Source: a virus. Taken from it: 32,787 bases of DNA. Each line of letters begins with the position of its first letter. Position 1 is the stretch's first letter. The stretch lies in IMG/VR virus record IMGVR_UViG_3300034166_001837, positions 1 through 32,787 of that record; one strand, written 5' to 3'. Under the pieces are notes generated by a model. That model searched no databases. It saw only the letters and a program-made list of their open reading frames with translations, and was not told the origin of the DNA. A program made the translations under genes and the position numbers. Positions 1 through 32,787 of this stretch are shown in pieces.

Positions 1-162
1 CTCGGTCACGACAAGGAGGTGCTCATGAGCATCTACTTCGGCGAGCTTCCCGACGACGATGCGACTGCCCGCCGGATTTATGAGACAGGCCCGTTCACCG
101 TCGAAGTCGACGGAAATCGGACGGAAATGGCCCCGAAAAGCCCTGCTTCTCGTCGCAAAACG
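1..162. repeat. Left copy of terminal direct repeat (integrase 3' end)
   Basis: Bases 1-162 repeat 32626-32787 in direct orientation with only two mismatches (128 t versus 32753 a; 156 c versus 32781 g). The first 127 bases are identical. The repeat lies in coding sequence and starts at the codon for the Leu of the LGHD box, so both copies encode the late catalytic His and the Tyr nucleophile. It may be a pair of att sites (attL/attR) inside the integrase gene, or the overlap left by opening a circular assembly. The two mismatches argue mildly against a plain overlap. Confidence 0.85.
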
Positions 163-207
163 GCACGGAAATCGAAGGCCGCCCAGAAAAAGCACGTCAA
201 GCGCTAA
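1..207 (+). CDS. int: Tyrosine integrase, C-terminal fragment (5' end beyond window)
   Basis: The frame is open from base 1 and ends at TAA 205-207. It encodes the last part of a phage tyrosine recombinase: the LGHD box with its catalytic His, then the Tyr nucleophile in MSIYFGE, then a basic tail rich in Lys and Arg. The matching N-terminal part is at 31426-32787. Joined across the repeat, the enzyme would be 468 residues, normal for an actinophage integrase. A GTG at 19 could start a short peptide but lies inside the conserved catalytic box, so it is unlikely to be a real start. Compared with the right copy there is one amino-acid change (Met for Lys in the basic tail) and one silent change. 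Confidence 0.85.
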   Translation, partial: LGHDKEVLMSIYFGELPDDDATARRIYETGPFTVEVDGNRTEMAPKSPASRRKTARKSKAAQKKHVKR

Positions 208-266
208 CGGGCCACAGGTCCCGGGGAGAGCCAGGAGAATCGCTCCTACAACGGATCCCCCTGGAC

Positions 267-295
267 TTGTGTCAAGGCTTGCCGCGCGCACTGTC
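267..295 (+). promoter_or_regulatory. Class A promoter-like site, leaderless, for gene at 302
   Basis: TTGTGT (267-272), 17 bases, ACTGTC (290-295), then 6 bases to ATG 302. The spacing matches the other class A sites. No Shine-Dalgarno sequence precedes the ATG, so a leaderless transcript is inferred. Confidence 0.5.
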
Positions 296-301
296 GGGTG
301 T

Positions 302-649
302 ATGAACAACCACACTCCGACAGAGTCGGAAAACCAACCGCCTACCGTGAGGTTCGTGGCTTCCGCATACGACGAGGCGATCAGCCTGATCGTCAACCTC
401 GCTGAGGATGCAATCCTGCTTGCAAAGGACGCCGACCTACTCACGGTCGACGACCTTCCCAGGTTCCTCGAGAAGGTGATCAAAGACCATCCGCTTGCCG
501 ACCGCCTCCGGGTTGTCGAGTACGGCGATGTCGTCTACGAATACGGAGACGTGTACGTCGAGGTTGACTTCAACTTGATCTGGGAGAACCAGGCCGAGCC
601 GTATCTCAACCCTGACAGCAGCGTGACGGGCATCCCCGACGACAACTAG
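302..649 (+). CDS. Hypothetical acidic protein (cargo gene 1)
   Basis: This encodes a 115-residue, strongly acidic protein with no signal peptide or membrane segment. I do not recognise a family. The N-terminal 20 residues look disordered (Asn, Pro, Glu rich); the middle looks helical, and the C-terminal part has a beta-like VVYEYGDVYVEVDF stretch. The ATG at 302 is chosen because the class A -10-like hexamer ends 6 bases before it and no ribosome binding site is present. An upstream extension of the frame to 59 overlaps the integrase tail and is unlikely. The gene has its own promoter-like site and a following hairpin, so it is an independent unit beside the integration end, the usual place for lysogenically expressed cargo (inference). 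Confidence 0.6.
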   Translation: MNNHTPTESENQPPTVRFVASAYDEAISLIVNLAEDAILLAKDADLLTVDDLPRFLEKVIKDHPLADRLRVVEYGDVVYEYGDVYVEVDFNLIWENQAEPYLNPDSSVTGIPDDN

Positions 650-671
650 CCGGTTCGGTTACGCGTCAAGC

Positions 672-699
672 ACACCCCTGGGCGGAAGCTCAGGGGTGT
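672..699 (+). terminator. Hairpin terminator after gene 302-649
   Basis: A perfect inverted repeat, ACACCCCTG (672-680) and CAGGGGTGT (691-699), has a 10-base loop and is followed by TGCCATTTTGT. It lies 22 bases after the stop codon. Confidence 0.65.
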
Positions 700-722
700 T
701 GCCATTTTGTGGGCGAACCTCA

Positions 723-751
723 TTGCACGCCGCGGATCGGCGATCACAGTG
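723..751 (+). promoter_or_regulatory. Class A promoter-like site for small gene at 768
   Basis: TTGCAC (723-728), 17 bases, ACAGTG (746-751). The expected transcript start near 758 leaves a short leader containing GGAAGGAGAG. Confidence 0.5.
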
Positions 752-767
752 ACTAGCGGAAGGAGAG

Positions 768-938
768 ATGATGAACACGATGACCGCGTGCCCAGAGTGC
801 GGCACCCAAGCGATGGATGACACGGAGCGCCGCTACCAGGGCTGCTGCGCGGACTGCTATCGCAACGTTGTTAGATGCTGTGTTCGACTCGACGTCGAGT
901 TCCAGCAGAGCGGCTCCGAATGGAGTGAGCGCTACTAG
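768..938 (+). CDS. Small Cys-rich (zinc-ribbon-like) protein (cargo gene 2)
   Basis: The frame ATG 768 to TAG 936-938 encodes 56 residues. A strong Shine-Dalgarno sequence (AAGGAGAG) ends directly before the ATG, so the second in-frame ATG at 771, or a later one, may be the real start. The protein has a CPEC pair followed 16 residues later by CCADC, then another CC pair, a pattern that fits binding of one zinc ion. I do not recognise a specific family. It has its own upstream class A site and a strong terminator 60 bases downstream, so it is a free-standing unit. Small zinc-ribbon proteins in phages often bind host proteins or DNA, but nothing here shows which. Confidence 0.55.
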   Translation: MMNTMTACPECGTQAMDDTERRYQGCCADCYRNVVRCCVRLDVEFQQSGSEWSERY

Positions 939-967
939 ATCTGCATCGCACGCGCTACTAGATCTGC
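929..967. repeat. Tandem 16-bp repeat over the stop codon of the small gene
   Basis: GCGCTACTAGATCTGC occurs at 929-944 and again at 952-967, a 23-base period. The first copy contains the TAG stop of the 768-938 gene. It looks like a recent short tandem duplication. Confidence 0.8.
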
Positions 968-996
968 GTGAGACCGGCTGATTCATGGCAGCTGGT

Positions 997-1027
997 GAGA
1001 GCCCCGGGGTGAACGCCCGGGGCTCTC
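997..1027 (+). terminator. Strong hairpin terminator
   Basis: A perfect 12-bp inverted repeat, GAGAGCCCCGGG (997-1008) and CCCGGGGCTCTC (1016-1027), with a 7-base loop, followed by a short pyrimidine run. It separates the small gene from the next cargo gene. Confidence 0.75.
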
Positions 1028-1039
1028 CTATTTCCCCCC

Positions 1040-1068
1040 TTGCCGCGAGAGCGTCGGCCCCGACGGTC
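1040..1068 (+). promoter_or_regulatory. Class A promoter-like site, leaderless, for gene at 1076
   Basis: TTGCCG (1040-1045), 17 bases, ACGGTC (1063-1068), then 7 bases to GTG 1076. There is no Shine-Dalgarno sequence. Confidence 0.55.
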
Positions 1069-1075
1069 ACCTGGC

Positions 1076-1939
1076 GTGACGACGACTGGCCCGACACGCC
1101 GGTGGCTTACCGACATTGCCGCCCTTCACTCTGCGTTCGCCGACACTCCTACCGTCGCCCGCATCGTCCGCTCAGCCGTCGTCCACGCTCGTCGCTCAAG
1201 TGACTTCTCAGAGGCACTCGAAAAGAAGCTCGTGGCCAGCTTCACACCAGCCAGGTGCCGCGCGATCGCTAACGAGATGGACCTGTCGAACTTCCCGCTC
1301 TCGGACCTCACTTGCCTTTCCGGATTTCGAATCGAGGCAATCGAGGGATTCCGCAGACCGGCTGACTGCTGGATCGTGTGGGAGCACGGAGATGGAACGG
1401 AGACGCGCGTGCCAATCAACATCAAAGGTGTGCGACGGCAACAGAAGCTCTACGCCGGAGACTTCGCGTGTGCCCTGGGTCCATTCCTCGCCTGGTTGAC
1501 GATGCCCAACGGCAGGATTGACGAGCGCTATCGGGGCAACCCTGACGAGCTACTGGTTGACCTGATTCGCGGAACACGAAAGCTCGTGCCTGGACGCGAC
1601 TACTTCCTGTGGTCAATCGAAGATCGCGGTGGACCGGTCACTCACAACCTGAGGAGCCTTGTGTCCCGACACCGTGCAGACGGAACTGGTCTCGCCATCT
1701 GGCGGCACTACCAACGCAACGTCGTTGTCTACACGGCCAACGTAGGCACGACGATCAGTCCGAACTTCGACATTGCGCGCGAACTCGCAATCGCACTTCT
1801 CCCTCCGCCAGGCGTCGGGCGTCTCCAAGTCGAACTTCTCTCAGCGGTACCCGTCAGCGATCAGCGACGTGTCGCACGCGCTCTCGCAAAGCTCACTGAC
1901 GAAGAACTGGTCGAACGGCTTCTTCGAGACCTGGACTAG
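1076..1939 (+). CDS. Unknown cargo protein, possibly PD-(D/E)XK nuclease-like (cargo gene 3)
   Basis: This encodes a 287-residue soluble protein with no membrane segment. GTG 1076 is taken as the start because the class A -10-like hexamer ends 7 bases before it; the longer frame from ATG 1040 would overlap the promoter-like site. I do not recognise the family with confidence. A segment around residues 90-115 has an Asp in ADCWIVW followed by a strand ending PINIKG. This vaguely resembles the D...(D/E/N)xK core of type II restriction nucleases, but the middle acidic residue would be Asn. The stop overlaps the stop of the convergent gene at 1936. As an independent unit beside the integration end it is a reasonable candidate for a lysogeny-expressed defence or fitness gene (inference). 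Confidence 0.6.
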   Translation: MTTTGPTRRWLTDIAALHSAFADTPTVARIVRSAVVHARRSSDFSEALEKKLVASFTPARCRAIANEMDLSNFPLSDLTCLSGFRIEAIEGFRRPADCWIVWEHGDGTETRVPINIKGVRRQQKLYAGDFACALGPFLAWLTMPNGRIDERYRGNPDELLVDLIRGTRKLVPGRDYFLWSIEDRGGPVTHNLRSLVSRHRADGTGLAIWRHYQRNVVVYTANVGTTISPNFDIARELAIALLPPPGVGRLQVELLSAVPVSDQRRVARALAKLTDEELVERLLRDLD

Positions 1940-2124
1940 CGGCCCCAGCGACCGTCACTCGGGTCAAGCCAAGTGATGACCAGCGGGAGGACGGCAGCGA
2001 TTGCCCCGGCGAGCCAGGTGCGCAGGTCAGTCCACGACACAGCGAAAACGTCTGCGCCGGACGCCAGCAGGCAGCCGAGCAGGTAAGCAACGAACACTTT
2101 GGCCCAGGACTTCAGCATTTCCAT
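1936..2124 (-). CDS. Small two-TM membrane protein, putative holin
   Basis: The product is 62 residues with two hydrophobic stretches, about residues 8-25 and 37-51, joined by a short Trp-containing loop. The short C-terminus ends DPSDGRWGR. Size, topology and the end-of-operon position fit a small class II holin, which would permeabilise the host membrane. Family assignment by eye is uncertain. ATG 2124 is preceded by the class B hexamer ACGGTT with 5 bases between and no Shine-Dalgarno sequence. It lies 3 bases after the stop of the coiled-coil membrane gene. Alternatives are another small membrane protein, such as an exclusion factor. Confidence 0.55.
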   Translation of the reverse strand: MEMLKSWAKVFVAYLLGCLLASGADVFAVSWTDLRTWLAGAIAAVLPLVITWLDPSDGRWGR

Positions 2125-2127
2125 GCC

Positions 2128-2454
2128 CTAACCGTTGCTGCGCTTCTCGAGCTCAATGCGCAGTTCACGGATCTCCGCCCGCAGAACCTCGGCCTCCTGG
2201 ATGTGGTGCTCAAGTTCGACGCGTGTCTGTGAGAGTTCCAGTTTCGTCTGCTCCAGCTCCACTCGGAGAGCATCGATCGCTTCTGACATTGTTCCTACGA
2301 GACGACCAGCCCCCTCGGCCACCGCTTGCGCGCCGGTGGCGAGAAACTGATGCGCCTCGGCTGACATCCGCTTCTTCGTAAGAACGGCGGTGACTAGTCC
2401 CGTGATCGGGCCAGTAGCCACCGCACCCAGGAACGCCCACGCCGCCGCACTCAT
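2128..2454 (-). CDS. Membrane-anchored coiled-coil protein, possible lysis accessory protein
   Basis: The 108-residue product has an N-terminal hydrophobic segment (about residues 3-26) and then, from about residue 55, a long coiled coil with regular Leu/Val spacing and many Glu and Arg residues. One membrane anchor plus a long coiled coil, beside a putative holin, suggests a part in lysis such as a Rz-like spanner or a holin regulator, but no family is certain. ATG 2454 is preceded by the class B site with 6 bases between and no Shine-Dalgarno sequence, so the mRNA may be leaderless. The gene follows the 1280-aa tail protein gene by 23 bases. Confidence 0.6.
   Translation of the reverse strand: MSAAAWAFLGAVATGPITGLVTAVLTKKRMSAEAHQFLATGAQAVAEGAGRLVGTMSEAIDALRVELEQTKLELSQTRVELEHHIQEAEVLRAEIRELRIELEKRSNG
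2130..2143 (-). promoter_or_regulatory. Class B (GCAGCA-ACGGTT) site before gene 2124
   Basis: On the - strand GCGCAGCAACGGTT ends 5 bases before ATG 2124. It overlaps the last codons of the gene at 2128-2454, so part of the match could be coding coincidence. Confidence 0.4.
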
Positions 2455-2460
2455 GCTGAC

Positions 2461-2474
2461 GACGGTTGCTGTTG
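2461..2474 (-). promoter_or_regulatory. Class B site before gene 2454
   Basis: On the - strand CAACAGCAACCGTC ends 6 bases before ATG 2454. No -35-like hexamer is seen 17 bases upstream. Confidence 0.45.
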
Positions 2475-2477
2475 TGA

Positions 2478-5400
2478 CTACCCTCGCCGCTGGTTGACGG
2501 CGAGGCTTGTCAGCTCCGTCGCCATCGCCGGGTTGAATCGCGAGCGGGACCCGATCAGACGACCATCTATGTAGATCGCAGGCTCAATGTTCAGTCTGAT
2601 CTGATACGTGCCGTCAGCTTGATCCACCAAGTCTGCGGCACGGTTCACAATTCGATAGTCCCCGAGGATTCGGCCGAACGTTCCATCCTCGACGTCCACG
2701 GTGATGACGTCACCGACGCCAAGATCGAGTAGCGAGAAAACCCGCTGCGGCGTCACCGTCAATGCGAGTGTGAGCGCAGGCGTTGTCTGCTGACGAGATT
2801 GGACGATTCTCTGAGCCACTGCAGCGCATTCCGTGTTCGATGTGAGCTGCGGTGCGGAGTAGTTCCGCTCGACGCGACCATAGATGCCGAGCTTCGTAGT
2901 AGACGCGAAGACTGCCTCATAGTTTCCACCCGTCCCATCATCCGCACCGACCACCCGCGCGACGGTCACGACCGTCTCTCCGCGGGAGCGGAGATCTGCG
3001 AGATCGGCGACACCCGAAGTGATGCGGACGCGGCTCCGCTGGTCAGTTCCTCGAGTTGGCTTCGCCATCAGCATCCGTGTCGCCGGGTCTACCCACACCT
3101 CAGGACCATCGAGCTTCTCTGCAACTGCATTCAGTGCGTCGAGCGCAGTTGTTCCTGCCCTCAGGCTCAAGGTTCCAAGGGTCTCACAGTTCGTTGTGTC
3201 TGTGCCGATGCCGAGACCTCCCCACGGCTCGGATTGGGAATTCGCAGCGATGGTTGCCGCAACGTCTGAGAGGTCGGCTTCCTCATACTCAGTATCCACT
3301 TTGACTATGCGGTTGTCGAAGTAGTGCAGCAGGCCGCGCGCTGTTATGTAGGTCGTCGGTCGCGCCGACTCCCACTCCACCTCGGTGATCGGTCCTACAA
3401 AGACGGGCTGGCCCTGGAACGTCACGACGAGTTCGACGCTCAATGGGTCGAGCAAGTCGCGGACAGTCGTACTCGACTCCTCGGCACGGCGCTTGAGCTG
3501 ATCTGACGCCACGGTGACCTCGGCGTATCCGACACCATCGAGGCCTTCCTCGAAGCGGAGCGCCGTGATCCCAAAGAGAAAGAACATCGGTTCGATGTCA
3601 GTAACCACGCCCGACCCGTTACGAATGATTCGCTGCGGATAGGCGCCCGTCGCGCCGTTCCCGTGAAAACCGATGACCCGCTTTGGCTGAGAAACCTGAC
3701 CGGTCGAGTCAGATGCCCTGATGTAGTAGACGTACTTGCTGTCTGACCCCTTCTCAACAACGACCACCTCGTTGCCGTCGACGCAGAGTTTCGTCCCGTC
3801 ATCGAGCGTGATGCAGTCCGACCATGGACCGTCCGGCGTCAACCCAATCTGGAGGTCCCAGTCATCTCCGTCCCAGTCGATGACGGGGAAACGGCCGTCG
3901 ATCTCCGGGATGTCCGGGAGGTTCGTGATCGTTCCCTCAAAGACTGTGAAAGGTGACTCTTCCTTGTCACCGGCCAGCTGCTTGACCTTTACGGCAAATC
4001 GGTAGTCCCCCGACTTGTTCTTCTTCGGAGTGATTGTCAGAGTCGCTTCGAGGTCTGTCGTCGAGAGTGATGTCACCGCGATCGTCACCTCGTCTGTGTG
4101 CTTTGCGTCCGATTTTGACCACGACTTCGGACGCCAGTTGGTCCCGTCAGCTTCCACTTCTGACAGGTAAACCTCGTAGTTCCCCTGAGCGCCCCCTGCT
4201 GCAGTTGGGTCCGTCCAGAAGATCACCATCGTGTCGCCGTCGTCCTCGAAGAGCGTCGGGGCTACTCCTGCCGGCGCGGTGGGTGCATCTGATGTCCACG
4301 TGACTACGAACTCTGCTGAAGGGCCGAACCGAGTTTGGAACGCGTCGTCGACGATCTTCCAGCGGAAGAGAACACTGAAGTCGCCGAAGAAGTTAGGGGT
4401 CGGTGTCACCTCTACCTCGGCACCCACAAGGATGTCCGCGCCCATGGTCACATTGATCGTGGCCGGGTATACGCCGTTCGTCTCCGGTGCGAAGGAACTC
4501 GGATTGTCGACCCAGTCATCCTTGCGAGGATCCCAGACCTGCAGTATCGCTGCACCTGGCGAGAACTCTGGGTCGAATCCTATGACGGTTGCACTGAATG
4601 AAGTGTCTTCCGCGACCTCCATGAACGGCCAGTCGACGGAGAACGGAGCACTCGGTTCAGTTCCGCCGACACCGGCGCTGATCGCTCGCTTTCCCCAGTC
4701 GCCGTCAGTGTTGAGGATTGTGACGAAGCGTCGAGTTGCTCCACTTAGGACAGTCGTGGAGGTTCCGTCAGAGTCGGTCAGAGTGCCTTCGGCGACCTCC
4801 ACCACCAGGTTGCCGTTGGTGTCGACGTCTGCCGTGCCGCTCCCGCCGCCGATACCGGCTGTAGACGTAGCCACCCACACGGCTGTTCCTGTGTCGGCGG
4901 AGTATCGCGCTACCACCGATCCATAACTGAAGGTGAAGTCACCGCTCGTCGCAAAGACCTCACCAGTTGATACGACACTTGCTACCGAGGAGGACGACTT
5001 CCACTGGTTGGTTTGGGTCTCTGTAGAGCACTTCCAGCTGACGATCTGATTGTTTGTTCCTACCGTCAACGGCGACGAAGGGAAGTTAGATGCGGTCCAC
5101 GTTTGGGTAGACGAGCCGGTCTTTCCCATCAGCATCACGATGTTCGATTCGTCGGCAGCAACCCAGAAGCTGGAGCTCCCCCCGGGAGCGGTGATCGTGA
5201 TGCCGCCCTTGTCAACTCCCTCAGTATCCCGAGTAAGGAGGCTGTAAGTCCGTGTGGAGGACGATGAGCCACTTGATCCGAGGATGACTGATCGGCCCGC
5301 TGCGGTGACTGCAACTGCTGCACGGTTCCCCGAGTTTGACGTGAGCAAATGCCCTGCGTGTTTGCCCGTCATTGTCGCCGTCTCAAGTGCCACCCACCCA

Positions 5401-6320
5401 CCACGGATGACCGAGCCCGATGCGGTGACGTTTAGGACTTTGTCGTTTTGACCGTAGGTGACGGTGTGGGTCGTCCACTCGACCGGGATCGACAAGAGCA
5501 AGATGCCTCCACCAATCGCTACATCCGAGACAACTTGCGATCCGGAACCTGCGGCACTCCAGCGGATACGGGTGTTGTCCTGCCAAACACCACTGTTGTT
5601 CATCTTGGTGATGTTCCACTCGCGTGCCGCGGTTCGCGCGGGGACAGTAAGCGTTGTGCTATCTGCCGAAGTGAACGTCGCTGATGAAGTCGATCCGTTC
5701 CAGACAAAGTAGATGCCATTGGCGTCGGCCATCATTCTGTTGCCTGATGAGTTACCTGCACCAGAGCGCGCAAACCACTGGTAGGCGCCGCTGTCTGAGA
5801 ACTTCAGGAACTTCACCCCGCTCTGAACGCAGTCGACGACATTCGTTCCATTGAGGCGGACATACCGCTCTGTTGTTCCGATGTAGACGATGAAACCACC
5901 ATCGCTCGTCACAGCCACAGACAACGGGTTTCCCGAGCGGGTCCACGTGGTCCCGTTCGTAGAGACCTCGAAGCTGATTGCTGGAAAGTCTGCAACCGCC
6001 TGGAATGCGGAAACGTCAACGAACTGGAACGGACCCGTCTCCCCCGCCGCGGTCTTGACGCGAATCATGAAGGTGGCGTCCCCCACGACCGTTGGAGTCA
6101 GCTTGACCTTTCCGTATGCACGTTTACCTTCGAACTGCGTTCGCCACTCTTGCGAGATCGCACCACCGAGCACGGTGACCGATTCGGACCATGTCGCACC
6201 ATCGAGAGAGAACTCGAAGCTGACCGCCTGAGCACCCCAGTAGTTGGTCGTGAAGTAGCCGACAGCCTCAGTGCCGACAGAGACGGTGGGCAGCGATCCC
6301 GATGTGACCTTGTAGGACAC
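2478..6320 (-). CDS. Minor tail protein: N-terminal beta-rich/Ig-like region fused to C-terminal hub-like domain
   Basis: This 1280-residue tail-tip protein follows the Dit-like gene. The first ~500 residues are rich in Ser, Thr and Gly with repeated strand patterns, as in receptor-binding or adhesin stalks. About residues 530-830 look like Ig/fibronectin-type domains ending in acidic turns. The last ~370 residues (from about PQRIIRNGSG) resemble a baseplate hub or tail-associated region (VELVVTFQGQPVFVGPITEVEW, ITARGLLHYFDN), as in actinophage Gp37-like tail proteins. It should sit at the tail tip and take part in host recognition. The order is unusual, because tail-associated proteins normally have the hub first. 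GTG 6320 lies 2 bases after the upstream stop. Confidence 0.75.
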   Translation of the reverse strand: MSYKVTSGSLPTVSVGTEAVGYFTTNYWGAQAVSFEFSLDGATWSESVTVLGGAISQEWRTQFEGKRAYGKVKLTPTVVGDATFMIRVKTAAGETGPFQFVDVSAFQAVADFPAISFEVSTNGTTWTRSGNPLSVAVTSDGGFIVYIGTTERYVRLNGTNVVDCVQSGVKFLKFSDSGAYQWFARSGAGNSSGNRMMADANGIYFVWNGSTSSATFTSADSTTLTVPARTAAREWNITKMNNSGVWQDNTRIRWSAAGSGSQVVSDVAIGGGILLLSIPVEWTTHTVTYGQNDKVLNVTASGSVIRGGWVALETATMTGKHAGHLLTSNSGNRAAVAVTAAGRSVILGSSGSSSSTRTYSLLTRDTEGVDKGGITITAPGGSSSFWVAADESNIVMLMGKTGSSTQTWTASNFPSSPLTVGTNNQIVSWKCSTETQTNQWKSSSSVASVVSTGEVFATSGDFTFSYGSVVARYSADTGTAVWVATSTAGIGGGSGTADVDTNGNLVVEVAEGTLTDSDGTSTTVLSGATRRFVTILNTDGDWGKRAISAGVGGTEPSAPFSVDWPFMEVAEDTSFSATVIGFDPEFSPGAAILQVWDPRKDDWVDNPSSFAPETNGVYPATINVTMGADILVGAEVEVTPTPNFFGDFSVLFRWKIVDDAFQTRFGPSAEFVVTWTSDAPTAPAGVAPTLFEDDGDTMVIFWTDPTAAGGAQGNYEVYLSEVEADGTNWRPKSWSKSDAKHTDEVTIAVTSLSTTDLEATLTITPKKNKSGDYRFAVKVKQLAGDKEESPFTVFEGTITNLPDIPEIDGRFPVIDWDGDDWDLQIGLTPDGPWSDCITLDDGTKLCVDGNEVVVVEKGSDSKYVYYIRASDSTGQVSQPKRVIGFHGNGATGAYPQRIIRNGSGVVTDIEPMFFLFGITALRFEEGLDGVGYAEVTVASDQLKRRAEESSTTVRDLLDPLSVELVVTFQGQPVFVGPITEVEWESARPTTYITARGLLHYFDNRIVKVDTEYEEADLSDVAATIAANSQSEPWGGLGIGTDTTNCETLGTLSLRAGTTALDALNAVAEKLDGPEVWVDPATRMLMAKPTRGTDQRSRVRITSGVADLADLRSRGETVVTVARVVGADDGTGGNYEAVFASTTKLGIYGRVERNYSAPQLTSNTECAAVAQRIVQSRQQTTPALTLALTVTPQRVFSLLDLGVGDVITVDVEDGTFGRILGDYRIVNRAADLVDQADGTYQIRLNIEPAIYIDGRLIGSRSRFNPAMATELTSLAVNQRRG
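2482..2505 (-). terminator. Hairpin at 3' end of the 1280-aa tail gene
   Basis: CCTCGCCG and CGGCGAGG form an 8-bp stem with an 8-base loop over the last codons of the tail gene. No T-run follows, so termination is uncertain. A class B site restarts directly downstream. Confidence 0.35.
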
Positions 6321-6322
6321 TG

Positions 6323-7102
6323 CTACTCACCCCATCCCGCATACCAGGTCGCGGTCGCCGTCCCCCCGGTGATCGTGGTCGTGTTGTTCCCAGGCGCGAG
6401 CCGCGGAAACCGCGACGTGGGAGACATCTTGTTCAGCGCTGGCACACCGGCGATCGTGATGTTCTCGTAGCCAGGTTCGGTAACAACGGTGAGAACGTTC
6501 CCTATCGTGAGCGACTCAATCGTCAACGTCTCTCCAGTAGTCGCGTTGGCGACAGTCACCGACGTGCCCGTTGCGGTGATGACGATTTCAGGCCACGCGG
6601 GTGCCGTACCAACATTCTCCAGTGGCAGTGGATCGCCCCAAGTGCCAGTCGAAATGGTCGTCGAGTACGCGATCGGGTTTGGGCAGACGACCGTGAACTC
6701 GTACTCGAGGAAGTGGGAGCCAGTTGACCGACAAAGAACCGACCCCTCGAGGTGCCCTTCGAGCTGACGGGTGGTCGACTCGGTGGTCCACCGGATTCCG
6801 ACTGTTCCACCCGAACCGTTGTTGAGAGTTCGAATCAGAGTGCTTCTCGACGCCCGGACCGACTCCGCGTCTGCGCCAACGATCATCCCTGCGACCCTGA
6901 CGGTCCTCCCTTCCATCTGGCCAGGAGCGACAACCGCACCAGGGACCAGGGCGAGGTCAGCGATGTAGAGACGCCGAGGCGCCGGGTCGAGTTCGAGGGT
7001 GTCGATCGTGAAACCGGACGGGGAACCACTCGTATAGACGACGGAGCCGAGAGTGAGGTTCGACCCAGAGGCGGGGATGAGGGTGATCTGCTTGAGGTTC
7101 AC
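6323..7102 (-). CDS. Distal tail (Dit-like) protein
   Basis: The product is 259 residues. It has the usual position, directly after the tape measure gene and before the hub gene, and usual features of siphovirus distal tail proteins. The N-terminal half forms a ring-type beta domain containing VRVAGMIVGAD and RSTLIRTLNN, which resemble conserved Dit elements. The C-terminal half is a beta-sandwich domain (about 150-259) rich in Thr and Val. It would form the hexameric ring joining tail tube and tip complex. GTG 7102 overlaps the tape measure stop by 4 bases (GTGA), so translation is probably coupled. A GGCAACGGTC stretch at 7121-7130 resembles a class B site but is inside tape measure coding sequence. 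Confidence 0.75.
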   Translation of the reverse strand: MNLKQITLIPASGSNLTLGSVVYTSGSPSGFTIDTLELDPAPRRLYIADLALVPGAVVAPGQMEGRTVRVAGMIVGADAESVRASRSTLIRTLNNGSGGTVGIRWTTESTTRQLEGHLEGSVLCRSTGSHFLEYEFTVVCPNPIAYSTTISTGTWGDPLPLENVGTAPAWPEIVITATGTSVTVANATTGETLTIESLTIGNVLTVVTEPGYENITIAGVPALNKMSPTSRFPRLAPGNNTTTITGGTATATWYAGWGE

Positions 7103-8796
7103 GGGAGTCTCCTGGTGCGGACCGTTGCCGACGCACGTCGGGCCACTCGGTCTAGTTCGCGTGCGAGTGCGGCTGGGTCGTCAGCTGCGCGGCCAGTGAC
7201 CTGGACGTTGATGTTGTAAGTGGAGCCGCCCACCTTGTCGAGTGGTCGCACTTCGGCACCGCGTGGAAGAGTCAGCAGCTCAGGGCCCTCTTCACCTACG
7301 AGGGTGACACCTTGCGTTGTTGTGACACCACCTTCGGCCAGCCCACTGATCTTGTTCCCCAACCAGTCCGAAATGCCGAACTGGTTGTTCAGCCAGGAGC
7401 CGATTCCATACCCGGCGGCGAACGCGCCTGCACCAATAAACGCCTTCCCAGCGAATGCCGCCATAGACATTCGAGCCGCGTTAGCCCCCGCAGCACCTGC
7501 CGCGGCCTGTGCGCCAGCGGCGGTGCTCGCAGCGGCGGTCACGCCCATCCAGCGTGCTGCAACCAACAGCAACGATGTGCTCAGCTTCCCGATAGTTCCG
7601 ACCAGGCCAACAACTGGGCCAGCTACTGCCGCAACCGCCCCCGCCATGATGATGAACTTCTGAGTACCCTCGGGTAGGCGCGAGAACCTCTCGAGCAAGT
7701 CGAGCAAGTGCTCCTGCAGGTTCTGCATGTGCGGGGCCAGCTGCTCACCAACAGTGACCGCCTGGTCCTCCATTGCAGCCCTCGTCGCCTTCGTTGAGTT
7801 AGCCAAGGAGTCGGACGTGCGGGAGAAGTCCCCTGCGGCCTGCGATGTCTGCTCCATCAAGATCGCGTAGCGCGCCTGAATCTTCACGGCGTCCGACATG
7901 TCGCCGACTTTGCCGTCAAGGACTCCGGCCAAGTTCTCCTCCGCTGCCATCACGTCGGCCTGCGCCTTCTGATAGTCGGTTGTCCCCTGCTTGCCGTCCT
8001 TCGTCAGCTTGTTCACCCGCTCCTGCGCCTGTGCGAGCCTTGCCTGCGCCTGTGACAACTTTGCTGAACTAACAGATGATTCGACGAGACCCATGCTGAT
8101 CGCCTTCGCCTCAACCGCCGCGGCGCTAGCGAACACACCGAACCGGCGGATCGGCTCAACACTCGACCCGGAGAGGAACGACTGCACCGCTATTGCGGCT
8201 TCGTCAACTGATCCACCGAAGAAGGACGCCATGTCAGCTGTTCGCGCGATCGCGTCAACAGCGACAGAGCCCATTTGATCTGCGCTCGTGAACTGCTGAA
8301 GTAGCGGTGCGAGTCCGTTAGCCAGCTCAAATGCGGCGCGCTTAGATACACCAAAGGACTTGGCCGACTGCTCAGAGAAAGTCTCGATCTCGGTGACCTG
8401 ATCTCCGTAAAACACGGCCGCAGCCGCCGACGCGTCCTGGAACTCAGAGAAAGCATCAAGCGACTGCTTGCCAAGGAGCACGAGCGGCGCGGTGATGCCG
8501 AGCGACATCTTCGCGCCGACACTCTGCATCTTCCCGAAGCCGTCACCGATGCGCTTTGCGCGATCCTCCAGCGACGAGAGCTCCTTCTTCGCGCGATCCG
8601 AACCGGAGCGCACACCGTCGGCGAGACCGTCACCGGCCGCCTTGCCGCCATTGTCACCGGCCTGCGCCATCTGCGCCTGCAGACCCTCCGCCGACTGCTT
8701 CCCGGCAGCGCTCACACCATCGATGAGTTCCTTCCGGAACTGCTCGAGGTCCGGCCGGATCCGCACCACTGCGGACATCAACGACTTACCGGCCAC
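7099..8796 (-). CDS. Tape measure protein
   Basis: The 565-residue product is the tail tape measure protein, which sets tail length and is expelled during DNA entry. Evidence is position after the two tail chaperone genes, an Ala/Gln-rich helical N-terminus, a phage tail tape measure core with SFLSGSS and SLANSTKATRAAMED, heptad-rich helices near 235-285, and a hydrophobic Ala/Gly-rich stretch in the last third that could be membrane-active. At about 0.15 nm per residue it predicts a short tail of roughly 85 nm (rule-of-thumb inference). GTG 8796 overlaps the end of the chaperone frame by 11 bases. It is short for an actinophage, where tape measures often exceed 1000 residues. Confidence 0.9.
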   Translation of the reverse strand: MAGKSLMSAVVRIRPDLEQFRKELIDGVSAAGKQSAEGLQAQMAQAGDNGGKAAGDGLADGVRSGSDRAKKELSSLEDRAKRIGDGFGKMQSVGAKMSLGITAPLVLLGKQSLDAFSEFQDASAAAAVFYGDQVTEIETFSEQSAKSFGVSKRAAFELANGLAPLLQQFTSADQMGSVAVDAIARTADMASFFGGSVDEAAIAVQSFLSGSSVEPIRRFGVFASAAAVEAKAISMGLVESSVSSAKLSQAQARLAQAQERVNKLTKDGKQGTTDYQKAQADVMAAEENLAGVLDGKVGDMSDAVKIQARYAILMEQTSQAAGDFSRTSDSLANSTKATRAAMEDQAVTVGEQLAPHMQNLQEHLLDLLERFSRLPEGTQKFIIMAGAVAAVAGPVVGLVGTIGKLSTSLLLVAARWMGVTAAASTAAGAQAAAGAAGANAARMSMAAFAGKAFIGAGAFAAGYGIGSWLNNQFGISDWLGNKISGLAEGGVTTTQGVTLVGEEGPELLTLPRGAEVRPLDKVGGSTYNINVQVTGRAADDPAALARELDRVARRASATVRTRRLP

Positions 8797-9495
8797 GGCT
8801 CACCACCTCCACAACGGCGCCCCGGTGACGCTGAATGCGCGCCACGAACTCGTCAACGTTCCTCGGTTCCACAGGGTCGACCGTTGCCGCCGCGCGCGAC
8901 CACTCAGCGACGGTTCTCGACGAGTCCGAAAGCCCGTTTAGGAGTACGGCAAACTCAACCGCCGACAGGGACAGCAGTGCCGACCAACTGATCGAATACT
9001 CGCGACGGAAATCAGCGACTACCGCAGTAGGCAACCGATGGAAGATGCGTGCCGTCTCCAGGAGATAGTGGATGGCGGGCCCTGCCCGCCTGATCAGTTT
9101 CCCGGGCCGCCGAACAAGTCATCGAGCTTCAGCTCGGAAAGCAGCCAGGACGCAAAGCGCATGAAGTCGGGGACGGAAACTGACTCGTCCGAACCAATCT
9201 GACCGATGATGTCGTCGCCGACGAGGACGTCCAGCACCTCTAACAGCGCCTCGATGTCACCAGTGGCGAGACGCTGAAATACTGCAACGTCGATTTGCTT
9301 CGACCTGGCGAGTAGCTGCTCAGCGGTGAGCGACACTGGCACCTGGTAAACACGCGCGATGCGCTCGCCTGCTTCGTCAAGCCGGTACTCGAGGCGTCGT
9401 CCGGCCTCGTCTTCGACGATGTCGTGTTCCCATCCGATGCGGACGCTCTTGACGAGGGTGCGTGCCTGGTCAGGTGTGGCCGAGTTGAAGTCCAT
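8786..9495 (-). CDS. Tail assembly chaperone GT fusion made by -1 frameshift
   Basis: The second chaperone frame is open from the frameshift site to 8786. It joins the first frame by a -1 slip at GGGAAAC (9097-9103), giving 133 residues from the upstream gene plus 103 more, 236 in total. This is the conserved arrangement of lambda G and GT, in which the two products help the tape measure protein fold and recruit tail tube subunits. Reading through the slip continues in frame into RRAGPAIHYLLETARIFHRLPTAVV and on to SRGR, so the separate ATG-like start at 9034 is not needed. A stable hairpin lies 6 bases downstream. The fusion ends 11 bases into the tape measure gene. Confidence 0.8.
9074..9103 (-). 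other. Programmed -1 ribosomal frameshift signal
   Basis: On the - strand the slippery heptamer G GGA AAC (9103-9097) is in the correct zero-frame register, one codon before the TGA stop. After a 6-base spacer comes a perfect 7-bp stem, GGCGGGC and GCCCGCC, with a 3-base loop (9090-9074). Both parts are textbook for -1 slippage in tail chaperone genes. Confidence 0.85.
9094..9495 (-). CDS. Tail assembly chaperone (upstream product, G-like)
   Basis: This 133-residue acidic protein lies two genes after the major tail gene and directly before the frameshift and the tape measure gene, the standard place for the G-like tail chaperone. The sequence is helical, with an Asp/Glu/Leu-rich C-terminus ending LDDLFGGPGN. 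ATG 9495 is preceded by CCGCAACGGTA with 6 bases between and no Shine-Dalgarno sequence, like the other class B starts. A fraction of ribosomes slip at its last two sense codons to make the GT product. Function comes from position and the frameshift, not from recognised motifs. Confidence 0.8.
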   Translation of the reverse strand: MDFNSATPDQARTLVKSVRIGWEHDIVEDEAGRRLEYRLDEAGERIARVYQVPVSLTAEQLLARSKQIDVAVFQRLATGDIEALLEVLDVLVGDDIIGQIGSDESVSVPDFMRFASWLLSELKLDDLFGGPGN

Positions 9496-9501
9496 GCCGC
9501 A

Positions 9502-9513
9502 TACCGTTGCGGC
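9502..9513 (-). promoter_or_regulatory. Class B-like site before gene 9495
   Basis: On the - strand GCCGCAACGGTA ends 6 bases before ATG 9495. It is a weaker match (GCCGCA for GCAGCA). Confidence 0.35.
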
Positions 9514-9519
9514 AGATTT

Positions 9520-9834
9520 TCAGCCTTCGACCCGGCGGTTCTGTCCCCAAGCAGTGAGATAGCCCACCGCTAACGTCACCAAGCTTCCAACGATGAACGG
9601 CCACTCCTGTTGGAATACGGCGATCACCGCCGAGATTCCGCCGCCGATCATCGCTCCCGAAGCAAAGTTCAGGGTGAGGCGCGGCAGGACAAACCCGAGC
9701 AGCCAGATCCCCGGGTAGAGCAGCACACCGAACACGATCCCCTGCCACCACACAGACGCGGTATCAAATGCATAGGGAGCGTTGATACCCAGCGATGTGC
9801 TGAGTCCGACTATCCAAGCGGCGAGCTGGAACAC
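9520..9834 (-). CDS. Small membrane protein inserted in the tail module
   Basis: The 104-residue product has about three hydrophobic segments (roughly residues 3-20, 28-50 and 57-95, the last probably two helices) and a short basic C-terminus QNRRVEG. I do not recognise the family. Its place between the major tail gene and the tail chaperones is unusual, since this junction is normally direct. It could be a holin-like or exclusion protein. GTG 9834 is the frame's start; an ACGGTA hexamer with ATGAGC 17 bases further upstream lies just before it and a hairpin follows the major tail gene, so it may be a separately transcribed insert. Confidence 0.55.
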   Translation of the reverse strand: MFQLAAWIVGLSTSLGINAPYAFDTASVWWQGIVFGVLLYPGIWLLGFVLPRLTLNFASGAMIGGGISAVIAVFQQEWPFIVGSLVTLAVGYLTAWGQNRRVEG

Positions 9835-9845
9835 ATCTGTGACCT

Positions 9846-9874
9846 TACCGTCCCAAATGTGGCGGGGCGCTCAT
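9846..9874 (-). promoter_or_regulatory. Weak class A-like site before gene 9834
   Basis: On the - strand ATGAGC, 17 bases, ACGGTA. The -35-like part lacks the usual fourth C or T and overlaps a hairpin loop, so this is a low-confidence member. Confidence 0.25.
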
Positions 9875-9880
9875 GCCCCG
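9863..9880 (-). terminator. Hairpin after major tail gene
   Basis: CGGGGC and GCCCCG form a 6-bp stem with loop ATGAGC just after the major tail stop. The following CCACATTTGGG is only weakly T-rich. Confidence 0.4.
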
Positions 9881-9885
9881 TGGCG

Positions 9886-10425
9886 TCAGGCGACGACAGT
9901 GACCTTGTAGCCGGCGGGCAGAGTGTCGCCCTCGAGCACGCGGATCGTCAGCGGAACCTCGGTGTAGTTCTCGCGGTCGAACGCGATGTTCAGACCAGAC
10001 GAAACCACGCCGAACTCGACAGTCACGAGCACCTCGTCACCGCCGGACCACGGGCCGACGATCGCGAACTTGAGAACCTCAGCAGCGGTCGACGCGGAAG
10101 GGTTCACCACACCAGTGCCGGTCGTGCCGTGCAGAACCTTGCGCAGGTTCTCGAGGGTCACCTCGCGGCAGGTCGTCTCGATCTGGGTCTCCCAGCGGGA
10201 TACTGCGACGGCGAGAGTGCGGGCAGCCTGCTGGCTGTTCGCCTCGACGAGGGTCGGGGTGTCGGTGAGACGCACAGCGGAGGTCGTGTGGCCGACCTCG
10301 GTCCAACCAGTCAGATCGCCAGCCTTCAGGTCGGCGAGATCAGCGGCACCAGGAATGGTGGCGTTCGACGCGGCAGCAAAGATGCGGGCCGAGCCCTGGA
10401 CGAGGTTGGTGGTGACTGCGGACAT
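9886..10425 (-). CDS. Major tail protein
   Basis: The 179-residue product fits a siphovirus tail tube subunit in size, position and pattern. The N-terminus is Ala/Ser rich, followed by GWTEVGHTTSAVRLTDTPTL, which resembles the opening strands of actinophage tail tube proteins. Many alternating beta-strand patterns follow and it ends in a small domain VPLTIRVLEGDTLPAGYKVTVVA. It would polymerise around the tape measure as stacked hexamers. ATG 10425 has a good Shine-Dalgarno sequence (AAGGAG, 7 bases away). A class B site lies 48 bases upstream in an otherwise gene-free gap and a hairpin follows the stop, so this abundant protein may have its own transcript. Confidence 0.85.
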   Translation of the reverse strand: MSAVTTNLVQGSARIFAAASNATIPGAADLADLKAGDLTGWTEVGHTTSAVRLTDTPTLVEANSQQAARTLAVAVSRWETQIETTCREVTLENLRKVLHGTTGTGVVNPSASTAAEVLKFAIVGPWSGGDEVLVTVEFGVVSSGLNIAFDRENYTEVPLTIRVLEGDTLPAGYKVTVVA

Positions 10426-10472
10426 TTGAGGCTCCTTGGAGGTTGATGTTCGACACTTCGCCGAACGCCCCT

Positions 10473-10486
10473 GACTGTTGCTGCTT
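10473..10486 (-). promoter_or_regulatory. Class B site upstream of major tail gene
   Basis: On the - strand AAGCAGCAACAGTC lies 47 bases upstream of ATG 10425, leaving a leader with a good ribosome binding site. Confidence 0.45.
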
Positions 10487-10490
10487 GCGT

Positions 10491-10919
10491 CTAGTCAGAA
10501 ACTCGAGCGTCGACGGTCAACGTCACGATGGCGTTGCCGCCTTCGTCAACGGTCCGAGTCATCGCAACGACCTCGAGGTCGATCAGGCGGGCGCCAGCAG
10601 TCGTGGCGTAGTGGTCGCCACCGGCGACGGCGCGGCAGCCGTCCACGACGGCCCCGGCGAGCTGGGCTGCCGTCTGATAGTCGGGGTAGTCCGAGCCAAC
10701 ACCGGTCTTCCCCGCGATGCAGTAGACGGTGAACGTCCAGTCGTAGATCGTGTCGATCCCGCCCGCATCAGCGATCGGGGCGCCGGTGGCGTTCACAACG
10801 GCGATCGCAGGGAGCTGCGTGTCGTCAGCCACCTGGGACGCGATGCGCGAAGCGACCGCTGACAGACCGGGGAGGGTCTTTAGCCAACCTATAAATAAGG
10901 ACACGGGTTCGTGGTTCAC
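10491..10919 (-). CDS. Tail terminator / tail completion protein
   Basis: The 142-residue product sits directly before the major tail gene, the usual place of the tail terminator that caps the tail tube and joins it to the head. Features fit this family: an N-terminal helix with FIGWLKTLPGLSAVASRIASQV, then alternating strands and helices, with RLIDLEVVAMTRTVDEGGNAIVTLTVDARV at the C-terminus. The start GTG 10919 overlaps the stop of the upstream gene by 4 bases (GTGA), suggesting coupled translation. Assignment rests on position and size more than on motifs. Confidence 0.65.
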   Translation of the reverse strand: MNHEPVSLFIGWLKTLPGLSAVASRIASQVADDTQLPAIAVVNATGAPIADAGGIDTIYDWTFTVYCIAGKTGVGSDYPDYQTAAQLAGAVVDGCRAVAGGDHYATTAGARLIDLEVVAMTRTVDEGGNAIVTLTVDARVSD

Positions 10920-11326
10920 GACTCGAAACCTCCTGGCTCAACGGTGAACGGGACTCCGAGCGCCCGCATGGCTTTCGTCCACGGCTTCGTCGGCGCAGGC
11001 TTCGTCGGGTGGGGACGCTTCTTGCGCGACTTGGCGTTCAGCGGTCGTGGCATCGTCGGCTTCTGCTTCGCCCAGTGCGGCGCCGCATACCAGATCTCCT
11101 GCACGCCGGTCGCTGCACCAGAGCCGAGGACAAGCTCTGCCCCACCGCCGTTGTCCTCCACTCGATGACCCATCGACTGCATAAGCGCGCCAGTATCGAC
11201 ACCCGAGTGCGGGACGGCGTGTCCGACGATCGTGAAACCGAGACGGTCAAGGAACTGTCGCCACGCAGAAGACTTCATCATCTCCCGCTCGGCGATCTCG
11301 TCATAGGTGATTTCGAACGAAGCCAT
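10916..11326 (-). CDS. HK97 gp10-like tail completion protein
   Basis: The 136-residue product resembles HK97 gp10-type head-tail joining proteins. It has the typical N-terminal helical start, then HSGVDTGALMQSMGHRVEDNGGGAELVLGSGAATGVQEIWYAAPH, in which the DTG..L..S and the strand leading to a YA-P-H turn are recognisable. A basic Pro/Lys-rich loop near residues 88-116 is unusual. ATG 11326 shares one base with the upstream stop (TGATG) and the 3' end overlaps the tail terminator gene by 4 bases, so these genes form one tightly packed operon. Confidence 0.7.
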   Translation of the reverse strand: MASFEITYDEIAEREMMKSSAWRQFLDRLGFTIVGHAVPHSGVDTGALMQSMGHRVEDNGGGAELVLGSGAATGVQEIWYAAPHWAKQKPTMPRPLNAKSRKKRPHPTKPAPTKPWTKAMRALGVPFTVEPGGFES

Positions 11327-11655
11327 CAGTTCGAAACCTCACATTCGACTGACAGATGGTGAACACCACCGAACGGCGACGGGCGCGACGCCACAGTCGT
11401 CACCCGATACAGGACCCCGGACTCGTCGACGAGCTCGAGAAGATCCTTCGCCCGGACATCCGTACCTGCTGGCAGCAGCGCCTGGACTCGGTTCACCAGC
11501 ACAGTCCGACCGTCAACGCTCGCCGTCACCTGACGCGAAAACAGGTGACCCGACACAGTCGCGATCGTTGCCAAAGTTCCGGCAACGGGGCGGCCCTCAA
11601 CGTCCAACGTCGATGACGTGTGACGGCGCACTCGAATGGAACGGCCGCCGATCAC
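11326..11655 (-). CDS. Head-tail connector (stopper-like) protein
   Basis: With the start at GTG 11655 the product is 109 residues. This start overlaps the upstream stop by 4 bases (GTGA), matching neighbouring gene junctions; the much longer open frame upstream is antisense-like, Arg-rich and unlikely. The protein is beta-rich (HTSSTLDVEGRPVAGTLATIATVSGHLF and GVLYRVTTVASRPSPFGGVHHLSVECEV), consistent with the small stopper-type connectors (SPP1 gp16-like) found between the adaptor and the gp10-like gene. Identification is mostly from position. Confidence 0.6.
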   Translation of the reverse strand: MIGGRSIRVRRHTSSTLDVEGRPVAGTLATIATVSGHLFSRQVTASVDGRTVLVNRVQALLPAGTDVRAKDLLELVDESGVLYRVTTVASRPSPFGGVHHLSVECEVSN

Positions 11656-12074
11656 AGAGCCACCCGCCGGTACCGGAGAGCCATAGTCACGCAACGTCCG
11701 CCAAGATCGGCGCAGAACGCATAGCGCGACGAGAGCGGCACTCCGTCGGCGGTGAAGCACTGACCGTTCGTGACGGCGACGTTGTATTCGCCAGCGATCC
11801 CGAAACTCGACACAGCGTGCGGAACGGTGAGCGGCTGCGGAGCGTTCAGCGTTGACACTCCCCACGCGATCGCCTCTGCCAGATCGTTCGGCAGCGTCTC
11901 CGACGTAAACCCTTCCCCGTATCCGTTGTCACCCTCCTCGAGCGTCTCGTCGAGCACAAGAATCCGTCCGAGCAAGCCCTCAAGGCGACGGATCACGCGC
12001 GCCTCTAAAGACGCAAACGAAGCTGGGGCCGACTGGCCGGTGATGTCGGTGTAACGGGTAGTGGTCAACAGCAT
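11652..12074 (-). CDS. Head-tail adaptor protein
   Basis: The 140-residue product occupies the first connector slot after the capsid gene. It starts with YTDITGQSAPASFASLEARVIRRLEGLLGRIL, a helical pattern resembling HK97 gp6/SPP1 gp15-type adaptors that bind under the portal, and ends in a strand-rich part. ATG 12074 has a Shine-Dalgarno sequence GAGGAG 9 bases upstream. A class B site lies 20-35 bases upstream and a hairpin terminator lies beyond that, so transcription of the connector and tail genes seems to restart here. Confidence 0.65.
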   Translation of the reverse strand: MLLTTTRYTDITGQSAPASFASLEARVIRRLEGLLGRILVLDETLEEGDNGYGEGFTSETLPNDLAEAIAWGVSTLNAPQPLTVPHAVSSFGIAGEYNVAVTNGQCFTADGVPLSSRYAFCADLGGRCVTMALRYRRVAL

Positions 12075-12091
12075 TGGGCGCGCTCCTCGTT

Positions 12092-12107
12092 GCGACCGTT
12101 GCTGCCG
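12092..12107 (-). promoter_or_regulatory. Class B site restarting transcription after the capsid gene
   Basis: On the - strand CGGCAGCAACGGTCGC lies directly downstream of the post-capsid terminator and upstream of the adaptor gene. This order, terminator then motif then gene, is the best positional argument that class B motifs are promoters. Confidence 0.5.
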
Positions 12108-12114
12108 ACAATGA

Positions 12115-12142
12115 GAAAGGCCCCCAGGTTTCCCCGGGGGCC
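12115..12142 (-). terminator. Rho-independent terminator after the capsid gene
   Basis: On the - strand GGCCCCC and GGGGGCC form a 7-bp stem followed by TTTCTC. It begins 28 bases after the capsid stop. Confidence 0.65.
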
Positions 12143-12169
12143 AGACTCACGCTTCAGCGGTTAGCTGAA

Positions 12170-13285
12170 TCAGGCAGCAGCGCTGACCTTCACGAACGCC
12201 GAAGGGCGCACGTTCTGGGCAGCGATCTGAGCGGTCACCTTGATGGCAACTCCATCCTTGATGAAGTAGTCATCGTGGCTGTCCGAGGTCTCGACGGTCA
12301 CGCCGGACTTCGAACGGAGCGTCACAGCCTGCGTGGAGCCGACGAGAGCGTCGACACCGGTCGGCAGACGGTACGAGGTGATGAGCCGCATACCGAACAG
12401 GGTCGACGGGCCGGATGCGAAGTATCCGACACCACCGTTGTCCGGGATGGCGAGCAGGTCGATCGCCTCACGCACCGCAGGGGTGACCACGACGAAGTCG
12501 GCGGGCAGACCCGCGAGCTCAGCCTTGGTCTTGGCCTGACGGATTCCGACGAGGACACCCTCTTCGGACGCGTAGGTCTCGGACTGCGCACCGGCGACGA
12601 TCGAAGCGACGCTGCCAGCCACGTTGGACGCGGCGAGCAGGTCGGACTCGATCTTCTCACGGACGCCACGGACGCCTTCACGGTTGATGAGGGCAGCCAC
12701 TGCCGGATCGTCAGACAAGGTCTCCTTGGAGACGACCATGTAGTGACCGACCTTCGCCAGCACCGCGATCTGCTGCGACCAGGTGAGGTCGCTCTTGTTC
12801 AGAGCAGAAAGCTGAGTGGAGTTACCAGTGGCGGAGTTGGTGAAAGTCTCCTGGCGGAAGTAGCGCACGACATCCGAAGAGGTCGGCACAACCGGGAGAA
12901 GATCCACGAACGACGTCGGGAGGGTCGGGATGGCGGCGATACCGCTGGTGGTGTCGAGGCCGACGTACGGCGACGCACCAGAGGGCAGCGGGAATGCGCC
13001 TGACTGGAAGATGTCACGCTTGTCGAGCTCAACGACCGAGCCGATCGGCTTGGTGAAGACACGGGACTCGATGGCCTCTTCGCCGAGGGTCGCAGGGGCG
13101 GTCGTGACGACCTCCACCTTGGCGACACCCTCTTGACGGTCGAGGACGGCGAGCTCCGACTCGATGCTGCGCATCTTTGCGGTGACGGTGATCAACTCAT
13201 CGGCATTCTCGGTGCCGCGGAGTTCGGCCGCGCGAGCGGCCAGCTTGTTGAACTCAGAGGTGAGTTCATCGCGCTTCTGATTCAT
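12170..13285 (-). CDS. Major capsid protein, HK97 fold with scaffold-like N-terminus
   Basis: The 371-residue product is an HK97-type major capsid protein. Residues 1-50 form a charged coiled coil, the delta (scaffold) domain that the upstream protease would remove. Mature capsid signatures follow: a glycine-rich E-loop region, FVDLLPVVPTSSDVVRYFRQETFTNSAT, SEETLSDDPAVAALINREGVRGVREKIESDLLAASN (spine helix region; the second residue is Lys in the protein) and the P-domain GMRLITSYRLPTG. ATG 13285 has a strong Shine-Dalgarno sequence AAGGAG. It follows the protease gene by 109 bases and is followed by a terminator. An ACCGTC hexamer at 13339-13344 with GTGAGG 17 bases upstream is a weak candidate promoter in that gap. 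Confidence 0.92.
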   Translation of the reverse strand: MNQKRDELTSEFNKLAARAAELRGTENADELITVTAKMRSIESELAVLDRQEGVAKVEVVTTAPATLGEEAIESRVFTKPIGSVVELDKRDIFQSGAFPLPSGASPYVGLDTTSGIAAIPTLPTSFVDLLPVVPTSSDVVRYFRQETFTNSATGNSTQLSALNKSDLTWSQQIAVLAKVGHYMVVSKETLSDDPAVAALINREGVRGVREKIESDLLAASNVAGSVASIVAGAQSETYASEEGVLVGIRQAKTKAELAGLPADFVVVTPAVREAIDLLAIPDNGGVGYFASGPSTLFGMRLITSYRLPTGVDALVGSTQAVTLRSKSGVTVETSDSHDDYFIKDGVAIKVTAQIAAQNVRPSAFVKVSAAA

Positions 13286-13394
13286 GATGATTGCTCCTTG
13301 TGGGGATAGGTATTCGGTTGTTGGGACGTGCTCTCTCGGACGGTCACAACCGCCGACTGCGCCTCACAAGGCCTCGTCGAGATCGAGCGCTGAC

Positions 13395-14102
13395 TTACCG
13401 CAAGCGGTTGATCAGCGAGGTCAGCCGGATGGTCCGGTCGCCCTCGATGGCAACGGTTGCTGCTTCAGCCGGGGTCTCGTCTGCGGCTGGCTCGACGACT
13501 TCCTCTACCGGTTCGCCGGTCTTGAAGCGGAGTGAGCAGCAGTTGCAGTGGACGGCAGTCTCCTCAACGACGACGGTCGCTTCCTCTGCCGGTGCGCTCG
13601 CCTGGATCGCTTCGATGCTGCGCTGCAGGTTCACGAGCGCACCACGGCTTGACGGTGTTGGGGTGAGAGAGAGCTCGACGACTTCGACGTCGAGATAGGT
13701 CGGGACGCCGTCGATCGTGTCGTAATCCCAGCCGATGAAGCCGATGGACACGCCGTTGAGGAAGCCGGTGGCGACGAGCAGTTCGGCCTCACGGGCTGCC
13801 TCGGTGTCGGCGAAGATGAACCCGGCGACGGGTCCCTGCTCGGTCATTGTCCACTCGACGACGCGGCCGACGGGGAGGTTGTCGGCGTCGTGCCAGAGGA
13901 TGAGTGGGAGGTTCTCGAGGGCTGGGGCTCGGAAGGCGTTCGGGGCGATTGTGGTGCCGTGGCGGTCGAGTTCGGTGATGTCGTAGGCGAGTGCGCGGTA
14001 GATGCGACGGCCGTCTTCAGTGAGGCGTGCGCCCGGGGTGATGTTGGCGCGGGTGTCGAGGACGATTCCGTCACGGCGGACGATCTGGCCAAGAGTTTCC
14101 AT
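13395..14102 (-). CDS. Prohead maturation protease (HK97 U35-like)
   Basis: With the start at ATG 14102 the product is 235 residues. It matches the HK97 prohead protease family: an N-terminal strand with a DTRANITPGARL segment, RALAYDITELDRHGTTIAPNAF, the catalytic His region LPLILWHD (His71) and the nucleophile region TGFLNGVSIGF (Ser119). The C-terminal tail has an HCNCC cluster and acidic Pro/Ala repeats, likely a capsid-targeting or self-cleaved region. The ATG is preceded by the class B hexamer ACCGTC with 6 bases between and no Shine-Dalgarno sequence. The frame extends to 14417 but the extra part is antisense to the restriction-modification gene. A terminally placed promoter-like site makes sense because the portal gene is cut off by the inserted gene. 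Confidence 0.85.
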   Translation of the reverse strand: METLGQIVRRDGIVLDTRANITPGARLTEDGRRIYRALAYDITELDRHGTTIAPNAFRAPALENLPLILWHDADNLPVGRVVEWTMTEQGPVAGFIFADTEAAREAELLVATGFLNGVSIGFIGWDYDTIDGVPTYLDVEVVELSLTPTPSSRGALVNLQRSIEAIQASAPAEEATVVVEETAVHCNCCSLRFKTGEPVEEVVEPAADETPAEAATVAIEGDRTIRLTSLINRLR

Positions 14103-14108
14103 GTCGGT

Positions 14109-14121
14109 GACGGTTGCTGCC
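14109..14121 (-). promoter_or_regulatory. Class B site before the protease gene
   Basis: On the - strand GGCAGCAACCGTC ends 6 bases before ATG 14102. GTGTCG lies 18 bases upstream of the hexamer, so it may combine both forms. Confidence 0.5.
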
Positions 14122-14180
14122 GAAGTGGTTTGCGACACCCGCGAACTACTCTGAATGGACAGCCAGTCAAAGGAGATTGC

Positions 14181-16958
14181 GTGGCGAAGCCGCCATCCTG
14201 GAATGAGATCCGCACGTCTGCAGCGGCATTCGCCGCGCGATGGGCGGACGAGACAAACGAGAAGGCGGAAGCTCAGACGTTCTGGAACGAGTTCCTCGGA
14301 ATCTTCGGCATCGACCGACGTCGGGTGGCAGTTTTCGAGAAGCGCGCCCAGCGAACCTCTACCGCTGGCGGCGGCTTCATCGACATCTTCTGGCCAGGAA
14401 CCCTGATTGCCGAACATAAGTCAGCCGGCAAGAGTCTGGAGGACGCAGAACAGCAAGCAATCGACTACCTGGAGTCGATAGAGGTAGACGACTTCCCTGG
14501 TCTCGTCATCACGTCCGACTTTGCGACGCTTCGTATTCGGGATCTCGGGGGTGACAACGAACCGTATGCGTTCCCTTTGGCAAAGCTTCCGGAGGAGATC
14601 GACCGGCTCGGTCATTTGGCTGGGTACAAGAAGCGCGAGTTCAGTGGCGGCGAAGAGGAAGCCGCGAACGTCAAGGCGGCGAAACTCATGGGTCGTCTCT
14701 ATGAGGAACTCTCAAGGAACGGGTACGAGGGACATGACGCCTCGATCTTGCTTGTGCGTCTCCTGTTCCTGATGTTCGGTGATGACACAGGAATGTGGGA
14801 GAAGGGCCTGTTCGCCGAGTTCATCGATGCGCGTACCGCCCCAGACGGCTCGGACCTTGGTGCGCAACTCGCTCACCTGTTCCAGGTACTCGACAAGGAG
14901 GAGACGTCGAGGCCGGCGGCGATCGACGAGCTGCTTGCGAGGTTCCCCTACGTGAACGGTCACCTGTTCGCTGAGCGAATAGACATACCCGCGTTTGACA
15001 GGCGGATGCGTGACGAGCTCGTGACGGCAACTGAGTTCGACTGGGGGAAGATTTCGCCAGCCGTCTTCGGCTCGCTGTTTCAGGCGATCAAGTCGAAAGA
15101 GGCGCGCCGAGTGCTCGGTGAGCACTACACGACTGAATCCGCGATCATGAAAGCGATAGGCCCACTGTTCCTAGATGAGCTTGAGGAGTACTTTGCACAG
15201 GCCAAAGACAACAAGAACCGACTAGAAGCTCTCCACGATCGACTTGCGAGAATACGCGTTCTTGACCCGGCATGTGGTTGCGGGAACTTCCTTGTTGTCG
15301 CCTATCGGCAACTGAGAAGACTCGAGTTGAGGGTGCTTGATCGGCTGCGGCAACTATCCGGGGAGAAGCAGCTCGTACTTGATGTCGACTCGTTGTCACG
15401 CGTTCGTATCTCTCAGTTCTTCGGTATCGAGATAGAGGAGTGGCCGGCGCGGATTGCCGAAACTGCGATGTTCCTTGTCGATCAGCAGGCGAATCAGGAA
15501 CTTGCTGTTGCGTTTGGACGCGCCCCCGACCGACTGCCAATCAAGATCGCACCGGTCATTCACATGGGAAACGCGCTACGTGTTCCGTGGGAGTCCGTGA
15601 TGCCTCTCGGACCCGACTCGTACATCGTCGGCAATCCGCCATTTGGCGGCACATGGCTACTCAATGATGCGCAGAAGGAAGACCTCAACCAAGTGTGGGA
15701 CGGCATTCGCGGTGGGGGCAACATGGACCTTGTCTCGTGCTGGCACGCGATTGCGGCTCGCCACGTTGAGTCAAGCGAAGTAAAGGTGGCGTTCGTTTCG
15801 ACCAACTCCATAACTCAAGGGCAACAAGCGCCGGTGCTCGGTGCCGAGTTTGCGAAGCATGGTGTTGAGATCGATTTTGCGCATCAGACGTTTGCGTGGG
15901 CAAGTGAAGCCCCTGGCCAGGCAGCCGTCCACTGCGTCATCATCGGATTCTCACGTCGTGGGCAAGGTAAGAAAAAGACGCTGTTCCGATACCCGGACAT
16001 CAAGGGGCAGCCATTGGCGGGTGTTGCTGGGAACATCAACATTTATCTTCAGGATGGCCCCGACGTTTTTGTTGTGAACCGCCGAACGCCGCTCCAGGCG
16101 GGCAGCCAGATCATGGACTACGGCTCGAAGCCGACCGACGGGGGTCATCTCTCAGACATCTCGCCAGAAGAAGCTCAGCAGATACGCGACTCGGATCCAG
16201 TGGCAGCAAGATACCTGCGGCGGCTGATTGGTGCTCAGGAACTCATCAACGGACTTGAGCGGTGGTGTCTATGGCTAGCTGATGCGGAGCCAGGAGACAT
16301 CCGGTCGTCGCCCGAGTTGGTCCGCCGGGTTGGTGAAGTTCGAGCGATGAGGCTTGCAAGCTCGAAGAAAACGACTGTCGATGATGCTGCTACCCCGCAC
16401 CTCTTCCAAGAGAACCGTCAACCACGAACCCCTTATCTTGCTGTTCCTGCAGTGTCTTCGGAGACTCGGAGGTACGTACCAATGGCGTTGATGACGCCGG
16501 ATGTGATCTCTAACAATGCCCTACTGACCGTCACTGATGCGAGTCTCTATACGTTCGCAGTTCTCCACTCTTCTGTGTTCATGGTATGGAATGCAGCTGT
16601 CTCCGGTCGACTGAAGTCTGACTACCGAATCTCCGCAGAGATCACCTACAACAACTTCCCGTGGCCCGAGGAACCTGCAAACAGAACTCAGATCGAGGCG
16701 GCCGCCCAGGCCGTAATCGATTCACGTAACAATCATCCCGGGGCCAGCCTCGCTGACCTTTACGATCCGCTCGCAATGCCCCGCGATCTAGTCGACGCCC
16801 ATCAGAAACTCGACCGAGAAGTGCTCGCCGCCTACGGCCTCAAGACAACCTCGACAGAGTCAGAGATCCTCTCGAATCTCTTCTCTCGGTACTCGGCGCT
16901 CACCGCCGATCTGTTCACAGACGAAAAGCCAAAGAAGGTCCGCAAGAAGAAGGACTAG
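14181..16958 (+). CDS. MmeI-like type IIL restriction-modification enzyme
   Basis: The 925-residue product joins nuclease and DNA methyltransferase in one chain, the size of MmeI (about 920). The N-terminal nuclease core has Asp68 and Glu78-x-Lys80 (GFIDIFWP ... AEHK), the spacing known for MmeI. Helical linker follows; methyltransferase motif I LDPACGCGNF starts near 361 and motif IV NPPF is at 485-488, typical of adenine N6 methylation. A target recognition domain fills roughly 600-860. GTG 14181 has AAGGAG upstream; the frame extending to 13890 runs antisense through the protease gene. It is on the + strand between portal and protease, its stop overlapping the portal stop (CTAG). GC looks lower than neighbours by eye. 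It is a cargo gene that probably protects the lysogen. Confidence 0.88.
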   Translation: MAKPPSWNEIRTSAAAFAARWADETNEKAEAQTFWNEFLGIFGIDRRRVAVFEKRAQRTSTAGGGFIDIFWPGTLIAEHKSAGKSLEDAEQQAIDYLESIEVDDFPGLVITSDFATLRIRDLGGDNEPYAFPLAKLPEEIDRLGHLAGYKKREFSGGEEEAANVKAAKLMGRLYEELSRNGYEGHDASILLVRLLFLMFGDDTGMWEKGLFAEFIDARTAPDGSDLGAQLAHLFQVLDKEETSRPAAIDELLARFPYVNGHLFAERIDIPAFDRRMRDELVTATEFDWGKISPAVFGSLFQAIKSKEARRVLGEHYTTESAIMKAIGPLFLDELEEYFAQAKDNKNRLEALHDRLARIRVLDPACGCGNFLVVAYRQLRRLELRVLDRLRQLSGEKQLVLDVDSLSRVRISQFFGIEIEEWPARIAETAMFLVDQQANQELAVAFGRAPDRLPIKIAPVIHMGNALRVPWESVMPLGPDSYIVGNPPFGGTWLLNDAQKEDLNQVWDGIRGGGNMDLVSCWHAIAARHVESSEVKVAFVSTNSITQGQQAPVLGAEFAKHGVEIDFAHQTFAWASEAPGQAAVHCVIIGFSRRGQGKKKTLFRYPDIKGQPLAGVAGNINIYLQDGPDVFVVNRRTPLQAGSQIMDYGSKPTDGGHLSDISPEEAQQIRDSDPVAARYLRRLIGAQELINGLERWCLWLADAEPGDIRSSPELVRRVGEVRAMRLASSKKTTVDDAATPHLFQENRQPRTPYLAVPAVSSETRRYVPMALMTPDVISNNALLTVTDASLYTFAVLHSSVFMVWNAAVSGRLKSDYRISAEITYNNFPWPEEPANRTQIEAAAQAVIDSRNNHPGASLADLYDPLAMPRDLVDAHQKLDREVLAAYGLKTTSTESEILSNLFSRYSALTADLFTDEKPKKVRKKKD

Positions 16959-19039
16959 ACAATCGGGATAATCCGGCAGCGGCAGTTCACAACCTCGCTC
17001 GCCGGCAGAGACCGATCATGCGGCCCGTCGGCCATCGTCCCATTCACGTTGAACTTCTCATCGAACGCCACCGTCGTCCCGTTCAACGCCAGGTGAGATT
17101 CCCGAGTCCGGCTGTCACCGACCGAATACCAGCGCTTTCGCGCCACCACGCCAGAGTCCTCCATCTGCTTGTAAGTCACCTCGTTCATCAGACCTGACAG
17201 CTCGGTGCGTGCGACACGCTCAGCACGATCCGCGCCGAGGACGCCTTCCACCCGGGCGATCGCACCGTCGACAGATTCGCCGAGACGGTACGCATCACGA
17301 ATCGCCTCGGTGATGTCGTCGGCGATCTGCTTCGTCCAGCCCGGATACTCCCCCGACCCGTTCACGAGCCTTTCCAGACGAGCGGCACCGATCCGCTCCC
17401 AAATGTCACGCACACCGGCAGTGATCTCCAGGTCGAGTGAGCCGGACACCGTCTCACCTACCGCAGTCGACGCGTCGATGAACATGTCGCGCAGGTCCTC
17501 GAGCAGTTCACGGTTCCTTGCCGGCAGGTCGATGATCTCGTCACCGGTTACCTGCGGGGTTGGCGTCTCGCTCCCGTCTGCGCGGACGACACCGGCACGG
17601 CGACGAAGGCCACCGCTCACCTGCTTGAGGAGCCGCGCGTGGAACTTCTCCGCGTAGTCAGTGAGACGCTTCTCGAACGGTGCGGATGTGGCGTCGAGCT
17701 TCTCAGAGAACTCGTCAGCGTTGAGAGACCGCTTCACCGGAACCGGGACGACTAAAGGGGTGGACTCAAGGCCAACCTCCCTTGATTCGTCTACTGCTGG
17801 CACCGGGGCGACAGACACGGTCTCTTCGGTTTCGATCGGCGGCAGCCCGAGCAAGTCGCGGGCCTCGTTCACAGTGGCGATACCGGCAGCAACCAGGGCC
17901 GTCGCGCGAGCCGCGATGTCGCCGACGTTCTCGTTCAGTGCCGACACCGTCGACGTGTCAACGCTGAGGACGTAGCCGAGACGGCGGGCCTGCTGGTTCA
18001 GCGTCGCACAGATCAGGTTCAGGATTGGGAGCACCGTCGCCGAGTAGTAGGCGGCGAGCTCGACACGCTGGTTCTCGTAGGTGCGGTTCCCGCCGAGACC
18101 GAGGATCGACTCTGGTGCGCGCCAAGCGGCGAGGATCTCCCGGCGCGCATTCTCAGCGACCGCCACCCAGCCGTCAGTCAGTGCCGGGGTGCCGAGCGCC
18201 TGATACGACGTCGACGCGTTCAGCACCAGGATGCGACCCTTGCGAGTCGAGTCGGCAGCCTTGTCGTTGATGCGGCGCTCTGCTTCGTCGAGTTCGTCCT
18301 GGCCGAGGTCGGCGCCTTCTACGGGCGGGACGATTGAGAGGACACCGGCGGGCATTCCGTCGTTGATGAGGATGCTCTTGGTCGCCTGGCGCTGGTGGTG
18401 AAGGATGTCGACCGGTAGTCCGGCGGCGGCGATCGGCGGGTTCGCACGCAACGGGTTCTCCGGATGCGGGATGTAGACGCGGTGCAGGATCGAACCGGCG
18501 ATGGCGCCATCACCAGTCGCACGGCCGTTCCCGTCGTAGGTGCCGCGCAGCTGCCCGTCATCTGCGAGGACGCGGTAACCGGCGACGAGCATCGGTGAGC
18601 CGTCCTTGTTCACGGAACCGAGACCGGCGGGGATGATCTCGACACGGCCTCCGACGAGCGGGGTGAGGGTCTTCTTCGACTCGATGATGTACGCCTCACC
18701 TGCGTAGTTGAGACAGTTGACGAGATGTTGACGGAACGCGACAGCCGACATCGAGGTTGATGGGGCGATGTTGAGCGCGTAGCAGTAGTGCGCACGCGAC
18801 GTGACGTCGTCGCCGGTGCCTAGCTGCATTGCGACGATCGGGAGATTGTCAACGTTCGCGGCGTCGGTCGCGATCGCCTGGGTAACTGCAGCGACGATCG
18901 TTTCCCGGTCGTGTCCGAACTTGATTCCGCGAACCCGGTCCCACGGCTGCTGATAGGCGACCTGACCTCCGAAGTTCACCGGGGAGAGAAGGGCGGCATT
19001 GCGAGTTTCGATGCTGTGCCGTCTAACGATTCTCTTCAC
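16955..19039 (-). CDS. Portal protein fused to a MuF-like head morphogenesis domain
   Basis: The 694-residue product is longer than a normal portal (about 400-500). About residues 1-410 are HK97-type portal (NLPIVAMQL, YALNIAPSTSMSAVAFRQHLVNCLNYAGEAYIIE, GLPVDILHHQRQATKSILINDGMPAGVLS, APESILGLGGNRTYENQRVELAAYYSATVLPIL). A Val/Pro-rich linker follows (410-450). The C-terminus, about 590-694, is MuF-like: ARTELSGLMNEVTYKQMEDSGV, KRWYSVGDSRTRESHLALNG and the Cys-containing ending VVNCRCRIIPIV. The portal forms the packaging channel; MuF is a minor head protein that is often ejected. GTG 19039 overlaps the upstream stop by 4 bases. The stop overlaps the convergent restriction-modification gene. 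Confidence 0.9.
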   Translation of the reverse strand: MKRIVRRHSIETRNAALLSPVNFGGQVAYQQPWDRVRGIKFGHDRETIVAAVTQAIATDAANVDNLPIVAMQLGTGDDVTSRAHYCYALNIAPSTSMSAVAFRQHLVNCLNYAGEAYIIESKKTLTPLVGGRVEIIPAGLGSVNKDGSPMLVAGYRVLADDGQLRGTYDGNGRATGDGAIAGSILHRVYIPHPENPLRANPPIAAAGLPVDILHHQRQATKSILINDGMPAGVLSIVPPVEGADLGQDELDEAERRINDKAADSTRKGRILVLNASTSYQALGTPALTDGWVAVAENARREILAAWRAPESILGLGGNRTYENQRVELAAYYSATVLPILNLICATLNQQARRLGYVLSVDTSTVSALNENVGDIAARATALVAAGIATVNEARDLLGLPPIETEETVSVAPVPAVDESREVGLESTPLVVPVPVKRSLNADEFSEKLDATSAPFEKRLTDYAEKFHARLLKQVSGGLRRRAGVVRADGSETPTPQVTGDEIIDLPARNRELLEDLRDMFIDASTAVGETVSGSLDLEITAGVRDIWERIGAARLERLVNGSGEYPGWTKQIADDITEAIRDAYRLGESVDGAIARVEGVLGADRAERVARTELSGLMNEVTYKQMEDSGVVARKRWYSVGDSRTRESHLALNGTTVAFDEKFNVNGTMADGPHDRSLPASEVVNCRCRIIPIV

Positions 19040-19299
19040 TTGGTGGCCTCCTCAACGACTGTGAGGCGCGACCATGCCAGTGCCGCCCGGGCCGTGCCTG
19101 CTCCCGCGACCGTTGCTGCGAAGCCGACCGCAGGCCAAGTTCCGAGGTAGCGACTCGTAAGTGCGGCGACAGCGATCGTGACACCGATGATGGCGAGACC
19201 TGTTCCGCCGATGATGGCGAGTAGGAGAAGGTTGCGGCGGATCCAGGTGAGAGCGCGTTTCACGTCCTCGACTGTTGCGGCGGTCGTTCTGACCGCCAA
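19036..19299 (-). CDS. Small membrane protein upstream of portal
   Basis: The 87-residue product has two hydrophobic helices, about residues 24-48 and 56-75, after a charged helix containing EDVKRALTWIRRN. I do not recognise the family. The start appears to be TTG 19299, 3 bases after the upstream stop; no ATG or GTG gives a better choice. It overlaps the portal start by 4 bases, so it is translated with the portal. A class B-like match (GCAGCAACGGTC, 19109-19120) lies inside its C-terminal codons and could serve the portal gene, or be coincidence. Confidence 0.55.
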   Translation of the reverse strand: MAVRTTAATVEDVKRALTWIRRNLLLLAIIGGTGLAIIGVTIAVAALTSRYLGTWPAVGFAATVAGAGTARAALAWSRLTVVEEATK

Positions 19300-19302
19300 T
19301 GG

Positions 19303-19752
19303 TCAGTTCTTCGTCGCCTGTAGGTAGATGAGCGCCCCCATCGCGTTAGCGACAGCGTCGGCGAGGCTGCCTGTTGCCTTACCGCTGTCGGTGACGAGGT
19401 TCTCCGGATCGTCCTCGAAGCCGATACAGGACGCTGAGTCCAGGTTCCTGTCCACTACGCAGACGAGGCGACAGCGACGGCGACTCGGATGAGCTGAAGG
19501 CGGAACTTCCGGTTCACCGTCGGTAAGAGGTGCCGCCCATCCGCAGGTGTCGACACCGATGAATCTGATGTCGCTCATCGAGGCGAGGACCTCGGGGGCG
19601 TCATCGAGCGCCTGGTAGACGTCGAGGTGTTGACTTACGACGTGGATGTCGCCGTCGTTGAGGATGACGAATAGCCGCGCCTTTGAGGCGTTGTATCCGT
19701 TGGCTTGCTTGAGGGTGTTGTAGGCGTTGAGCGCCTCGGTGGTGGTTGTCAT
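19303..19752 (-). CDS. Hypothetical protein
   Basis: The 149-residue soluble protein is unrecognised. It starts with a Thr-rich segment, then RLFVILNDGDIHVVSQHLDVYQALDDAPEVLASM, then a Cys-containing VDTCGWAAPL and a Cys in RLVCVVDRN; the C-terminus is a hydrophobic helix. Its content of alternating strands and helices suggests a compact alpha/beta fold. ATG 19752 is preceded by ACAGTG with 7 bases between and no Shine-Dalgarno sequence, and by ATGCAA 17 bases further up, so it is probably leaderless. It heads a short group leading into the portal gene, 3 bases before the small membrane gene. Confidence 0.6.
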   Translation of the reverse strand: MTTTTEALNAYNTLKQANGYNASKARLFVILNDGDIHVVSQHLDVYQALDDAPEVLASMSDIRFIGVDTCGWAAPLTDGEPEVPPSAHPSRRRCRLVCVVDRNLDSASCIGFEDDPENLVTDSGKATGSLADAVANAMGALIYLQATKN

Positions 19753-19759
19753 TGGCCCT

Positions 19760-19788
19760 CACTGTGATGAGGAGTGCCGCTATTGCAT
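19760..19788 (-). promoter_or_regulatory. Class A promoter-like site, leaderless, for gene 19752
   Basis: On the - strand ATGCAA (19788-19783), 17 bases, ACAGTG (19765-19760), then 7 bases to ATG 19752. Confidence 0.5.
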
Positions 19789-19995
19789 ACTCCCGAATGC
19801 AGGGCCAGGTACCCGCCCTATGGTGTCTTTGTGGGTCAGGGGCCGGAGGACGACGAGGAGAACTTCCAAGGGATGCCGTGGGACGAGTTCCTCGAGATCC
19901 TCGACAAGCGGGCGGCAGAGAAGTTCCCGCCGAAGAAGCGACCTCATCTGCGTGTGATGCCTACACCGCCTGAGGATGAGCAAGCGCAGGATTAG
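19783..19995 (+). CDS. Small hypothetical protein on the opposite strand
   Basis: This is a + strand frame of about 70 residues: an N-terminal HTPECRARYPPYGVFVG, then a very acidic middle (EDDEENFQGMPWDEFLEIL) and a Lys/Pro-rich tail. The start is unclear: TTG 19783 has GAGGAG 8 bases upstream, GTG 19774 extends the frame, and GTG 19831 has TATGGT 6 bases before it and could be leaderless. It fills a 208-base gap between two leftward genes and its 3' end overlaps the convergent gene by 35 bases. Codon use looks coding, but the class A site on the other strand sits within its 5' end, so it may be spurious. Confidence 0.4.
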   Translation: MHTPECRARYPPYGVFVGQGPEDDEENFQGMPWDEFLEILDKRAAEKFPPKKRPHLRVMPTPPEDEQAQD

Positions 19996-20344
19996 ACACC
20001 GGGACTAGCTCCGACGGGGAGAGGTCGTCTGCGTCGCAGCTCTCGCAGTAGTAGGTGACGCGGTCCGGAAACCCGACAATCTCTACCGATCCGTGCTTGA
20101 CCTCGTCGTCCGGCAGTACGACGACGGGAATCGAAATCTGGGCATTGCCGACTTCGGAGAGGTTTGTGCTCTGACATGTTGGGCATCCGAGGATTGTCTC
20201 CGTTCGAACACTTGCTAGTCGGACCTTCCACACCTCTTCGGCGAGCTCCTCCAGGGCGGCGGTCATCGGAATCATCTCGCCTCGCTCCGCGGCACTCCTG
20301 ATCACTTCGGTGAGCAGGTACAGCTTGTTGATGTGCTCTTTCAT
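19961..20344 (-). CDS. Zinc-ribbon-like hypothetical protein
   Basis: The 127-residue product has an N-terminal helical part (MKEHINKLYLLTEVIRSAAERGE...) and two Cys pairs, CPTC near residue 54 and CESC near residue 103. These fit one zinc ribbon interrupted by a beta-rich insert; no specific family is recognised. ATG 20344 is chosen because a purine-rich binding site (AAGAAAGAGAAG) precedes it; the longer frame to 20419 includes the promoter-like site. It is read just after the large terminase gene and may have its own transcript. Confidence 0.6.
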   Translation of the reverse strand: MKEHINKLYLLTEVIRSAAERGEMIPMTAALEELAEEVWKVRLASVRTETILGCPTCQSTNLSEVGNAQISIPVVVLPDDEVKHGSVEIVGFPDRVTYYCESCDADDLSPSELVPVSNPALAHPQAV

Positions 20345-20390
20345 CTTGCTTCTCTTTCTTGTTGCCGGATCTGACGTCCGGGTTGCCTGG

Positions 20391-20419
20391 AACAGTGGCC
20401 AGCCCGGGTGGTGAGGCAT
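20391..20419 (-). promoter_or_regulatory. Class A promoter-like site for gene 20344
   Basis: On the - strand ATGCCT, 17 bases, ACTGTT, followed by a leader of about 40 bases with a ribosome binding site. It starts 11 bases after the terminase stop. Confidence 0.4.
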
Positions 20420-20429
20420 ACGGACGTGT

Positions 20430-21770
20430 TCAGGCCATCCGGAGCCGGAACTGGGGGCGGCTCACACCCGAGACCGCATAGCGGAGGGCGTCGACCGTGT
20501 GGTCGTCCCGTTTCACCGGCCGTTCCGGGGTGAGCGGCTGCCCGTCCGCGCCGACCGCCCACCGGTATCCGAGAAGCTCCCGCCACAGGACGGGGCAGGC
20601 GACGTCGTCGACGGCAAGTTCGTCTTTCGCGAGAAGCGACTGCACGGCGCGGATTCCGTCGGCGACACTCCCCGCCCGCTTGTCAGCGTCCTGAATCGGT
20701 AGCCCCCATCGTCGGAGCGACGCGGACGTCTGCGGGTAGTTCGTGTCGGAGATGACAGTTCGCGGATGCCAGATCTCGATGAGCGGCGAGACAAGATCGC
20801 GGACCGCTTCCGGGGTAGCGCACGGTGCGACCGCTTCCGCGACGGCGTGCCACCTGCTGCCGTGTTTCGCGAGGACGACCGCTGCGGTTGGGTTCTCTGA
20901 TCCGAGGTCGAGCCCAATGACGACGTCGTCTGCTTCTCCTGGCCCGATCCACGTGTCGAGGCGGCCCCTGGTGTGGCGCATCACGGACAGCTCTTTGAAG
21001 ATCGACCCTGCCGGGGTGAGCACTTCGCCGTAGATCTCCTGCCGTCCGAGGTCGGTTCCCTCGTAGGTGGCGATTAGCGAGGCGCGCCACGCGTCGTCGG
21101 TGTGCGGGTTGTCGAGCGATGACGGCGGCGGCGATGGTGGCAGCGCCCCGTGCTCGGCGCCACCGACGAACACGAGTCCCGGCTGCGGGAGCTTCTCGAC
21201 GTCGAGAAACAGGTTGTAGAAGAAGTTGCGGCCGTTCGGTGTTGTCGCGCAGAGGACTCGTGCCGGTGTCCCGTCCGGGAGCGGGAGACGTACGGCGAGC
21301 CGAAGCATGTGGTAACTCTCCTCATCCCAGAACGCGACCTCATCGGCGAGAGCGCCGTGCGCGTTCGTTCCACGCAAACTCTTCGGCTGGTCGGCAGACG
21401 CAAGCCGGATCGTCGAACCGTTAGCGAACCGGATCTCCATCTGTCCTGGTGTCCTCTTGAAGCTGTTCTCCCACGAGCTACCCGCGAGGGTGAACTCAAG
21501 GTTGGGGCGCACGTCGCTGCCGACGAGATGCCAGCGGAATCCGCCGTCACCTTCGGCGAGGATGCGGAGCGCCTCCGACCAGGTGCGTCCGACGGCGAGC
21601 CACATGGTGCCTGGATACGTGAGCGCCTGGGTGAGCAGCCATCGGCATCCGTTCCACGTTTTGCCGACACCGCGACCTCCGTAGAGAACTGCGGTCGTCC
21701 ACTGCCCTGCCGGGATCTTCTGATGTCGCAGCGGACGCCACGTGAGCGTCACTTCCCGTTTCACGGTCAC
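20430..21770 (-). CDS. terL: Terminase large subunit
   Basis: The 446-residue protein is the packaging motor. The ATPase half has Walker A GGRGVGKT (31-38), NSTIRLASADQPKSLRGTNAHGALADEVAFWD with the Walker B Asp-Glu near 150, and ATTPNG as coupling motif. The nuclease half has the three acidic sites VIGLDLGSEN, VISDTNYP and DDHTVDALRYAV of an RNase H-like fold. It would bind portal and cut packaged DNA. GTG 21770 overlaps the upstream stop by 4 bases; the open frame further up to 21983 is antisense to the lysozyme-like gene. The first segment before the Walker A is short, so no N-terminal extension is needed. Confidence 0.93.
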   Translation of the reverse strand: MTVKREVTLTWRPLRHQKIPAGQWTTAVLYGGRGVGKTWNGCRWLLTQALTYPGTMWLAVGRTWSEALRILAEGDGGFRWHLVGSDVRPNLEFTLAGSSWENSFKRTPGQMEIRFANGSTIRLASADQPKSLRGTNAHGALADEVAFWDEESYHMLRLAVRLPLPDGTPARVLCATTPNGRNFFYNLFLDVEKLPQPGLVFVGGAEHGALPPSPPPSSLDNPHTDDAWRASLIATYEGTDLGRQEIYGEVLTPAGSIFKELSVMRHTRGRLDTWIGPGEADDVVIGLDLGSENPTAAVVLAKHGSRWHAVAEAVAPCATPEAVRDLVSPLIEIWHPRTVISDTNYPQTSASLRRWGLPIQDADKRAGSVADGIRAVQSLLAKDELAVDDVACPVLWRELLGYRWAVGADGQPLTPERPVKRDDHTVDALRYAVSGVSRPQFRLRMA

Positions 21771-22204
21771 GCCTCTTTGGCGAGCTCTCGCACGATTCGC
21801 AGGTAGGTCTTGACGACGTTGCGAGTCCACGGGTAGCCGCGATCTTGTGTGTCGGCGCTCGCCCAGCGGACGCTTCCCGGCGGGCCTACATACTTGCCGT
21901 TCGCCCATCGACCGGTTGAGTGGAGACGCCCTTCGGCGATGTCGACGATCGTGGTCGCCTTGTTCCGGATCAGGATCTCGCACGCACGAGTCACCTGGGC
22001 GCGCACCCCGGCGTACCGGTACGTGCTGCCCGAGTCGTACGAGCCGACCCCGAGACCGTTGCCTTTCAGACCGTCACCTTTCGTGAACCAGTGCGTCTCA
22101 CTCCAGCCGATTGCGACGATGAGCAGCGGGTCGACGCCGTGGCGGCGGCAGATCTGCCGGACGAGTTTCCAGTCGCCCTCAGGGATTCCTAACGGGGTCT
22201 TCAC
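21767..22204 (-). CDS. Lysozyme/transglycosylase-like protein between terminase genes
   Basis: The 145-residue protein has the look of a small glucosaminidase or lytic transglycosylase: DPLLIVAIGWSETHWFTKGDGLKGNGLGVGSYDSG, with Glu36 in the place of the catalytic Glu, followed by a Thr/Tyr region and STGRWANGKYVGPPGSVRWAS. No signal peptide is seen. It lies between the small and large terminase genes with 4-base overlaps at both ends, so it is made with the packaging proteins. It may be a virion peptidoglycan hydrolase or a second lysin next to the M15 endolysin at 23763-24308. Family call is by pattern only. Confidence 0.55.
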   Translation of the reverse strand: MKTPLGIPEGDWKLVRQICRRHGVDPLLIVAIGWSETHWFTKGDGLKGNGLGVGSYDSGSTYRYAGVRAQVTRACEILIRNKATTIVDIAEGRLHSTGRWANGKYVGPPGSVRWASADTQDRGYPWTRNVVKTYLRIVRELAKEA

Positions 22205-22608
22205 TCGGGTGACTCCTCGGTGATGGTGAGCACCGTGAACCCGCCGGTCTGCTCGACACGCTCGATGTAGAGACCGGAGAGTTTCGCGACCTCCTGCAGA
22301 CGTGCCCGCTCCTCGGCGAGATACTTCGCTGCGGAAGCATGGTCGGCGAGTTCGGTTGCGCGTTCCGCTTCGACTGCTGCAGCGTCGGCGGCGGCGAGAT
22401 GCCGGGTGATGAGCTTGTTCAGAGTTGCGTCAGTCTTTGCGGAGAATGCGGCGGCACGTTCGGCGAGGAATGCCTTCGTGACTGCGACGACGGTCTTCGT
22501 TGACGTGTTGATCTGTGAGGCGACGGTCCGAACTGGGATGCCCTGGAGGCGCAGCGCGATGATCTGCTCGCGCTCCTCAGGAGTTAGACGACGGCCGATG
22601 TTGCTCAT
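22201..22608 (-). CDS. terS: Terminase small subunit
   Basis: The 135-residue product has an N-terminal helix-turn-helix, LTPEEREQIIALRLQGIPVRTVASQINTSTKTVVAVTKAFL (about residues 8-48), then a long Ala/Glu-rich helical oligomerisation region and a beta-like C-terminus. This is the usual arrangement of phage small terminase subunits, which bind the packaging site on DNA. ATG 22608 is leaderless-type: the class B hexamer ACGGTC ends 6 bases before it, preceded by CACAGCA. It is the first gene of the packaging operon, which proceeds through overlapping starts into the lysozyme-like and large terminase genes. Confidence 0.8.
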   Translation of the reverse strand: MSNIGRRLTPEEREQIIALRLQGIPVRTVASQINTSTKTVVAVTKAFLAERAAAFSAKTDATLNKLITRHLAAADAAAVEAERATELADHASAAKYLAEERARLQEVAKLSGLYIERVEQTGGFTVLTITEESPE

Positions 22609-22614
22609 ACCGGC

Positions 22615-22627
22615 GACCGTTGCTGTG
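22615..22627 (-). promoter_or_regulatory. Class B site before the small terminase gene
   Basis: On the - strand CACAGCAACGGTC ends 6 bases before ATG 22608. No TTG-type -35 is seen 17 bases upstream. Confidence 0.5.
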
Positions 22628-22721
22628 GAACTTTGTGGAAGTGGCGCGCTCGAGCGATCTCAACTCCCAGAGCAGATACAACGTGAGTGCCGTGACGATG
22701 TAGAGGAACATCCTGGGTCCG

Positions 22722-23096
22722 TTAGCGGAGCGCGACATCGTCGCCTCGGGGAGTTATGCGAACGATGACGTGGTCGCCAAGCACGATTGTCGGCATCCGC
22801 TCCTCCAGCCATTCGGGTGTGTCGTCAGGCCAAAGTCCGCAGCGGACGAGCTCGTCGACGATTGCCTTCTGAGTCGGCATCAGGTTCGACGGGTCGCGGC
22901 GACGCTTGTCGTTGACACCGAAGCGGATCTCGACGATGGACGGGCCGACGTTCTGAGGGCGACCTGCCTGGATCCACGCCGCACGGGTGGAGAGGATCCA
23001 CGGCTGGAGGAGACGGCGCTTCTCAGCCCAGTGGTGTCGGCCGTTGGCTGTGACGCTGCGACCGGGTCGAGGGAATGCGAGCTCGAGCGGCGCCAT
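22722..23096 (-). CDS. RusA-like Holliday junction resolvase
   Basis: The 124-residue product matches the RusA family, endonucleases that resolve branched DNA before packaging. Evidence is the N-terminal PGRSVTANGRHHWAEKRR, then RRRDPSNLMPTQKAIVDELVRCGLWPDDTPEWLEERMP, which holds the conserved DPSN, a Lys and the DD of the active site, and a final hydrophobic strand VIVRITPRGDD. ATG 23096 lies 6 bases after ACGGTC, with no Shine-Dalgarno sequence; the -35-like GTGCTA is 17 bases further up. It immediately precedes the small terminase gene, as is common. Confidence 0.82.
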   Translation of the reverse strand: MAPLELAFPRPGRSVTANGRHHWAEKRRLLQPWILSTRAAWIQAGRPQNVGPSIVEIRFGVNDKRRRDPSNLMPTQKAIVDELVRCGLWPDDTPEWLEERMPTIVLGDHVIVRITPRGDDVALR

Positions 23097-23102
23097 GTGC
23101 GC

Positions 23103-23131
23103 GACCGTTACCGCACTAGTTGCACTAGCAC
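23103..23131 (-). promoter_or_regulatory. Class A promoter-like site, leaderless, for RusA gene
   Basis: On the - strand GTGCTA, 17 bases, ACGGTC, then 6 bases to ATG 23096. The spacer contains a repeated CTAGTGC unit. The -35-like part matches TGC only. Confidence 0.4.
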
Positions 23132-23458
23132 TGCAAGATTCGAGTACCCGACAACCAGGTACAGCGACGAGACGATGAGGGTCGGGATTGGGCGCTTCCA
23201 GGCGACCCAGCAGAGGAATGCTGTGGCGAGCGCCTTCACGAGGAGGAACGCCGGCCAGTTGCCGACGATCGGAGCCATGAGCGGGTTCGTCTCGACTGCG
23301 CCGAGCTGAATGCCGATGGTCGTGGTGAGGAAGTCGAGCGACTGGCTGAGAACGATCGCGATGGTTCCGGCGATGGCTACACGTGTGCTGACGTTCTTGC
23401 GCGGGGGCCGAAGCGTGAAGAAGCTTCGGGCGGCTCGCTTGATGGTTGCTGTGGTCAT
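23108..23458 (-). CDS. Membrane protein, DUF5658-like
   Basis: The 116-residue product has a basic N-terminus and three or four hydrophobic helices (about residues 26-45, 58-75 and 85-112), with LDFLTTTIGIQLGAVETNPLM, which resembles small multi-TM proteins of the DUF5658 type. ATG 23458 is preceded by AAAGGAG; the frame extending to 24106 runs antisense through the neighbouring genes and is not used. The gene sits between the lipoprotein gene and the RusA gene. Its role is unknown; a holin or membrane-remodelling role is possible from context but unproven. Confidence 0.65.
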   Translation of the reverse strand: MTTATIKRAARSFFTLRPPRKNVSTRVAIAGTIAIVLSQSLDFLTTTIGIQLGAVETNPLMAPIVGNWPAFLLVKALATAFLCWVAWKRPIPTLIVSSLYLVVGYSNLAVLVQLVR

Positions 23459-23481
23459 TGGGGTCTCCTTTGGTTGTTCTG

Positions 23482-23510
23482 TTCCGTTAGGGCATTCGTG
23501 AGTGGCGCAA
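23482..23510 (-). promoter_or_regulatory. Class A-like site for membrane gene 23458
   Basis: On the - strand TTGCGC, 17 bases, ACGGAA (T of ACNGTN replaced by A). It begins right after the lipoprotein stop. Confidence 0.35.
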
Positions 23511-23511
23511 G

Positions 23512-23766
23512 TCAGCAGGTGGTGATGACCGAGCCGTCTTCTTCGACGCGAGCTGTGACCTGGCCGGTGCAGCCCGTGGTGGCGGTGTGGCACGGCGAGG
23601 GAACTTCGGTCTGCTTCCCGGTGGTCACGTCGATGTAGACGGCGACGCATTCGCGCGGCGTGGTGGTTTCTGTTGGCTCTTGCGGATCGCTGGTGGAGCA
23701 TCCGGCGAGTACGAGCAGCGCAACGAAGAGTGCGAAGAGTGCGGCACCGAACAGTGCCCGGTTCAC
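23512..23766 (-). CDS. Small lipoprotein
   Basis: The 84-residue product has a classic lipoprotein signal: MNRALFGAALFALFVALLVLAGC, with the lipobox LAGC giving Cys23 as the lipidation site. After it come a short Ser/Thr/Pro/Glu linker and a compact domain with Cys residues that could form disulphides (CVAVYIDVTTGKQTEV, CHTATTGCTGQV). It would be anchored on the outer face of the cell membrane. The start GTG 23766 overlaps the endolysin stop by 4 bases. Phage lipoproteins in this position are known to block superinfection in some systems; here that is inference only. Confidence 0.75.
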   Translation of the reverse strand: MNRALFGAALFALFVALLVLAGCSTSDPQEPTETTTPRECVAVYIDVTTGKQTEVPSPCHTATTGCTGQVTARVEEDGSVITTC

Positions 23767-24308
23767 GACTTGGTTTCCCAGGCGAGGACTGCTTCGGGGA
23801 TGTTGTCACCGGCGGTGTAAACCCAGTGCCAGGGCTCCGACTGGAGTTCTGCGTGGATGCCGAACTTCGGTGCTTCGTTGACGAGGAACCAGACGACGTT
23901 CTTCGGGAGGGAGACGACCCGCTTGTTCTTGTCGACGATGGCGAGGTCAGCTGCGAGGCCGAGTCCGTGGTTCGACTTGCCTGGTGTAGCGGCTTGCGCA
24001 GTGAACGGCTTCTGCCAGTACGTGAGCCCTTTCCATGTCTTCGTGGGGCGACCGGGGATTGGGAGCCGGGTGTAGCGACTGAGGAACAGTCGACGCTGCT
24101 GCTCAAAGGTGCGGTAGGTGCCTGTAGCGGTCAGGGTGAATCCGGCTTCACGTGCGGCTGCGACGAGCGCCCGCATGGCGCGAGCTGCAGTTGCTTCCAT
24201 CACGAATCCGGGCAGACCGCACGGATGTAGCAGTGCCGTGTCGAGTCGACCGTTCTTCTGCTTAGCGAGGGTGGTTGGCTTGGTGGGTTTCTTGGTCGGG
24301 AGTTTCAT
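23763..24308 (-). CDS. Endolysin, M15-type (VanY-like) peptidase
   Basis: The 181-residue product is a zinc peptidase of the M15/VanY type that cuts peptidoglycan cross-bridges at lysis. Active-site motifs are SNHGLGLAADLAI (His114, Asp121) and SEPWHW (Glu158, His161); YRTFEQQRRLFLSRY precedes them as usual. No signal peptide is seen, so release would need a holin. ATG 24308 is chosen because the class A hexamer ACGGTC lies 7 bases before it; the frame from 24344 would swallow the promoter-like site. A perfect inverted repeat surrounds the start (see finding). Neighbouring gene is the lipoprotein, overlapping by 4 bases. Confidence 0.85.
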   Translation of the reverse strand: MKLPTKKPTKPTTLAKQKNGRLDTALLHPCGLPGFVMEATAARAMRALVAAAREAGFTLTATGTYRTFEQQRRLFLSRYTRLPIPGRPTKTWKGLTYWQKPFTAQAATPGKSNHGLGLAADLAIVDKNKRVVSLPKNVVWFLVNEAPKFGIHAELQSEPWHWVYTAGDNIPEAVLAWETKS

Positions 24309-24315
24309 ACCCCGG

Positions 24316-24344
24316 GACCGTGTGCGCCCGGGGTATGACCGCAA
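24316..24344 (-). promoter_or_regulatory. Class A promoter-like site, leaderless, for endolysin
   Basis: On the - strand TTGCGG (24344-24339), 17 bases, ACGGTC (24321-24316), then 7 bases to ATG 24308. The hexamer lies in the loop of a perfect inverted repeat, ATACCCCGGG and CCCGGGGTAT. Confidence 0.55.
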
Positions 24345-24347
24345 GTG

Positions 24348-24500
24348 TCACTTCATCTGATCGACGAGCTCACGGAACTCCAGCCCGAGGATCTCGCAGC
24401 GGCGACTGATGTCGACTGCGAGCTCAGCGAAGTCTGGGCGTCCAAGCTCGACGAGCACGGCGTAGACCTCGTTCAGGTTGTTGATGCTGGTCACTTCCAT
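24348..24500 (-). CDS. Small hypothetical protein
   Basis: The 50-residue product starts MEVTSINNLNEVYAVLVELGRPDF and continues as two helices with an EILGLEFRELVDQMK end; helix-rich and acidic, no recognised family. ATG 24500 has a good Shine-Dalgarno sequence (AAAGGAG, 8 bases). It lies between the terminator at 24531-24556 and the endolysin promoter-like site, whose -35-like part starts a few bases after its stop. The strong ribosome binding site and compact fit make it more likely than not to be real. Confidence 0.55.
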   Translation of the reverse strand: MEVTSINNLNEVYAVLVELGRPDFAELAVDISRRCEILGLEFRELVDQMK

Positions 24501-24530
24501 TGTTGTTCTCCTTTCGTTGTGGAAGTACGA

Positions 24531-24556
24531 GCGGCCCGGGAATGTTCCCGGGCCGC
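24531..24556 (-). terminator. Strong hairpin terminator
   Basis: A perfect 12-bp inverted repeat, GCGGCCCGGGAA and TTCCCGGGCCGC, with a 2-base loop, directly after the gene at 24563-24877. Confidence 0.6.
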
Positions 24557-24562
24557 CGCTAG

Positions 24563-24877
24563 TTAGCGAGTGACCTGGAAGACTTCGAATGAGTCTTCGA
24601 CTTGGTCCATCACGTATTCGGCCACGTGGCGATCGCAGGATGCGACGTCGTGGCTGTAGAACGCGCAGTGGCGAGCGTGCATTGCCGCCTCAGCGATTTC
24701 TTCTTCATGGTCGGGGAAGCCTTCTTCTTGAGCGAAGATTCCTTCGAGGACTTCTTCCCACAGGAGTTGCTCGTAGTCGGATAGTCCCCAGCCGTGATAC
24801 AGCTGGTTGCCGACGTATTCGCCGCGTCTCCGTGCCTCGTCGAGTACGTCGTCGAGTGCGTTTCTGTGTTTACCCAT
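24563..24877 (-). CDS. Hypothetical acidic protein
   Basis: The 104-residue product starts MGKHRNALDDVLDEARRRGEYVGNQLYHGWGLSDYEQLLWEEVLEG and continues with a cluster HEEEIAEAAMHARHCAFYSHDVASCDRHVAEYV. The His/Cys-rich stretch might bind metal; the rest is acidic and helical. Not recognised. ATG 24877 is chosen because AGAAAGAGAG precedes it and because the extended frame to 25066 contains the promoter-like site. The leader of about 75 bases contains a small hairpin (CCCCGA/TCGGGG, 24918-24933). Confidence 0.6.
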   Translation of the reverse strand: MGKHRNALDDVLDEARRRGEYVGNQLYHGWGLSDYEQLLWEEVLEGIFAQEEGFPDHEEEIAEAAMHARHCAFYSHDVASCDRHVAEYVMDQVEDSFEVFQVTR

Positions 24878-24957
24878 GTTGGGCTCTCTTTCTGTGGTGA
24901 AGATCGAGGCCCAACCGCCCCGAGTCTTCGGGGTGGTGGTTTGTGGTTGGCGACGTT

Positions 24958-24986
24958 CACCGTGCGCGCCACGAGGCGGCGTGCAA
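24958..24986 (-). promoter_or_regulatory. Class A promoter-like site for gene 24877
   Basis: On the - strand TTGCAC, 17 bases, ACGGTG. It shares GCGCGCACGGT with the RecT promoter-like site. Confidence 0.5.
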
Positions 24987-25017
24987 GGCAGTGGCCTGAG
25001 AACTTTTGTGTTTGTTG

Positions 25018-25689
25018 TTAGTCCGGGTCGTCTTCCCAGTGGCCGGAGTCGTCCTGATCGTCCCATTCGGTGGGCTCGTCCAGGTCGATTACTCGGACGA
25101 TCTCGAACGCGGTCAGGTGCGGGTTCTTGTATTGGATGTTCTGGAGTTGGGCGATCTCGGACTCACTCGGTGACCGGTCAGTGAGCCGTCGGAACTCTTC
25201 GAGGATCAGTCCTGCGCGGAGCGTCTGGTTCCAGTCGAACTTCGGACAGTCTTCGTCACCGTGGACGACGCAGAGTTCCGGGTTGCGGATGATCTTGCCG
25301 CACCAGTAGCAGTGGGAGCAGTACGGCGCCTCGGCTTTGGACTGGCCGAGCGTCCAGTCGTTCTTCGGTGCGAACCGGGATGATGCCCAGGAGGCGAGAT
25401 GCTCGATGCTGCAGAAGGGGTACCCGGCGCCACCTTTGACGACAGCGCACGTCGTTGGGCGGAGCAGTCGACCGTTCTTCATAACTGAACCGTCGCCGTC
25501 TCTGATGTCTGGTGGCGAGATTGGCTTCGGTTCTTGGGCTTCAGCCATTCGGGATCGACTTTCGTGCGCGATGAGCTTCTGCAGCATCTTCTTGTATCGC
25601 TTGCGTGCGCGCAGCAGTTGCCAGTAGGCGCGGAACAGCGCGAACCAGTATCTGGGCGGTATGCGTCGCGGCGGAGTTTGCCGCGGCAT
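25018..25689 (-). CDS. Hypothetical protein with Cys/His cluster
   Basis: The 223-residue product starts with a basic, aromatic N-terminus (PRRIPPRYWFALFRAYWQLLRARKRYKKML), followed by a Cys/His-rich centre (CAVVKGGAGYPFCSIEHLASW, YCSHCYWCGKIIRNPELCVVHGDEDCPKF) that could hold one or two zinc ions, then a helical part and a very acidic tail. I do not recognise the family. ATG 25689 lies 3 bases after the HTH gene stop, so the two form an operon under the class A site at 25955-25983. Confidence 0.6.
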   Translation of the reverse strand: MPRQTPPRRIPPRYWFALFRAYWQLLRARKRYKKMLQKLIAHESRSRMAEAQEPKPISPPDIRDGDGSVMKNGRLLRPTTCAVVKGGAGYPFCSIEHLASWASSRFAPKNDWTLGQSKAEAPYCSHCYWCGKIIRNPELCVVHGDEDCPKFDWNQTLRAGLILEEFRRLTDRSPSESEIAQLQNIQYKNPHLTAFEIVRVIDLDEPTEWDDQDDSGHWEDDPD

Positions 25690-25692
25690 AGA

Positions 25693-25947
25693 TCAATCCC
25701 CGCCTGGTCTTGGTTCGTCTGTCGGCAACGGGATCACGGTCCGACCGGTTGGGTCTGTGCCGATTCCGTCGCGGTTTGGTGAGCGTCTCTCGATCCGGAT
25801 GCGTCCCTCGAGCTCGAGCGTGGCGAGGTGTCGGGAAATGGTCCGCTCTGAGCAGTGGAGTTCCGTGCCGAGTCGCCGGTTGGATGCGTGGCGTAGTTCG
25901 GGTCGGCTGGTGAGCAGGTCGAGGAGGCGTCGGTGGTGCGGCTTCAT
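25693..25947 (-). CDS. Winged-helix DNA-binding protein
   Basis: The 84-residue product has a winged helix-turn-helix: HRRLLDLLTSRPELRHASNRRLGTELHCSERTISRHLATLELEGRIRIERR (about residues 5-56), with recognition helix ERTISRHLATLE and a basic wing. The tail is short and Pro-rich. It could be a transcription regulator; with no CI-like repressor in the window it is one candidate for the switch, unproven. ATG 25947 is leaderless-type: ACGGTC ends 7 bases before it. It heads an operon with the Cys/His gene. Confidence 0.7.
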   Translation of the reverse strand: MKPHHRRLLDLLTSRPELRHASNRRLGTELHCSERTISRHLATLELEGRIRIERRSPNRDGIGTDPTGRTVIPLPTDEPRPGGD

Positions 25948-25954
25948 ACCGCTT

Positions 25955-25983
25955 GACCGTCAGCGCACGTACGGTTTCGACAA
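25955..25983 (-). promoter_or_regulatory. Class A promoter-like site, leaderless, for HTH gene
   Basis: On the - strand TTGTCG, 17 bases, ACGGTC, then 7 bases to ATG 25947. Confidence 0.55.
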
Positions 25984-26000
25984 GGCTCGCCACCTGGCGC

Positions 26001-26282
26001 TCAGCCGACGTAGACGTAGAAAACCTCGTCGTGGTAGACGGTGACGTTGACGCGATCCGTTCGACGATCGAGAGTGATGGGACGTAGGTGGCCGTCGCGC
26101 AGCACGACTCGGAACCTCCAGCCGAAATGCTTCGCGCAGGATCTTGCGTCTTTGACGTTCAGGCCGAGGAGTGCCCTGGTCGCGAACTTGGTTGTCGGTG
26201 GCCGAGGTGCTCGTTCTGCGAGGTTCTCGTTACAGATACCTGGCATAAAGGTCAGCGTTAGCGCTGCAAGTGTGCTGAGCAT
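26001..26282 (-). CDS. Secreted I78-like protease inhibitor
   Basis: With the start at ATG 26282 the product is 93 residues: a signal peptide (LSTLAALTLTFMPGIC) and a small domain with GLNVKDARSCAKHFGWRFRVVLRDG and ITLDRRTDRVNVTVYHDEVFYVYVG. This resembles the potato-inhibitor-like I78 family, whose conserved core is an R-x-x-x-x-D-G then a DRxNV strand. The ATG is set by the class A hexamer ACCGTG 6 bases before it; the GTG 26291 overlaps the hexamer. I78-like proteins in bacteria inhibit secreted serine proteases; why a phage has one is unknown. Confidence 0.55.
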   Translation of the reverse strand: MLSTLAALTLTFMPGICNENLAERAPRPPTTKFATRALLGLNVKDARSCAKHFGWRFRVVLRDGHLRPITLDRRTDRVNVTVYHDEVFYVYVG

Positions 26283-26288
26283 CCTTCT

Positions 26289-26317
26289 CACGGTGGTGAG
26301 GTTGGCCCTGGTTGCAT
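26289..26317 (-). promoter_or_regulatory. Class A promoter-like site, leaderless, for I78-like gene
   Basis: On the - strand ATGCAA, 17 bases, ACCGTG, then 6 bases to ATG 26282. It decides the start of this gene. Confidence 0.5.
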
Positions 26318-26324
26318 ACCCCCG

Positions 26325-26720
26325 CTAGCGGTGAAGGGCCGCCATGTAGACCATTCCGAGGATGTCCTCCCCACCGGTCGCCGGTGGGAGCGCCGACCAG
26401 ATCTCGGTGAGCCGGGCGAAGTCTTCTGCAGTCCTAGCGAGTCCGATGTGAGCGACGAGACCGGTGTCGAGGTTCTCCGCTCTGCTGTCGAACGACATTG
26501 CCGCCATAAGGGCAAGCAGGTAGTGCTCCTCTCCGGCGCCGATCTTCTTCAGGTATTCCCAGTCGAGTGCGGCTGGCAGCTGCTCACGGAACGTGCTGTT
26601 GAGCAGTGCGATCACAGCCCACGCGAGGCAGAGCGTCCTTGTCTGCCCCGGCGTGAGCTTGTATCGGCAATACTCGAACGTCTGCTCGACGGCACGCTCC
26701 AGGCAAGCGTCAAGGCTCAT
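26325..26720 (-). CDS. Hypothetical helical protein
   Basis: The 131-residue product is almost fully helical and includes CLERAVEQTFEYCRYKLTPGQTRTLCLAWAVIALLNSTF and HYLLALMAAMSF, then an acidic stretch and LPPATGGEDILGMVYMAALHR. There is no signal peptide; the hydrophobic parts could be membrane-associated or a helical core. Not recognised. ATG 26720 overlaps the upstream stop (ATGA), so it belongs to the RecT operon. Confidence 0.6.
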   Translation of the reverse strand: MSLDACLERAVEQTFEYCRYKLTPGQTRTLCLAWAVIALLNSTFREQLPAALDWEYLKKIGAGEEHYLLALMAAMSFDSRAENLDTGLVAHIGLARTAEDFARLTEIWSALPPATGGEDILGMVYMAALHR

Positions 26721-26950
26721 CGGCGCGCCGCAGCCCAGAACCACTCAGGGGTGGTTTCGAATACAACCTCCCCCGCGTGGTTCCTGACTTCGAGGTATTC
26801 CCCGGACGAGTTGCCGCGTCCGTCGTTCTCGACCTGCAGACGTTTTGCGTATGAGATCGCCTCGCGCTTGCGCGTGAAGGTCTGAGGCACGATGTGACCT
26901 ACCCACTGGTTGCGGCTGGTCACCCATCGGAGCCGATAAACACGGCGCAT
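26717..26950 (-). CDS. Hypothetical basic small protein
   Basis: The 77-residue product is basic, with MRRVYRLRWVTSRNQWVGHIVPQTFTRKREAISYAKRLQVEND, a beta-beta-alpha pattern often seen in small phage DNA- or RNA-associated proteins (resemblance only), and an aromatic-rich end TPEWFWAAARR. A good Shine-Dalgarno sequence, GAGGAGG, precedes ATG 26950. It overlaps the upstream gene by 31 bases and the following gene by 4, so it is in the RecT operon. Confidence 0.6.
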   Translation of the reverse strand: MRRVYRLRWVTSRNQWVGHIVPQTFTRKREAISYAKRLQVENDGRGNSSGEYLEVRNHAGEVVFETTPEWFWAAARR

Positions 26951-27198
26951 CGTTCCTCCTCATCGTGGTGGCTTTGTCCTGCGTGTAGGCGGTCACCTAG
27001 GGCGCAGTGCATGTCCCAGTCGTACTCGGCCACCTCCTCGTCCATTTCTGAGGACTCAACCCAACGCTTCTCTACGGTGTCGTAGGTCTTTCCGCCAAAG
27101 GTCGACATGAGGAGTTCGTCGTCGGGTTGGAAGTGGAACTCTCCGTTATCGGTGACTGCTCCGACTACGACCCACACGTGGCGGTATCTGCCGGTCAT
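26920..27198 (-). CDS. Hypothetical protein
   Basis: The 92-residue product has a beta-rich first half (RHVWVVVGAVTDNGEFHFQPDDELLMSTF) and an acidic second half with DEEVAEYDWDMHCALGDRLHAGQSHHDEEERCAVFIG. Not recognised. The start ATG 27198 overlaps the RecT stop by 4 bases (ATGA), so it is probably translated with RecT. It overlaps the next gene by 31 bases. Confidence 0.6.
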   Translation of the reverse strand: MTGRYRHVWVVVGAVTDNGEFHFQPDDELLMSTFGGKTYDTVEKRWVESSEMDEEVAEYDWDMHCALGDRLHAGQSHHDEEERCAVFIGSDG

Positions 27199-28103
27199 AC
27201 GGATACCTCTTCGGCGGTCGGCTCCCAGTAGCCCGGGGTGGTTTGCTTGACACGATCAACGGCACGCTCGAGTGCGGTGATGACGTCGCGCGCCTGGCTC
27301 TTCGTGAGATCCTTCGCGGACTTCACACCGGCCACCTTCTCGAGACCGGCGCGATACTGGTCATCGGTCAGGCCGGCCTCCTTGCGGAGAACCTGGATGC
27401 GCTTGAGCTGGTTCGGCTCGATGTCCTCACGGAGTTCGGCGACGACGTCGACCAGCGACTGCGGCTCGTCTCCTGCGACTGGTGTCGACTCGACGATGTT
27501 TGCCTCGATTGCTCGTGCCGCGTTCGTGATGCGCGGCTCGCTGTCTGCCTGGCTCATCTCCTCCGACGTGTACACACCGGCGAGGTCCTGAGGGAAGGCC
27601 TTGCGAAGTGCGAGGGCTTCAGCGCACTTGGCGAGCATGCGGTGCGGCATCTTCGCCCAGAGCCCCATCGGGCGTCCGTCCTTAGTCGTCTGGCAGTACT
27701 CCGCCCAGTGGGCTGTCGCAGTGAATGCGCAGCGCACGCCACCGATGACTTTGTACACGCTGACCGTCGCGGACGTCGGCAGTCCGTTCGGACCTTCGAC
27801 CCACGACTCGTCGCTGCCGGCGTAAACACCGGTGCGCTCGGCGATGAGGCGGTATCCGTCGATGCCGGTCTGAATCGTGTACTTCGTCGCCTGCGCACGT
27901 CCGTCCCAGCGGCCGACCAGGTACACCTGGCGAGCGAAGGGGTCGAGTCCTGTGCGGACGCACTGATGGAAGAAGACCGCGAGATCACTCTCGTTGACCT
28001 TCTCGACGCCGAGCTGACGCAGCGCGGCGACCTGCTTCTGAGTGAATCCGGTTTGACCCGGTTGGATGGCCAGCTCACTCGTGGCCTTGGTGATGTCGGA
28101 CAT
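27195..28103 (-). CDS. recT: RecT/Bet-type single-strand annealing protein
   Basis: The 302-residue product belongs to the Bet/RecT annealing family. Signatures are GFTQKQVAALRQLGVEKVNESDLAVFFHQCVRTGLDPFARQVYLVGRWDGRAQATKYTIQTGIDGYRLIAERTG, then WKMPHRMLAKCAEALALRKAFPQDLAGVYTSEEM (approximate, with AKMP). The C-terminus is a variable helical and acidic part. It would bind single-stranded DNA and pair complementary strands. ATG 28103 has AAGAAAGGAAAG upstream; a GTG at 28148 lies right after the promoter-like site and is less likely. No exonuclease partner gene is visible nearby. It heads the leftward operon under the class A site at 28150-28178. Confidence 0.9.
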   Translation of the reverse strand: MSDITKATSELAIQPGQTGFTQKQVAALRQLGVEKVNESDLAVFFHQCVRTGLDPFARQVYLVGRWDGRAQATKYTIQTGIDGYRLIAERTGVYAGSDESWVEGPNGLPTSATVSVYKVIGGVRCAFTATAHWAEYCQTTKDGRPMGLWAKMPHRMLAKCAEALALRKAFPQDLAGVYTSEEMSQADSEPRITNAARAIEANIVESTPVAGDEPQSLVDVVAELREDIEPNQLKRIQVLRKEAGLTDDQYRAGLEKVAGVKSAKDLTKSQARDVITALERAVDRVKQTTPGYWEPTAEEVSV

Positions 28104-28149
28104 GATCTTTCCTTTCTTGTCCTGTGCCGACGGCGTCGGCACTGACACC

Positions 28150-28178
28150 TACCGTGCGCGCTATCCGAAAGATTGCAA
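28150..28178 (-). promoter_or_regulatory. Class A promoter-like site for the RecT operon
   Basis: On the - strand TTGCAA, 17 bases, ACGGTA. The spacer contains TTTCGGATAGCGC, also present in the divergent site at 28477-28505, so it may be an operator. Confidence 0.6.
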
Positions 28179-28244
28179 TGAGGTGTGCGCATGACCGGAG
28201 AACGCCTCAAGGATCCCGGTCTGTGGTCTGCAGCGGATCCAAGT

Positions 28245-28363
28245 CCACCGTGACCGTGTCTGTGGCTCCCCTTCTAGAGAAGGGGGGAGCCACGGTGACA
28301 CGGTCACTGGAGATGGACCGCGACTGTGGCGACGACCGTGGCGAAATCACGGTGACACGGTCA
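28245..28363. repeat. Iteron-like repeats and long hairpin, candidate origin
   Basis: CACGGTGACACGGTCA occurs at 28291-28306 and 28348-28363. Its inverted partner, GTGACCGTGTC at 28250-28260, forms with the first copy a long interrupted hairpin over GTGGCTCCCC (about 28250-28307). The whole stretch between the two divergent promoter-like sites (28179-28476) has no convincing gene. It could be a replication origin or an operator cluster; no initiator box is recognised. Confidence 0.45.
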
Positions 28364-28394
28364 GCGACGGTGACGCACTCGTCCGGAAATAGAC

Positions 28395-28439
28395 GACGAC
28401 CTCCGGGGAAGAAAGGAGAGAAAGACCCCGGAGGTCGTC
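28395..28439 (-). ncRNA. Candidate hairpin RNA or structured element between divergent promoters
   Basis: A perfect 14-bp inverted repeat (28395-28408 and 28426-28439) has a 17-base loop. A class B motif, GCAGCAACCGTC on the - strand (28456-28445), points at it; a transcript starting 6-7 bases later would begin at the stem. In that RNA the loop is pyrimidine-rich and complementary to AAGAAAGGAGAGAAAGA, close to the ribosome binding sites of RecT (12 of 13 bases) and some other early genes. A terminator or an origin hairpin are alternatives. Confidence 0.3.
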
Positions 28440-28476
28440 ACCGGGACGGTTGCTGCAAGTTTCTGCTCACGGCGGG

Positions 28477-28505
28477 TTGCGCCATTTCGGATAGCGCTCA
28501 CAGTC
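28477..28505 (+). promoter_or_regulatory. Class A promoter-like site for the rightward replication operon
   Basis: TTGCGC (28477-28482), 17 bases, ACAGTC (28500-28505), with the shared spacer TTTCGGATAGCGC. A leader of about 45 bases with GAAAGAGAG precedes ATG 28558. Confidence 0.55.
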
Positions 28506-28557
28506 GGGTCTCGTCGAGCCATCCGGCCGACATGACCCCCATGAAAGAGAGAAAGCT

Positions 28558-28809
28558 ATGAAGGAGAGCAAGAGCATCCGAGAGGAGCTGCTCACAATCC
28601 TGCGGACGTTCCCCGTGGGAACTACTGCGGTGTTGCCTGAGTCGATTGCCGATGATCTCGGCGTGACTCGTCGTGCCGTCGAGTGGACGTTGGCACGACT
28701 CGAAGAGGACGGCGTTGTCCGGTGGCACCGTAAGACGCGCGGCGGTCTTCGCCGTCCGTGGTGGCCAGTAACGGTTCTCGCACCAATCACAAAGGAGGTG
28801 CAGTCGTGA
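28558..28809 (+). CDS. Winged-helix DNA-binding protein upstream of the replication ATPase
   Basis: The 83-residue product is a winged helix-turn-helix protein: REELLTILRTFPVGTTAVLPESIADDLGVTRRAVEWTLARLEEDGVVRWHRKTRGGLRRPWWPV, with recognition helix RRAVEWTLARLEED and an Arg-rich wing. It could be a regulator or help open the origin next to it. ATG 28558 has AAAGAGAG upstream. The stop overlaps the GTG start of the ATPase gene by 4 bases, so the two are co-translated. Confidence 0.72.
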   Translation: MKESKSIREELLTILRTFPVGTTAVLPESIADDLGVTRRAVEWTLARLEEDGVVRWHRKTRGGLRRPWWPVTVLAPITKEVQS

Positions 28810-29930
28810 CGACGAACGTTTTCGAGGAGGCCGTACAACCGGTCGTTGATGTCCTGGCAGGCGCGCCTCGTCGTCGCCCTGGCGATTCGTGGCGGCCGGT
28901 TGACCTGTCCGTTGTGCTCGACGACAGTTACGAGCAGCCCCGTCCGACAATCGGCCACGTCGCCGGTGCTGAGGTCGGCATGTTCTACCCCGGGCGTATC
29001 AACGCGCTGTTCGGAGATTCCGGCGGCGGCAAGACCTGGTATGCGCTCTACGTGATGAGCCAGGAGATGCTCCTCGGCCGTGACGTGGTGCTCGTCGACT
29101 ACGAGGACCATCCGGTGTCGCAGGTCGCGCGCCTCGAGCAGATCGGTGTGCCACGTGAGACGATTCTCAGGCACCTGATCTACATCCAGCCGAACGAGAA
29201 GTGGAGCCAGGTGTCTGAGCGTGCGCTGCTCGAGTCGCTCGCTGACCGTGATGTCGCCATCGCGGTGCTCGACTCGACCGGCGAGGCGCTCGCCGTTGAC
29301 GGCGTTTCCCCGAACGCCGACGAGGAGGTCGCCCGCTGGTTCCGTGGCTCTGCCCGGACGCTCGCTCAAACCGGTGCGGCAGTTGTGCTGCTCGACCACG
29401 TCGTCAAGTCACGCGAGAGCAACCGCAACGTCGAGTTTGCTAGCGGCTCTCAACGGAAGCGCGCTGCGGTGAATGGCGCCGCGTACTTCCTGAAGGTGAT
29501 CTCGGCTCCGTCGAAGTCGTCTGATGGCGAGTTTGAGATGTGGACCCGCAAGTGCCGTTTCGGTTGGCGTAAGCACGACACTGTGGCGTGCCACGTGTCG
29601 ATGACGAACACTGATGATGGCGGCGTGATGTTCACTGTTCGTCAACACGACGAGTCGAGTCAGCCGACGAAGAAGGTTCGAAAGACCTGGTACATGGAAG
29701 CCATCTCGCGGGAGCTGAAGCTCGCCGGGGCGGCTATGTCGAAGCGCGAAATCCTGAAGGCGGTCGGCAAGACGCACCTGTTCACGTCCGAAGCTCTCGA
29801 GACGCTCCTGGCTGAGGGATTCCTCACGGAGACGTCTGGGCCGCGTAACGCCCGGATGTTCACCTTGGTCAAGGAGTTCACGCAGGCAGCCGACGAGGCT
29901 GGCATCGAAGCGACTGGCAATCCGTTCTAA
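28806..29930 (+). CDS. RecA-like replication ATPase (RepA/DnaB-type helicase-like, AAA_25)
   Basis: The 374-residue product has a P-loop RecA core: Walker A GDSGGGKT (70-77), a VVLVDYED strand, Walker B AIAVLD (151-156) and LLDHVVKS after it. This is the pattern of RepA-type hexameric helicases of phages and plasmids (AAA_25). About residues 300-374 form a winged-helix region (SKREILKAVGKTHLFTSEALETLLAEGFLTE), probably DNA binding. GTG 28806 has a strong AAAGGAGG site. A tRNA gene begins 1 base after the stop on the other strand. Confidence 0.85.
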   Translation: MTTNVFEEAVQPVVDVLAGAPRRRPGDSWRPVDLSVVLDDSYEQPRPTIGHVAGAEVGMFYPGRINALFGDSGGGKTWYALYVMSQEMLLGRDVVLVDYEDHPVSQVARLEQIGVPRETILRHLIYIQPNEKWSQVSERALLESLADRDVAIAVLDSTGEALAVDGVSPNADEEVARWFRGSARTLAQTGAAVVLLDHVVKSRESNRNVEFASGSQRKRAAVNGAAYFLKVISAPSKSSDGEFEMWTRKCRFGWRKHDTVACHVSMTNTDDGGVMFTVRQHDESSQPTKKVRKTWYMEAISRELKLAGAAMSKREILKAVGKTHLFTSEALETLLAEGFLTETSGPRNARMFTLVKEFTQAADEAGIEATGNPF

Positions 29931-29931
29931 G

Positions 29932-30005
<74 letters not shown>

Positions 30006-30015
30006 TAGGCAGCCC

Positions 30016-30044
30016 CACTGTATTGCCTACATAGGTAAGAACAC
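30016..30044 (-). promoter_or_regulatory. Class A promoter-like site for tRNA-Arg
   Basis: On the - strand GTGTTC, 17 bases, ACAGTG, then 10 bases to the 5' end of the tRNA. It is back to back with the sigma gene promoter-like site, 3 bases apart. Confidence 0.4.
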
Positions 30045-30047
30045 TTC

Positions 30048-30076
30048 TTGCCCGGGCCGTCGTCGCCCCGACGGTC
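30048..30076 (+). promoter_or_regulatory. Class A promoter-like site, leaderless, for sigma-like gene
   Basis: TTGCCC (30048-30053), 17 bases, ACGGTC (30071-30076), then 6 bases to ATG 30083. Confidence 0.55.
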
Positions 30077-30082
30077 ACGGGC

Positions 30083-30895
30083 ATGGAAGACGGTGCTCTG
30101 TGGCTCGCATACGAGACTTGTGAGGATGATGCGACGCGCACCGCGCTCGCCAAGAAGATCGTCAGCACCCATCTTCCGTTCCTCCGCTACTACGCCGCGC
30201 AGACAGCATTCCCCTACTGGTCTGAACAGGTTCGCGAGGAGTATCTCCACGAGCTTGTGATTGTCGCGATCGGCAAAGTCCCGACCTACAACCGTCTGCG
30301 GATCGGTGGCAGTTCCGGCAAGGTCGCCAAGTTCGTCACTTACCTGAAGCCCTACCTGCAGGGCGTCCGATGGGACATCTCGGCACGTGAGGCGCCGATC
30401 CCCGTCGGTCGTGAGACACGGCGGATGCGCGCGGACGCTCAACGCTTCATCCGAGAGCGCGAGGCCAGCAGCCTCGAGTGGACGTGGGACGACGTCGCCG
30501 ACGCGGTGTCCCGGGCCCACGGGAAGACCGTCTCCCCGACCCGCATCGAGCGGATCGTGAACGGGATCCAGGTCGTCTCCGGGGACGCGGTCGCCGGGGA
30601 GGACGGCGAGGAGCTGTGGTCGGTTGAGGCCCCGGCGGCACCGTCCGTCGAGGACCAGGTGGTCGACGGGGTCGCCCGCGGGAGATTGTCACTCGCAGTG
30701 CAAAATGTCATAAACGACCTCGAGCTCGACGACCTCGATCGGGCGATCGTCACCGACCGGCTGATGGCGCCGCCGGCTGAGAGGGCGTCACACCAGGAGC
30801 TTGCGCAGTGGTTCGAGGTCAGCCTCGTTGACGTCGCAGCCAGGGAGCGCCAAGTGGTTGAGCTTCTCCGCAGCGCTCTCGGGCCGCTCCTGTAG
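30083..30895 (+). CDS. Phage-encoded sigma-70-family factor
   Basis: The 270-residue product has the layout of a sigma-70-family factor. Region 2-like: IVSTHLPFLRYYAAQTAFP, an acidic/helical stretch EQVREEYLHELVIVAIGKVP, and KFVTYLKPYLQGVRWDIS (the aromatic DNA-melting segment, about residues 15-110). Region 3-like: TWDDVADAVSRAHGKTVSPTRIERIVNG (about 130-160). Region 4-like: NDLELDDLDRAIVTDRL and ASHQELAQWFEVSLVDVAARERQVVELLRSAL (about 210-265), with the helix-turn-helix that would read a -35 element. ATG 30083 has no Shine-Dalgarno sequence; ACGGTC ends 6 bases before it, suggesting the gene is in the regulon it may control (inference). Pattern-based call; some regions are divergent. Confidence 0.7.
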   Translation: MEDGALWLAYETCEDDATRTALAKKIVSTHLPFLRYYAAQTAFPYWSEQVREEYLHELVIVAIGKVPTYNRLRIGGSSGKVAKFVTYLKPYLQGVRWDISAREAPIPVGRETRRMRADAQRFIREREASSLEWTWDDVADAVSRAHGKTVSPTRIERIVNGIQVVSGDAVAGEDGEELWSVEAPAAPSVEDQVVDGVARGRLSLAVQNVINDLELDDLDRAIVTDRLMAPPAERASHQELAQWFEVSLVDVAARERQVVELLRSALGPLL

Positions 30896-30902
30896 CGCCG
30901 AT

Positions 30903-31150
30903 CTCGCCCCGTCACCGCCCCGTGAATCGTCGGACACGGCTGGACTTTGTTGGACTTTACGGGACCTTCCTGAAAGCCCGAAAACACGCCTAAATCGCAA
31001 GATTCCCCAGTATTTGCAAGGGTTCGAGGGGCATCGACGGGATACACGCCGACGGATTAGGAAACCGTCACCCTGTCCTCGTATTCCCCTGTATTTAGTG
31101 GGTTTCCGAGTGGCGGTGTGAACCTCGCCCCGTCCACGCCCCGTGATTCG
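30903..31150. other. Gene-free region with direct repeats before the excisionase
   Basis: From 30896 to 31215 no convincing gene is seen. A 27-base repeat with three mismatches (starting CTCGCCCCGTC) is at 30903-30929 and 31124-31150. A looser pair, TTCCCC(A/T)GTATTT followed by a GGG/GGTT run, lies near 31005-31030 and 31083-31110. These could be integrase/excisionase arm sites, so attP may be here and not in int; or early regulatory DNA. Confidence 0.45.
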
Positions 31151-31180
31151 GGAAACGCGTCCAGCTATGCACAAGTGCGT

Positions 31181-31209
31181 ATGCATTCTACGCACTCGCA
31201 TCAACTGTT
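31181..31209 (+). promoter_or_regulatory. Class A promoter-like site, leaderless, for excisionase
   Basis: ATGCAT (31181-31186), 17 bases, ACTGTT (31204-31209), then 6 bases to ATG 31216. A 7-bp inverted repeat, GTGCGTA and TACGCAC (31175-31195), overlaps the -35-like part and may be an operator. Confidence 0.45.
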
Positions 31210-31215
31210 GCTGCC

Positions 31216-31425
31216 ATGCAAGACAAGCAGAACAACACACGACCCCAAGGTGAGTGGCTGACCCAGGCGGACATCCTGGTCGAGCTCGACATCTCCCGGT
31301 CCACGCTTGCGAAATGGAGGACTGAAGGCCGCGGCCCTGTCTTCCGCAAACTCCCCAACGGGGAACTCCGAATCCGGCGTCGTGATTTCGAGGCCTGGAT
31401 AACCTCCCTAGAGGAGGTGGCATAA
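31216..31425 (+). CDS. xis: Excisionase-like HTH protein (MerR/Xis type)
   Basis: The 69-residue product is a MerR-type helix-turn-helix of the excisionase class: GEWLTQADILVELDISRSTLAKWRTEGRGPVFRKLPNGELRIRRRDFEAWI (about residues 12-62), with the helix-turn-helix, a wing and a conserved DFEAWI end. It would bind the attachment region and direct the integrase to excise. The ATG has no Shine-Dalgarno sequence (class A leaderless-type start). The stop is directly followed by the integrase ATG, so both are in one operon. Confidence 0.8.
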   Translation: MQDKQNNTRPQGEWLTQADILVELDISRSTLAKWRTEGRGPVFRKLPNGELRIRRRDFEAWITSLEEVA

Positions 31426-32787
31426 ATGGTTCGGCGGTTCACTAGCCCCGTCCGGGTCTGGGACATCATCACCCGCCCGGACAAGCCGAGCCCCTACGTC
31501 GTCCGATGGATCTACCTCCGGAAGGAACACACGAGAAGCTTCCGTCTGAAGAGCCAGGCGGATGACTTCCGGGTCGCCCTCATCTCGGCCATCAACAATC
31601 GGGAGCGGTTCTCTGCCGAGACCGGCGAGCCGGTGTCCTGGGCGCTCGAGGAGATGACTATCGCCAACGTCGCCAAGACGTTCGTCGACTCGTACAAACT
31701 CCGCTGGGCCCCGAAGACGCGCTCGAGCAACCTTCCTCCCCTTGCGGAGGCACTGGTGCTCCTCGTCCCGAAGCGGGCACCAGCTCCGCCGGATGACATC
31801 CGCGCGGCCATCTGCGATTGGCTGATGAGCGACGACGGGGACTGCCCCGCGTGGCTTGCCAAGCACTCGCTCAGCGTTCCGGAATGCACGCCCGACGTGT
31901 GCTCTGACGTGATGAACGAGCTGACGAAGAAGCGCGATGCTTCGGGCGCCGGTGCGTCTCGACTTCGTGGCGCTAACACCGTGAACCGCTATCGGCGGGC
32001 GATCGGTCAGCTGTTCGGCTACGCAACCAAGCGTGAGCTGTTCACTTCGAACCCGTGGCCGCAGGCCGACCGGGGGAAGAAGACGCGCGCGGAGACGAAC
32101 GCCGTCCCCGTAGCGAAGCGGTCACGCCCATCTGCCGAGCAGGTGATCGCAACCATCGCAAAGCTGAAGAACCATCAGCCGCACTCAAAGGACATCCAGA
32201 CTTTGGCGTGGATCATCTGGCACACCGGCATGCGTCCGGCTGAGGCCAGGGCGCTGCGCATTGAGCACTGCCTTCTTCCGGAGACAGGTCTCGGTCAGGT
32301 AGTCATCGCTGAAGCCGTCCAAGGTGGAAGCAAGCGCTTCTGGATGGAGCACGAGCAGAAAATCGGTCAGACGAAGACCGGTACGACGCGCACGATGCCG
32401 CTCAACCCAGAGCTCGTTCGCATCATCCGCGAGCACGTCGGGGAACGCACGTCGGGTCTGATTTGTCGAACCCGCAACGGCGACCCGATCTCGGAGTCGA
32501 ACTTCGAACGCGCCTGGGCGCGGGTTCGTGGTGCGGGCAACACGTGGCGTCTCTACGACCTGCGACACACGCACGCGACGATGGCTGTCCGTGCCGGTGC
32601 CTCGCCGGACAAGGTGGCGCAGTGGCTCGGTCACGACAAGGAGGTGCTCATGAGCATCTACTTCGGCGAGCTTCCCGACGACGATGCGACTGCCCGCCGG
32701 ATTTATGAGACAGGCCCGTTCACCGTCGAAGTCGACGGAAATCGGACGGAAAAGGCCCCGAAAAGCCCTGCTTCTCGTCGGAAAACG
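31426..32787 (+). CDS. int: Tyrosine integrase (3' end continues in left copy)
   Basis: The 454 codons are open to the window end. The N-terminal half has a SAM-like DNA-binding region with VNRYRRAIGQLFGYATKRELFTSNPWPQ. The catalytic half has Arg270 in HTGMRPAEARALR, a likely Lys in the beta hairpin near 321, the box YDLRHTHAT (Arg380; the usual His is Tyr377), LGHD with His403 and the nucleophile Tyr412 in MSIYFGE. The stop is missing because the gene leaves the window in a basic tail. The segment from 32626 repeats bases 1-162, so the C-terminus may be swapped on integration. A strong Shine-Dalgarno sequence (AGAGGAGG) lies inside the excisionase gene end. Confidence 0.92.
   Translation, partial: MVRRFTSPVRVWDIITRPDKPSPYVVRWIYLRKEHTRSFRLKSQADDFRVALISAINNRERFSAETGEPVSWALEEMTIANVAKTFVDSYKLRWAPKTRSSNLPPLAEALVLLVPKRAPAPPDDIRAAICDWLMSDDGDCPAWLAKHSLSVPECTPDVCSDVMNELTKKRDASGAGASRLRGANTVNRYRRAIGQLFGYATKRELFTSNPWPQADRGKKTRAETNAVPVAKRSRPSAEQVIATIAKLKNHQPHSKDIQTLAWIIWHTGMRPAEARALRIEHCLLPETGLGQVVIAEAVQGGSKRFWMEHEQKIGQTKTGTTRTMPLNPELVRIIREHVGERTSGLICRTRNGDPISESNFERAWARVRGAGNTWRLYDLRHTHATMAVRAGASPDKVAQWLGHDKEVLMSIYFGELPDDDATARRIYETGPFTVEVDGNRTEKAPKSPASRRKT
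32626..32787. repeat. Right copy of terminal direct repeat (integrase 3' end)
   Basis: This is the partner of the repeat at 1-162, with the same reading frame and two mismatches at 32753 and 32781. It ends exactly at the window end, so the true repeat may be longer. Confidence 0.85.

Follow-up and report, generated by a model that had tools for sequence, protein, structure and literature searches.

Sigma factors of the T4 gp55 and SPO1 gp28 type act in lytic phages, where they serve middle or late genes. As documented for gp55/gp33, they redirect the core RNA polymerase of the host (PMC3014915). According to a survey of phages, ~13% of phage genomes carry a sigma factor, the sporulation-like ones resembling the SigF/SigG factors of the host and acting on its spore genes (PMC9429907). 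SigN (ZpdN), encoded by the B. subtilis plasmid pBS32, is a weakly ECF-like factor whose production is started by a LexA-repressed SigA promoter; it then directs its own promoter, in a positive feedback, together with a regulon of plasmid genes that largely leaves out the prophage genes of pBS32 (PMC6751061). In T4, the starts of genes e, soc and 49 are buried in hairpins whose 5' arm includes the promoter, and for gene e the hiding of the start in longer transcripts has been shown experimentally (PMC3014915).

The stretch of DNA analysed here (the window, 32,787 nucleotides) comprises the whole circular genome of a soil phage, ~32.6 kb long with a 162-nt end repeat, and carries integrase, excisionase-like, recT and structural genes; the phage probably infects an actinobacterium. 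One of its genes encodes a protein of 270 aa that almost certainly is a real, very divergent sigma-70-family factor (Table 1), and that belongs to a known kind of protein, the phage sigma factors, as a new, very divergent family. Like SigN, it is a sigma factor of a mobile element (pBS32 carries a cryptic prophage), for which we propose an own promoter, a regulon within the element and positive feedback; unlike for SigN, a starter promoter was not found here and the putative target sites lie at the sigma gene itself and at the early operons. Its proposed likeness to the T4 gp55 and SPO1 gp28 type lies in the redirection of the host core polymerase, and its difference in a single promoter class that includes early promoters, in a phage having both an integrase and an excisionase. 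It shares with the sporulation-like phage sigmas membership of the sigma-70 family and a phage origin but is too divergent for the family models.

Table 1. Predicted features of the window, with their positions and strands.
Feature	Position	Strand	Remark
Class A promoter-like site	723..750	+	CACAGT
Class A promoter	1040..1067	+	gene 1076-1939; leaderless GTG 8 nt on; G001 orthologue inverted
Class A promoter	24317..24344	-	leaderless ATG 8 nt on; orthologous in G001
Class A promoter-like site	24959..24986	-	no orthologous site assigned
Class A promoter, TTGT variant	25956..25983	-	leaderless ATG 8 nt on; orthologous in G001
Class A ('class B') promoter of the recT operon	28151..28178	-	orthologous site in G001
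Operator-like element TTTCGGATAGCGC	28158..28170	-	in spacer of the recT promoter
Class A ('class B') promoter of the wHTH/ATPase operon	28477..28504	+	orthologous site in G001
Operator-like element TTTCGGATAGCGC	28485..28497	+	in spacer of the wHTH/ATPase promoter
wHTH replication-type protein and AAA_25 (KaiC/RadB-like) ATPase genes	28558..29930	+	upstream of the sigma gene
tRNA-Arg(CCT) gene	29931-30005	-	between the ATPase and sigma genes
Inverted repeat / hairpin	30044..30089	+	over -35, -10 and AUG of the sigma gene
Sigma-gene promoter, TTGC-N13-GC-N3-GACGGT	30048..30075	+	7 nt before ATG
Divergent sigma-70-family factor (very probable)	30083..30895	+	270 aa, ATG start; homology and fold
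Regions of the sigma protein	region 2, ~aa 23-105; region 3, ~aa 106-162; region 4, ~aa 200-267		
Finger-like (region 3.2) segment VVSGDAVAGEDGEELW	aa 164-179 of the sigma protein		
Variant site ATGC-N13-GC-N3-AACTGT	31181..31208	+	excisionase-like gene, 7 nt before ATG

The protein of the window on its own gives nothing useful in Pfam, NCBIfam or PHROGs, where it reaches no curated cut-off, and its identity was established through its relatives, which match sigma models where it does not. These are found in G001 (also named L002; 63% identity), L008 (also named G002; 36%, reached via its terminase and afterwards via the profile), G007 (38%) and G015 (35%). Searches by tblastn against phage and plasmid records retrieved no relative, and two scans of genome contigs no host or cellular one. 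The G001 orthologue matches TIGR02937 (6.5e-7) over nearly its whole length (aa 23-265) and phrog_351, 'RNA polymerase sigma factor' (3.6e-6), while the G015 orthologue matches SigF/SigBFG models (9.3e-7 for SigF). The earlier note had described region 2-, 3- and 4-like segments and named profile or structure comparison with sigma factors as the check; both comparisons bear it out and add a finger 3.2 segment. Indeed, hhalign aligns a five-member profile with E. coli RpoS, FliA, RpoH and RpoD through regions 2-4 (profile columns 27-271; E 4.4e-10, prob 96.7), and in a Foldseek search of the PDB with a structure model of only moderate confidence (pLDDT 65; the single-sequence prediction was too poor) the top matches are all sigma factors, nearly all from RNA polymerase complexes, the best being sigma32 (E 5.8e-5; 22 matches below 1e-3). 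Region 4 on its own superposes well, with SigL, at 2.2 A across 74 residues. Homology over regions 2-4 and a sigma fold, two marks of the sigma-70 family, were both found. An assignment to the ECF (group 4) factors was rejected, as the region 3-like and finger-like segments align with RpoS/RpoD, and so was one to the housekeeping type (group 1), as region 1.1 is lacking and the positions of W433, W434, Q437 and T440 differ.

According to the earlier note, the sigma gene lies directly after the replication genes; the wHTH and ATPase genes do precede it, but the tRNA-Arg(CCT) gene intervenes on the other strand. The order ATPase then sigma is kept in G001, L008, G007 and G015. Around 31053 in the window, 'cggattaggaaaccgtca' looks like the anticodon arm of a tRNA, and in G001 a tRNA-like remnant lies between the sigma and excisionase genes (L002 ~6925-6995); an att site within the tRNA-Arg gene is possible. 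Elsewhere in the window, an MmeI-type restriction-modification gene (13890-16958, +) forms an opposite-strand insertion among the structural genes and has no counterpart in G001, L008, G006, G007 or G015.

The phage of the window very probably has a promoter class of its own, in agreement with the earlier note, which called these promoter-like sites class A. Their consensus is TTGC-N13-GC-N3-[CG]AC[GA]GT, then 7-8 nt to ATG. The pattern TTGC-N18-[CG]AC[AG]GT occurs at 8 sites in the window vs 0.31 +/- 0.54 expected from dinucleotide shuffles, and at 8 sites vs 0.22 expected in the relative G001; at other spacings, it finds just 0-2 matches. In an alignment of 16 sites from the window and G001, the G and C lying five and four bases 5' of the -10 are present in 16/16, and these positions played no role in the selection of the sites. 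Six sites, on both strands, are orthologous between the two genomes, with an identity of 55/60 in the boxes vs 54/108 in the spacers. No refined class A site occurs in the four phages used as controls, of which three are actinophages. Two sites lacking the GC element, at 420 in the window (intragenic) and at 33308 in G001, were discarded as chance. The -10 has A in second and T in last position, as in sigma-70 promoters, and lacks the first T of TANNNT. In sigma-70, this T is read by Q437 and T440, whose counterparts in the phage sigma are, from the alignment, ~G94 and W97.

As the start codon lies 7-8 nt downstream of the -10 at many of these sites, their transcripts would be leaderless. This applies to the sigma gene, which starts as TTGC-N18-GACGGT-CACGGGC-ATG; the absence of a Shine-Dalgarno sequence and the ATG placed 7 nt past GACGGT agree with the leaderless start that the earlier note attributed to it. 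The promoter at 24317..24344 serves gene 23763-24308 and is the final class A site ahead of the structural genes. At the excisionase-like gene, the orthologous site of G001 reads ATGC-N13-GC-N3-AACAGT. Gene 1076-1939 (+), whose function is not known, is present in all compared phages having the sigma (25-45% identity); it is inverted in G001, and each copy retains its own class A promoter.

The earlier note also distinguished a class B, which we infer to be the pair of sites at 28477 (+) and 28178 (-). These sites share with class A the -35, the spacing, the GC element and the -10, and their sole difference is TTTCGGATAGCGC within the spacer. In the window and G001 alike, they are the divergent early promoters, of recT leftwards and of wHTH/ATPase rightwards. 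At 0 mismatches, each genome has exactly two copies of the spacer element (TTTC[CG]GAT[AT]GCGC), both in these promoters, and G001 has one additional copy in opposite orientation; besides G001, a search of the viral collection found it in three unrelated contigs, ~chance level. Two classes with a common -10 had been described; the common -10 holds, but the identity of the other elements makes them one class. We likewise give almost no credence to the cascade built on them, in which class A would be read early by a host or phage factor, and class B late by the new one: the two site types can be distinguished by eye, but those of class B share all promoter elements with class A and are confined to the divergent early operons of both genomes. 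Class B is better read as a repressible early version of class A, and the position and restricted distribution of the spacer element would fit a putative operator of a lysogeny repressor. In L008, a class A promoter at 8059-8032 (-) has an inverted repeat, GTTTCGC/GCGAAAC, around its -10, perhaps an operator of that phage.

The link between the sigma and the promoter was approached by two independent scans of IMG/VR. In a blind scan of 2.9 million contigs for the refined promoter followed by ATG, which used no protein information, 117 stretches were retrieved; among the contigs tested, members of the sigma family are encoded by G001, G007, G008 and G015 and absent from ~97 others that match the pattern. 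Searched with the sigma profile, the collection yields exactly five contigs, G001, G007, G008, G015 and L008, 4/5 of which the promoter pattern had therefore recovered; these phages are related, so that common ancestry or a shared host could also underlie the co-occurrence. In the window, G001, G007 and G015, the start codon of the sigma gene follows a class A -10 at a distance of 7-8 nt, which is 7 nt in G007 and, in G015, 7 nt from GACGGT (with the GC and a TTGT -35). In L008, the sigma gene overlaps the gene upstream and has no promoter gap there; one class A site lies further upstream, ahead of the early operon. The recognition helix of region 4 varies among the members of the family, although TTGC is kept, which counts against the link.

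In a sister lineage, the promoters occur where the sigma does not. G006 (also named L155), complete and circular, has 8 class A sites vs 0.02 expected. In G052, a partial genome related to it, there are 5 vs 0.10, and a search of both for the sigma family detected no member. In these phages, class A promoters can thus work through a host factor, a region-4 protein or an unrecognised factor. G006 does encode a 121-aa sigma-region-4 protein (PF08281, 1.1e-12; L155 12580-12942, +), behind a class A-type leaderless promoter; for a region-2 protein, the best, weak match in G006 is a metallophosphoesterase-like gene. The window and G006 have some early genes in common (ATPase, 49%; p23763, 53%), and G006 bears the metagenome sample id of G001.

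It seems likely, from the sequences compared, that the phage sigma reads the class A promoters, that of its own gene included. The main competing explanation, which we hold to be rather unlikely, is that a sigma factor of the host reads them and that the phage sigma serves other promoters or redirects the polymerase to host genes. The promoters of G006 and G052, the early genes and sample that tie G006 to the window and G001, and the fact that early promoters of temperate phages normally need the host polymerase alone all speak for it. It predicts, however, an enrichment in many unrelated phages, whereas, in the 117 stretches of the scan, a clear one is confined to the G006/G052 lineage and the phages that have the sigma; moreover, the -10 departs from the housekeeping TANNNT in its first T, and it is exactly a class A promoter that stands at the start of four sigma genes.

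A shared reading, in which the region-4 protein of G006/G052 would cooperate with region 2 of a host sigma while the lineage of the window uses its full-length sigma, could account for the promoter in front of the G006 protein, but this rests on a single complete genome, the region-4 domain is also a common HTH and no region-2 partner was found in G006, which makes it very unlikely. Slightly less credible still is that the TTGC...GACGGT sites bind a regulator and are not promoters at all: several of them contain inverted repeats, but the repeat differs from site to site, the -10 stands at a constant 7-8 nt from the ATG at many genes, and the geometry is that of a -35 and a -10.

The start of the sigma gene also lies in a strong inverted repeat, whose hairpin in the window (~-32 kcal/mol) has a folding z of ~-3.2 to -3.5; the corresponding structures of G001, G007 and G015 have z of -3.4, -5.9 and -5.5, and the repeats of the four phages are quite unlike one another in sequence. 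The helix includes the AUG in the phage of the window and in G001. At 3/25 other starts of the window, z is -3.5 or lower, so the hairpin is not peculiar to sigma genes. The repeat is suggestive only, of a start hidden in longer transcripts, of a DNA operator or of a terminator of the ATPase-operon RNA; that it insulates the sigma start is a tentative reading, somewhat doubtful as it stands. The parallel with T4 gene e has its bounds: there the hairpin is tested and a Shine-Dalgarno sequence is present, whereas that of the phage sigma is predicted and leaderless.

If the phage sigma is the reader of class A, it would bind the host core RNA polymerase and direct initiation at TTGC-N13-GC-N3-[CG]AC[GA]GT, transcripts beginning at the start codon or 1-2 nt off. 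Once some sigma has been made, the class A promoter of its gene would lead to self-amplification and to activation of the phage operons. A repressor bound to the spacer operator of the divergent early promoters would hold the lysogenic state, and the inverted repeat would probably block the yield of sigma from read-through of the ATPase operon, by burying the AUG or by termination; translation would then be limited to transcripts that start from the sigma gene's own promoter. Self-amplification, the spacer operator and the insulating hairpin are what we infer from the arrangement of these elements. As the early promoters are also of class A, a loop having the phage sigma as sole reader needs a starter. 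Compared with the circuit of SigN, a class A site that the sigma may read is present at four sigma genes, but neither a LexA-repressed nor a host-sigma starter promoter was found: the surroundings of the sigma gene contain no LexA box (GAACN4GTTC) and no housekeeping-type promoter, and 18000-32787 contains no sigma-70 consensus promoter. We regard as quite improbable the widest version of this scheme, a temperate family in which a self-activating sigma would read every main promoter, those of the early operons among them, with leaderless transcripts and a start locked by a hairpin, the loop deciding between lysis and lysogeny, and of which the sister lineage would have kept only a region-4 protein.

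The G006 lineage raises the question of what reads class A promoters where the sigma is absent. In the phages that encode it, a sigma factor, its probable promoter and its genome-wide target sites can be read together although these phages are uncultured. The promoter is unusual by its -10 devoid of the first-position T, its invariant 18-nt gap and its GC element, and with the sigma it forms a directly testable pair that is possibly orthogonal to those of the host. More largely, a scan of metagenomes by promoter can recover the matching transcription factor.
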